Both the position numbers and the translations under genes were made by a program. The notes beneath the pieces are model-generated. The model worked only from the letters and a program-made list of their open reading frames with translations, ran no database searches and was not told the origin of the DNA. A stretch of DNA of 41,527 nt from the NCBI GenBank assembly GCA_001830425.1, contig MIAA01000037.1, positions 1-41,527 on the forward strand, written 5' to 3'. Source of the DNA: Rhodospirillales bacterium RIFCSPLOWO2_02_FULL_58_16 (GTDB taxonomy: Bacteria; Pseudomonadota; Alphaproteobacteria; Rhodospirillales; 2-02-FULL-58-16). Below, piece after piece: positions 1 through 41,527 of this stretch (the stretch's first letter is position 1; each line of letters opens with the position of its first letter).

Positions 1-257
1 AAGAGGCCGGAATCCTGTACGGCAACTATGCCGAACTGGTGATCATGCGCCGCAACCATATCGCCCAATCCATCGCCCGCACGGAAAAGGAAATCGCCGC
101 CGCCCGCGACATCCTGCGCGAGGCCTACCGGGAACTGAAGAAATATCAGGTCGCCCAGGAAAACCGGGAGAAACGCGAAGCCCTGGAACTGGCCCGCAAG
201 GACCAGGCCTTCCTCGACGAGGTAGGCCTGCAAAGCTTCCGCCGCAAACGGGCGTGA
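1..257 (+). CDS. FliJ-like flagellar export protein, C-terminal part
   Basis: Only the last 84 or so codons are in the window; the frame is open from base 3, so the true start lies upstream. The visible protein is almost entirely charged alpha-helix with coiled-coil character (RTEKEIAAARDILREAYREL) and ends in a basic tail (FRRKRA). The order of a helical hairpin, a RELKKY motif and a basic tail resembles the C-terminus of alphaproteobacterial FliJ, the chaperone and ATPase-stalk component of the flagellar type III export apparatus. That match is from memory of the family. Another short coiled-coil protein is possible. The next gene is a toxin-antitoxin module that is unlikely to be functionally linked. 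Confidence 0.5.
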   Translation, partial: EAGILYGNYAELVIMRRNHIAQSIARTEKEIAAARDILREAYRELKKYQVAQENREKREALELARKDQAFLDEVGLQSFRRKRA

Positions 258-291
258 AGCCAGTGGCCCCGTCGAAAAATCGTACTAAAAA

Positions 292-308
292 ATAGCATTA
301 AATGCTAT
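292..308. promoter_or_regulatory. Palindromic operator of the first ParD/ParE pair
   Basis: Perfect 8-1-8 palindrome (ATAGCATT A AATGCTAT) about 30 bases before the antitoxin start. A TATACT -10-like hexamer (306-311) overlaps its right arm. This fits autorepression by the antitoxin, which is typical of ParD-type proteins. No convincing -35 box was found. Confidence 0.5.
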
Positions 309-337
309 ACTGCCCTAAACAGGCGGGCGGTTGAATC

Positions 338-589
338 ATGAACTTTACTATTGGCAAACACTTCGAAGAGTACGTTCGCAACAGGGTGGACGCAGGCAAA
401 TTCAACGATGCCGGCGAGGTTATAAGAGCCGGGTTGCGTCTGCTGGAAGAACGAGACCAAGCCCTAGAGGCGCAACTGGAAGCTCTGCGCCAGGACATCC
501 AGGCGGGTGTCGCCGACCTCGACAACAACCGACTCGGCAAGCGGACCGTTGCCGACATCATCCGCGATGTCGATGGCGAAACCGCATAA
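338..589 (+). CDS. parD: ParD-family (CC2985-type) antitoxin
   Basis: 83-residue protein beginning MNFTIGKHFEEYVRNRV and containing the AGEVIRAGLRLLEERD helix typical of the ribbon-helix-helix ParD/CC2985 antitoxins. The N-terminal half should dimerise and bind DNA, and the C-terminal helix should wrap the ParE toxin. The ATG at 338 follows an AGGCGGG ribosome-binding sequence. The gene is followed after 11 bases by the toxin gene at 601. The palindrome at 292-308 is the likely operator. The family is recognised from motif and context; the cognate toxin is adjacent, so the module looks intact. Confidence 0.85.
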   Translation: MNFTIGKHFEEYVRNRVDAGKFNDAGEVIRAGLRLLEERDQALEAQLEALRQDIQAGVADLDNNRLGKRTVADIIRDVDGETA

Positions 590-600
590 AGGACAGGCCG

Positions 601-885
601 TTGCGCTATGTTAAATCCCTCTATGCGGAACGGGATCTGGAAGGCATTTATCGGTATACAATCCGGTCATGGGGCAAGCGCCGAGCCGCCCATTATCTCG
701 GCGAGATCGAGAAAAAATTTGAGCGCCTGACTGACGCCCCGGAAATCGGCGCTCCCTGTCCCGAACTTGGCGACGGCGTAAGAAGACTCTCTCATGGGGC
801 GCATGTCATATTTTACAGAATACGTTCAGGCGCCGTCGAGATCATCCGCATCCTGCATGGAATGCGCGATATAAAACATCTGTAG
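601..885 (+). CDS. parE: ParE/RelE-family toxin
   Basis: 94 residues from a TTG start at 601, preceded by AGGACAGG; there is no in-frame ATG near. The sequence has the ParE layout: an N-terminal helical hairpin (AERDLEGIYRYTIRSWG), then APEIGAPCPELGDGVRRLSHG, then the C-terminal strands HVIFYRIRSGAVEIIRILH. ParE toxins act on DNA gyrase in the studied cases, but related RelE-fold proteins cleave mRNA, and sequence alone does not decide this. It lies 11 bases after the antitoxin gene. The frame stays open upstream to 331, but that extension overlaps the antitoxin gene and looks non-coding. Confidence 0.82.
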   Translation: MRYVKSLYAERDLEGIYRYTIRSWGKRRAAHYLGEIEKKFERLTDAPEIGAPCPELGDGVRRLSHGAHVIFYRIRSGAVEIIRILHGMRDIKHL

Positions 886-1001
886 CACTAACTTGGGCCT
901 GTCCTGTTTTTTCTATCTCCCTTACATCTCCATATCCCCTTTTCACATCGGCGCTGTTTTTCGTGCAATAATTAATAGATACCTGATTGGCGTGATGGCC
1001 C

Positions 1002-1763
1002 CTAAACCCGCTTAAGGAACCGTTCCATTCCTGCGGCGTTGTCGCGGTAATAGCGGTGAAATTCCGCCGCCTCGGACATGCCCGCCGTTTTGTCCGCGAA
1101 CATGGTCAGCACCGGAAACTGCTTTTGAGCGAAGGCGGCCATGTCAATCCGGGGAAGCCGGGACACAATGGCGGTGAAGTTGAGCGCCACAAAGCCCCCT
1201 CTCGGCTTATTCGCCGCTTTTTCAAGCGCCGCCGCCACATTGGGGGCGTTGGCCATCAAACCCTCCGCGTAGGCGCGTAAAACAGGCGTCTGATCGCCGA
1301 GTTCCCGCCGTTCACGCTCAAAATCCTCACGATGAACTATTTTCTTGTTCCGGTACACGACCGGCGCCTGACCGGATGTTTCGCATAACCATCCCTGTCG
1401 GGGAACCAGCAGATCGGATTGGTCCTCCTCTTCACGATAAGGGTAAAAGGGCATGGTCCTGCACCGTGACGGCTTGTCGGCGTGGATGGAGCAGCGGCCA
1501 TCGGACGCCAACGCCGGGCAAGGAAGCGAAGGCGGCACATAGGAAACCGGAGTGATCTGCACTGCAAACTGCTTGCGTTTCCCCGGTTTCACGGTTGTCC
1601 CCAGGCGCGCATTAACCGCAAAGGATTTTGCCCCTTGCCGTATGGTCGTCCACATCATGGCCAAGGGAAACCGTTCGGCGTTGGCAATAGCGTCATTGAG
1701 GGTCAGCGGCAACTGGCCGTAGCAGCATTTGCCGCAGGCCGTACAGTGGAAGCGCCGCTCCAT
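1002..1763 (-). CDS. YkgJ-type cysteine-cluster protein
   Basis: 253 residues from the ATG at 1763, chosen because it overlaps the stop of the upstream ychJ gene (TGATG) and places the cluster FHCTACGKCC at the N-terminus. A further start at 1811 is open in the same frame but runs into ychJ. The C-x2-C-x2-CC motif together with later cysteines (PCPALASDGRCSIH, SRCRTMPFYPY) matches the YkgJ/UPF0153 family. These proteins are thought to bind zinc or an iron-sulfur cluster, and their function is not established. It is the last gene of a leftward run with ychJ, the CNBD gene and the ABC exporter. Confidence 0.75.
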   Translation of the reverse strand: MERRFHCTACGKCCYGQLPLTLNDAIANAERFPLAMMWTTIRQGAKSFAVNARLGTTVKPGKRKQFAVQITPVSYVPPSLPCPALASDGRCSIHADKPSRCRTMPFYPYREEEDQSDLLVPRQGWLCETSGQAPVVYRNKKIVHREDFERERRELGDQTPVLRAYAEGLMANAPNVAAALEKAANKPRGGFVALNFTAIVSRLPRIDMAAFAQKQFPVLTMFADKTAGMSEAAEFHRYYRDNAAGMERFLKRV

Positions 1764-2245
1764 CAGGCCCCGCAGCACTTCTTGTATTTCTTGCCCGAAC
1801 CGCAAGGACAAGGTTCATTGCGGCCGACCTTGACGGTTTGTCGCGGCGGTCCCTTGGGGTCCATCTGTCCGCCTGCGCACATCCAGCGCCCCTGTTCACG
1901 GCGGAATTCAGCTAATTCGTGATGAGATCGCTGCTTACCGCGCAACCGGAAGCGGGCTATGAATTCAACAGAGCCGCTTTCATCGCCCTCGCCGCCGTCG
2001 GCGACGGCGCGCACTTCCAACCCCTGCCACTTTGCATCGCGGAAGGTGCTCTCGGCCTCGATCCGGTCAAAGTCGCCGCGAATGCCGGGCGACAACGTGT
2101 CGGCGAGATAGCCGATATCGCCGAGGACAAAGGCGGTATAGCGCGAACGCAACAACGCTTCGGCGGTGGGCGCGGGCGCGCCGCTGATTATCAGGCCGCA
2201 ACAAACGTCAAGGTTCTGACCGGAGCCGCATGGACATGGCTTCAT
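1763..2245 (-). CDS. ychJ: YchJ family protein with two SEC-C motifs
   Basis: 160 residues. It begins [16 protein letters not shown] and ends [18 protein letters not shown], two SEC-C zinc-binding motifs of the kind found at the SecA C-terminus. Between them is the YchJ/NTF2-like body, including the [13 protein letters not shown] motif. YchJ is a widely conserved small protein of uncertain role. The ATG at 2245 is preceded by AAGGAA. The gene lies 21 bases after the CNBD gene on the same strand and overlaps the start of the YkgJ-type gene by one base, so the two cysteine-motif proteins are probably co-translated. Confidence 0.85.
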
Positions 2246-2266
2246 GAAAGATATTTCCTTATATGC

Positions 2267-2737
2267 CTAAGCGCCATCCTTGAGGGCGCGGTATTTTTTA
2301 TCAAGATCGCCGTAATCATTCATGGCGCGGGCGATTTTATCACTCAACACCTGCATGACGCCCAGCGCCGCGTCCGGGTTTTCGGTGACCATCTTGAGGA
2401 ACATCGAGCCGTCAATCCGTATCACCTTGAGGCTTCCCCCGGCCTTGACGGTGGCGGTTCTGGTTGAACCGCGAAAGATCGCCATCTCGCCGAACAGGCT
2501 GTGTTTGCCCAGGGTGGAGACCGTCATCGCATCCTCGCCTTGTCCGCCGCTGACGACCGCCTCGCCCTCATCGATAATGTAGGCGCAGTCCGCCGCTTCG
2601 CCCTCGTAAAACAGAACCTCGCCGTCATCGAAGGTCTGATACTCGCCGGCGAAAGCAAGAAGCTTCAGCTTTGAAATATCCAGTTTCGCAAACATGGGGA
2701 TGCGCCTGAGCATCCGTACGGATTCATCAAATTCCAC
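2267..2737 (-). CDS. Stand-alone cyclic-nucleotide-binding domain protein
   Basis: 156 residues from a GTG start that overlaps the end of the ABC exporter gene in another frame (GTGGAATTTGA, stop at 2727-2729), with GAGGAGG just upstream, so translation is probably coupled. It is a single cyclic-nucleotide-binding domain: LAFAGEYQTFDDGEVLFYEG, YIIDEGEAVV, and the phosphate-binding cassette FGEMAIFRGSTRTATV, which keeps the conserved Glu and Arg. There is no helix-turn-helix, so it is not a Crp/Fnr regulator. The same domain is fused to the C-terminus of the paralogous exporter at 11498-15022. The protein therefore probably acts as a detached regulatory subunit of the exporter encoded just before it. 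Ligand unknown. Confidence 0.82.
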   Translation of the reverse strand: MEFDESVRMLRRIPMFAKLDISKLKLLAFAGEYQTFDDGEVLFYEGEAADCAYIIDEGEAVVSGGQGEDAMTVSTLGKHSLFGEMAIFRGSTRTATVKAGGSLKVIRIDGSMFLKMVTENPDAALGVMQVLSDKIARAMNDYGDLDKKYRALKDGA

Positions 2738-5384
2738 GATCCGCCTCCTCTTCTTCCAAAGGCGCCATGAAATGGAGCGGCCTTCCCGGTTGTTTAAGTT
2801 CCTTGACGCTTCCCTGTTCGATAATTTTTCCGCCTTCCATGATGACGGCGTAATCAAAGCGGGCGGCCTGATCGGCCTGATCAAGAACCCAGACCAATCC
2901 GCGACCATCGACTTCCCTGAACACGTTGTCCATGATCGTTTTCCGGGTTGCCTGATCAAGGGCGGCGGCGGCGGCGTTGACAATCAATATGCCGGGCCGT
3001 TTCAGCAGACAGCGGGCGATGGCCAGCTTCTGACGTTGAGCGCCCGACAGGCGGGCGCCGCCGACGCCGACCGGCGAGTCCATGCCTGCCTCCAGGACCA
3101 TTCCGGTCAGACCCATGGATTCAATTACCTCGCGGATCAATCCGCCGACCTCGCGCTTGCCCTGGGGGCGACCGTAGACCAGCTTGCCGAACAGGATATT
3201 GTCCTGGATCGAGGAGGCGGCGTTGTATTCCTTCTCATCGAAAAACGCCACGCTGCCCCTGAGGCCTTCGGGCAGGTTTTCGGCAAACGCCCGGCGCGCC
3301 TCCAGAAGCCTCTGTTGCATGTCTTCGTCAATCAGGCCCAGGCGATGGCGCTCCGGCACTATCTTGAATAACAACGACATCAACAAATTGCGTTCCGACG
3401 GCTCCAGATCAGCGACCGAGCCGGACCTGGAGCGCGACAGGCAATGCTGAACCTCGGGCAGATCGTCGGCGCCGATAAAGCTGAAGCGTTCAAAGAACTC
3501 GTGGCCCGCCTCCATGTTCCGGAAAAGCTCGACCATCAGCGCCGCCAGTTTGACTGCGGTCTTGAGGAAATCCTCGCCTAGGCCGACCTTTTCCAGGGTG
3601 GCCTGGACATAGGCGTTCTCGCCGAGACGCTCCAGGTTGAATTCATTGCCGATCGGCGTGCCGAACAGCAGATTCTCGGAAACCGTCATATTGACGTTGT
3701 ACCTGCTGCGGTCGAAAGGCTCGACCGGCCTGGCCGGCCCAGGCTCATTCAGCCGTCGGCGCAGCTTGGCGCGGGCGTCGAGGATGGCGGCGGCCTGCCT
3801 GGGTTTCTCCAGGGGATTAATTGACCCCTGCAAGCCGAAATCGTAGATGTCATCCTTGAGACAGACCGCCTCCAGAACCTGGAATATCCGGGCGGTCAGC
3901 TCTTCGGGGCATGAGGCGCCGGCGGCCTGGTAGTCGATCCAGTCGGCATTGATGTCGCGGAGCGAATTGCCGGCGGCCTCGGCTTCGGCCATGAAACTCA
4001 GGCGCTTTTCATCTTCGGCGGTTTCGACGGCGGGACGGTGCTTCAAGCCGTAAACCAGATTGTCGCGCACGGTTCCTGCGAACAGGCCGGCGTTCTGGCC
4101 GACATAGGCTATGCGCCGCCCGGTGACGGACTCGGGCAAATGGGACAGGTTGCGTCCCCCCAGCTTGATGGAGCCTGCGGTGGGCGACAGCAGACGGGCG
4201 AGAAGCAACGCCAATCCGTCGCTGCCCGAACCCTCGGCGCCGATGACGGCGATGCGCCCGTTCAGCTCCAGGGTCGCGTTAATGCCGTCCACGACCTTGA
4301 TCCCCCCCTCCTCTTCCAGCGTCAGGTTGGTCATGATCGCCGTCCCGCCCGGCGGCATGATGCTGTCCGGCTCAGTCCGCTGCAAAGACTCCTCCATCAT
4401 GTCCGCCGGCTGAAACTGATCCATGATCTGCCCGTACTTGGTCTTGATGTCCTCCATGGATTGGTAATAGCTCAACAGTTCCCTCCACGGCGACGCCAGG
4501 TCCTTATAGGCGGCGAGTACGGCGACCAGGGCGCCGAAGGTGAGATCGCCCTTGATCACCAGATAACCGCCGATTGAAAAGAAGAAAAACGGCGTCACCT
4601 GGGCGATGAAGTTGTTGAGAAACTTGATCATGAACTTGCGGCGATAGATTTCGTAACGGATGCCGTAGATGGTCCCCAGCCTGCCGGAAAAATCGGCCAG
4701 CTCGAATTCGGAAGTGTCGTGGGCATGAATTTCGCTGATGCCGGTGACCGTCTCGCCGATGCGCTCGGACAGCTTGCGTACGTTCCTTACCCGCTCCCTG
4801 GAAAGCAAATTGACCCTCTTTTGCAGCCGGGGAATCAAGTAAATCTGCACCGGATAAAAGGCGACGGCGGCGCCGCCGAGAAAGGGGTCCTGAATGAACA
4901 TGAAGACCAGAATGGTCAGCAACGTGCCGCCCTGGAAGGCCGGAAGGGCCAAGGCGTCGCCGATGAACCCGCCCAGCGGATCGACCTCGGCGGTAATCAT
5001 GGAAATGATCTCGCCCTGGGACATCTTGCGGAACCGGGGCAAGGGAAACCGCAGCACCCGGCTGTAAAGCTCATAGCGCAACCGGCGCAACATCCTTTCG
5101 CCGAGCTGTCCCTTGGCGACATTGATCCAATACTTGAAGCCGCCGTTGATCAGCACCATGGCGAGAAACATGCCGCACAGAACGAACAGGTATTCTATCT
5201 GTTGGAACTCCATGCCCATGAACGGCTGGGGAAAATTCGCGCCGCCGATGGCCTTGTTGATGATTCTTTTGGGCAGTTCCAGCGAGAAATAAAGAAACGG
5301 AAACGAGGCCGCGACCAGGAACAGCACAAACAACTGCCGGCGCATGGAATGTCTGAAGATGTATTTGAAAATTGTCGGTTCCAT
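2727..5384 (-). CDS. Degenerate ABC exporter with expanded nucleotide-binding domain
   Basis: 885 residues. Residues 15-320 form a type-1 ABC exporter membrane domain with hydrophobic helices (around 17-35, 65-85, 155-185, 255-295). The nucleotide-binding part, about 350-865, is over twice the normal size. Walker A is replaced by GAEGSGSDG (382-390, no Lys). A Q-loop-like YVGQ is at 427-430. The signature LSGAQRQ is late, at 779-785. Walker B reads ILIVNAAAAALD, so its Asp is Asn and the catalytic Glu is Ala. The H-loop position is WVLDQ, without His. The segment after the Q-loop (TVRDNLVYG) recurs as TVSENLLFG (567-575) and SIQDNILFG (725-733). ATP hydrolysis by this chain is doubtful. The CNBD gene overlaps its end. 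A full-length paralogue lies at 11498-15022, on the far side of the glycosyltransferase cluster. Confidence 0.85.
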   Translation of the reverse strand: MEPTIFKYIFRHSMRRQLFVLFLVAASFPFLYFSLELPKRIINKAIGGANFPQPFMGMEFQQIEYLFVLCGMFLAMVLINGGFKYWINVAKGQLGERMLRRLRYELYSRVLRFPLPRFRKMSQGEIISMITAEVDPLGGFIGDALALPAFQGGTLLTILVFMFIQDPFLGGAAVAFYPVQIYLIPRLQKRVNLLSRERVRNVRKLSERIGETVTGISEIHAHDTSEFELADFSGRLGTIYGIRYEIYRRKFMIKFLNNFIAQVTPFFFFSIGGYLVIKGDLTFGALVAVLAAYKDLASPWRELLSYYQSMEDIKTKYGQIMDQFQPADMMEESLQRTEPDSIMPPGGTAIMTNLTLEEEGGIKVVDGINATLELNGRIAVIGAEGSGSDGLALLLARLLSPTAGSIKLGGRNLSHLPESVTGRRIAYVGQNAGLFAGTVRDNLVYGLKHRPAVETAEDEKRLSFMAEAEAAGNSLRDINADWIDYQAAGASCPEELTARIFQVLEAVCLKDDIYDFGLQGSINPLEKPRQAAAILDARAKLRRRLNEPGPARPVEPFDRSRYNVNMTVSENLLFGTPIGNEFNLERLGENAYVQATLEKVGLGEDFLKTAVKLAALMVELFRNMEAGHEFFERFSFIGADDLPEVQHCLSRSRSGSVADLEPSERNLLMSLLFKIVPERHRLGLIDEDMQQRLLEARRAFAENLPEGLRGSVAFFDEKEYNAASSIQDNILFGKLVYGRPQGKREVGGLIREVIESMGLTGMVLEAGMDSPVGVGGARLSGAQRQKLAIARCLLKRPGILIVNAAAAALDQATRKTIMDNVFREVDGRGLVWVLDQADQAARFDYAVIMEGGKIIEQGSVKELKQPGRPLHFMAPLEEEEADRGI

Positions 5385-5410
5385 GACTCATTATAGTATA
5401 CAATCGGGCC
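5385..5410. promoter_or_regulatory. Very short divergent promoter region
   Basis: Only 26 bases separate the divergent starts of the ABC exporter (5384) and the first glycosyltransferase (5411). The AT-rich core carries TATAAT on the minus strand (5395-5390) and TATAGT/TATACA on the plus strand (5392-5402), each about 5-15 bases from an ATG, with no Shine-Dalgarno sequence. Both transcripts could be leaderless or nearly so. The -35 elements would have to lie inside the opposite genes, and none is convincing. Confidence 0.35.
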
Positions 5411-6628
5411 ATGGGCAGAAAAACCGGACAAACCCGGCTGTTGATATACAGTCATGATTCATTCGGACTGGGGCATCTGCGCCGGTGCCGGGCCATCGCT
5501 CATTCGCTGGTCGATCACCGCGAAGATTTGTCGGTGCTGATTCTTTCCGGCTCGCCGATCATCGGCAGCTTCGACTTCCGTTCACGGGTGGATTTCGTCC
5601 GCATTCCGGGAGTCATCAAACTGCGCCATGGCGACTATACGTCGCTTAACCTGGGCATCGACATCGACGAGATGCTGACCATGCGCGCCTCGCTCATTCG
5701 CCACACGGCGGAGGTATTCGATCCCGACTTCTTCCTGGTTGACAAAGAGCCGCTGGGGTTGCGCGGCGAGGTCAAGGACACCCTGACCATGCTAAAGGCG
5801 CGCGGCACGCCGCTGGTTCTCGGGCTGAGGGATATCATGGACGCCCCCCGCCAACTGGCCGATGAATGGTCCCGCAAGAACGTGATGGCGGCGGTCTGCG
5901 ACCTTTACGACCACATCTGGGTCTACGGTCTCAGCCATATTTACGCCCCCCTGGAAGGCATTCCCATGCCGGAGGCGGCAAAGCGCAAAATGCAATATAC
6001 CGGCTACCTCCGCCGCGCATGGTCACAACCGAACCTGCCCCAGGCGCGAACGGCGCTCGGCGGCGACCCTTATCTGCTGGTAATCACCGGCGGCGGCGGC
6101 GACGGCGCCATGCTGATCGACTGGGTTCTTCGAGCCTATGAGCATGACCCCGATATCCCCCACAAAGCCCATCTGGTCCTCGGGCCGTTCATGCGCACCG
6201 TCCTGCAAACGGAATTCATGGAGCGGGTAAGCCGACTGCCCAAGGTCGAGGCCATTACCTTCGACGCCAATATTGAAGACCTGATCGCCAACGCCGCCGG
6301 CGTCGTCTCGATGGGCGGCTACAATATCTTCTGCGAGATTCTTTCCTTCGACAAACCCGGCCTTATCGTGCCGCGCACCATGCCCAGGCTTGAGCAGTTC
6401 ATCCGCGCTTCGCGGGCGCAGGAATTAGGGCTGGCCCGCATGCTTTCCCCCAAGGGCAAGCGCAGCCCGAAGACGATGGCCAGGGCGTTGCGCGAATTGC
6501 CGCACCAGCCCAAACCCTCCGAAGTGCGCATCCCCGGCCTTCTCGACGGATTATCGGTCATCAATTCGACGGTTGACGCATGGCTCGGCGATTCGATGTC
6601 TCTTTCCGTGGTCAGCCGAGACAATTAA
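5411..6628 (+). CDS. MurG-like (GT-B, GT28-type) glycosyltransferase
   Basis: 405 residues. The N-terminus has the glycine loop YSHDSFGLGHLRRC, as in MurG/GT28-type enzymes. The C-terminal half has ITGGGGDGA, then the nucleotide-sugar-binding region VVSMGGYNIFCEILSF followed by KPGLIVPR, typical of the GT28 C-terminal domain. It is probably a cytoplasmic or membrane-associated glycosyltransferase; donor and acceptor are not known. It heads a rightward operon of five genes running to 10739. The next gene starts 1 base after its stop if the GTG at 6630 is used. The gene at 9591-10739 encodes a related enzyme. The start lacks a clear ribosome-binding site. Confidence 0.8.
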   Translation: MGRKTGQTRLLIYSHDSFGLGHLRRCRAIAHSLVDHREDLSVLILSGSPIIGSFDFRSRVDFVRIPGVIKLRHGDYTSLNLGIDIDEMLTMRASLIRHTAEVFDPDFFLVDKEPLGLRGEVKDTLTMLKARGTPLVLGLRDIMDAPRQLADEWSRKNVMAAVCDLYDHIWVYGLSHIYAPLEGIPMPEAAKRKMQYTGYLRRAWSQPNLPQARTALGGDPYLLVITGGGGDGAMLIDWVLRAYEHDPDIPHKAHLVLGPFMRTVLQTEFMERVSRLPKVEAITFDANIEDLIANAAGVVSMGGYNIFCEILSFDKPGLIVPRTMPRLEQFIRASRAQELGLARMLSPKGKRSPKTMARALRELPHQPKPSEVRIPGLLDGLSVINSTVDAWLGDSMSLSVVSRDN

Positions 6629-6629
6629 C

Positions 6630-7880
6630 GTGTCTCCATCCCGTCCACGCATGAACGGCGCCGTCGCCTTTGTGGTCAAGGGCTACCCCCGTCTCAGCGA
6701 GACCTTCATCGCCCAGGAGATACTGGCGCTGGAGCGGCGCGGCCTTGACGTACGCCTGTTCTCGCTGCGCCGTCCCGCCGACCGCGCCGTTCATCCCGCT
6801 CACCGCGAGATATCCGCCTTGCCCGCTTATCTGCCCGAGTATTTATATCGGGAGCCGTTGCGGGTGTTCAAGGCATGGCGGGCGATCAGGCGTCGGCCCG
6901 GATATGAAACAGCCCGAAATATATGGCTCAAGGACCTGGCCCGCGACCTCACCCCCAACCGCGTGCGACGCTTCGGCCAGGCGCTGGCGCTGGCTAATGA
7001 ACTGCCCGCCGGGACGGGATGGATTCACGCCCACTTCCTGCATACGCCGGCCTCGGTCGCCCGCTACGCCGCCATCATCCTCGGCTTGCCGTGGAGCTGT
7101 TCGGCTCACGCCAGGGACATCTGGACATCTCCGGAGTGGGAAAAGCGGGAAAAGCTCAAAGACTGCCGCTGGCTGGTGACATGCGCGCAGGCTAACGCCG
7201 ACCATCTGACCGCCCTGGCGCCCGACCCGAAGCGGGTCGAACTGATCTACCACGGCCTCGATTTTTCCCGCTTCCCCGCCCCGCCGAAACTTCGCCCCGA
7301 CCGCGACGGCGGCGACGAAAATGACCCGGCAGTCATTCTTTCGGTGGGCCGCGCCGTGGAAAAGAAAGGCTATCGCGACCTGCTGGAGGCCCTGGCCGAA
7401 CTGCCCGCCGGACTGCACTGGCGCTTCGTGCATGTCGGCGACGGGCCGCTTCTTTCCGGACTCAAGCGTCAGGGGCAAAGACTTGGAATCGACGGGCGCG
7501 TCTCGTGGATGGGGGCTATGCCCCAGCAGCAGGTGCTGGAGCAGTACCGCGCCGCCGACCTGTTCGCGCTGGCCTGCCGCCGCGCCGACGACGGCGACCG
7601 CGACGGACTGCCCAACGTGCTGATGGAGGCGCAAAGCCAAGGCCTGCCCTGCCTGTCAACCGATGCCGGCGCCGCCGCCGAGTTGATTGCCGACGGCGAG
7701 ACCGGACTTTTGGCGCCATCCCGCGATATTGACGCTTTGGCGGGCGCCCTTGAACGCCTTATAATTGATCCGCCGTTACGCCGACGCCTGGGCGCCGCCG
7801 GCCTGGAGCGGGTGCGCCGGGAATTTTCCATTGAGAACGGCATCGACCGACTGGCCGCCAAATTCGGCATCAGAGCATGA
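6630..7880 (+). CDS. GT4-family glycosyltransferase
   Basis: About 416 residues from GTG 6630, one base after the previous stop. An ATG at 6651 would give the more usual beginning MNGAVAFVVKGYPRLSETF and is a good alternative. The N-terminal domain has VVKGYPRLSETFIAQEIL. The C-terminal domain has ILSVGRAVEKKGYRDLLEAL and the E-x7-E region GLPNVLMEAQSQGLP, followed by GETGLLAP, the hallmarks of GT-B family 4 enzymes. The stop overlaps the next start (ATGA at 7877). Role: a sugar transfer in synthesis of a surface glycan or glycolipid, inferred from the cluster; the specific linkage is unknown. Confidence 0.85.
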   Translation: MSPSRPRMNGAVAFVVKGYPRLSETFIAQEILALERRGLDVRLFSLRRPADRAVHPAHREISALPAYLPEYLYREPLRVFKAWRAIRRRPGYETARNIWLKDLARDLTPNRVRRFGQALALANELPAGTGWIHAHFLHTPASVARYAAIILGLPWSCSAHARDIWTSPEWEKREKLKDCRWLVTCAQANADHLTALAPDPKRVELIYHGLDFSRFPAPPKLRPDRDGGDENDPAVILSVGRAVEKKGYRDLLEALAELPAGLHWRFVHVGDGPLLSGLKRQGQRLGIDGRVSWMGAMPQQQVLEQYRAADLFALACRRADDGDRDGLPNVLMEAQSQGLPCLSTDAGAAAELIADGETGLLAPSRDIDALAGALERLIIDPPLRRRLGAAGLERVRREFSIENGIDRLAAKFGIRA

Positions 7881-9013
7881 ATATCGCCTTCTACGCGCCG
7901 CTGAAGCCTCCCGACCACCCCAACCCGTCGGGCGACCGCCGCATGGCGCGGCTGCTGATGGACGCCATGGAAAGAGCGGGACACACGGTGGAGCAAGCCT
8001 CCGGGCTGCGCTCATATGACCGCGAGGGCGACGCCGTTCGCCAGCGCAGAATGCGCGATCTCGGAGGCCGCATGGCAAAGCGCCTGATCCGTCGATACCA
8101 AAAGCGGCCCGCCCGGAGCCGTCCCCAGGTTTGGTTCACCTATCACCTCTACCATAAGGCTCCCGACTGGCTGGGACCGGCGGTTTCTGCGGCTCTCGGC
8201 ATCCCCTATGTGATCGCCGAGGCCTCCTTCGCGCCGAAGCAGGAAAACGGTCCATGGGCGGAAGGTCACGACGCGGCGTTACGGGCCATCGCCTTGGCCG
8301 ACCTTGTGTTCTGCCTCAACTCGAACGACCGCAGTTGCGTGCAACCGATGCTCAAAGACCCGAGTCGCCTGATAGCGCTGGCCCCCTTCATTGATACCGA
8401 ACATTTCGCCTACGTCGACGGCGCGGACTGCCGTCGGCGCATATCCGAGGTTCACGGCATCGAGCCGAATGTTCCCTGGCTGCTTACCGTCGCCATGATG
8501 CGTCCCGGCGCCAAGTCGGCCTCGTATTCTATCCTCGGCGAGGCGCTGGCGAAACTTATGGAGCGCCCCTGGCGGCTGCTGGCCTGCGGCTATGGAACGG
8601 CGAGCAAGGAAGTCGCGGCGGCGCTGGCCCCCCTCGGCGACCGGGTCACATGGTTCAAAGAACTGACGATGGAAGAATTGGCTCGCCTTTACGCCGCTTC
8701 GGATATTTACGCATGGCCCGCCGTCGACGAGGCCTACGGCATGGCCTTTCTTGAGGCTCAGGCCGCCGGGCTGCCGGTGGTCGCCGGGCGCGCCGGCGGC
8801 GTTCCCGATATAGTCAGCGACGGCTTGTCAGGCATACTGGTTCCTGTCAACGATGCGGCCTTGTTCGCCGCCGCCGTCGATGAATTGATCGGCGACGCCG
8901 CAAAGCGGCGAGCCATGGGCAAGGCGGCCCGGCGGCTGGCGTTTGATAAACACGACATCAAAACCGCCGTCCGCGTTCTCAACGACGCCCTTTGCAGGTT
9001 GACGGCGTCATGA
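7877..9013 (+). CDS. GT4-family glycosyltransferase
   Basis: 378 residues; the ATG overlaps the previous stop by four bases. It is a GT-B enzyme. The N-terminus MNIAFYAPLKPPDHPNPSG has the Pro-rich loop common in this group. The C-terminal domain has WLLTVAMMRPGAKSASY, LYAASDIYAWPAVDEAYGM, FLEAQAAGLPVVAG and GGVPDIVSDGLSGILVP. The acidic residues in DEAYGMAFLE fit the GT4 E-x7-E motif. Substrates cannot be predicted. It is translationally coupled on both sides, to the other GT4 gene and to the histidine phosphatase gene at 9010. Confidence 0.85.
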   Translation: MNIAFYAPLKPPDHPNPSGDRRMARLLMDAMERAGHTVEQASGLRSYDREGDAVRQRRMRDLGGRMAKRLIRRYQKRPARSRPQVWFTYHLYHKAPDWLGPAVSAALGIPYVIAEASFAPKQENGPWAEGHDAALRAIALADLVFCLNSNDRSCVQPMLKDPSRLIALAPFIDTEHFAYVDGADCRRRISEVHGIEPNVPWLLTVAMMRPGAKSASYSILGEALAKLMERPWRLLACGYGTASKEVAAALAPLGDRVTWFKELTMEELARLYAASDIYAWPAVDEAYGMAFLEAQAAGLPVVAGRAGGVPDIVSDGLSGILVPVNDAALFAAAVDELIGDAAKRRAMGKAARRLAFDKHDIKTAVRVLNDALCRLTAS

Positions 9014-9594
9014 TCGAGCTGGCGCTGATCCGCCACGGGCCGACGGAATGGAATGAGCAACGCCGCATCCAGGGCCTGACCGACATCCCGCTAAGCGCCA
9101 ATGGTCGCGCTGTGGTGAAAAGCTGGAAGCTGCCGGTAGAATTCCACGGCTTCCGCCTGATCGCCGGCCCTCTTGTCCGGGCGATGGAGACGGCCCGAAT
9201 ATTAATCGGCGAGCCGCAACCGGAACCTCGTCTGACAGAGATGAACTGGGGCGAATGGGAAGGCCTGTCATCTAACGAGTTGAACCGACGCTTCCCCCGC
9301 GCCGTCAAGGAAAGCGAGCGCCTGGGGCTGAACTTCCGCCGCCCCGGAGGCGAAAGCCCGAGAGACGTGCAAATCCGCCTCGCCCCCTGGCTGGCTTCCC
9401 TGAACGAACCAACGGTGGCGGTAAGCCATCAAGGCGTCATCAACGCCGTCTATGCGCTGGCCGTCGGCTGGGACATGATCGGCAAGCCTCCGCTAAGATT
9501 AATCGACGGCGCGGCCCACCTGTTTGTCGTCAATGATGAAGGGACGCCTCATATCCGCCGCCTCAACATTCCTCTGAAAGAAGCCGCGCCATGA
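9010..9594 (+). CDS. Histidine phosphatase (phosphoglycerate-mutase-like)
   Basis: 194 residues from the ATG at 9010, which overlaps the previous stop (ATGA). The catalytic motif LIRHGPTEWN is at residues 6-15. Supporting residues are the acidic EMNWGEWEG and the second histidine in VAVSHQGVINAVYA. This is the branch-1 histidine phosphatase fold; substrates in the family range from phosphosugars to cobalamin precursors. Being embedded between glycosyltransferase genes and coupled to both, it probably dephosphorylates a sugar phosphate or glycan intermediate, which is inference. Longer in-frame starts exist upstream but sit inside the previous gene. Confidence 0.85.
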   Translation: MIELALIRHGPTEWNEQRRIQGLTDIPLSANGRAVVKSWKLPVEFHGFRLIAGPLVRAMETARILIGEPQPEPRLTEMNWGEWEGLSSNELNRRFPRAVKESERLGLNFRRPGGESPRDVQIRLAPWLASLNEPTVAVSHQGVINAVYALAVGWDMIGKPPLRLIDGAAHLFVVNDEGTPHIRRLNIPLKEAAP

Positions 9595-10739
9595 GCGGGT
9601 CGGTGATGTTTTATGTGCAGCACCTCCTCGGCATCGGCCATGTCATGCGGGCCGCCGCCATCGTCCGCGAAATTACCCGTCGGGGCGTTCCGGTAACTCT
9701 TGTTTCCGGCGGCGAGGCGGTGGCGATGCTGGACCTGAACGGCGCCGGATTCATCCAGTTACCGCCGGCCAAGGCGGTGGATAAGACCTTCAAGCCCCTC
9801 TATGACGAGGAATCCCGGCCCATCAACGACGCCTGGCGCGAGCGCCGTCGCCGTCGGTTGATCGAGGCATTCGAGAACCTGCGTCCGTCGGTGCTGGTGA
9901 TCGAGCTGTTCCCCTTCGGCCGCCGCCAGTTCCGCTTCGAGTTGATTCCCCTGCTGGAGGCGGCGAAGGCGGCGCGGCCGCGCCCCCATATCATCTCCTC
10001 GGTGCGCGATATCCTGGTCGAGAAGAAAAAGCGCGAGCGCAATCTTGAAATGCTGGAACTGGCGCAAGCCCACTTCGACGCCGTCATGATCCACGGCGAC
10101 CCGGATTTCATTTCTTTCGACGCCACCTTTCCCCTGGCCCGCCGCCTGGATGGAAAGCTGCGCTACACCGGCTATGTGGTCGATAACGCCCGCGCCGCCG
10201 CGTCCGGCGGAACTCAGGGAAGCGGCGAAGTCATCGTTTCCACCGGCGGCGGCGGCGTCGGCGAGGAATTATTACGCGCCGCCCTCGCCGCCCGCCCGCT
10301 GTGCTCTCTGAGAGACGTTACCTGGAGACTGCTGGTCGGCCACAACCTGCCGGAAGAACGCCTTCGGGCGCTAATCGCCGAAGCCCCCGCCGGATTTATC
10401 ATTGAACGCGCCCGCGCCGACTTCGGCACCCTGCTCGCCAATTGCCGCCTGTCCATCTCCCAGGGCGGCTACAACACGGTAATGGAGGTTCTCGCCGCCA
10501 ATGCGCCCAACATTATCGTACCCTACGCCGGCGCTGAGGAAAGCGAGCAAACCCTGCGGGCGCGGCTGCTGGAGGAACGCGGTCTGGCGCGTGTCCTTAA
10601 CGAGGCGGCGCTGTCGCCGGCAACCCTCGCCGCCGCCGTTGATTCGGCGCCTCCCTCACCGACTTTCAGCAACGCCCCGCTGATCGACATGAACGGCGCA
10701 AGCGTCAGCGCCGACTTCATCGTCTGTCGGGCGAAATGA
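9591..10739 (+). CDS. MurG-like (GT28-type) glycosyltransferase with altered C-terminus
   Basis: 382 residues, starting with an ATGA overlap with the phosphatase gene. N-terminal YVQHLLGIGHVMRAAAI and C-terminal VSTGGGGVGEELL, SISQGGYNTVMEVL and IIVPYAGAEESEQT match the GT28-like enzyme at 5411-6628. It is the last gene of the glycosyltransferase operon. Its final codons (ASVSADFIVCRAK) appear to have been changed by insertion of the toxin-antitoxin cassette. A 31-base copy of its 3' end recurs in frame at 11369-11399, followed there by a different tail, AGIAKINKNRH, that is probably the ancestral one. Confidence 0.82.
   Translation: MSGSVMFYVQHLLGIGHVMRAAAIVREITRRGVPVTLVSGGEAVAMLDLNGAGFIQLPPAKAVDKTFKPLYDEESRPINDAWRERRRRRLIEAFENLRPSVLVIELFPFGRRQFRFELIPLLEAAKAARPRPHIISSVRDILVEKKKRERNLEMLELAQAHFDAVMIHGDPDFISFDATFPLARRLDGKLRYTGYVVDNARAAASGGTQGSGEVIVSTGGGGVGEELLRAALAARPLCSLRDVTWRLLVGHNLPEERLRALIAEAPAGFIIERARADFGTLLANCRLSISQGGYNTVMEVLAANAPNIIVPYAGAEESEQTLRARLLEERGLARVLNEAALSPATLAAAVDSAPPSPTFSNAPLIDMNGASVSADFIVCRAK
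10692..10722 (+). repeat. 31-bp direct repeat, left copy (end of glycosyltransferase gene)
   Basis: This stretch encodes NGASVSADFI near the end of the glycosyltransferase gene and is identical over 31 bases to 11369-11399. Together the two copies bracket the ParD/ParE cassette exactly. A 31-base perfect match at this spacing is not expected by chance. Confidence 0.9.
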
Positions 10740-10740
10740 A

Positions 10741-10755
10741 TGGCAATCATTGCCA
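10741..10755. promoter_or_regulatory. Palindromic operator of the second ParD/ParE pair
   Basis: Perfect 7-1-7 palindrome TGGCAATCATTGCCA, one base after the glycosyltransferase stop and about 35 bases before the antitoxin start. A further half-site-like TGCCA follows at 10761-10765. Its position fits antitoxin autoregulation. It differs from the TAGC-type palindromes of the other two modules in the window. Confidence 0.5.
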
Positions 10756-10789
10756 AACTATGCCATGCTTTATCAAACGGGAGGTGACA

Positions 10790-11023
10790 ATGGCGACGAT
10801 GAACGTTTCCCTGCCTGATCCCATGCGGGAATGGGTGGAGACCCAGGTGAAAGGCGGCGTGTACGCCAATGCCAGCGACTACATCCGCGATCTGATCCGC
10901 CATGACCAACGGCGGCGGCAGGAACTACAGGCAGCCATCGCAGAGGGATTGAACAGCGGGCGCAGCGGGCGCAAAGCTGAAGACGTCATGAAAGCCGCCA
11001 AGACCCGGCTGCGGAATGGCTGA
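10790..11023 (+). CDS. parD: ParD-family antitoxin
   Basis: 77 residues from the ATG at 10790, chosen because GGGAGGTGA lies just before it; an in-frame start at 10736 would overlap the glycosyltransferase gene. The sequence MNVSLPDPMREWVETQVKGG followed by NASDYIRDLIRHDQRR is a clear ribbon-helix-helix ParD signature. The C-terminal region, rich in Arg and Lys, should contact the toxin. It overlaps the toxin gene by 8 bases. The cassette lies between two copies of a 31-base repeat, indicating that it was inserted. Confidence 0.9.
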   Translation: MATMNVSLPDPMREWVETQVKGGVYANASDYIRDLIRHDQRRRQELQAAIAEGLNSGRSGRKAEDVMKAAKTRLRNG

Positions 11024-11330
11024 TTACGTCCTTTCCAACAAGGCGGACGCCGACCTGGATGAAATCTACGTCTATTCCTATCGGACTTTCGGCGAGGCCA
11101 AGGCCGACGCCTATTTCCTGTCCTTGAGGGACTGCCTGCAAACTCTGGCCGATAATCCGCACTTGGGGTGTTTTGCCGGTCAAATCCAACCGGAATTGCG
11201 CTGCCACCGGCACGCCGGCCACATGGTATTTTACATGGTGGAACCCACGGGCATTTTTGTAATTCGCGTCCTGCATTATGCCATGGATACGCCCAGCCAT
11301 CTAAACCCGGCGGGTAACGGCGAGCATTGA
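11016..11330 (+). CDS. parE: ParE-family toxin
   Basis: 104 residues. The N-terminal MADYVLSNKADADLDEIYVY and YRTFGEAKADAYF form the ParE helical hairpin. NPHLGCFAGQIQPELRCHRHAGHMVFYM and IFVIRVLHYAMD form the sheet. The start overlaps the antitoxin's end by 8 bases, as is common in parDE operons. The expected target is DNA gyrase by family analogy. The C-terminal extension (PSHLNPAGNGEH) is slightly longer than usual and may be a by-product of the insertion. Confidence 0.88.
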   Translation: MADYVLSNKADADLDEIYVYSYRTFGEAKADAYFLSLRDCLQTLADNPHLGCFAGQIQPELRCHRHAGHMVFYMVEPTGIFVIRVLHYAMDTPSHLNPAGNGEH

Positions 11331-11368
11331 ACTTCATCGATACGCCCCCGCCGCCGGGTTGAGACCGT

Positions 11369-11434
11369 AACGGCGCAAGCGTCAGCGCCGACTTCATCGC
11401 CGGCATTGCTAAAATAAACAAAAACCGTCATTAA
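11369..11434 (+). pseudogene. Orphan 3' end of the glycosyltransferase gene (right copy of the direct repeat)
   Basis: Bases 11369-11399 are identical to 10692-10722. Reading on in the same frame gives NGASVSADFI then AGIAKINKNRH and a TAA at 11432-11434. This looks like the original C-terminus of the gene at 9591-10739, cut off when the ParD/ParE cassette entered. It has no start of its own. Confidence 0.65.
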
Positions 11435-11450
11435 CAACGCTGAAAAATTA

Positions 11451-11482
11451 TCCCCCTTTCAAAGGGGGAGTTAGAGGGGGTA
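11451..11482. repeat. Dispersed G/C-tract hairpin repeat, copy 1
   Basis: Perfect 9-bp inverted repeat with a 1-base loop (11451-11469, TCCCCCTTT/AAAGGGGGA), followed by TTAGAGGGGGTA. The last 21 bases (11462-11482) are identical to 24492-24512. It is an extragenic repeat rather than a simple terminator and sits immediately before the ABC exporter start at 11498. Confidence 0.75.
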
Positions 11483-11497
11483 AAGGCCGAAACGATA

Positions 11498-14400
11498 ATG
11501 GAAACCAGCATCTTCAGATATGTGCTGAAGTACAGCATGAGGCAGCAGGTGATATTGCTGTTGATGGCGGCGATCTCGTTTCCGTTCCTTTACATGTCGC
11601 TGGACATTCCCAAGACCATCGTCAACAAGGCCATCAGCGGAGCGCAATCCGGCTTCCCGAAAAACTTCTTCGGCTTCGAGTTGGAGCAGATTCCCTATCT
11701 GATGACCCTTTGCGCGGCGTTCATCGTCCTCGTCTCGATAAACGGCGCTTTTAAGTACTTTATCAACATCTACCGCAGCATACTCGGCGAGCGCGTCATG
11801 CGCCGCCTGCGCTTTCAGCTTATCGAGCGCGTCATGCGCTTTCCGTTGCATCACTTCCGCAACTTGTCCCAAGGCGAGATCGTCGCCCTGGTGACCGTTG
11901 AAACCGAGTCGCTGGGCGGTTTTTTCGGCGACGCCTTCTCGCTTCCGGCATATCAGGGAGGCATTCTCCTTACCCTGATCGGCTTTATGTTCGTCCAGGA
12001 TTCGACCCTCGGCATGGCGGCGATCATCCTTTATCCGGTTCAGGGCTATGTGATCCCTAAACTTCAGCGAAAAGTGAATGCCCTCGCCAAGGAGCGCGTC
12101 AGGACTTCACGCAAACTGTCGGAAAGAATCAGCGAAATGACGTCGGGCGTTTCCGAGATTCACGCCCATGACACCGCTCACTATGAGCTGGCCGACTTCA
12201 GCAACCGTCTGGGCGTCATCTTCAACATCCGCAACGAGCTGTTCCGCAGAAAATTCTTCATCAAGTTCCTCAACAACTTCCTGGCTCAGTTGACGCCGTT
12301 TTTCTTTTTCTCCATCGGCGGATATCTGGTCATTGACGGAGACCTGACCCTGGGGGCGCTGGTCGCCGTTCTTGCCGCCTACAAGGACGTATCGGGGCCG
12401 TGGAAGGAGCTGCTGACCTACTACCAGCGCATGGAAGACAACAAGATCAAATACGAACAGATCGTCAATCAGTTCGAGCCGCCCGGCATGTTCGACGAAG
12501 CGCACATGGAACTGCGCAAGGGACCGACGGAGCCGATCGAAGGCAAGCTGGTCGCCTCCAACCTGTCCCTCGAACTGAGCGACGGCAACAAGGCCGTCGA
12601 TGGAGCCTCGTTCTCGCTGGATACATCGGAGCATGTCGCCATCATCGGCTCCGGCTCCGGCGGCAGATCGGAGCTGGCCCGGATGATCGCCCGCCAGGTG
12701 CTGCCGTCGGGAGGGAAAATATCCGTCGGCAGCAAAAACCTGACGGCCTTGCCCAATGCCGTTATCGGTCGCCTGTTCGCCTATGTGGACCAGGAATCCT
12801 ATATCCGTTCCGGCTCCATCATGGATGCCCTTCTGTACGGATTGAAACATTATCCGGTAGATAACGGCTCCACCGTCGCCGATAGCGAAGACCACCGGAA
12901 AAAAGCCGAAGAGTCGGCCCTGTCCGGCAACAGCCTCTTTGACATCGACGCCGAATGGGTGGACTTCGAGGCTATCGGCGTCAAGAATCATGACGAACTG
13001 ATGGACAGGGCCATAGAGGTCATGCGTGTCGTAGACATGGAGGACGAGGTTTTTCAAATCGCCCTCCAGCGGATCGTCAATGCCGATGACTACCCGGCGC
13101 TGGCCGAGGGCGTATTGAAAGCCCGCGCCGTCATCAGCGAGCAATTGAAAAACCAGGGATTGACCGGCCTTGTCGAGGTCTTCGATAAAAACCTGTTTAA
13201 TTCAAACGCCTCGGTCGCCAAGAACATACTGTTCGGAACCCCGGTTGATTCGACGTTCGATATCGAAAAAATGGGAGAGAACCCTCATGTCCTCGCCGTC
13301 CTGGAAAAGGTCGGCCTGACTGATGACTTTCTCAGGATCGGTCACTCAATCGCCGGCCTGATGGTAGAGTTGTTTATGGGACTGGCGCCGGATCACGAAT
13401 TCTTCGAGCGCTTCAGTTTTATTGATTCAGACGATCTTCCTGATTTCCAGCGAATCATCAGCCAGGCGGCTGCGGACGGTCTTAAAAGCCTTGAGGCCCG
13501 CGATCAGGCAAGGCTTATCGATCTTCCCTTCAAGATGATCCCGGCCCGCCACCATCTGGATATGATCGATGGCCCTATGCAGAAAAGAATTCTCGATGCG
13601 CGGCGCGTGTTTTTCGAGACGTTGCCGGAAGATATGCGTTCGTCCATCGCCTTCTTTGACGCAGAGACCTATAACCCGGCCAGCCGTATCCAGGACAACA
13701 TCCTTTTCGGGAAAATCGTCGGCGGCAAAGGCGAAAGCGCTGCCCGGATCGGCGAACTGCTGGCCGAGGTGATCGACGAACTAGGCCTGCGCAAGATGAT
13801 TCTGAAGATCGGGCTTGATTTTGACGTCGGCATCGCCGGCAAGCGCCTGTCGTCGGCGCAGCGTCAGAAACTTTCCATTGCCCGCTGTTTGCTGAAACGT
13901 CCCAAGCTGCTGATCTATAATCAGGCGGCCACCTCGCTCGACGCCGACTCGCAGGCTGCCGTCTTTAATAGAATCAAGATGGAAATGAAGGGTAACGGCC
14001 TTATCTGGGTCGATGATCAAAACAACTTCACAAATAAATTCGATCATGTACTGCAAGTGGAACGGGGAAAGGTCAAGGAGACGACAAAAACCGGCGGCGT
14101 GCGGCAGTTAAGCGAAAGCGAGACGGAACCGGCGCCGACCGGAAGCGAATTGGACGAGGAAGCCGGCGTGTTGGCAAAAATCCCGTTTTTTGCCGAAATG
14201 GAACGCTCGCAGTTAAAGCTGCTGGCCTTCACCGCCGAACGGCTGGAGTTCGAGAAAAACCAGTTCCTTTTCATGCAGGGCGACACGGCGAAAGTGGCCT
14301 ATATGATCCTGAAGGGCACCGTCGATATTCTGGTCGACAGCGTCGAAGGCGACAGGGCGGTGGCGACCGCCGGCAAAGGCGAACTGATCGGCGAGTTGGC

Positions 14401-15022
14401 CCTGCTGTGCGACGTGCCGAGAACGGCAAGCGTCCGGGCCGGCTCGCATGTAACCGTTCTCAGCATATCCAAGGACATCTTCTTTAAATATATTCAGGAA
14501 AACAGCACGGTCAGCGCCGGCCTGACCCGCCTCATCGCCAAACGTCTCGAAGCGTTGATGCGCAAAGTCTTGGGCACAAATGGAATGTATGATGAAAGAA
14601 CCGGCCTGCCCAACCGCGACCTGCTGAAGGATCGCATAAAATTCCTGGCTTCCGCCAACAAGCGCATAGAGTGCGTTTCCGCCCTTATTCTGATCAATAT
14701 CGACGACTTCCATACACTGAACGAGGAATTCAGCGACGCCCAGAAAAATGAATTTTTAATTGATGTCGCCCGGCGTCTGAAGGGATGCCTGCGCGAGGCG
14801 GACACCCTGGCTTACCTTGAAAATTCAGGCTTCGGAATCATCGCCAATGCCCCGGCGGGCGTTCCCAAGGTCGATACCGACATCATAAAAAAGCGGCTGG
14901 CCGGCGCCATGTCCACGCCTTCCATGATCGGCGCCAAGGAAATCAATCTCGAAAACATGGTCCATTTCCATTCATATCCGCTGGATGAAAAAAATCTCTC
15001 CCTAGCCTTGGACTTGCTGTGA
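11498..15022 (+). CDS. Degenerate ABC exporter fused to cyclic-nucleotide and degenerate GGDEF domains
   Basis: 1174 residues; paralogue of the exporter at 2727-5384 along its first ~870 residues. Exporter membrane domain about 15-325. Walker A is GSGSGGRS (384-391, Lys replaced by Arg). Q-loop-like YVDQ is at 429-432. The xNILFG-type segment appears three times (about 439-448, 571-580, 730-738). Signature LSSAQRQ is at 784. Walker B LLIYNQAATSLD has Asp to Asn and Glu to Gln, and the H-loop position reads WVDDQ. Next is a cyclic-nucleotide domain (about 889-1010) with IGELALLCDVPRTASV, and a GGDEF-like domain (1030-1174: TGLPNRDLL, LINIDDFHTL) in which the signature reads ENSGF, so no diguanylate cyclase activity is expected. 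First gene of an operon: its stop overlaps the deacetylase start by four bases. Confidence 0.88.
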   Translation: METSIFRYVLKYSMRQQVILLLMAAISFPFLYMSLDIPKTIVNKAISGAQSGFPKNFFGFELEQIPYLMTLCAAFIVLVSINGAFKYFINIYRSILGERVMRRLRFQLIERVMRFPLHHFRNLSQGEIVALVTVETESLGGFFGDAFSLPAYQGGILLTLIGFMFVQDSTLGMAAIILYPVQGYVIPKLQRKVNALAKERVRTSRKLSERISEMTSGVSEIHAHDTAHYELADFSNRLGVIFNIRNELFRRKFFIKFLNNFLAQLTPFFFFSIGGYLVIDGDLTLGALVAVLAAYKDVSGPWKELLTYYQRMEDNKIKYEQIVNQFEPPGMFDEAHMELRKGPTEPIEGKLVASNLSLELSDGNKAVDGASFSLDTSEHVAIIGSGSGGRSELARMIARQVLPSGGKISVGSKNLTALPNAVIGRLFAYVDQESYIRSGSIMDALLYGLKHYPVDNGSTVADSEDHRKKAEESALSGNSLFDIDAEWVDFEAIGVKNHDELMDRAIEVMRVVDMEDEVFQIALQRIVNADDYPALAEGVLKARAVISEQLKNQGLTGLVEVFDKNLFNSNASVAKNILFGTPVDSTFDIEKMGENPHVLAVLEKVGLTDDFLRIGHSIAGLMVELFMGLAPDHEFFERFSFIDSDDLPDFQRIISQAAADGLKSLEARDQARLIDLPFKMIPARHHLDMIDGPMQKRILDARRVFFETLPEDMRSSIAFFDAETYNPASRIQDNILFGKIVGGKGESAARIGELLAEVIDELGLRKMILKIGLDFDVGIAGKRLSSAQRQKLSIARCLLKRPKLLIYNQAATSLDADSQAAVFNRIKMEMKGNGLIWVDDQNNFTNKFDHVLQVERGKVKETTKTGGVRQLSESETEPAPTGSELDEEAGVLAKIPFFAEMERSQLKLLAFTAERLEFEKNQFLFMQGDTAKVAYMILKGTVDILVDSVEGDRAVATAGKGELIGELALLCDVPRTASVRAGSHVTVLSISKDIFFKYIQENSTVSAGLTRLIAKRLEALMRKVLGTNGMYDERTGLPNRDLLKDRIKFLASANKRIECVSALILINIDDFHTLNEEFSDAQKNEFLIDVARRLKGCLREADTLAYLENSGFGIIANAPAGVPKVDTDIIKKRLAGAMSTPSMIGAKEINLENMVHFHSYPLDEKNLSLALDLL

Positions 15023-15789
15023 AAAACGCCGACTGGGATGACCTCGTCAATGAACTTGACGCCTGGCGCAAAGCCGGTCTTGTCGCCGCCATGTGGTGGC
15101 GCGACGATGACGCCTGTAAAATCACCGGCGCGTTGGAGCGCCTGCTGGATTTGAGCGAAGAGCATGAAACGCCGCTGACTCTCGCCGTCATCCCCGCCGA
15201 AGCCGATCCGGCTCTGCCCGGCCTGCTGGCCAGCCGCCCCATGATTTCCGTTGTGCAACACGGGTACAGCCATATCAATCACGCCCCCGCCGGCGCCGAA
15301 AAGTCCGAGTTCGGCCCTGATTGCTCTCCCGGACGCACCCATAACATGATGCTCGCCGAATTGAAGGAAGGCCATCGGTTGATGGGCCGGTTTGCCGACA
15401 GCGCGCCTGTTCTGGCGCCGCCGTGGAACCGCATCGATCCGGCCCTGCCGGCAAGTCTGCCCGGCATCGGCATCAAGGGCGTCAGTTGTTACGGCCCCCG
15501 CGCCTCGGCCCGTCCGGCGCCGGGCCTCAGATGCGTCAATGCCCACGCCGACCTTATTGCCTGGCGCGACGGTCGCCGCTTTACCGGCGCCGGAGAGGCT
15601 CTTTCCCTGATCATCGGGCATCTGTCGGCGAGACGGGCGGGTCTTGTCGACGCCGATGAGCCTACCGGCCTTCTGACCCACCACCTTGACCATGACGAAG
15701 ACTTATGGACCTTCCTCGGCGATTTCCTGCATTGCGTCCGCGACCACCCCGCCGTTCGTCTGCTGTCGGCGAGGGAGGCCTTTCAATGA
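15019..15789 (+). CDS. Polysaccharide deacetylase family protein (NodB-like)
   Basis: 256 residues from a GTG start overlapping the exporter stop (GTGA). It resembles the NodB/CE4 fold: WWRDDDA supplies the catalytic and metal-binding Asp pair, VQHGYSHINH the H-x3-H metal motif, and APPWNRIDPALPASL the Arg/Trp motif. There is no signal peptide, so it is either cytoplasmic or exported otherwise. CE4 enzymes remove N- or O-acetyl groups from glycans. Coupling to the exporter upstream and the importer downstream suggests action on the same glycan. The fold is moderately certain, the substrate is not known. Confidence 0.75.
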   Translation: MKNADWDDLVNELDAWRKAGLVAAMWWRDDDACKITGALERLLDLSEEHETPLTLAVIPAEADPALPGLLASRPMISVVQHGYSHINHAPAGAEKSEFGPDCSPGRTHNMMLAELKEGHRLMGRFADSAPVLAPPWNRIDPALPASLPGIGIKGVSCYGPRASARPAPGLRCVNAHADLIAWRDGRRFTGAGEALSLIIGHLSARRAGLVDADEPTGLLTHHLDHDEDLWTFLGDFLHCVRDHPAVRLLSAREAFQ

Positions 15790-17678
15790 GCGATCTGTTA
15801 CAGGTTAAAAACCTCAAGGTTGAATTCCAGACCCAGGCCGGCGTGGTGCGCGCCGTCGAGAACATATCGCTGCGCGTGCGCGCCGGATCGACGGTGGCGC
15901 TGGTCGGCGAGTCCGGCTCCGGCAAGACGATAACGGCGCAGGCCATCATGGGCATTCTTCCGCGCACGGCGCGCATCGCCGACGGTCAGATACTGCTTGC
16001 CGACCCCGCCGAGGGCGGCGCCGCCGTCGATCTGGCCAAGCTTAACCCCGACAGTCCGCGCTTCCGCTCCATTCGCGGCAACAGAATCTCGATCATCTTC
16101 CAGGAGCCGATGACATCGTTGTCGCCCCTGCACACCATCGGCGACCAAATAAGCGAGACGCTGTTTCTGCACCGCAACATGAGCAAGGCCGAGGGACTTA
16201 AGACTACCGTCGAAATGCTCCGGCTGGTCGGCTTCCCCAACCCGGACGAGGCTTTGAATGCCTACCCCTTCGAGCTGTCGGGAGGGCTGCGCCAGCGGGT
16301 GATGATCGCCATGGCCCTGGTCTGCCGTCCGGCGCTGCTGATCGCCGATGAGCCGAGCACGGCGCTTGACGTCACCATCCAGGCGCAGATTCTTAAATTG
16401 CTCAAAGACCTACAGGCGGAGTTGGGAATGGCGGTGCTGATCATCACTCATGATCTGGGCGTGGTCGCCAATGTCGCCGAGGAGGTGTTCGTCGCCTATA
16501 ACGGCAATATTGTGGAAAGCGGGACGCTTGAGGATATCTTCCGCACTCCCACTCATCCCTACCTCAAGGCGTTGCTGGCCGCCGTCCCCCGTTTCAACAT
16601 GAAGCCGGGCGAACGGCTGATCCCCTTGCGCGAAATCACCCACAAGACCGGCCATCTGTTGGTCGCCGACCCGAACTATATTGGAAAAATCAAGACCGCC
16701 GCCACGCCGTTGCTGGATGTACAGGACGTATCCAAGTGCTTCACCACTCGCAAAAAAGGCGGCTTCCTGGGATCAAGCCGCTGTGAAAACGCCAGGGTCG
16801 TGGACGATGTGAGCTTCCAGGTAAAGCACGGCGAATGCCTGGGCCTGGTGGGCGAAAGCGGCTGCGGCAAAACTACCCTGTCCAAGATCATCATGAGAGC
16901 GATCAACGCCGACAGCGGCAAGGTGCTGTTTTGCGACAACGGCAATCAGATAAACCTGCTGGAGCTGAACGACGCCGAGTTGGCGCCGCTCAGGCGTAAA
17001 TTTCAATATGTGTTCCAGGACCCTTTCGGGTCGCTTAACCCGCGAATGACCATTTTCGACATCCTCAGCGAACCGCTGGTCATCCACAATATCGGCGATG
17101 CGGCCTACCGCCGGGAAATGACGATCGAACTGATGAATCTGGCCGGGCTTGACCCGCGCTTTCTCAACCGCTACCCGCACAGCTTCTCCGGCGGCCAGCG
17201 CCAGCGCATCGGCATCGCCCGCGCTCTGGCCCTCAAGCCGAAACTGTTGATTTGCGACGAGCCGGTTTCATCTCTCGACGTCTCGATCCAGGCGCAAATT
17301 CTTAACCTGCTGAAAGATTTGCAGGATGAGCTGGGGCTTACCTACCTGTTCATCTCCCACAATCTGGCGGTGGTCAATTACATCGCCGACCGCATCGCCG
17401 TTATGTGCGCCGGGCGGATCGTCGAGATCGCGCCGTGCGACCTGCTGTTTGAAAACCCCGTTCATCCCTATACTCAAGCCCTGGTGTCGGCGGCGCCGTT
17501 TCCGGACCCGGAGCATCGCCTCGACTTCTCGGCACTGGCGGAAGGCAAGGCTTCCGATCCCGACGCCTGGCCGGCGCCGTTCAACATCCGAAGCGGCGAA
17601 GACGCCGGCTTTATTGATCTGGGCGGAGGCCACCTCGTGCGCGCCCACGCCATGCCGAAATCGGGAGCCGCCGCCTGA
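15786..17678 (+). CDS. Opp/Dpp-type ABC importer ATPase with two fused nucleotide-binding domains
   Basis: 630 residues from the ATG at 15786 (ATGA overlap with the deacetylase gene). Two complete NBDs are present. NBD1: Walker A GESGSGKT (41-48), signature LSGGLRQR, Walker [16 protein letters not shown]2: Walker A GESGCGKT (356-363), signature FSGGQRQR, Walker [13 protein letters not shown]. Each ends in the oligopeptide-transporter C-terminal segment ([13 protein letters not shown] and [13 protein letters not shown]). Unlike the degenerate exporters nearby, both ATP sites look intact. It should energise the two permeases at 19583-21732. The family imports peptides, but also oligosaccharides and opines. 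Confidence 0.93.
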
Positions 17679-19576
17679 TGAACAAGCGCGCCGTCATAGC
17701 CCTGATGCTGTCCCTGACCGTGACTGCGGCGCAAGCCGGCGAATACATTGAGCCGCCGTATTTCAGCGATGACGTAGCCTCGGGTAAAATGCCGCCGGTG
17801 CAGGACAGATTGCCGGAAAACCCGGCGGTTGTCGCCATGGACGGCCCGAAGATGGAGCCGGGACGCCACGGCGGCACGCTCAGGCTTTTGATGTCCGGCG
17901 CCAAGGACACCCGCATGATGGAAGTCTACGGCTATGCCCGTCTGGTCGGCTATGACAAGACATACGCCCTGAAGCCGGACATCCTGGAAAAAATCGATAT
18001 CGAGGAAGGCCGGATATTCACCATGTATCTGCGCAAGGGACACAAGTGGTCCGATGGCCGGCCCTTTACCTCGGAAGACTTCCGCTACCACTGGGAAGAC
18101 ATTATCCTGAATAAGGAAATGTCGCCGACGGGGCCTCCCATGAGCATGAAAGTAGACGACGAAGCCCCCGCCTTTCAGGTCATTGACGAGACCACGGTGC
18201 GCTACGCATGGTCAAAGCCCAATCCCTTCTTTCTGCCGGCGCTGGCCGGCGCCGGTCCCGAATATATCTACAAACCGGCTCATTACCTGAAGCGCTTCCA
18301 CGCCCGCTACGCCGCCGCCGCCGAGCTTGAGAAATTGATCAAGGAGTATGGCCAGCGCAACTGGGCGGCCCTGCAAACCCTGATGAGTCACCAGTACAAA
18401 AATTCCAACCCGGAGCTGCCCAGCCTGCAACCCTGGGTTCTGTCAACCAAGCCGCCGGCGGAGCGCTTTATTTTCAAGCGCAACCCCTACTACTACCGCG
18501 TCGATAAAAACGGACGGCAGCTTCCCTACATCGACGAAGCGGCGATGACCATCACCGACAGTAAACTGATCGCCGCCAAGACAGGCTCGGGAGACGCCGA
18601 TCTGCAGGCCCGCGACCTTCAATTCAACAACTACACCCTTCTCAAGCAGGGCGAAAAGCGCAACGGCTTCAAGGTGCGCCTGTGGCCGTCGGCAAAGGGA
18701 GCGCATTTGGCGCTGCACCCCAACCTCAACGCCGCCGATCCCGAGTGGCGCAAGCTGATGCGCGCCGTCGATTTTCGCCGGGCGCTGTCGCTGGCCATCG
18801 ACCGTCACGAGATCAATAAGGTGATCTATTTCGGTCTGGCCCAAGAAGGCAACAACACCGTGCTGCCCGGCAGCCGACTCTACAAGCCGGAGTACACCAC
18901 CATGTGGACGCGCTTTGACCTGGCCAGGGCCAACAAGATGCTGGACGAGCTGGGTCTCGCCAAGCGCAACGACATCGGCATCCGCCTGTTGCCCGACGGT
19001 CGCCCGATTGAGATTATCGTCGAGACCGTCGGCGCGTCCTCCGAGCAGACGGACGTGCTGGAGTTGATCCACGATAGTTGGCTCAAAGCCGGCATCAAGC
19101 TCTACTCCAAGCCGCTGCAACGCGAGGTATTCCGCAATCGCGTTTTCGCCGGCTCGACGCTGGTCTCGGTATGGTCCGGCCTGGAGAACGGCATCGCTTC
19201 CGCCGACTCCACCCCTCAGGAACTGGCGCCGACCAGCCAGCAACAATTACAATGGCCGAAGTGGGGCCTCAACTTCGAAAGCGGCGGCAAGGGCGGAGAA
19301 GCGCCCGACCTGGAGGAGGCCAGGAAGCTGGCCCGCCTCGATAGGGCCTGGCGCGACGCCGTCGATCAGAAGCAAAAAGAGGATATCTGGGATGAAATGC
19401 TGGCTATCCATGCCGATCAGCTGTTCTCCATCGGCCTGATCTCAAGCGTATTGCAGCCGGTGGTGGTCGCTGATCGCCTGCGCAACGTGCCTGAAGAAGG
19501 CATCTATAACTGGGACCCCGGCGCCCACTTCGGCATCTACCGTCCCGACACCTTCTGGTTTGCGGAGAAGAAATAA
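17678..19576 (+). CDS. Periplasmic substrate-binding protein, family 5 (Opp/Dpp type)
   Basis: 632 residues. Signal peptide: [20 protein letters not shown] with cleavage likely after AQA. The mature protein has the family-5 motif region (YLRKGHKWSDGRPFTSEDF) and a later stretch DFRRALSLAIDRHEINKVIY. It captures the substrate in the periplasm for the permeases encoded next. It is longer than typical DppA (about 535 residues), with an N-terminal extension rich in Pro. The gene starts one base into the ATPase stop (TGATG) and ends 6 bases before the first permease gene. Given the neighbours, an oligosaccharide or glycopeptide is as plausible as a peptide. Confidence 0.92.
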   Translation: MNKRAVIALMLSLTVTAAQAGEYIEPPYFSDDVASGKMPPVQDRLPENPAVVAMDGPKMEPGRHGGTLRLLMSGAKDTRMMEVYGYARLVGYDKTYALKPDILEKIDIEEGRIFTMYLRKGHKWSDGRPFTSEDFRYHWEDIILNKEMSPTGPPMSMKVDDEAPAFQVIDETTVRYAWSKPNPFFLPALAGAGPEYIYKPAHYLKRFHARYAAAAELEKLIKEYGQRNWAALQTLMSHQYKNSNPELPSLQPWVLSTKPPAERFIFKRNPYYYRVDKNGRQLPYIDEAAMTITDSKLIAAKTGSGDADLQARDLQFNNYTLLKQGEKRNGFKVRLWPSAKGAHLALHPNLNAADPEWRKLMRAVDFRRALSLAIDRHEINKVIYFGLAQEGNNTVLPGSRLYKPEYTTMWTRFDLARANKMLDELGLAKRNDIGIRLLPDGRPIEIIVETVGASSEQTDVLELIHDSWLKAGIKLYSKPLQREVFRNRVFAGSTLVSVWSGLENGIASADSTPQELAPTSQQQLQWPKWGLNFESGGKGGEAPDLEEARKLARLDRAWRDAVDQKQKEDIWDEMLAIHADQLFSIGLISSVLQPVVVADRLRNVPEEGIYNWDPGAHFGIYRPDTFWFAEKK

Positions 19577-19582
19577 AAGTCC

Positions 19583-20581
19583 ATGATCAACTATCTTGCC
19601 CGCCGGATATTGATGATGCTGATGACGCTGGTCGTGATCAGCGTGCTGGTGTTCATCATCATCCAGCTTCCCCCCGGCGACTACCTGACCAGCTACATCG
19701 CCGAGCTGGAAAGCCAGGGCGAAATGGTGAACAAGGAAAAGATCGAGTTTCTGCGTCACCACTACGGCCTGGACCGACCGATGATCGAGCAGTACTTCAT
19801 CTGGGCCGGCGGCCTGATGCAGGGGGACCTGGGCTATTCGTTTGAATACAACCTGCCGGTCAACAAGGTGATCGGCGACAGGTTGTGGCTGTCGATGCTG
19901 TTGAACTTCTCCACTATTCTGTTCATCTATCTGGTTGCGTTTCCCATCGGCGTCTATTCAGCGACTCATCAATACAGTTGGGGCGACCACTCGCTGACCC
20001 TGATCGGCTTCCTCGGACTGGCGACGCCCAACTTCCTGCTGGCGCTGATTTTGCTTTATCTGGCCAACGTCTATTTCGGCACCTCTATCGGCGGCCTGAT
20101 GGCCGACGAGTACATGGACAAGCCATGGAGCGTCGGCAAGGCATTGTCGGTCCTTGAACACCTGTGGGTTCCGGTGCTGGTTATCGGCGCATCGGGAACC
20201 GCCGGCATGATCAGGCGTCTGCGCGCCAACCTGCTGGATGAACTGCAAAAGCAATATGTAGTCACCGGGCGCGCCAAGGGTTTGCCTAACGGCAAGTTGC
20301 TGATGAAATATCCTTTGCGCATGGCGCTTAACCCCTTCATCGCCGACATCGGCAACATGCTGCCGCAAATAGTATCAGGCTCGGTGATTGTCTCGATGGT
20401 GATGTCGCTGCCGACGACCGGGCCGATGCTGCTGTCCGCCCTGCAAAGCCAGGACATGTATCTGGCCGGCTCGTTCCTTATGTTCCTGGCCCTGCTGACG
20501 GTGGTCGGCATGTTCCTGTCCGACCTGCTGCTGACGGTTCTCGATCCGCGCATCCGCCTGCAAGGAGACGCCAAGCGATGA
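19583..20581 (+). CDS. Opp/Dpp-type ABC importer permease (DppB-like)
   Basis: 332 residues. The first helix MINYLARRILMMLMTLVVIS is typical of DppB/OppB, and at least six membrane helices are visible. The EAA-type cytoplasmic loop is VTGRAKGLPNGKLLMKYPLR, which docks onto the ATPase. The usual long periplasmic loop after helix 1 contains IEFLRHHYGLDRPMIEQY. It pairs with the permease at 20578, which overlaps by four bases (ATGA). Confidence 0.92.
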   Translation: MINYLARRILMMLMTLVVISVLVFIIIQLPPGDYLTSYIAELESQGEMVNKEKIEFLRHHYGLDRPMIEQYFIWAGGLMQGDLGYSFEYNLPVNKVIGDRLWLSMLLNFSTILFIYLVAFPIGVYSATHQYSWGDHSLTLIGFLGLATPNFLLALILLYLANVYFGTSIGGLMADEYMDKPWSVGKALSVLEHLWVPVLVIGASGTAGMIRRLRANLLDELQKQYVVTGRAKGLPNGKLLMKYPLRMALNPFIADIGNMLPQIVSGSVIVSMVMSLPTTGPMLLSALQSQDMYLAGSFLMFLALLTVVGMFLSDLLLTVLDPRIRLQGDAKR

Positions 20582-21732
20582 GCGATCCCCTCGCCCACTA
20601 CGTCTCGCATGATCCCTTCGACCCCCTCACGGCGGAAAAGCTGACGCCCGAGCAGGAACGCTACTACATGGCGTCGCAGTTCCAGATGATGTGGTGGCGC
20701 TTCAAGCGCCACAAGCTGGCGGTAACAGCGGGGGTCATCATCCTGTTGAGTTATTTCTCGATCCTGATTACCGAGTTCCTGGCGCCCTACGAGCTGCACA
20801 GCCGCAACACCGAATTTATCTACGCGCCGCCGCAGAAACTTCATATGATCCACGAGGGATCGTTGATCGGGCCGTTTGTCTACCGCCTCGATTACAAACT
20901 GAACATGGAGACCCTCAAGCGCGAGTACACGGAGGACAAGACCACGGTCTATCCCCTGCGTTTCCTGTGCGCGGGCGACAATTACGAGTTCTGGGGGCTG
21001 TTCAAAGGCAACCTGCATCTGGTCTGCCCGGCCGAGAACGGGACCATGTTCCTGCTCGGCGCCGACCGTCTGGGCCGCGACATAGCGTCACGACTGCTCT
21101 ACGGCGGACGCATTTCGCTGACGGTGGGGCTGTTGGGCATTTCCATCAGCTTCATACTGGGCATCGTCATCGGCGGCATAGCCGGCTATTTCGGCGGCTG
21201 GGCGGATATCGTCATCCAGCGCATTATCGAGATTCTGCGATCCCTGCCCGAATTGCCGTTGTGGATGGCGTTGTCGGCATCGTTGCCGATCACCTGGAGT
21301 CCGATCCTGATCTACCTCGGCATCACGGTCATTCTCGGACTTCTCGACTGGCCGGGGCTGGCCCGCGCCGTGCGCTCCAAGCTGCTGGCGCTGCGCGAGG
21401 AGGACTACTGCTCGGCGGCCCGGCTGATGGGCGCCAGGCCGGGACGCATCATCGGCCGCCACCTGCTGCCCAACTTCATGAGCCACCTGATCGCCTCGGT
21501 GACGCTGTCCGTGCCGTCGATGATCCTGGGCGAGACGGCGCTGAGTTTCCTCGGGCTGGGACTGCGTCCGCCGGTAACCAGTTGGGGCGTACTGCTGTCC
21601 GAGGCCCAGAATATCGAGGCGGTGGCCCTCTATCCGTGGCTGATGCTGCCGATGCTGCCGGTTATCATTACCGTGCTGGGGTTCAACTTCCTCGGCGACG
21701 GCCTGCGCGACGCCGCCGATCCCTATAATTGA
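20578..21732 (+). CDS. Opp/Dpp-type ABC importer permease (DppC-like)
   Basis: 384 residues. A cytoplasmic N-terminal extension (LTPEQERYYMASQFQMMWWR) precedes helix 1 (LAVTAGVIILLSYFSIL). A periplasmic domain of about 100 residues follows (to LLGADRLGRDIASRLLYGG). Then come the core helices and the EAA loop EDYCSAARLMGARPGRIIGR. The motif GADRLGRD and the ending FNFLGDGLRDAADP are typical of DppC/OppC permeases. The enlarged first periplasmic loop, with two Cys, is longer than in E. coli DppC and may interact with the unusually long binding protein. It is the last gene of the importer set. Confidence 0.92.
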   Translation: MSDPLAHYVSHDPFDPLTAEKLTPEQERYYMASQFQMMWWRFKRHKLAVTAGVIILLSYFSILITEFLAPYELHSRNTEFIYAPPQKLHMIHEGSLIGPFVYRLDYKLNMETLKREYTEDKTTVYPLRFLCAGDNYEFWGLFKGNLHLVCPAENGTMFLLGADRLGRDIASRLLYGGRISLTVGLLGISISFILGIVIGGIAGYFGGWADIVIQRIIEILRSLPELPLWMALSASLPITWSPILIYLGITVILGLLDWPGLARAVRSKLLALREEDYCSAARLMGARPGRIIGRHLLPNFMSHLIASVTLSVPSMILGETALSFLGLGLRPPVTSWGVLLSEAQNIEAVALYPWLMLPMLPVIITVLGFNFLGDGLRDAADPYN

Positions 21733-21789
21733 TCGGGAGAATCGCCGGTTCAGGTTGAGTTCATACACAAAATGTCATATGGGAGACGG

Positions 21790-23226
21790 ATGAAAAACAG
21801 CGTTCCCGCCGGCATTCGCATTCTGGCGCTCGCCGCCTTGTTGGGCGCGTGCGATGCGCCGTCCTATGTCGATTCCGGGGACGGCAGCCGCAAAGCAGGC
21901 AACCCGTTTTCAGGTTTGACCTTTCATGTCTATGATTCCTACAAGACCGACCCTCCCAAGTGCGTAGCCATTCTGCCTTTAACCAAAATCGAAGACGGCG
22001 GCGCCGATAACGCCGGCATCACCATCGACCAAACCGAGGTGGTTCGTCGCTCCTTCTACGCCCATTTATCGCCTCACGGCAAAAGAGACGTGGAAATTCC
22101 CCGCGTTGATTTCGTGCTCAAGGACATGAGCGAAGCCGACCGCAAAAATACCGCGCTGGTCGGCGAAAGGCTTAACTGCGACGCTCTGATTGTCGGGAAC
22201 GTCACCGAATACGGAAAGCGGTTCCTGGGCCTCTACTCAAGCGTTGCCGTCGGCGCCGAATTGCAGATGGTCCGCGCCGATACGGGAGAACCCTTATGGG
22301 AAGGATCATATGAATCGATCTCACGCGGTGGATCGGTCCCCATGTCGCTGATCGGCATCGCCAGCGGCGTCCTGGACGCCGCCTTGAATCTTCAGGAAGA
22401 AACCCTGTTCAAGGTGCTCGATAATCTTGCCCGTCACCTGGTGACGACCATTCCCGATAACAGCATTGCCGTATTGGAAGACCCGGTAGCGCCGGTCAAT
22501 GTCGCCGTGCGGACAAAAAAGGACAAGGCTCTGCCGATCAATGACTTCATCGCCGGGTTGTCGAAAAAATCCGCCGGAGAGCAAAAACAGTCCCTGCTCG
22601 CCGCCATCAACGGCGGCCAGTTCAAGGGCAAGAACATGATCACGCTCCACGAAGCCCTGATCCGCATCGCCCCCGGAGAGCCTGAAAGTTATGGTCTGTA
22701 TGCTCATCATCTGGCGGACGAGGGCGATTACGCCAACGCCCTCGCCTATGCCGACAATGCGCTCGCCCTCAACGGCCAAAACGGCGACATGCACTTCCTG
22801 AAAGGACGCATGCAGATCAAGCTTGACGATCTTGACGGCGCCGACGCCTCGCTTGTCCGAGCCGTCGCCATGAATCCGTCAAGTTCCGAATACCTGGCCG
22901 GACTGGGCTATTTGAACTCCCTGCGCGGCAACCACGACCGCGCCCTGGCCGCCTATCAGATGGCCGTTGATCTGGACGCGGATAACGGATTCTCCCACTA
23001 CAACATGGGGGCGACTTTTTATAACGGCGGCGAATTGCAGGCCGCCCGCGACTCCTTTTATAAGGCGGGTCTCGCCTATCTGAAGATCGGCGATTACGGC
23101 CAGACCGAAAAGGCCGTCGCCGACTTGCGGGATTTGGCCTCCCAAGGCGTCAAAATGAATAACGAGATCAAAAACCTCGAAGGCGCGCTGGCATCCTTGA
23201 AAGAGAAAGGTAAGAATAATGCTTGA
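21790..23226 (+). CDS. Lipoprotein with an N-terminal GNA1162-like region and TPR repeats
   Basis: 478 residues from the ATG at 21790, preferred over 21772 because GGGAGACGG lies directly before it. The signal ends in the lipobox LLGAC, giving a lipidated Cys21. An N-terminal globular domain follows (CVAILPLTKIEDGG, NCDALIVGNVTEYG, LWEGSYES), similar in pattern to DUF799/CsgG-like envelope lipoproteins. The C-terminal half has at least three tetratricopeptide-like repeats (YANALAYADNALALNGQNGD, then DGADASLVRAVAMNPSSSEY, then HDRALAAYQMAVDLDADNG). It probably acts as an assembly or secretion partner at the outer membrane. It overlaps the next lipoprotein gene by 8 bases. Confidence 0.78.
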   Translation: MKNSVPAGIRILALAALLGACDAPSYVDSGDGSRKAGNPFSGLTFHVYDSYKTDPPKCVAILPLTKIEDGGADNAGITIDQTEVVRRSFYAHLSPHGKRDVEIPRVDFVLKDMSEADRKNTALVGERLNCDALIVGNVTEYGKRFLGLYSSVAVGAELQMVRADTGEPLWEGSYESISRGGSVPMSLIGIASGVLDAALNLQEETLFKVLDNLARHLVTTIPDNSIAVLEDPVAPVNVAVRTKKDKALPINDFIAGLSKKSAGEQKQSLLAAINGGQFKGKNMITLHEALIRIAPGEPESYGLYAHHLADEGDYANALAYADNALALNGQNGDMHFLKGRMQIKLDDLDGADASLVRAVAMNPSSSEYLAGLGYLNSLRGNHDRALAAYQMAVDLDADNGFSHYNMGATFYNGGELQAARDSFYKAGLAYLKIGDYGQTEKAVADLRDLASQGVKMNNEIKNLEGALASLKEKGKNNA

Positions 23227-24433
23227 GTGGAAACGGCTTTCAACCGTTATGACCATGGCGGCGGCAATGGCCTCATGCCAGACCACCGGATCAACCATTG
23301 TCGGCAGCGGCCCCCTGGCGCTGGCCCCGGAAGTCGATAATAACTTCAAGAGCTACCTGAATCTGCCCGACCCCCTGGCTTTCGCCGTCTCGCCCGACGG
23401 CAAGTACAGCGGCTGGTATTTTTGCAATGAAAAGAGCGCCTGTTTGGGGGCGAGCGCCAATTATGAAGCCCTCAACTACTGTAACGACAGCACTCCACGG
23501 GGAAGCGGGTCCTGCAAACTCTACGCCATGGGCCGTAAAGTCGTGTGGAACGGAACAGTGTCGGTCGTGTCGTCCCAAGGGCCGCAACAGGCCGTTTTGC
23601 CCGCAGTCGGCGTCGGCTCTCCGACTGTATCGCCTCAATGGCGGCAACAGGCCGCTCCATCCATGATCGGCAGCGGTCCTCTGCTGCTGTCGCCGGAGGT
23701 CAATGAAACCATCGTAAAATACCTGAAGCTGCAAGAACCTCTCGCCTTTGCCGTTTCAATCGACGGCAAACATAAAGGCTTGTTCTATTGCAAGGTTAAG
23801 GGAACCTGCCAGGGCATCGACGGCAAAAATGAAGCCCTCAACTTTTGCCGGCAGGACGCCGGCGGCGGCGCCGCCGATTGCAAAATCTACGCAATTGAAA
23901 AAGACGTGGTGTGGAACGGGCGGGTGATGGTCGCCGGCGACCAGGGATTACAGTTATCGGAAATATCGCCCCTCATGGGCAACGGCCCGCTGACAATGAC
24001 CGTGGAAACCAATGAAAATTTCCGGCAATACCAGGGTCGGCCGGAGCCTCTGGCCTTCGCCGTATCAAATGACGGCAGGCACAGCGGCCATTTTTATTGC
24101 AAAGAGAAAGGCGCCTGCCTCAATTCGGACGCCAAGGCCGAGGCCCTTGATTTTTGCCGACAGGATGCCGGCGATAGCGGCGTCGATTGTAAAATCTACG
24201 CCATCGGCAAGGATGTGGTGTGGAACGGGCGGGTAAGAGTCGCCGCCGCTGCGCCCCTTCAAACGGCGGCCCCTCAGGCCGCTCCCGCCGAGCCGGCGGG
24301 CGAGAGGCCCCTGACCGTGGGCGCTGCCCCGGCGACCAGAGGAGACCCGCGCTCCTCAAAGGCGTTCAGGGACCTTGAGGAAGAGATCAAAAGAGCCAGA
24401 CAAACTGCGGTCGGCGCCGACGGCAGAATGTAA
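23219..24433 (+). CDS. Lipoprotein with three four-cysteine repeats
   Basis: 404 residues, with a signal ending AAAMASC (Cys20 lipidated; lipobox slightly atypical). Three tandem repeats of about 87 residues lie at 27-113, 149-234 and 252-337. Each begins GxGPL and includes EPLAFAVSxDGxxxG, ALxFC and CKxYAIxKDVVWNG. Each repeat has four Cys with identical spacing (6, 13, 11): C69/75/88/99, C191/197/210/221, C294/300/313/324, consistent with two disulfides per domain in the periplasm. A Pro/Ala linker and a charged tail (EEEIKRARQ) follow. I do not recognise the domain. It is co-translated with the TPR lipoprotein, so they may form a complex. Confidence 0.8.
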   Translation: MLEWKRLSTVMTMAAAMASCQTTGSTIVGSGPLALAPEVDNNFKSYLNLPDPLAFAVSPDGKYSGWYFCNEKSACLGASANYEALNYCNDSTPRGSGSCKLYAMGRKVVWNGTVSVVSSQGPQQAVLPAVGVGSPTVSPQWRQQAAPSMIGSGPLLLSPEVNETIVKYLKLQEPLAFAVSIDGKHKGLFYCKVKGTCQGIDGKNEALNFCRQDAGGGAADCKIYAIEKDVVWNGRVMVAGDQGLQLSEISPLMGNGPLTMTVETNENFRQYQGRPEPLAFAVSNDGRHSGHFYCKEKGACLNSDAKAEALDFCRQDAGDSGVDCKIYAIGKDVVWNGRVRVAAAAPLQTAAPQAAPAEPAGERPLTVGAAPATRGDPRSSKAFRDLEEEIKRARQTAVGADGRM

Positions 24434-24478
24434 ATGTTTCAATGAAAGCAAGGGGGTGAAAGCGTGCAGGAAAATTTC

Positions 24479-24512
24479 TCCCCCTTGTTTTAAGGGGGAG
24501 TTAGAGGGGGTA
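24479..24512. repeat. Dispersed G/C-tract hairpin repeat, copy 2
   Basis: An 8-bp inverted repeat with a 5-base loop (24479-24499) followed by TTAGAGGGGGTA. Bases 24492-24512 are identical to 11462-11482. It lies in the intergenic gap after the lipoprotein pair. Confidence 0.75.
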
Positions 24513-24544
24513 GATGACTCAAAACGAACCCCTCTGTCATACAC

Positions 24545-24569
24545 GGCCCCCGGACTTGATCCGGGGGCC
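24545..24569. terminator. Strong GC hairpin, possible terminator or REP-type repeat
   Basis: Perfect 10-bp inverted repeat GGCCCCCGGA/TCCGGGGGCC with loop CTTGA. There is no clean T-run, but TTTTGCG follows 10 bases later. CCCGGACTTGATCCGGG-like palindromes are common extragenic repeats in alphaproteobacteria. It could end transcription of the lipoprotein operon. Confidence 0.5.
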
Positions 24570-24600
24570 GGCCAAGACGGTTTTGCGTATGTGTGATATC

Positions 24601-24623
24601 AACGGTCAATATCAATGACCGTT
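24601..24623. repeat. Inverted repeat shared with the 34.4 kb element
   Basis: Perfect 8-bp inverted repeat AACGGTCA/TGACCGTT with a 7-base loop. Positions 24603-24620 match 34392-34409 at 17 of 18 bases. It sits 44 bases before the radical SAM gene and may be an operator or a repeat remnant. Confidence 0.5.
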
Positions 24624-24666
24624 GGTTCATAGATCAATTATCAAGGCCGATGGTATAAACCACCGC

Positions 24667-26148
24667 ATGAAGATTCTTTTTATCAATCCGCCGTCCGAGA
24701 ACACGGTCATCGAAAATCCTGATGAGCAGGGTGACGGATTTCTGGACGCCGAAGATTTCGGCGACTTCCCGCCGCTTGGAATGCTTTACGTTTTGACCTA
24801 CGCCGAGGCGAACACGTCCGGCCATCGATTCTTTTTTCTGGATTGCGTCGGAGAAAGAATCAGTCACGACGATCTGAAACGGCGCGTAGCGGAAATTCAG
24901 CCGGACGTAGTCGGGATAACAAGTTTCACCATCTCGCTTGTCGATGTGTGCAAGGCGGCGATGACGGTTCGCGAGACGGCGGGCAACGCCCATATATGCC
25001 TCGGCGGCCATCATCCCATTGCCTTTCCCTTCGAGGCGGCGACGCTTCCGCAATTTGATTCAATCATTGTCGGCGAGGGCGAGATCGCCTTCGCCGAACT
25101 GATCGAGGCTATTGAACGTAAAGAAGATTTCACCACTATCCTCGGCGTCTATACCAGGCAATCCGTAGAGCGTTATCGCGAACATAAATTTCAGGATAAA
25201 CGGTTCCTGGCCAGGATCACCTTGCCGCCGGCCTACATCGAGGACATCGATGCAATCCCTATCCCGGATCGTAACTACATCCGCCACATCCGCTACCAAA
25301 ACATCCTCGGCGTCACCGATGATCTGGCGACGATTTTAAGTTCCAGGGGCTGTCCCTACCAATGCACATTCTGCGATGTTCCCTATAAACGCTATCGTCC
25401 GCGCTCGGTAGATCACGTTCTTGACGAGGTCGAGGCCTGCCGGAAAATGGGATACAAAGAGTTCCGATTCTATGACGACCTGTTCAACATCAACGAAAAG
25501 AAGGTTCTGGCGTTCTGCGACGGGATTGAACGCCGGGAAATGAACTTCGTCTGGGATTTCCGGGGACGGGTCAACGGGGTGACCCGCGAATCACTGCGCC
25601 GCGCCCGCAATAACGGCCTCAGGATGATATCTTTCGGCGTCGAGACGGGGACGAACGAGGGCCTTTCGGCGTTAAAGAAGGGAACCACGGTCGAAAAAAT
25701 ACGGCAGGCTTTCCAATGGTGCGACGAACTCGGCATTCTCACGGTAGCCGATTTCATCATCGGCCTGCCGTTTGAGAAGAACGCCCCTGATGTGCGAAAG
25801 AATATTGATTTTCTGATCAGTCTTGATCCCGACTATGCCCAGTTCTCGATCCTCACCCTCTACCCGAATACGGAACTCTATGAAGAAGCCGCCGCCAAGG
25901 GCATCATCCGGGCCGACCGCTGGGAAGAATGGGTGGTCGATCCCAGGCCGGGGTTTATTGTTGATCATTGGGAGGAACATTTGAGCCTCAGGGAACTGGT
26001 GAAGCTTCAAAAATGGGCCTATCGGCGCTTTTACTTCCGCCTCCGCTATATCCTTCGGTCGGCTCTACGGACCCGATCCCTTGTCGAACTGGGGGCGAAA
26101 GCCGCCGGGGCGCTTAAATTGCTGAAGATCAACCGGCGCGCCGCATGA
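24667..26148 (+). CDS. B12-binding-type radical SAM protein
   Basis: 493 residues from the ATG at 24667 (a longer frame from 24622 uses a poor TTG start). The N-terminal cobalamin-binding-like domain (1-150) begins MKILFINPPS, with VVGITSFT and ICLGGHH. The radical SAM core follows, with C229-x3-C233-x2-C236 in SSRGCPYQCTFC binding the 4Fe-4S cluster, then GYKEFRFYDDLFN and RMISFGVETG. Such enzymes carry out radical methylations or rearrangements of lipids, sugars and cofactors; the substrate here is unknown. The stop overlaps the next gene (ATGA), whose product looks like a membrane glycosyltransferase, so a lipid- or glycan-modifying role is plausible. Confidence 0.88.
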   Translation: MKILFINPPSENTVIENPDEQGDGFLDAEDFGDFPPLGMLYVLTYAEANTSGHRFFFLDCVGERISHDDLKRRVAEIQPDVVGITSFTISLVDVCKAAMTVRETAGNAHICLGGHHPIAFPFEAATLPQFDSIIVGEGEIAFAELIEAIERKEDFTTILGVYTRQSVERYREHKFQDKRFLARITLPPAYIEDIDAIPIPDRNYIRHIRYQNILGVTDDLATILSSRGCPYQCTFCDVPYKRYRPRSVDHVLDEVEACRKMGYKEFRFYDDLFNINEKKVLAFCDGIERREMNFVWDFRGRVNGVTRESLRRARNNGLRMISFGVETGTNEGLSALKKGTTVEKIRQAFQWCDELGILTVADFIIGLPFEKNAPDVRKNIDFLISLDPDYAQFSILTLYPNTELYEEAAAKGIIRADRWEEWVVDPRPGFIVDHWEEHLSLRELVKLQKWAYRRFYFRLRYILRSALRTRSLVELGAKAAGALKLLKINRRAA

Positions 26149-27758
26149 CCGGCGTTTGGAAAATAAACATGACATGCCGCCCATGGCTGCTGATAATGGC
26201 TCCCTTAGGGGTGTTTTGGGCCTACGCCGTCTTCGTGATTGATCCGGCGTACTGGCACAGTCCCCACGAAGTCGCCAATCTCTCTCTCGGCCACGCCCTC
26301 AACATAGATCAATGGCTGGAACATGTCGGCAAGGGACGGCGCTCCCACTTCAATCTGTATGTCCATCCGGGCGTCCCGTTTCAGCTTCTAAGCTGGGCGG
26401 TTTACCGGCTTTCTGACCCGTTCGGCTTCCTCCCGGCTCAGGAGCTTATGGTAAAAACCCTGACCGACCCCCAGGCCTTTTATCTTCTCAGCCGCAGCGC
26501 CTGCCTTGTTATGACCGGATCGGCCATATATCTTCTTCTCCGTCGCTTGCCGGAGGCGCCGTTGCCGATAGCGCTGGCTATCGGTTTCAGCATCTTCGCT
26601 TATCAGCCGGTCTGGCAGTACAGCCTTCTCCTGCTCAACAACCAATCCTTCGGGCCGTTGGCGGCAGTGATCTTCTTTGTGGCCGGGTTGCGGGCGCTGG
26701 AGTCCGTGGATGCGGGACGCCGCAGCCCGTGGGTGCTGTTCGGCTTCATCGCCGCCGTTTCTTATACCATTGAGATGGAGTACTTTTCCTGGACCCTGGC
26801 CGCCGGCGCCGGGCTGCTTGCCGCCTTGATGGTCCGTCGCCTGACTCTGCGCCAAGCCATGGTATTCGGCGGATTTTTCCTGTTAGGATTCGCTCTGGGC
26901 CTTGAACTCGCCTCCTTGATCATGGACGGCAAGTTTACGCATCGGGTGATCGGCAAGATGTTTGCCTTCCAGGTCTCCGTCTTTCTCGACCCTGAATCGC
27001 TGGGGACGGCGCCGACGGGGCTTGGTCTTACGGCATTGATCAGGGGGGCATGGTTCCCGGCGGCGACGGCTTTCGGCTTGTTCATGGTTATCGGCGCCGC
27101 GTTGATTATCCGCCTTCGGCAGGGCCGTTCCGACCCGTCTTTCCTTGGTTGGGCAGCGCCGCCGGCGGTAATAGTGCTGACGGTTTTCGCCCTCGGCATT
27201 GTCGCCTACGTCAAGCTTCCTAATCCCAAGTATCTGGTGTCAAGCGTCAGTTTCATTCCTGTCGGCCTTTATTGGCTGTATCGCTGCGGGGGCGCGGCGA
27301 CGGTCAAGGCTTTGGCCCTGCCCGTGCTGGCGCTGGCCGCCGTCGCCATGGTCAGAGAAGCCGATGTCGAACGGCTGGCCAAGAAGGAAGAGGCCGCCCT
27401 GATCGATGATCGTCGCCGAATCCTGGCATTGCCGCTGGCCCCCGGCCAAAAACGACTGTGGACATACAGGATGCGCATGCCCGAATACGGCACGCGGCTG
27501 ACGATTCAGTGGTCGGCGGTGCGTTCCTATGACTCTTTGGTCGATGATCGCCTGTTCCCCGACGACAGCGAATACAATATTTGGCGCGGCGGCGTCAGAA
27601 TCAATAATGTCTGGCATTCCCTGAAGGACATCGACTGGCGCTATGCCGTTTTTAACAGAACGAACGATATCCAAGGCCTGCCTGAAGAATTTCGGGAATC
27701 GACAGCCGATTTGATCCAACTGGACAAGGTTACCGTCGCCGTCAGCCGAAACCGATAA
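26145..27758 (+). CDS. Multi-pass membrane protein, GT-C glycosyltransferase-like
   Basis: 537 residues, translationally coupled to the radical SAM gene by ATGA. About ten hydrophobic helices fill residues 12-410, followed by a soluble C-terminal domain of about 130 residues. The first periplasmic loop has acidic and His residues (VIDPAYWHSPHEVAN) and the motif LYVHPGVPFQ, like the catalytic loop and HPP-type motif of GT39/ArnT-like GT-C enzymes. Those use polyprenyl-phosphate sugars as donors, and the gene at 28539 could make such a donor. No close family is recognised, so the GT-C assignment is tentative. Confidence 0.6.
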   Translation: MTGVWKINMTCRPWLLIMAPLGVFWAYAVFVIDPAYWHSPHEVANLSLGHALNIDQWLEHVGKGRRSHFNLYVHPGVPFQLLSWAVYRLSDPFGFLPAQELMVKTLTDPQAFYLLSRSACLVMTGSAIYLLLRRLPEAPLPIALAIGFSIFAYQPVWQYSLLLLNNQSFGPLAAVIFFVAGLRALESVDAGRRSPWVLFGFIAAVSYTIEMEYFSWTLAAGAGLLAALMVRRLTLRQAMVFGGFFLLGFALGLELASLIMDGKFTHRVIGKMFAFQVSVFLDPESLGTAPTGLGLTALIRGAWFPAATAFGLFMVIGAALIIRLRQGRSDPSFLGWAAPPAVIVLTVFALGIVAYVKLPNPKYLVSSVSFIPVGLYWLYRCGGAATVKALALPVLALAAVAMVREADVERLAKKEEAALIDDRRRILALPLAPGQKRLWTYRMRMPEYGTRLTIQWSAVRSYDSLVDDRLFPDDSEYNIWRGGVRINNVWHSLKDIDWRYAVFNRTNDIQGLPEEFRESTADLIQLDKVTVAVSRNR

Positions 27759-27768
27759 AAGGAGCGAT

Positions 27769-28542
27769 ATGACCGTTTTTCAGGATTACGCCCGGTACTA
27801 TGACCTGATCTACCGGGACAAGGATTATAAAGGCGAGGTTGACTTTGTCATAAGTCGTCTTGCCTTCCTGCACCCGACGGCGCGAACCATTCTGGACCTC
27901 GGCTGCGGTACCGGAGCGCATGCCGAGGCCTTCGCCGAGGCCGGTTTCCCGGTCACCGGAATCGACCTGAGCGGGCCGATGATAAAAGGCGCAAAACGGC
28001 GCCGAAAAAGCCTGCCTGAAGATATTGCAAAAAGGATGGTTTTTCGCCGGGGAGACGCGAGAAACATCCGGCTTGAGGGAAAGCGTTTCGACCTCGCGGC
28101 ATTTCTGTTCCACAGCCTGTGCTACCAGATCAGCGACGAGGAAGTCATCAACGCGCTGGCGACGGCGCGAGCGCATCTGAACCCGAAAGGCGTCGTGCTG
28201 TTTGATTTCTGGCACGGGCCGGGCGTTCTTTCAAAGCCGCCGGAAACCAGGGAAAAGCGCGTGCAGACCGATGATGTCATTATCACGCGAATCTCCGAAC
28301 CAAGCCGTGACGCAAAGACCAATACCGTCGTCGTGAACTATGATCTTTCGATTGAGGATATAAAAACAGGCGCCGTCGCCAACATAAAGGAAGCGCATCG
28401 GGTGCGTTACTTCTTCAAGGAAGAAATCCTGCGCTTCCTGGCAAGCGCCGGGCTGACGCCTGTAGAAATCAGGCCATGGGGCGGCGCCGGGGAGCCTGGG
28501 GCCGACGACTGGAACGTCTATTGCGCGGCGCGGGCGCTCTAA
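27769..28542 (+). CDS. Class I SAM-dependent methyltransferase
   Basis: 257 residues with GGAG before the ATG. The SAM-binding motif ILDLGCGTGAHAEAFA starts near residue 41. Motif II-like VTGIDLSGPMIKGAKRR follows, then the acidic-loop region RRGDARNIRLEGKRFDL. This is the Methyltransf_25/11-type Rossmann fold. The N-terminus (DYARYYDLIYRDKDY) resembles small-molecule or glycan methyltransferases found in polysaccharide clusters. The substrate is not identifiable. Its 3' end overlaps by 4 bases the end of the convergent GT2 gene. Confidence 0.87.
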   Translation: MTVFQDYARYYDLIYRDKDYKGEVDFVISRLAFLHPTARTILDLGCGTGAHAEAFAEAGFPVTGIDLSGPMIKGAKRRRKSLPEDIAKRMVFRRGDARNIRLEGKRFDLAAFLFHSLCYQISDEEVINALATARAHLNPKGVVLFDFWHGPGVLSKPPETREKRVQTDDVIITRISEPSRDAKTNTVVVNYDLSIEDIKTGAVANIKEAHRVRYFFKEEILRFLASAGLTPVEIRPWGGAGEPGADDWNVYCAARAL

Positions 28543-29306
28543 CGGCGGAACGTCAGGCGCAGAATCGTCTTGAAACAATGCCACGCCGCCCAGGCAAGGC
28601 TGTTGACGGTCAGCGCCGTCTTCGAGACGCCTTTGGCGCGCGTTGACATAACGACCGGAATCTCGGAGATCGCCAAATCGGCGCGGTAGGCCTCGACAAG
28701 AAACGAAATACAATAATCCAGGTATTTGCCTTTGAGGCGAAGGGTGCGAAGAAGGGGGCGGCGAACGGCGTAGAAGCCGCTGGTGTAATCGCGATACTGC
28801 GGATTAAACAGGTGGCGAATAACAAAGTTGCCGAACAGGGAAACCATAATGGCCAACAGAGAATCCTCGCTCTCGAATACATTTTCAAGGAACTGTCGGA
28901 ACGTATTGCGCCCGCCATCCTTCCCGGCGCCCTTGATCCCCCCGCCGGCGACGTAGCGCGAGCCGATAACGACGTCGGCGCCTTTCCCGATTTCTGAAAG
29001 GAAGGCGCGGAGATAACCGGGATGCATGGTAAAGTCGGCGTCCATCCAAACCACCACCTCGCCCTGGGCGGCGTCGATTCCCGCCTGTATCGACTGAACC
29101 AGTCCGGGGTCCTCCGTCCGTAAAACAAGACGTAGCGCGGCATGTTTTTTTTGGGACTCGCGAACCGCATCGGAAGTTCCGTCGGGAGAATTATCATCCA
29201 CCACCAGGATTTCAATATCAATCCCCGCAAGCTCATCATAAATGAGGTCGACCAGCGGGCCGATGTTTTCGACCTCGTTGTAGGTGGGAATGACTACCGA
29301 CAGCAT
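28539..29306 (-). CDS. Family 2 glycosyltransferase, polyprenyl-phosphate mannose/glucose synthase type
   Basis: 255 residues from the ATG at 29306, which has GGAG nine bases upstream; starts at 29330 and 29336 are also open. The GT-A domain begins MLSVVIPTYNEVENIGPLVD and has DDNSPDGTSD and the metal motif WMDADFTMHP. Later come VIGSRYVAGG and a segment FRQFLENVF, typical of dolichyl-phosphate mannosyltransferase-like (DPM1) enzymes. There are no C-terminal membrane helices. It would transfer a sugar to a polyprenyl phosphate at the cytoplasmic face, supplying GT-C enzymes such as the candidate at 26145. It is convergent with the methyltransferase gene. Confidence 0.87.
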   Translation of the reverse strand: MLSVVIPTYNEVENIGPLVDLIYDELAGIDIEILVVDDNSPDGTSDAVRESQKKHAALRLVLRTEDPGLVQSIQAGIDAAQGEVVVWMDADFTMHPGYLRAFLSEIGKGADVVIGSRYVAGGGIKGAGKDGGRNTFRQFLENVFESEDSLLAIMVSLFGNFVIRHLFNPQYRDYTSGFYAVRRPLLRTLRLKGKYLDYCISFLVEAYRADLAISEIPVVMSTRAKGVSKTALTVNSLAWAAWHCFKTILRLTFRR

Positions 29307-29414
29307 TGCGGCATTCTCCAAAATATTCATCCCCATTCCCGATCCGGCCTCATTATAATGCCCGTTTCCACGCCCGTGATCATTCGGCTATAACATACCG
29401 CCAAGGAGCCTTCC

Positions 29415-29813
29415 ATGCAGCATTCAAAACCCGCGCCGGTCTTCACGGACAATCGGGGATCCATCACCGATATTCTGGCCAAGGTCCCCCTGGATGCGGT
29501 CACGATTATCCGTTCCAATAAAGGAGTGGTGCGCGGCAATCATTACCACAAGAATACGGTGCAGTGGATTTATCTGCAATCGGGACGGCTCAAGTCTCTG
29601 ACCCAGACAGGAGATGCCCCGGTCGTCGCCGGCATCCTGGAACCGGGCGACCTGCTGTTGACGGAGGCCCTCGAAAAACACGCCATTATCGCTCTTGAAG
29701 ACTCGGAATTCTTCGTCTTTACCCACGGCCCTCGCGGCGGCGACGGTTACGAGGACGACACCTATCCCCTGGAAATCCCCCTGGAGGCCGTGGAGATAAA
29801 GCTCCAGGCTTGA
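29415..29813 (+). CDS. Single-domain cupin protein
   Basis: 132 residues preceded by AAGGAG. The cupin motif 1 is VRGNHYHKNTVQWIYLQSG (His ligands in HYH). Motif 2 lies around PGDLLLTEALEKHAIIAL. The N-terminus (FTDNRGSITDIL) resembles WxcM/FdtA-type sugar-associated cupins and some carboxymuconolactone-type ones. It probably binds a metal and a small sugar or acidic ligand; reaction unknown. The next gene, a cytochrome, starts 32 bases later. Divergent from the GT2 gene across about 108 bases. Confidence 0.75.
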   Translation: MQHSKPAPVFTDNRGSITDILAKVPLDAVTIIRSNKGVVRGNHYHKNTVQWIYLQSGRLKSLTQTGDAPVVAGILEPGDLLLTEALEKHAIIALEDSEFFVFTHGPRGGDGYEDDTYPLEIPLEAVEIKLQA

Positions 29814-29845
29814 ATTGTCGACGGTTTTTGAAAGAAAAGGTTTCC

Positions 29846-30406
29846 ATGTCAATTGATCAGTCGGGACGGGTTCGGCTGCCGAAAAGCAAATTCGCATGGC
29901 TCGGCATTTTTGTCGCCGGAGGCGTCGCCGGTATTTTATTCCTCAGCGGCTCCGGCATGCTCTTTGATAAAAGCGAGAGCCTTGAATACTGTATTTCATG
30001 CCATGAGATGGAGCAGAACGTCTATCAGGAATACAAACAGACCATCCACTATTCAAACCGCACCGGCGTGCGGGTGGAATGCGCGGACTGCCATATTCCC
30101 AAATCCTGGTATGGCCGCGTTTATGGTAAAATCGCGGCCCTGCACAAGCTCTATCACAATATCCTCGGCGATGTGGATACTTCCGAGAAGTTCGAGGCCA
30201 AACGCCTTGAGCTGGCGCAAACCGTGTGGGCGGAGTTTGAAGCCGACGGCTCCAAGGCGTGCAAAAACTGCCACTCGTTCGAGGCTATGGATTCTCACAG
30301 GCAGTCCGAGGACGCCAAGAACGCGATGACGGCGGCCAAAGAAGAAAACATGAGCTGCATCGATTGCCACAAGGGCGTAGCCCACAAACTGCCCGAGGGC
30401 TATTAG
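29846..30406 (+). CDS. Tetrahaem c-type cytochrome, NapC/NirT/NrfH family
   Basis: 186 residues from the ATG at 29846. One N-terminal membrane anchor (residues 16-38) is followed by a periplasmic domain with four haem motifs: CISCH (49-53), CADCH (79-83), CKNCH (139-143), CIDCH (171-175). Proteins of this family take electrons from quinol and pass them to periplasmic reductases for nitrate, nitrite, TMAO and similar acceptors. No reductase gene is adjacent, so the partner is elsewhere. Its stop codon overlaps, on the other strand, the stop of rpmJ. Confidence 0.92.
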
Positions 30407-30528
30407 CCCTGCCTTACCTTGAGGCGCGGGTTGCGCTTGTTGATCACATAGAGGCGGCCATGCCGCCGAACGATACGGCAGTTTTTATCGCGTGACCTTG
30501 CCGACTTCAGTGAGTTTCTTATTTTCAT
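30403..30528 (-). CDS. rpmJ: 50S ribosomal protein L36 (bL36, 41-residue form)
   Basis: 41 residues, [20 protein letters not shown] to the end NPRLKVRQG, an unmistakable L36 of the longer form usual in alphaproteobacteria. It contains a single Cys (residue 17), so the zinc ribbon of the short form is absent. It is easily missed because of its size. The TTGACA-17-TATTTT promoter is upstream at 30611-30583. It converges tail to tail with the cytochrome gene; the stop codons share two bases. Confidence 0.97.
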
Positions 30529-30582
30529 GGTCCAAATCCTCTTGTTCCGTCCGCCCGCGTCCGTAGAGCGGCAGAGGCGCGG

Positions 30583-30611
30583 AAAATAGAGGCAAGCCGA
30601 CGCTATGTCAA
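30583..30611 (-). promoter_or_regulatory. Promoter of rpmJ
   Basis: On the minus strand: -35 TTGACA (30611-30606), 17-base spacer, -10 TATTTT (30588-30583). This is a near-consensus sigma-70 promoter about 55 bases before the rpmJ start, giving a short 5' leader. Confidence 0.65.
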
Positions 30612-30626
30612 CGTAAAGCGGTTGCG

Positions 30627-31346
30627 CTATTTTACGGCGGTTGATAGCAGACGGTCGGTCGCGGTTTCAATGTCGTTTTTCAGCCGTTCCAGAAACTCCC
30701 TGTTATCGAGTCCCGGCGGTATCGGCTTCAGGAATTCGATGGTTATCGTTCCCGGCTGCTTGATGAAGCTTCGGCGGCTCCAGAACAGGCCGGAGTTCAG
30801 GGCCACCGGCGTCACCGGAACGCCTGTTTGCTTGTAGACGACGGCCACTCCCGGCAGATAGTCTCTATGCTCTCCCGGCGCGACCCGCGTGCCTTCGGGG
30901 AAGATGACGATCTGTTGTCCGTCGGCGAGGGCGCGCTTGGCGCCGCGCACCATCGCCTTGACGGCGCCGGCGCCGGCCTTGCGGTCTACCGCGATGACTC
31001 CCATTTTGCGGATGATGGCGCCATAGAGGGGAACCCACAGCAGTTCCCGTTTTACGATATAGGCCGGTTCGTCGATCAAAATATTGAAGATGGCGGTATC
31101 CCAGGCTGATTGGTGCTTGCCGGCGAAAATGACCGGACCTTTAGGGATATTCTCGCGTCCCACGACCCGGTAATCGAGGCCGACGATGAGTTTGAGGCCG
31201 CCGAAAATAATTCTCGCCCACAGGCTCGCCCCCTTGAGCACGACACTGCGGGGAAAAGGCAGGAAAAAGCAAAGGACGATCATATGGATAATCGTCCATG
31301 CCGCCATGAAAGCATTGAAAACCAGCGAACGGAAGACTTTCATCAA
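30627..31346 (-). CDS. plsC: 1-acyl-sn-glycerol-3-phosphate acyltransferase
   Basis: 239 residues, with an alternative start 3 bases in. An N-terminal membrane segment ([17 protein letters not shown]) is followed by the acyltransferase motifs: catalytic H-x4-D in [28 protein letters not shown], and [11 protein letters not shown]. The enzyme makes phosphatidic acid from lysophosphatidic acid at the inner membrane. It lies three bases after the ydcF-like gene and follows ftsE-ftsX-ydcF in the same direction, a common alphaproteobacterial order. Confidence 0.93.
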
Positions 31347-31349
31347 GGT

Positions 31350-31973
31350 CTATCCTTTTACCAGCAGCGTCACGCCGAGCATGCGCAGGCGGACAAGAAG
31401 AAACTTGTTGTATTCGCCGATGATCAGGCCGGTGGTCCCCGGCCATATCCACCACAGGTCGCGCTTGACGTGCGTGGGAAACACCGGGTGGGGAATGAAT
31501 ACGGCGTCAGGCAGCGCCTCGCGGAATTCCAGCAGGCTGCGCGGCATATGATAACTTGAGGTGACGATGCGAAGCGAGTTGATCCCGTGCCGTCGCGCCC
31601 AGGCGGCGGTCTCGGCGGCGTTGCCGGTGGTATCATCGGCGCTGTAGCCGATTTCGACGCAGCATTTGAACCCTTCGGGCGCGCGCTGTGAAAGCTCAAG
31701 CAGCTTGTTGACATCAATGCCGCGATAAACGCCGGAGACAAACAGCTTGTCGGCAAACTTCCCGGCCAACAGTTCCAGGCCTTCGCTCAACCGCCCGCTG
31801 CCGCCGGTCAGAACGACGATGGCGTCGGTGCGGGTGGCGGCGTCTTCGACCCGGACAGGGATGGCGGCGGCGAAGGCAAACAAGCCGATCCCCCAAGCGA
31901 TGACGGCAATAATAATGATCGCCGACAAGCCGATAAAAAATCGTCTGAACTTATATGGTCGTCGATAGAGCAT
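31350..31973 (-). CDS. YdcF-family (DUF218) membrane protein
   Basis: 207 residues from the ATG at 31973, which lies just after the ftsX stop (31976); longer frames run into ftsX. One N-terminal membrane helix (IGLSAIIIIAVIAWGIGLF) is followed by a DUF218 domain: DAIVVLTGGSGRLSEGLELL, KLFVSGVYRGID, and IVTSSYHMPRSLLEF. The family includes ElyC and SanA, which affect envelope polysaccharide and peptidoglycan precursor use. The biochemical function is unclear. It is in an operon with ftsEX and plsC. Confidence 0.88.
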   Translation of the reverse strand: MLYRRPYKFRRFFIGLSAIIIIAVIAWGIGLFAFAAAIPVRVEDAATRTDAIVVLTGGSGRLSEGLELLAGKFADKLFVSGVYRGIDVNKLLELSQRAPEGFKCCVEIGYSADDTTGNAAETAAWARRHGINSLRIVTSSYHMPRSLLEFREALPDAVFIPHPVFPTHVKRDLWWIWPGTTGLIIGEYNKFLLVRLRMLGVTLLVKG

Positions 31974-31975
31974 CG

Positions 31976-32860
31976 TCAGATCATCTTGATCAGTGTTTTG
32001 GTTACGGTCAGGTGGGCGGTCAGCATGGCGATTACGGCCACCGCCGGCGGCAGGCCGGCGAGAACCGCCCAGTGCAGCGCGCTCAACGAGAAGTCGGGAA
32101 GAAGCCCGGTCTCCATTTGCGTCGCCAGATGGCCGATCCCAAGCAGCGAGGGTATGGCCAGCGCCAGCCCGATGCCGCCCCCCTGTAGCCCCAGCATCAG
32201 AGCGCGGGTGGCGAACTGCTCGGCGATATAGGAGTCCTGGGCGCCGATGTGGTGCAGGACCTCTATCGCTTCGCGATGAATCGCCAGACCGGTGCGGGTG
32301 GTGAAAATGACGGTGCCTACGGTGGAAAGGCAAACCAGCGCCAGCACGGCGGCGGCCAGTCCCTCCACCGTGCGGATAAGGTTGATCAGTCTTTTGAGCC
32401 AGATTCTGTGATCGTCGATGGAAGCGCCCGCCGCCGCCGCCTCCAGCCGCCTGGTCAGCGCCGCCGTATCCGGGTCGGCGCCGTCTTCCAGTTCAACATC
32501 AATGAGGTGGGGAAGCGGCAAATCCTTGGCTTTGCCGAGGGCGCCCAGCCACGGCTCCAGCAGGGCCATGATCTCGGCGTCGCTGATGATCTTCGCATCG
32601 GCGACGCCGGGGGTCGCGTGCAGAACGGTCAGCGCCGCCTGTAGGCGCATTTCTTCCTTCTCGACGCTGGTTTCCAGAGGCGCAATCTGAACGGTAAGGG
32701 CGCCGCTTATGCCCTTGTTCCAGCGCGACGCCGTTGCGTTCAGCGCCATCACCCCGGCCAGGGTCATCACCGCCAGAAAAACCATAAAGGCGATCAACCA
32801 CGGCAAAAACCGGCTCAAGGAGTCGCTGTCAAGAGGAAGGTCCGTGCGGCGCGTCAACAT
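31976..32860 (-). CDS. ftsX: Cell division permease-like protein FtsX
   Basis: 294 residues. Cytoplasmic N-terminus, TM1 (LPWLIAFMVFLAVMTLAGVM), a periplasmic domain of about 120 residues with the usual FtsX pattern (VQIAPLETSVEKEEM, HATPGVADAKIISDAE), then three further helices (AVLALVCLSTVGTVIF and others). The segment TRTGLAIHREAIEVLHHIGA is the conserved cytoplasmic loop. With FtsE it controls septal peptidoglycan hydrolases. Its first base overlaps the ftsE stop. Confidence 0.93.
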   Translation of the reverse strand: MLTRRTDLPLDSDSLSRFLPWLIAFMVFLAVMTLAGVMALNATASRWNKGISGALTVQIAPLETSVEKEEMRLQAALTVLHATPGVADAKIISDAEIMALLEPWLGALGKAKDLPLPHLIDVELEDGADPDTAALTRRLEAAAAGASIDDHRIWLKRLINLIRTVEGLAAAVLALVCLSTVGTVIFTTRTGLAIHREAIEVLHHIGAQDSYIAEQFATRALMLGLQGGGIGLALAIPSLLGIGHLATQMETGLLPDFSLSALHWAVLAGLPPAVAVIAMLTAHLTVTKTLIKMI

Positions 32861-33585
32861 CAGGTTACAGTCTCAGGGGTTAATCCGAATACCGAAGAAA
32901 TCTTGGCGTTCATCTCCAGATTGCCTTTTTCCAGGCGCATGCAGTGATGGCCGAGGCGTCTGACCAGAGATTCATTGTGGGTGGCGATGACGATGGTGGT
33001 CCCCAGCTTGTTGAGTTCTTCAAACAAATGCATGATGCGCAACGCCATTTGGTCATCGACGTTGCCGGTCGGCTCGTCGGCAAGCAGCAGCTTCGGCCTG
33101 GCGATGATCGCCCTGGCGATGGCTACTCTTTGCTGTTGCCCGCCGGACATGGTCGGAGGCCGCGCTTCCAGGTGATCTTTGAGTCCGACCCAGCTTAAAA
33201 GCTCCACCACATGTTTGCGGATGTCGTTCTCCTTGACTCCGGCCACGCGCAGCGGCAGAGCCACGTTGTCAAAGGCGGACAGATACGGCAGGAGGCGGAA
33301 TTCCTGGAAAACAACGCCGATCCGCCGGCGCAGAGCCGGCAGTTCCCGGCGTCCGGTAACGGCGATGTCGCGGCCGAACATGGATATCAGGCCCCTCGAC
33401 GGCTTCAGGGCCAGATACATCAGCTTGAGCAGCGAAGACTTGCCGGCGCCGCTGGCGCCGATAAGGAAATGGAAGGAGCCTGCCGTCATGGACAACGAAA
33501 TGTCCTGGAGCACTTCCGGCCCCAGGCCGTAACGCAACCCCACGTTCTCGAAGCGAACCACGCAGTCATCGGCTTTTGTATTCAC
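32860..33585 (-). CDS. ftsE: Cell division ATP-binding protein FtsE
   Basis: 241 residues from a GTG start with AGGAG seven bases upstream. Walker A GASGAGKS, signature MSGGQQQR, Walker B LLLADEPTGNVD and H-loop IVIATHN are all intact. The stretch RRRIGVVFQEFRLLPYLSAF is typical of FtsE. It ends in a tail of about 25 residues longer than E. coli FtsE. ATPase partner of FtsX; together they regulate cell-wall hydrolysis during division. The divergent toxin gene starts about 120 bases away. Confidence 0.93.
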   Translation of the reverse strand: MNTKADDCVVRFENVGLRYGLGPEVLQDISLSMTAGSFHFLIGASGAGKSSLLKLMYLALKPSRGLISMFGRDIAVTGRRELPALRRRIGVVFQEFRLLPYLSAFDNVALPLRVAGVKENDIRKHVVELLSWVGLKDHLEARPPTMSGGQQQRVAIARAIIARPKLLLADEPTGNVDDQMALRIMHLFEELNKLGTTIVIATHNESLVRRLGHHCMRLEKGNLEMNAKISSVFGLTPETVT

Positions 33586-33673
33586 TCACCCGCTCCTGTC
33601 TCATCGGCGAACAATGACACGGTGAAAGACCCGAGGTCCATCCCTTATACTCCGTCTTGCGCGACTTCGATTA

Positions 33674-33701
33674 TTGACTATATATAGCGAACAGCTATAC
33701 T
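33674..33701 (+). promoter_or_regulatory. Promoter with overlapping operator for the RelE/XRE pair
   Basis: -35 TTGACT (33674-33679), 16-base spacer, -10 TATACT (33696-33701). An inverted repeat TATAGC-GAACA-GCTATA (33683-33699) lies across the spacer and -10 box, as expected for an autorepressed toxin-antitoxin operon. Transcription should begin close to the ATG at 33708, so the toxin mRNA may be leaderless. Confidence 0.6.
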
Positions 33702-33707
33702 ATGTAT

Positions 33708-33968
33708 ATGGCATGGCGCATCGAATATTCCGCTGAAGCATTCGCCACCCTGCGGCGTATCCCCGCCAATCTGGCGCGGACAATCCGGGGAAAGGTTGAA
33801 CGCCTGGCCGCCGACCCCTACGCGCCCAACAACAATGTTCGGGCGCTCAAGGGGCGATCAGGCTATCGGCTTCGGGTCGGGAATTGGCGGGTGCTTTACG
33901 AGCTTCGCGGCGACGCGCTTTTGGTTCATGTGATGGCGGTTGCCCCGCGTGGCGGCGCCTATGATTAA
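33708..33968 (+). CDS. RelE/ParE-superfamily toxin
   Basis: 86 residues from the ATG at 33708 (the ATG at 33702 overlaps the end of the -10 box). The sequence MAWRIEYSAEAFATLRRIPA, then VRALKGRSGYRLRVGNWRVLYEL and LLVHVMAVAPRGGAY is classic RelE, including the basic RLRVGxWRVLY segment. Such toxins cleave mRNA at the ribosome. Toxin precedes antitoxin, as in RelE/XRE pairs. Upstream promoter and operator are visible. The next gene begins 9 bases later. Confidence 0.9.
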   Translation: MAWRIEYSAEAFATLRRIPANLARTIRGKVERLAADPYAPNNNVRALKGRSGYRLRVGNWRVLYELRGDALLVHVMAVAPRGGAYD

Positions 33969-33977
33969 GGATCGGTC

Positions 33978-34355
33978 ATGGTTAAACCGCAAGTAATTAC
34001 CGGCAAGAACGGCAAACCCGCCTATGCGGTCATTCCGTGGGCGCTGTGGGAGCGGGTGCGCCCCTTCGCCGAGGACATGTCGGACGAAGACTTGTTCGAC
34101 GCCGCCGAGGCCCGCCGCTCGGAATCATTCCCGTCCGAGGTGGTCAACGCTGTTTTAAACGGCGCCAATCCGATCAAAACGCTGCGCGGATATCGCGGCC
34201 TGACCCAGGCCGCCCTGGCCCAAGCGGCGGGCATCGGTAAACTGTACCTCTCGCAAATCGAAACCGGTCGCCGGAAAGGTTCGCTAGACACCCTGCGCGC
34301 ATTGGCAAAAACGTTGCGGGTGGAACTGGAGCTGATCGCGCCGCCGGCCAAATAG
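33978..34355 (+). CDS. XRE-family antitoxin with an N-terminal antitoxin domain
   Basis: 125 residues. The N-terminal part (VITGKNGKPAYAVIPWALWE) resembles Phd/RelB-type antitoxin starts. A central acidic linker follows (DMSDEDLFDAAEA). The C-terminal helix-turn-helix is XRE type: YRGLTQAALAQAAGIGKLYL, SQIETGRRKGSLDTLRALAK. It should neutralise the RelE-type toxin and repress the operon at the 33683-33699 palindrome. Ends just before an inverted-repeat element. Confidence 0.9.
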   Translation: MVKPQVITGKNGKPAYAVIPWALWERVRPFAEDMSDEDLFDAAEARRSESFPSEVVNAVLNGANPIKTLRGYRGLTQAALAQAAGIGKLYLSQIETGRRKGSLDTLRALAKTLRVELELIAPPAK

Positions 34356-34359
34356 GCGA

Positions 34360-34459
34360 AATTACGGGGACATCGCTACGCTCACTCACAGCGGTCAATA
34401 TCAGTGACCCCCGGTATAATGTGTCCCCGTAATTGCCCGTAATTGCGTCCCCGTAATTT
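34360..34459. repeat. Short inverted-repeat element with extra end copy
   Basis: Perfect 13-bp inverted ends AATTACGGGGACA (34360-34372) and TGTCCCCGTAATT (34422-34434) bracket 49 bases. Partial and near copies of the right end follow (CCCGTAATT at 34436-34444, GTCCCCGTAATT at 34447-34458). Inside lies the CGGTCAATATCAGTGACC motif shared with 24603-24620. It has no coding capacity. It resembles REP/MITE-type elements built around GGGGACA ends and sits exactly at the junction between the toxin-antitoxin pair and the NTPase gene. Confidence 0.7.
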
Positions 34460-34494
34460 GAGAATAATATCGGCGGCTGGTGCTGTCGGCTGAC

Positions 34495-34520
34495 CCTGCA
34501 AGAAAGCTTCCTCTTGCAGG
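34495..34520. promoter_or_regulatory. Inverted repeat upstream of the NTPase gene
   Basis: Perfect 9-bp inverted repeat CCTGCAAGA/TCTTGCAGG with an 8-base loop, ending 63 bases before the NTPase start. It could be an operator or a leader hairpin. The rest of 34521-34583 has no clear promoter. Confidence 0.4.
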
Positions 34521-34583
34521 CCGCAGTAACATAGGACCATCATGACGTGACCGTGAGCAACAATCCTCGCCGGTAATTAGTAG

Positions 34584-37500
34584 ATGCGCCCAGAATTCAT
34601 ACAGCTCGATAGAAAGTTCGTAAAATACGACCCTGGCCAAGACCAGGAAGGGATAGCCGCACGAAGCTATCTGAGCGACGACTTTCTCAGCCACGACTCG
34701 AAATGGACCTGGGAAAAGCTTCTCGACCATGGCCGGGTAGTTGTTCTCGGAGAGGCGGGAAGCGGGAAAACCTGGGAATTAGAGGCTCAGGTTGATAGAT
34801 TAGCCTCAACGGATAAGTATGCATTCTTCGTGCGTCTTGAAAATCTAGCTGAAAATGAACTGACCAACATCCTATCTGAGGGTAGTCTTGCGCGGTTCAA
34901 TGAATGGAAGAACAGCACGGTTGATGCGTATTTCTTCCTCGACGCCGTCGACGAGAGCCGCCTCAAGAACTTTCACGCATTTGAACGGGCGCTTGGGAGT
35001 TTCGCCCGCTCCTTGGGATATGACGTAGCCCGCGCCCGAACAGTCATTTCGTCACGAGTCACCGAATGGCGTGGCGAAGCCGACAGCACGCTAATAAAGC
35101 AACATCTGCCTGTCAGTCCCAAGAAAACGAAAGCAGCATCTGCCGAACCCGGCACGACGCAGGTAGAGACGGCAGACGCCTCAGCAAATGGCTTTGCCAT
35201 ATATGGCGAGGAGACTTTCGCAAACAAAGATGGCGCCGATAAACCACAGCCTGTTCTGGTCGTACAGATAGCCCCTTTGCAGCAAGACCAAGTTCGCAAA
35301 CTCGCCGCCGCCCGCATCAAGGAGGCGGACGCCTTCGTAGAGGCAATCAAAAATCGCGATATATGGAGTTTCGCACGCCGCCCCCTGGATGTGGAAGACC
35401 TGATAGCCTATTGGGCCGAGCGCATAGGACTGGGGTCACTGTCTGATCTTCAGGAATTCAGCGTTACAAGGAAGCTTAATGAGCCGAACCAGCGCCGAAC
35501 CCAAGACGATCCACTTGACCGGACACGAGCACAGGAAGGCGCCGAAACTCTCGCTGCGGCCGCGATCCTTGCCAAGAAATTATCCTTCGCCCATCCCGAA
35601 TCGAGCATGACCGGCACCGCCGACAATTCCGCCCTTGATCCAAAACATATCCTGCCGACATGGAAAACGGGAGAACTGAAGGCCCTCTTTGCCCGTCCCC
35701 TGTTCGATGGAGCCGCCTTCGAGAAAGTTCGCTTTCATCATCGCAAAACCATCGAATATCTCGCCGCTTGCTGGTTTAGCAGACTCGTAGAGGCCAATCT
35801 TCCACTCGTCGGATTGCATCGCCTGATATTTTTAAACAGCCACGGCCTTCGAGTCATCCCGCCATCGCTGGCCCCGGTCGCGGCTTGGCTGGCCGGATGG
35901 TTTCCGACGATCCGCAAGGTAGTTTTGGAAACCGACCCGGATATTCTGCTCTTGCACGGCGACCCAAGCTTGATCCCCCTGCCCGAACGGATCACGCTTC
36001 TTCAAAGGCTTGTTGACCGGAAGGTGCGGCGTCTGGACAGCTTCGACCCCGCCCAATTCCTCCGGCTTGCCGATCCGGGACTCGCCCCCTACATCGCCGG
36101 CGTTCTCCTGGACCCGGATATCCACGATGAAGCATGTGAACTTATGTTGGATATGGTCCGGCATGGAAGACTGATTGATTGCGCGGAAGCCGTCTTAACG
36201 GTGGCGACAAAAGCAACGACTCATCATAACCCTCGCTACGCTGCCATTTTAACCTTAAAGGAAGTTGGAAGCTCTCAACAACTTCAGACTCTTGCTGATG
36301 CGGCATTGGCCGGTCCGCCGCCGGGCGCCACCGAGGCGGCAATCCTCTGCCGAACGCTCTATCCGTGCGTAATTGACGAAGCCGGATTGGAGATGCTGAT
36401 TCGTCTCGCTCAACCATCAAGCAGCTCTACATTCGGTGGAATCGATTATACGCTTAAGGAGATTATACGAACGATATCAATGGATCGCCTCCCGGCCCTG
36501 ATGGCGTTGCTCGTCCGCCTTTCACGAGAAGAACCCTGGGTTCAAGGCGCTGCCCCACAATGTCTAAGCAAGGTTTCGTACCGGTTTCTTTGGGTCTATG
36601 AGCCGTTGCTGGTCACGGTCCAGCGCATCCTGCACACGGATGGATATATAGGGTTAACGTCGGTGCAGATTGCGGAAGCTATCGAGCGGTTGTCCCGCCT
36701 GCGCCGATACAATTCCAATTATCGCAATAACAAAAAACCACTGCAAGATGACCTTAATGCCCATCCGGAAGTACGGCGCCGATTATACTGGCGGCGCGTC
36801 GAAAAGCTTCCCCAACGCAATGACGATGACCAGATTTTGCATTATATGATCGCCGATTATGACGACCTCTGGTACTTGGCGGAGAGAGATTTCACATGGC
36901 TTCTGAATGATGTGACAACGGCTGCGGCCATAAAAGATCGCATCATTGCCTTGCGCGTTGTCCTCCAAATGTGGCGGCGAACAAGCAATCGATCCCCACG
37001 AATTTTGCGGGATATTCGCCGAGCAGCGCGGCGTGAACGTGAATTGCGCCAAGTTTATCGGCGGGAAAATCCAAATGGCGTCAAGCGTATCTGGCAGTGG
37101 ACGCACGGGAAGATCGACCACCTGAGACGGTTCGGCTTGCCAAACCATTGGCGGCACAAGGCGAGAAATGAATGGACCCGCTTCCGCATCTTTCTCGGCG
37201 CGATCCGATATTACCATGCCCTCCGAACAAAGGGCCACTATGGGTTGCTTCATAACTTGATTCTGGTCGATCAATATACCTTCGAAACCAGTTACGGCAA
37301 ATTCGATATCGACGCGATCAATCGCCGCTATGGCTCTATCATCGGCAAGGCGGCGTGCGAAGGCCTTAAAATATTCTGGAAACAATGGCGGTCGCCGCCA
37401 CGCAGCAGCAATCCCAACGTCATCTATCATGCCTCAATCATCGCCTTGATCGGCTTGGAAACCGCCGTCCGGGACGGCCTGGACATCACTTCCATCTCTC

Positions 37501-38912
37501 CCGATGAGGCGAAAATCGCAGCCGAACACGCCATGTATGAATTAAACGACTTTCCAAGTTGGATGCCAGCCCTGACGAAAGCCCATCCCGAGGTCGTGCG
37601 GCAGGTCTTCCACCCGCAGATCGAGGCAGAGTTTAATTTCCCTGCTGCTGCGGAAGGCCCACATGGGCTTCTGTCCAAACTTAGCTATGAAGAGCCGGAT
37701 GAGGTCCGTCACGTCAGTGCGCCTGACCTTCTCGATTTGCTCAAGCATGGCGACCCGGCCAATCTGATGGTTTTATCCTTTGTGCTGAATATCATGGCGC
37801 GATCCGGTCCTGACTTCCTCTTGGAACTGTCCCTTATGGCGCCGACACGAACAACGGCGGCGGCAAGGGGAAAAGAGGAACATTTCGTTCAATGGTTGGC
37901 GTTGTGGTTAAAATTGGATGCGCTTCCCGCCCTCAATTTTATCGAATCCCACTTGACCGCCTACCCCGCCGATGCCGACGGCTTCGTCGTTGAGCTTGCG
38001 GACAGCCTGTTTGGTGATCGGCATGGAAACGTTTCCATACCGGATCCTGATTATCGTCGTCTACCGACATTAAGGCGTTTAATTCCGATCCTTTGTCGTT
38101 ATATCCGGACGAAGGACGATTTGGTCCATGAGGGTGTGTACTCGCCGGGGGCCAGAGATGATGCTCAGAGATTCCGCGATATGGCCATTAACCGGCTGGT
38201 GAATACCCCAGAGGACCATGTTTACGATGCTATAAAGGAACTGGTTGATGATCCGGCGCTCGCCGGGCATCGTAACTGGTTATTGGCGAAGGCCATAGAA
38301 CGGGCCAAGACAGACGCCGAACCATCCCCTTGGGAGCCGAAGGATATTGCAGCATTCGTTGACCGGTTTGAACGCCCGCCGAAAACTCCGGATGAACTGT
38401 TTGATATCGTAATGGGACGCCTCGACGACATTCGGGAGGGCGCTGAACAAGGCGATTTTTCTTTGAAGGGAATGTTCGCTGAAAACACTGAGGAAGAGTT
38501 ATTCCAGAAGCTTCTGGCGGACCGACTCAATATAGCCAGCCGAGGCGTTTACCAGGTCGCCCGCGAGATCGAAGTGGCAGAGCATAAACGGCCCGACATC
38601 CGCGTTCTACGCACCGGCGCCGGTATCGTCACCATTGAGGTAAAAGTTGCAAACAAATGGAGCTACAACCAGCTTCGCAATGATGCGCTTGAGGGCCAAC
38701 TTGTCAAACAATACATGCGCATCCGCGAGTCCAGACATGGGGTTCTGCTGTTGGTGAATCTAAAGGCAGGAAGGAAATGGAAGCTATCGGGAGAACCCGG
38801 CATTAATTTTGCCGATCTCATCAAGCGCTTGGGAGAAAAATCCGAAAAGCTGGCAAAGTCACGGAGGCGAGAGGAGAAAATCAAAGTGGTTGGGATCGAC
38901 CTCGCTACCTGA
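34584..38912 (+). CDS. STAND/NACHT-like NTPase with C-terminal PD-(D/E)XK nuclease-like domain
   Basis: 1442 residues; an in-frame stop (34581-34583) fixes the ATG as earliest start. NTPase: Walker A GEAGSGKT (56-63), Walker B FFLDAVDES (117-125; NACHT-type acidic cluster), sensor-like TVISSRVTEW (153-162). VRFHHRKTIEYLAA (382-395) matches the FxHRxxxEYLAA helix of NACHT proteins. The long helical middle (about 400-1300) has a very basic patch (812-875). The C-terminal domain has RPDIRV (Asp1338) and VTIEVKVA (Glu1352, Lys1354), then LEGQLVKQYM, a good PD-(D/E)XK pattern. Family knowledge: STAND NTPases sense ligands, oligomerise and fire an effector, often against phage. Effector is at the C-terminus, unlike typical Avs proteins. 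The DNA looks more AT-rich than its neighbours. Function is inferred. Confidence 0.75.
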   Translation: MRPEFIQLDRKFVKYDPGQDQEGIAARSYLSDDFLSHDSKWTWEKLLDHGRVVVLGEAGSGKTWELEAQVDRLASTDKYAFFVRLENLAENELTNILSEGSLARFNEWKNSTVDAYFFLDAVDESRLKNFHAFERALGSFARSLGYDVARARTVISSRVTEWRGEADSTLIKQHLPVSPKKTKAASAEPGTTQVETADASANGFAIYGEETFANKDGADKPQPVLVVQIAPLQQDQVRKLAAARIKEADAFVEAIKNRDIWSFARRPLDVEDLIAYWAERIGLGSLSDLQEFSVTRKLNEPNQRRTQDDPLDRTRAQEGAETLAAAAILAKKLSFAHPESSMTGTADNSALDPKHILPTWKTGELKALFARPLFDGAAFEKVRFHHRKTIEYLAACWFSRLVEANLPLVGLHRLIFLNSHGLRVIPPSLAPVAAWLAGWFPTIRKVVLETDPDILLLHGDPSLIPLPERITLLQRLVDRKVRRLDSFDPAQFLRLADPGLAPYIAGVLLDPDIHDEACELMLDMVRHGRLIDCAEAVLTVATKATTHHNPRYAAILTLKEVGSSQQLQTLADAALAGPPPGATEAAILCRTLYPCVIDEAGLEMLIRLAQPSSSSTFGGIDYTLKEIIRTISMDRLPALMALLVRLSREEPWVQGAAPQCLSKVSYRFLWVYEPLLVTVQRILHTDGYIGLTSVQIAEAIERLSRLRRYNSNYRNNKKPLQDDLNAHPEVRRRLYWRRVEKLPQRNDDDQILHYMIADYDDLWYLAERDFTWLLNDVTTAAAIKDRIIALRVVLQMWRRTSNRSPRILRDIRRAARRERELRQVYRRENPNGVKRIWQWTHGKIDHLRRFGLPNHWRHKARNEWTRFRIFLGAIRYYHALRTKGHYGLLHNLILVDQYTFETSYGKFDIDAINRRYGSIIGKAACEGLKIFWKQWRSPPRSSNPNVIYHASIIALIGLETAVRDGLDITSISPDEAKIAAEHAMYELNDFPSWMPALTKAHPEVVRQVFHPQIEAEFNFPAAAEGPHGLLSKLSYEEPDEVRHVSAPDLLDLLKHGDPANLMVLSFVLNIMARSGPDFLLELSLMAPTRTTAAARGKEEHFVQWLALWLKLDALPALNFIESHLTAYPADADGFVVELADSLFGDRHGNVSIPDPDYRRLPTLRRLIPILCRYIRTKDDLVHEGVYSPGARDDAQRFRDMAINRLVNTPEDHVYDAIKELVDDPALAGHRNWLLAKAIERAKTDAEPSPWEPKDIAAFVDRFERPPKTPDELFDIVMGRLDDIREGAEQGDFSLKGMFAENTEEELFQKLLADRLNIASRGVYQVAREIEVAEHKRPDIRVLRTGAGIVTIEVKVANKWSYNQLRNDALEGQLVKQYMRIRESRHGVLLLVNLKAGRKWKLSGEPGINFADLIKRLGEKSEKLAKSRRREEKIKVVGIDLAT

Positions 38913-38958
38913 TAACGTCAGCAATCTCCCCATTTAACCCCTCCCGGCCTCCCCTTCG

Positions 38959-38982
38959 TAAGGGAAGGAAAATGTTCCCTTA
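38959..38982 (+). terminator. Possible terminator after the NTPase gene
   Basis: Perfect 8-bp inverted repeat TAAGGGAA/TTCCCTTA with an 8-base loop, followed by an AT-rich stretch (TTATTCTCATA). It is weak for a Rho-independent terminator. The adjacent CCCCTTCGTAAGGGAAGG is a second, overlapping hairpin. Confidence 0.35.
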
Positions 38983-39017
38983 TTATTCTCATACCGCAAC
39001 AAAGAAGGATAATAATC

Positions 39018-39045
39018 TTGACAAATCATGATTAACGTATATATT
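39018..39045 (+). promoter_or_regulatory. Promoter of the small gene at 39081
   Basis: -35 TTGACA (39018-39023), 16-base spacer, -10 TATATT (39040-39045). This is one of the best sigma-70 matches in the window. Expected start near 39052, followed by AGGAGG at 39067-39072. Confidence 0.6.
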
Positions 39046-39080
39046 CCTTCTGTTTGCCGAAAATCAGGAGGCCTACGGTC

Positions 39081-39272
39081 ATGATCAAGTTAAATCCCCG
39101 GCAGGAAAAGTTCTGGCGGTCCTTTGTTGTTTACGCCAACGCCGTCGAGATGCAGGCCAGGCCGGCCGGGAAAGTGGAGAAAACGGATACTATCCAATTC
39201 AGCGAAATGACGATAAATGACGATATTTTACGGGCAATTCAGATGCTGTTTCGTTTTGAATCAATGGGTTAA
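39081..39272 (+). CDS. Small protein of unknown function
   Basis: 63 residues from the ATG at 39081, supported by a consensus AGGAGG nine bases upstream and a strong promoter at 39018-39045. The sequence (MIKLNPRQEKFWRSFVVYAN, later IQFSEMTINDDILRAIQMLF) is mixed helical, with no signal peptide or recognisable motif. It stands alone between the NTPase gene and pyrB, both in the same direction, but has its own signals. It might be a partner or regulator of the NTPase or an unrelated orphan; nothing in the sequence decides this. Confidence 0.65.
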   Translation: MIKLNPRQEKFWRSFVVYANAVEMQARPAGKVEKTDTIQFSEMTINDDILRAIQMLFRFESMG

Positions 39273-39285
39273 GGCGGATTTACCA

Positions 39286-39349
39286 TGGTTAATACCGCTA
39301 TAAACGTGATTAAAACGTCATCCGACCGCATACAAACGTGGTTAAAGCG
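39286..39349. promoter_or_regulatory. Three related GTTAA-type repeats before pyrB
   Basis: AAACGTGATTAAAACG (39302-39317) and AAACGTGGTTAAAGCG (39334-39349) match at 14 of 16 bases, 32 bases apart. A looser copy, ATGGTTAATACCG, is at 39286-39298, 21 bases before the first. Spacing of two and three helical turns fits a protein-binding array. A small hairpin (39352-39369, AGGCGG/CCGCCT) follows. Confidence 0.4.
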
Positions 39350-39368
39350 CGAGGCGGCTTACTCCGCC

Positions 39369-39398
39369 TTGCGTTGCCGGCGCATCGTGGCGTATAGT
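39369..39398 (+). promoter_or_regulatory. Likely promoter of pyrB
   Basis: TTGCGT (39369-39374), 18-base spacer, TATAGT (39393-39398). Transcription would begin about two bases before the pyrB ATG (39407), and no Shine-Dalgarno sequence is present. The mRNA may therefore be leaderless. Confidence 0.4.
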
Positions 39399-39406
39399 GC
39401 CGACTT

Positions 39407-40381
39407 ATGAAAAAGGACGCCTCGGGCAATACTCAATTTGCGCACCGCCATCTTCTCGGCATCGAGGGCCTTTCCCCGGACGAAATTACGTTGTTGCTGG
39501 ACCGTTCGGAACAGTACGTCGGGCAGAACCGCCGGGCCGACAAAAAGAAAACCCTGCTGCGCGGGCGCACCATCATCAATTTGTTCTTCGAGGCCTCGAC
39601 CCGCACCCTGACCTCGTTCGAGCTGGCGGGGAAGCGTCTCGGCGGCGACGTCATCAACATGTCGGTGGCGTCCAGCTCCATCAAGAAGGGCGAGACCCTG
39701 ATCGACACGGCGATGACGTTGAACGCCATGCATCCCGACGTGCTGGTGGTGCGCCATTCCGAATCCGGCGCCGTCCAGTTGCTGTCCGAAAAGGTCAACT
39801 GCGCGGTCATCAACGGCGGCGACGGCAGTCACGCCCATCCCACCCAGGCGCTGCTTGACGCCCTCACCATCCGCCGCCGCAAGGGACGCCTTTGCGGGCT
39901 GTTGGTGGCTATCTGCGGAGATATCGCCCATTCGCGGGTGGCCCGCTCCAATATCCATCTTCTCAACATCATGGGGGCCAGGGTGCGCCTGATCGCGCCC
40001 AAAACCCTGATCCCGCCGTCGATCAGGATGCTCGGCGTCGAGGTTTTCCACGACATGAACGAGGGACTCAAGGACTGTGACATCGTCATGATGCTGCGCT
40101 TGCAGACCGAGCGCATGCACGCCAACTATTTCCCCTCCATCCGCGAGTACTTCCACTTCTTCGGACTCGATTATGAAAAACTCTCAAACGCCAAGCCGGA
40201 CGCGCTGGTCATGCATCCCGGCCCGATGAACCGGGGCGTCGAGATCGACTCGCTGGTCGCCGACGACATCGGTCGCAGCGCCATCCGCGAGCAGGTGGAG
40301 ATGGGAGTGGCGGTGCGCATGGCCTGCCTCGAACTGCTCACCGACAACCTGCCCGGAACCGGGACCGAGGGAGGAGCGTAA
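39407..40381 (+). CDS. pyrB: Aspartate carbamoyltransferase catalytic chain
   Basis: 324 residues. The carbamoyl-phosphate motif FFEASTRT is followed by [13 protein letters not shown] (the Lys loop), [12 protein letters not shown], and the aspartate-domain end [13 protein letters not shown]. It catalyses carbamoyl phosphate + aspartate to carbamoyl aspartate, the committed step of pyrimidine synthesis, in the cytoplasm. The stop overlaps the next start (TAATG), so production is tied to the dihydroorotase-like protein. That pairing fits the class of ATCase that forms a complex with an inactive dihydroorotase homologue rather than with PyrI. Confidence 0.96.
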
Positions 40382-41527
40382 TGGCAATCAGGCAGGCAAT
40401 GCCCCTGGGGCGCACGGCCTATGTCAATGCCCGTCTGCTGGACCCCGCCTCCGGGCTGGATGCGCCGGGCGGTCTGCTTGCCGACGGCGAGGCCATCGCC
40501 GATTTCGGCCCCGGCCTGTTTGACAATGGAGCACCGAAAGACGCCGCCGTAGTTGATTGCCGGGGCCATGTCCTTTGCCCCGGCCTGGTCGATATCAGGG
40601 TGCAGTTGCGCGAGCCGGGCGAGGAGCACAAGGGAACGCTGGCTTGCGCCGGCAAGGCGGCGGCGGCCGGCGGCGTAACGACGATGGTCTGTCTTCCCAA
40701 CACCGATCCGGTAATCGACGACATGTCGGTGGTCGAGTTCATCGCCAGACGGGCGCGGCTGCTGGGCCTTGCCAAGGTCTACGCCTACGGCGCCGTGACC
40801 AAGGGCCTCAACGGCGTGGAATTGGCGGAAATGGGCATGCTGGCCGAGGCCGGCGCGGTCGCCTTCACCGACGGCGTCAAGGCGGTCGGCGACGCTCTGG
40901 TGATGCGCCGCGCCCTCAGTTACGCCGGCACCTTCGGCCTGCTGATCGTCCAGCACGCGGAAGAGCCGAGTCTGGCCGCAGGCGGGGCCATGAACCAGGG
41001 CGAGACCGCCATGCGGCTCGGTCTTTCGGGAATCCCCAGCGAGGCCGAAGTCATCATGGTGGAACGCGATATCCGGCTTGCCGCCATGAGCGGCGAACGC
41101 CTGCATTTCGCCCATCTTTCCACCGCCGACGCCATCGAGGCGGTGCGTCGGGCCAAGGCCGAAGGCCTGCGCATCACCTGTGACACGGCGCCGCCTTACT
41201 TTGCCCTTAACGATGCCTCCATCGGCGATTACCGGACCTTTATGAAGCTGTCGCCGCCGCTGCGCTCCGAAGACGACCGCCGGGCGGTAATCAAGGGGCT
41301 GAAGGACGGCGTCATCGACGCCATCGCCTCCGACCACGCGCCCCATGACGAGGACGCCAAGCGCCTGCCCTTCGCCCAGGCCGCGTTCGGCGGCGTCGGG
41401 CTGGAGACTCTGCTGGCGGTGACTCTTGAGCTTTATCACAACGGCCATATGCCGCTGCCGGACGCAATGCGGAAAATTACCAACGGCGCCGCCGACGTGC
41501 TGGGGCTTAAGGCCGGACGGCTGGAAA
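40381..41527 (+). CDS. pyrC': Dihydroorotase-like protein, probably inactive (PyrC'), partial
   Basis: 382 codons are in the window; the gene runs off the right edge. It is clearly a class I dihydroorotase (LREPGEEHKGT, AAGGVTTMVCLPNTDPV, HLSTADAIEAV, ASDHAPH). However, the metal-binding D-x-H-x-H-x-R motif reads DIRVQLR (residues 71-77), so both first histidines are gone, and the FSDDG-type region reads FTDGV. His192, His245 and Asp318 remain. By analogy to the Pseudomonas pyrBC' system, it is likely a non-catalytic scaffold for ATCase, with a true PyrC elsewhere in the genome. Start overlaps the pyrB stop. Confidence 0.88.
   Translation, partial: MAIRQAMPLGRTAYVNARLLDPASGLDAPGGLLADGEAIADFGPGLFDNGAPKDAAVVDCRGHVLCPGLVDIRVQLREPGEEHKGTLACAGKAAAAGGVTTMVCLPNTDPVIDDMSVVEFIARRARLLGLAKVYAYGAVTKGLNGVELAEMGMLAEAGAVAFTDGVKAVGDALVMRRALSYAGTFGLLIVQHAEEPSLAAGGAMNQGETAMRLGLSGIPSEAEVIMVERDIRLAAMSGERLHFAHLSTADAIEAVRRAKAEGLRITCDTAPPYFALNDASIGDYRTFMKLSPPLRSEDDRRAVIKGLKDGVIDAIASDHAPHDEDAKRLPFAQAAFGGVGLETLLAVTLELYHNGHMPLPDAMRKITNGAADVLGLKAGRLE

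Follow-up and report, generated by a model that had tools for sequence, protein, structure and literature searches.

The stretch of DNA that we analyzed (the window) comprises 41,527 nucleotides of Rhodospirillales bacterium RIFCSPLOWO2_02_FULL_58_16 (contig MIAA01000037.1). It contains a long gene whose single intact ORF of 1442 codons encodes, as the first-pass annotation had proposed, one protein; a putative toxin gene, a gene for an HTH protein and a repeat element accompany it (Table 1). Since a ParE/RelE-type toxin adjoins an HTH protein, the neighboring pair is of the type II toxin-antitoxin kind, in agreement with the earlier description. The repeat that had also been reported is an imperfect inverted repeat, and its 13-base core, TGTCCCCGTAATT, occurs in 5 copies at 4 sites in the genome (reversed control pattern, 0). 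The gene had been said to lie in more AT-rich DNA. Its G+C content, taken in 500-base steps, is indeed lower (0.51–0.57, versus 0.54–0.66 across positions 26000–34499 and 0.64–0.68 across pyrB–pyrC), but the difference is mild. When the three proteins encoded within 33702–38912 were scanned with PADLOC, nothing usable was obtained for the 1442-residue protein (MTase_I, E 0.032), and the matches of the HTH protein (HTH_VI, E 8.5e-14, capH and others) appear to be unspecific ones to the HTH fold. The remaining genes of the window were named by eye, and none resembled a known defense gene.

Table 1. Features of the locus (positions in the window; conservation counts come from an alignment of 80 rows)
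Feature	Position	Strand	Evidence
ParE/RelE-type toxin gene	33702..33968	+	ParE_toxin PF05016, E 2.3e-8
HTH antitoxin/regulator gene	33978..34355	+	HTH_31 PF13560, HTH_3 PF01381
REP-like inverted repeat, between toxin-antitoxin pair and gene	34349..34445	.	Imperfect 24-bp arms, 34349-34372/34422-34445
HyoA-type NACHT-HEAT-nuclease gene, 1442 aa	34584..38912	+	ATG start, ORF open throughout; NCBIfam match
NACHT module (nucleotide-binding, helical, winged-helix parts), about residues 1-500	34584..36083	+	AlphaFold2 model; VIA rows
Walker A GEAGSGKT, residues 56-63	34749..34772	+	K62 kept in 79/80 rows
Walker B FFLDAVDE, residues 117-124	34932..34955	+	D120 and E124 in 80/80 rows
R158	35055..35057	+	Invariant, 80/80 rows
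VRFHHRKTIEYLAA, residues 382-395	35727..35768	+	Sequence and aligned rows
HEAT-like alpha-solenoid, about residues 497-1280	36072..38423	+	AlphaFold2 model; importin-beta rows
Predicted PD-(D/E)XK nuclease domain, about residues 1285-1442	38436..38909	+	Predicted model, pLDDT 91.7, pTM 0.80; Foldseek, VIA
Putative catalytic triad D1338, E1352, K1354	38595..38645	+	Intact in 77/80 rows

The protein matches NCBIfam NF058534, "NACHT domain-containing antiphage protein HyoA," from end to end (E=0, 1134.6 bits; residues 8–1441 against positions 1–1428 of a model of nearly the same length, 1430). Chance is excluded by this whole-length match and by the finding that, among the 15 D-x(7-28)-[DE]-x-K patterns in the protein, a single one, D1338/E1352/K1354, is conserved, keeping all three residues in at least 75 of 80 aligned rows. 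As the curated equivalog cut-off of the model is 1200 bits, we ruled out filing the protein as HyoA; by its sequence, it is a divergent HyoA-type protein and not a called HyoA. Other family members exceed the cut-off, with scores of 1203.5–1616.8 bits in 8 of 385 genomes of the class and HyoA scores of 1214–1596 in 4 of 6 relatives tested. In the tree, the window protein groups with L072, L073, L079 and L095 (Magnetospirillum and other Rhodospirillales), and the two tested members of this group gave HyoA scores of 1098 and 1057. EruA (NF058535) is a distant match, with its best stretch at residues 222–1379 and a score of 207.6 bits against a cut-off of 1000. That NCBIfam has already given the family an antiphage name supports a defense reading of the sequence and lowers its novelty. 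A PDB sequence search with the window protein gave no match, and our literature search, in which subscription papers were mostly outside coverage so that absence is unproven, returned no account of HyoA and none of a NACHT protein with its nuclease at the C-terminus.

STAND NTPases of the NACHT type are recognized by a Walker A motif, a DxxDE Walker B motif, a sensor arginine and a motif at the end of the winged-helix part. All four are present in the window protein, if R158 is, as we presume, at the position of the STAND sensor-1 arginine and VRFHHRKTIEYLAA marks, as we take it to, the end of the winged-helix part; since the Walker A and B columns doubled as search patterns, their conservation figures are biased. 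The motifs listed in the first-pass annotation (GEAGSGKT at 56–63, FFLDAVDES at 117–125 and the 14 residues at 382–395) were exact. Although Pfam NACHT scores only E 0.21 and 11.8 bits, under its gathering score of 26.7, fold and motifs are a stronger test of NACHT identity than this score. In VIA, the model of this region is best matched by NLRC4 (Z 15.3, rmsd 6.4, 373 aligned, model 1..479), and the rows for NLRC4, NLRP3 and NOD2 (Z 12–15) align from residue 1 to about 480–530. There is also a STAND fold match to Avs4 (PDB 8dgf) with a Foldseek E of 1.4e-5 and, in VIA, a Z of 9.8 (rmsd 6.3, 312 aligned). The fold is thus predicted to be an NLR-like NACHT beginning at residue 1. Judging from this start and from the 23–118 residues that precede Walker A across the 80 rows, the HyoA-type set has no N-terminal effector.

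The long helical region noted earlier takes the form, in the predicted model, of a HEAT-like solenoid. Importin-beta rows in VIA align over residues 497–1200, alphaRep matches fall at profile positions of about 510–590, and the HEAT_2 profile matches below its cut-off (E 0.0005). Avs/AVAST proteins (PDB Avs4 8dgf, EfAvs5 9jap) likewise have a long helical region behind the STAND module, and we propose that the solenoid is the sensor. The basic patch attributed to this region is also present in the window protein, where positive charge over 60 residues peaks in the stretch from residue 803 onward (net +14). However, over residues 790–880, where the window protein has a net charge of +19, a net positive charge is shared by only 54 of 80 aligned rows, so the patch is not a fixed trait of the family.

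For the C-terminal domain, a PD-(D/E)XK nuclease fold is predicted, as the first-pass annotation had suspected from the triad: the model contains the alpha-beta-beta-beta-alpha-beta core of the superfamily with D and (D/E)xK in place. VIA, in which a best Z of 7–8 is common, aligns it with Can2 (Z 9.6, rmsd 3.8, 125 aligned), OkrAI (Z 9.0), and BglII and BamHI (8.6). The best PDB match in Foldseek is McrC (E 0.0028, prob 0.99), and 0 of 579 PDB matches reach E 0.001. Because the Foldseek E is weak and VIA values of 7–8 are common, the fold call rests jointly on the model, the motif and the Z-scores. In an alignment of the nuclease region, whose 106 rows were selected by the nuclease profile, E1304, E1328, D1338, E1352, K1354, Q1372 and Y1377 are each identical in 102 rows. 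By structure match, the fold is common to McrC, the N-terminal domain of HsdR (type I restriction) and Can2/Card1, but no solved chain matches significantly in sequence: the HSDR_N profile matches weakly at residues 1322–1378 (18.7 bits against a cut-off of 25.1), and a PDB sequence search with the nuclease profile gave nothing convincing (best E 0.077, a ribosomal protein). Residues 1123–1267 of Upx (PDB 9wuf), on which we found no paper, align with this nuclease domain in a comparison confined to that stretch of Upx (Z 6.8, a weak value as it is under 8; rmsd 3.0, 106 aligned, 21% identity). Against viral models, 5 of 663 Foldseek matches are at E ≤0.001, four of the five unnamed. Some of the lower viral-model rows are named restriction or PD-(D/E)XK endonucleases.

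Two published accounts (PMC12169576, PMC12931631) describe STAND immune proteins, including bacterial NLR relatives, as having the effector N-terminal and the sensor C-terminal; bNACHT25, bNACHT32 and other bacterial NACHT defense proteins have an N-terminal DNase and C-terminal sensing (PMC12169576), and in Avs proteins, too, the effector is N-terminal (PMC12931631). Like bNACHT25, bNACHT32 and the other proteins portrayed there (PMC12169576), the window protein unites a NACHT switch and a predicted PD-(D/E)XK DNase, but here the NACHT comes first and the DNase last. The tripartite layout of Avs and bNACHT proteins is not that of the window protein, which we did not file with either since the N-terminal effector is absent. 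The reversed order relative to Avs that had been claimed for it stands, with the NACHT match at the very start and the predicted nuclease at the C-terminus.

If the effector lies at the C-terminus, is it always the same effector? Among 113 distinct full NACHT-HEAT-core proteins, the window protein included, 106 have the nuclease as their tail, leaving 7 without it (L136 and L144, whose first-listed nuclease domain is oddly placed, are counted among the 106). The tail of one core is a PNP_UDP_1 nucleoside-phosphorylase domain (E 2.5e-17), other exceptions have hydrophobic helices at the C-terminus, another is a shortened core overlapping a Fic gene, and a further one is a stub beside a gene carrying a matching motif; a viral-contig scan with the Fic-linked core found none. 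It is also possible that the C-terminal domain is a non-cutting DNA binder or a structural remnant and that the NACHT module acts otherwise, since a shared fold is no proof of nuclease activity and, in one relative (L138), the triad is gone and two hydrophobic segments have been added. Yet the triad persists in 77 of 80 rows although sampled members (n=50) are 22–40% identical to the window protein, and an unrelated enzyme domain occupies the nuclease position in one other member; we regard this explanation as very improbable. The variation of C-terminal modules on a constant NACHT-HEAT core suggests instead that the C-terminus behaves like a swappable effector slot. We lean toward the broader view that HyoA-type proteins may form a mirror-image class of NLR-like receptors, with the solenoid sensor in the middle and a C-terminal slot that holds a nuclease, a phosphorylase or membrane helices, or is empty with the effector acting in trans (from the overlapping Fic gene, or as a partner whose N-terminus shares an RHIM-like amyloid motif with the receptor C-terminus). 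If this is true, an RHIM-like motif at the receptor C-terminus would also mirror the published rule that amyloid signaling motifs are N-terminal in the receptor and C-terminal in the effector.

The gene was found in 0 of 9 other genomes of the same family, and its occurrence across the class is scattered (14 of 385 genomes, its own included). An alignment-based scan of one genome collection recovered 406 relatives among 555 candidates; a single-sequence scan of the same collection recovered no relative. Of 65 plasmid records with relatives, 32 are typed as conjugative, 6 as mobilizable and 27 as non-mobilizable; relatives also occur in viral contigs and in several phyla, and close sequences in the tree are common to different phyla. 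By this distribution, the gene is accessory and horizontally spread and does not belong to a core set with a fixed position. Could it be a decaying accessory gene without present function in the host lineage? In the most similar relative found (60–62% identical, in a same-order genome), residues 174–1119 are missing and the remaining parts are in different frames, and the match on Burkholderia glumae plasmids coincides with a listed ISNCY transposase gene. However, the window copy is intact over its 1442 codons and retains all motifs, and we think the chance of decay is very slim. Since many relatives are plasmid-borne, another possibility is that the same switch and nuclease are directed at plasmids or other mobile DNA, not phages. 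Although the present data do not separate the two kinds of target, the family is named antiphage in NCBIfam and at least one copy (L153) lies, as read by eye, inside a phage late-gene region, and we consider a plasmid target unlikely.

Do the neighbors point to defense? At the loci of relatives, 205 PADLOC models matched within 3.5 kb (122 proteins scanned, a random draw from 338 of at least 170 aa) versus 26 at 6.5 kb or more (112 scanned, all but the last 30 of the 142 drawn from 195), counts that refer to model matches, not proteins, with many models firing on one OLD-like ATPase and 25 models shown. For these reasons, and as near and far genes come from the same loci, the excess is only suggestive of defense islands. 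Phage integrases make up 5 of the 122 near genes (Pfam; near genes only). The toxin-antitoxin pair of the window, which ends 228 bp upstream of the gene on the same strand, raises the possibility that the gene encodes a toxin, either triggered by stress or of the addiction type, which acts together with the ParE/HTH pair and is regulated by the HTH protein. One Acinetobacter phage-labeled record has an annotated y4mF-type regulator upstream of the gene, and a second regulator gene lies between them. Against this, the REP-like repeat separates pair and gene in the window, and 12 other annotated contexts have no annotated ParE/HTH pair next to the gene (the PLSDB gene tables are incomplete); such a role seems highly unlikely.

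We therefore think it very likely that the window gene encodes a HyoA-type antiphage STAND receptor of reversed layout, with a NACHT switch, a HEAT sensor and a C-terminal DNA-cutting nuclease. Since a PD-(D/E)XK fold is predicted and the gene is not core at a fixed locus, the earlier reading of it as a candidate anti-phage protein is supported; its activity against phage, and with it ligand sensing, oligomerization, DNA cutting and defense, we infer. It looks like an immune receptor for phage that is related to the human NOD-like receptors. Residues 1–500 would act as an NLR-like NACHT switch, nucleotide-bound at rest, and the HEAT-like solenoid (residues 500–1280) would detect a cue of infection, which is probably a protein of the phage or a host protein that the phage has altered. 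Detection would open the NACHT module and cause the protein to oligomerize, the oligomer would cluster the C-terminal PD-(D/E)XK domains so that DNA is cut, and cutting would kill or arrest the infected cell or destroy phage DNA.

In a family this widespread (406 relatives in one collection), a constant NACHT-HEAT core with a varying C-terminus suggests that such receptors have no fixed order of parts. It also poses the structural question of how an oligomer formed at the NACHT end activates effectors some 1300 residues away. Members with other tails are ready test pairs for separating the sensing part from the killing part. Finally, we note that in a same-order genome the gene is in two pieces at two contig ends, which more likely reflects an assembly break.

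The protein encoded by the long open frame, which the first-pass annotation had proposed to be an anti-phage NACHT protein of reversed domain order, matches a family already named in NCBIfam, and its novelty is lowered accordingly. In an NCBIfam search, NF058534, "NACHT domain-containing antiphage protein HyoA", matched it over its whole length (E = 0, 1134.6 bits), and the EruA model, NF058535, scored 207.6 bits. Since NCBI's cut-off for HyoA is 1200 bits, the protein is not called HyoA under NCBI's own rule. Relatives fetched from other sequence records are designated by L-numbers; six of them scored 1098 (L072, Magnetospirillum sp. SS-4), 1057 (L079), 1214 (L075), 1462 (L022), 1496 (L013) and 1596 (L094) bits against the same model. 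In a FastTree phylogeny of the core (the NACHT-HEAT portion lacking the nuclease) from 113 distinct complete proteins, including this one, it groups with L072, L073, L079 and L095 with 100% local support, all being Rhodospirillales or Rhodospirillaceae by record title and lineage. Given its sub-cut-off score, the scores of its relatives and its placement in the tree, the protein is, judged by sequence, a divergent HyoA-type protein. Pfam matches to NACHT (E 0.21), HSDR_N (E 0.0017) and HEAT_2 (E 0.0005) were all below their cut-offs.

AlphaFold2 was used to model residues 1–1200 (51 sequences; mean pLDDT 85.0, pTM 0.73) and residues 1221–1442 (58 sequences; mean pLDDT 91.7, pTM 0.80). NLR proteins make up the majority of the leading VIA rows for the first model, with NLRC4 (Z 15.3, rmsd 6.4, 373 aligned, model residues 1–479) followed by NLRP3, NOD2 and others (Z ~12–13). 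As the NLR alignment begins at residue 1, the nucleotide-binding domain would lie at, or adjoin, the start of the chain. Importin-beta rows cover residues 497–1200 with rmsd of at least 17, indicating a solenoid and nothing finer. For the C-terminal model, VIA returned Can2 (Z 9.6, rmsd 3.8, 125 aligned), OkrAI (Z 9.0), and BglII and BamHI (Z 8.6), while Foldseek returned McrC at E 0.0028 and nothing at E 0.001 or better. The predicted order of elements (helix 84–99, strands 104–107, 119–123 and 127–135, helix 141–159, strand 165–172) is that of a PD-(D/E)XK core; D1338 (model residue 118) lies immediately ahead of the second strand and E1352-x-K1354 (model residues 132 and 134) on the third.

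These three residues, the proposed active site, are intact in 77 of 80 rows of an alignment containing the window protein and the 79 of 83 fetched relatives with at least 1300 residues. Of the 1442 residues of the window protein, 62, including 15 of its 267 D, E or K residues, are common to at least 75 rows. The pattern D-x(7–28)-[DE]-x-K occurs 15 times in the protein, and all three residues are conserved only at 1338/1352/1354. Each of E1304, E1328, D1338, E1352, K1354, Q1372 and Y1377 is found unchanged in 102 of 106 aligned nuclease regions, which were chosen with the nuclease profile. Walker A and B are conserved equally well, but this conservation is biased because the same columns served as scan patterns in our genome_contigs search, a bias from which the C-terminal columns are free. 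The open frame and motifs reported in the first-pass annotation were right, the motif positions agreeing exactly with the translation.

Where, then, does the effector reside? Walker A is preceded by 23–118 residues (median ~54 in the 80 rows), leaving scant room for an N-terminal effector domain. The nuclease forms the C-terminal end in 106 of the 113 full-core proteins and is absent by threshold (a profile score >90 bits being required) in seven. L096 (Myxococcus) has a C-terminal PNP_UDP_1 domain (E 2.5e-17). L153 (a viral contig) ends in a G/N-rich stretch and one hydrophobic helix, and L138 (Rhizobiaceae) has a nuclease-like region of 62 bits without the triad, then two hydrophobic segments, membrane helices being called by eye. 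L198 ends within the nuclease and may be a mere truncation. In two related Rhizobium plasmids (L181 and L182), nothing follows the core in the protein, and there is a 4-base overlap between a Fic gene (PF02661, E 1.4e-14 and 1.7e-14) and the beginning of the core gene; it is possible that these genes encode a two-gene receptor and Fic effector. The L185/L203 protein also ends after the core, with NFNDPVMVQAIGNGNTIHN close to its end, and the gene 15 bases past it encodes NFNAPVTTQVVGDGATIIN starting at residue 5. The two motifs are identical at 11 of 19 residues, and their ungapped BLOSUM62 score was 57, whereas the best of 5000 shuffles reached 38, the two 40-residue stretches compared having been picked after the likeness was noticed. 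No comparable motif was found by pattern search at any other fetched locus, and the L203 partner gave no convincing Pfam match. The L203 core thus has a RHIM-like motif at its C terminus, and its match in the next gene suggests amyloid-type recruitment from that end of the receptor.

The seven non-nuclease cases occupy six places in the tree, although the branch of L153 is long and the placement of L185 carries a flag for possible long-branch joining. Such varied C termini on a constant core are what one would expect if this end were an effector slot. These cases are few, with every kind represented by one or two sequences, and are probably under-counted, since genome_contigs matches were ranked by similarity to the full-length query. 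We consider this mirrored, swappable C-terminal slot the part worth following. Bacterial NLR relatives (PMC12169576), like STAND NTPases and Avs proteins (PMC12931631), are described as having an N-terminal effector and a C-terminal sensor, a layout relative to which the effector end of HyoA-type proteins is reversed. Likewise, the L203 pair, with its motif at the receptor C terminus and partner N terminus, reverses the placement of amyloid signaling motifs at NLR N termini and effector C termini described in PMC12261475. Near-precedents in other papers are MoxR-vWA systems whose effectors are C-terminal, STAND modules that are often C-terminal when fused to glycosyltransferase domains (PMC8195603), one protein combining a PIN domain with NACHT (PMC7159879) and a NACHT system with a metallophosphatase (PMC13092281). 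A literature search of partial coverage found no description of HyoA or of a C-terminal NACHT nuclease.

The HyoA-type gene is accessory rather than core. It is single-copy in its own genome and was found in none of the nine other genomes of the family (listed completeness 77–97%). Of the genes on either side, pyrB and ftsE were each detected in 9 of 10 genomes of the family (own included). In all seven other genomes with both, pyrB and ftsE are on separate contigs, weak evidence alone as the assemblies are fragmented. Directly upstream of ftsE, a divergent MJ0042-type zinc-ribbon gene is present in 6/6 same-family loci, and the long gene past it is DUF4175 in most (names by eye). Since the DUF4175 gene of the window's genome is on a different contig (C27), the block of toxin-antitoxin genes, repeat and HyoA-type gene occupies a break in this family order.

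Coordinates of the HyoA-type gene, its surroundings and selected loci of relatives
Feature	Sequence	Position	Strand	Remarks
HyoA-type gene	window	34584–38912	+	one uninterrupted open frame, 1442 codons
ftsX-ftsE	window	upstream of HyoA-type gene	opposite	names read from translations
ParE-type toxin gene and HTH partner	window	upstream of HyoA-type gene		
REP-like inverted repeat	window	upstream of HyoA-type gene		13-base core: 5 copies in genome, 4 places
Break in family order upstream of ftsE	window	33560–34584		
63-codon ORF	window	39081–39272		between HyoA-type gene and pyrB; no Pfam match
pyrB, pyrC	window	downstream, beyond 63-codon ORF		names read from translations
Fic gene and nuclease-less core gene	L181	6727–11612		
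Fic gene and nuclease-less core gene	L182	6712–11615		
Core gene	L203	5273–9205		
Next gene	L203	9221–9559		112 aa
Gene directly behind HyoA-type gene	L152	14329–15951	-	540 aa; no Pfam match
Internally shortened relative	L046 (G043)	9087–10576		

Among 13 annotated contexts of relatives, defense-type genes, called from annotation, included SIR2 with an ATP-binding protein (Rhizobium johnstonii), SIR2 with a DEAD/DEAH helicase (Klebsiella plasmid), a type III restriction system (Vibrio plasmid), HEPN and Fic proteins (P. aeruginosa plasmid) and CHAT (Gluconobacter); others of the 13, such as Phaeobacter and Novosphingobium, had no recognizable defense-type gene. Counted without a matched control, these contexts support, but do not prove, a link to defense. 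The anti-phage interpretation of the first-pass annotation holds as far as computation reaches.

With the core profile, the gene was detected in 13 of 317 genomes of the order (E 1e-60 or better), 10 of 385 of the class and 20 of 398 of the phylum (both E 1e-20), own genome included throughout. The HyoA model (E 0.001) found 14 of the 385 (own included), 8 exceeding the HyoA cut-off. Another class of the phylum yielded 8 of 350 (E 1e-60) in a sample centered on one genome already known to match. Of 555 candidate stretches in genome_contigs, 406 proved to encode a relative, and the best 80 were retained. Relatives were also found in 65 of 72,556 plasmid records, three viral contigs and 2 of 50,697 phage records, both Acinetobacter. 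In one of the latter (L024, Acinetobacter phage MD-2021a), efflux and metabolic genes flank the relative, so the contig looks chromosomal rather than phage. By eye, the L153 gene has phage tail genes on one side and portal- and terminase-like genes on the other, and the L152 gene and its 540-residue neighbor end what looks like a block of phage late genes. Copies labeled Chlorobiaceae, Roizmanbacteria, Desulfobulbaceae and Thiotrichaceae sit on end branches of ~0.1–0.3, which points to transfer between phyla, with the proviso that these are MAGs, in which mis-binning could occur.

Plasmids CP070278.1 (246,192 bases) and NZ_CP066788.1 (246,197 bases), labeled Dysgonomonadaceae bacterium and Martelella, respectively, gave identical match values, and one of the two is probably mislabeled. 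The most similar relative found, L046 (60–62% identical), runs from residues 1–173 directly to 1120–1441 in another frame, the internal loss of 946 residues reflecting either decay or an assembly error. Finally, many Burkholderia glumae plasmids (H9–H25) have an ISNCY transposase gene listed under the match; as the core match forms one ~3.6 kb block, the insertion seems to lie between the core and the C-terminal part.
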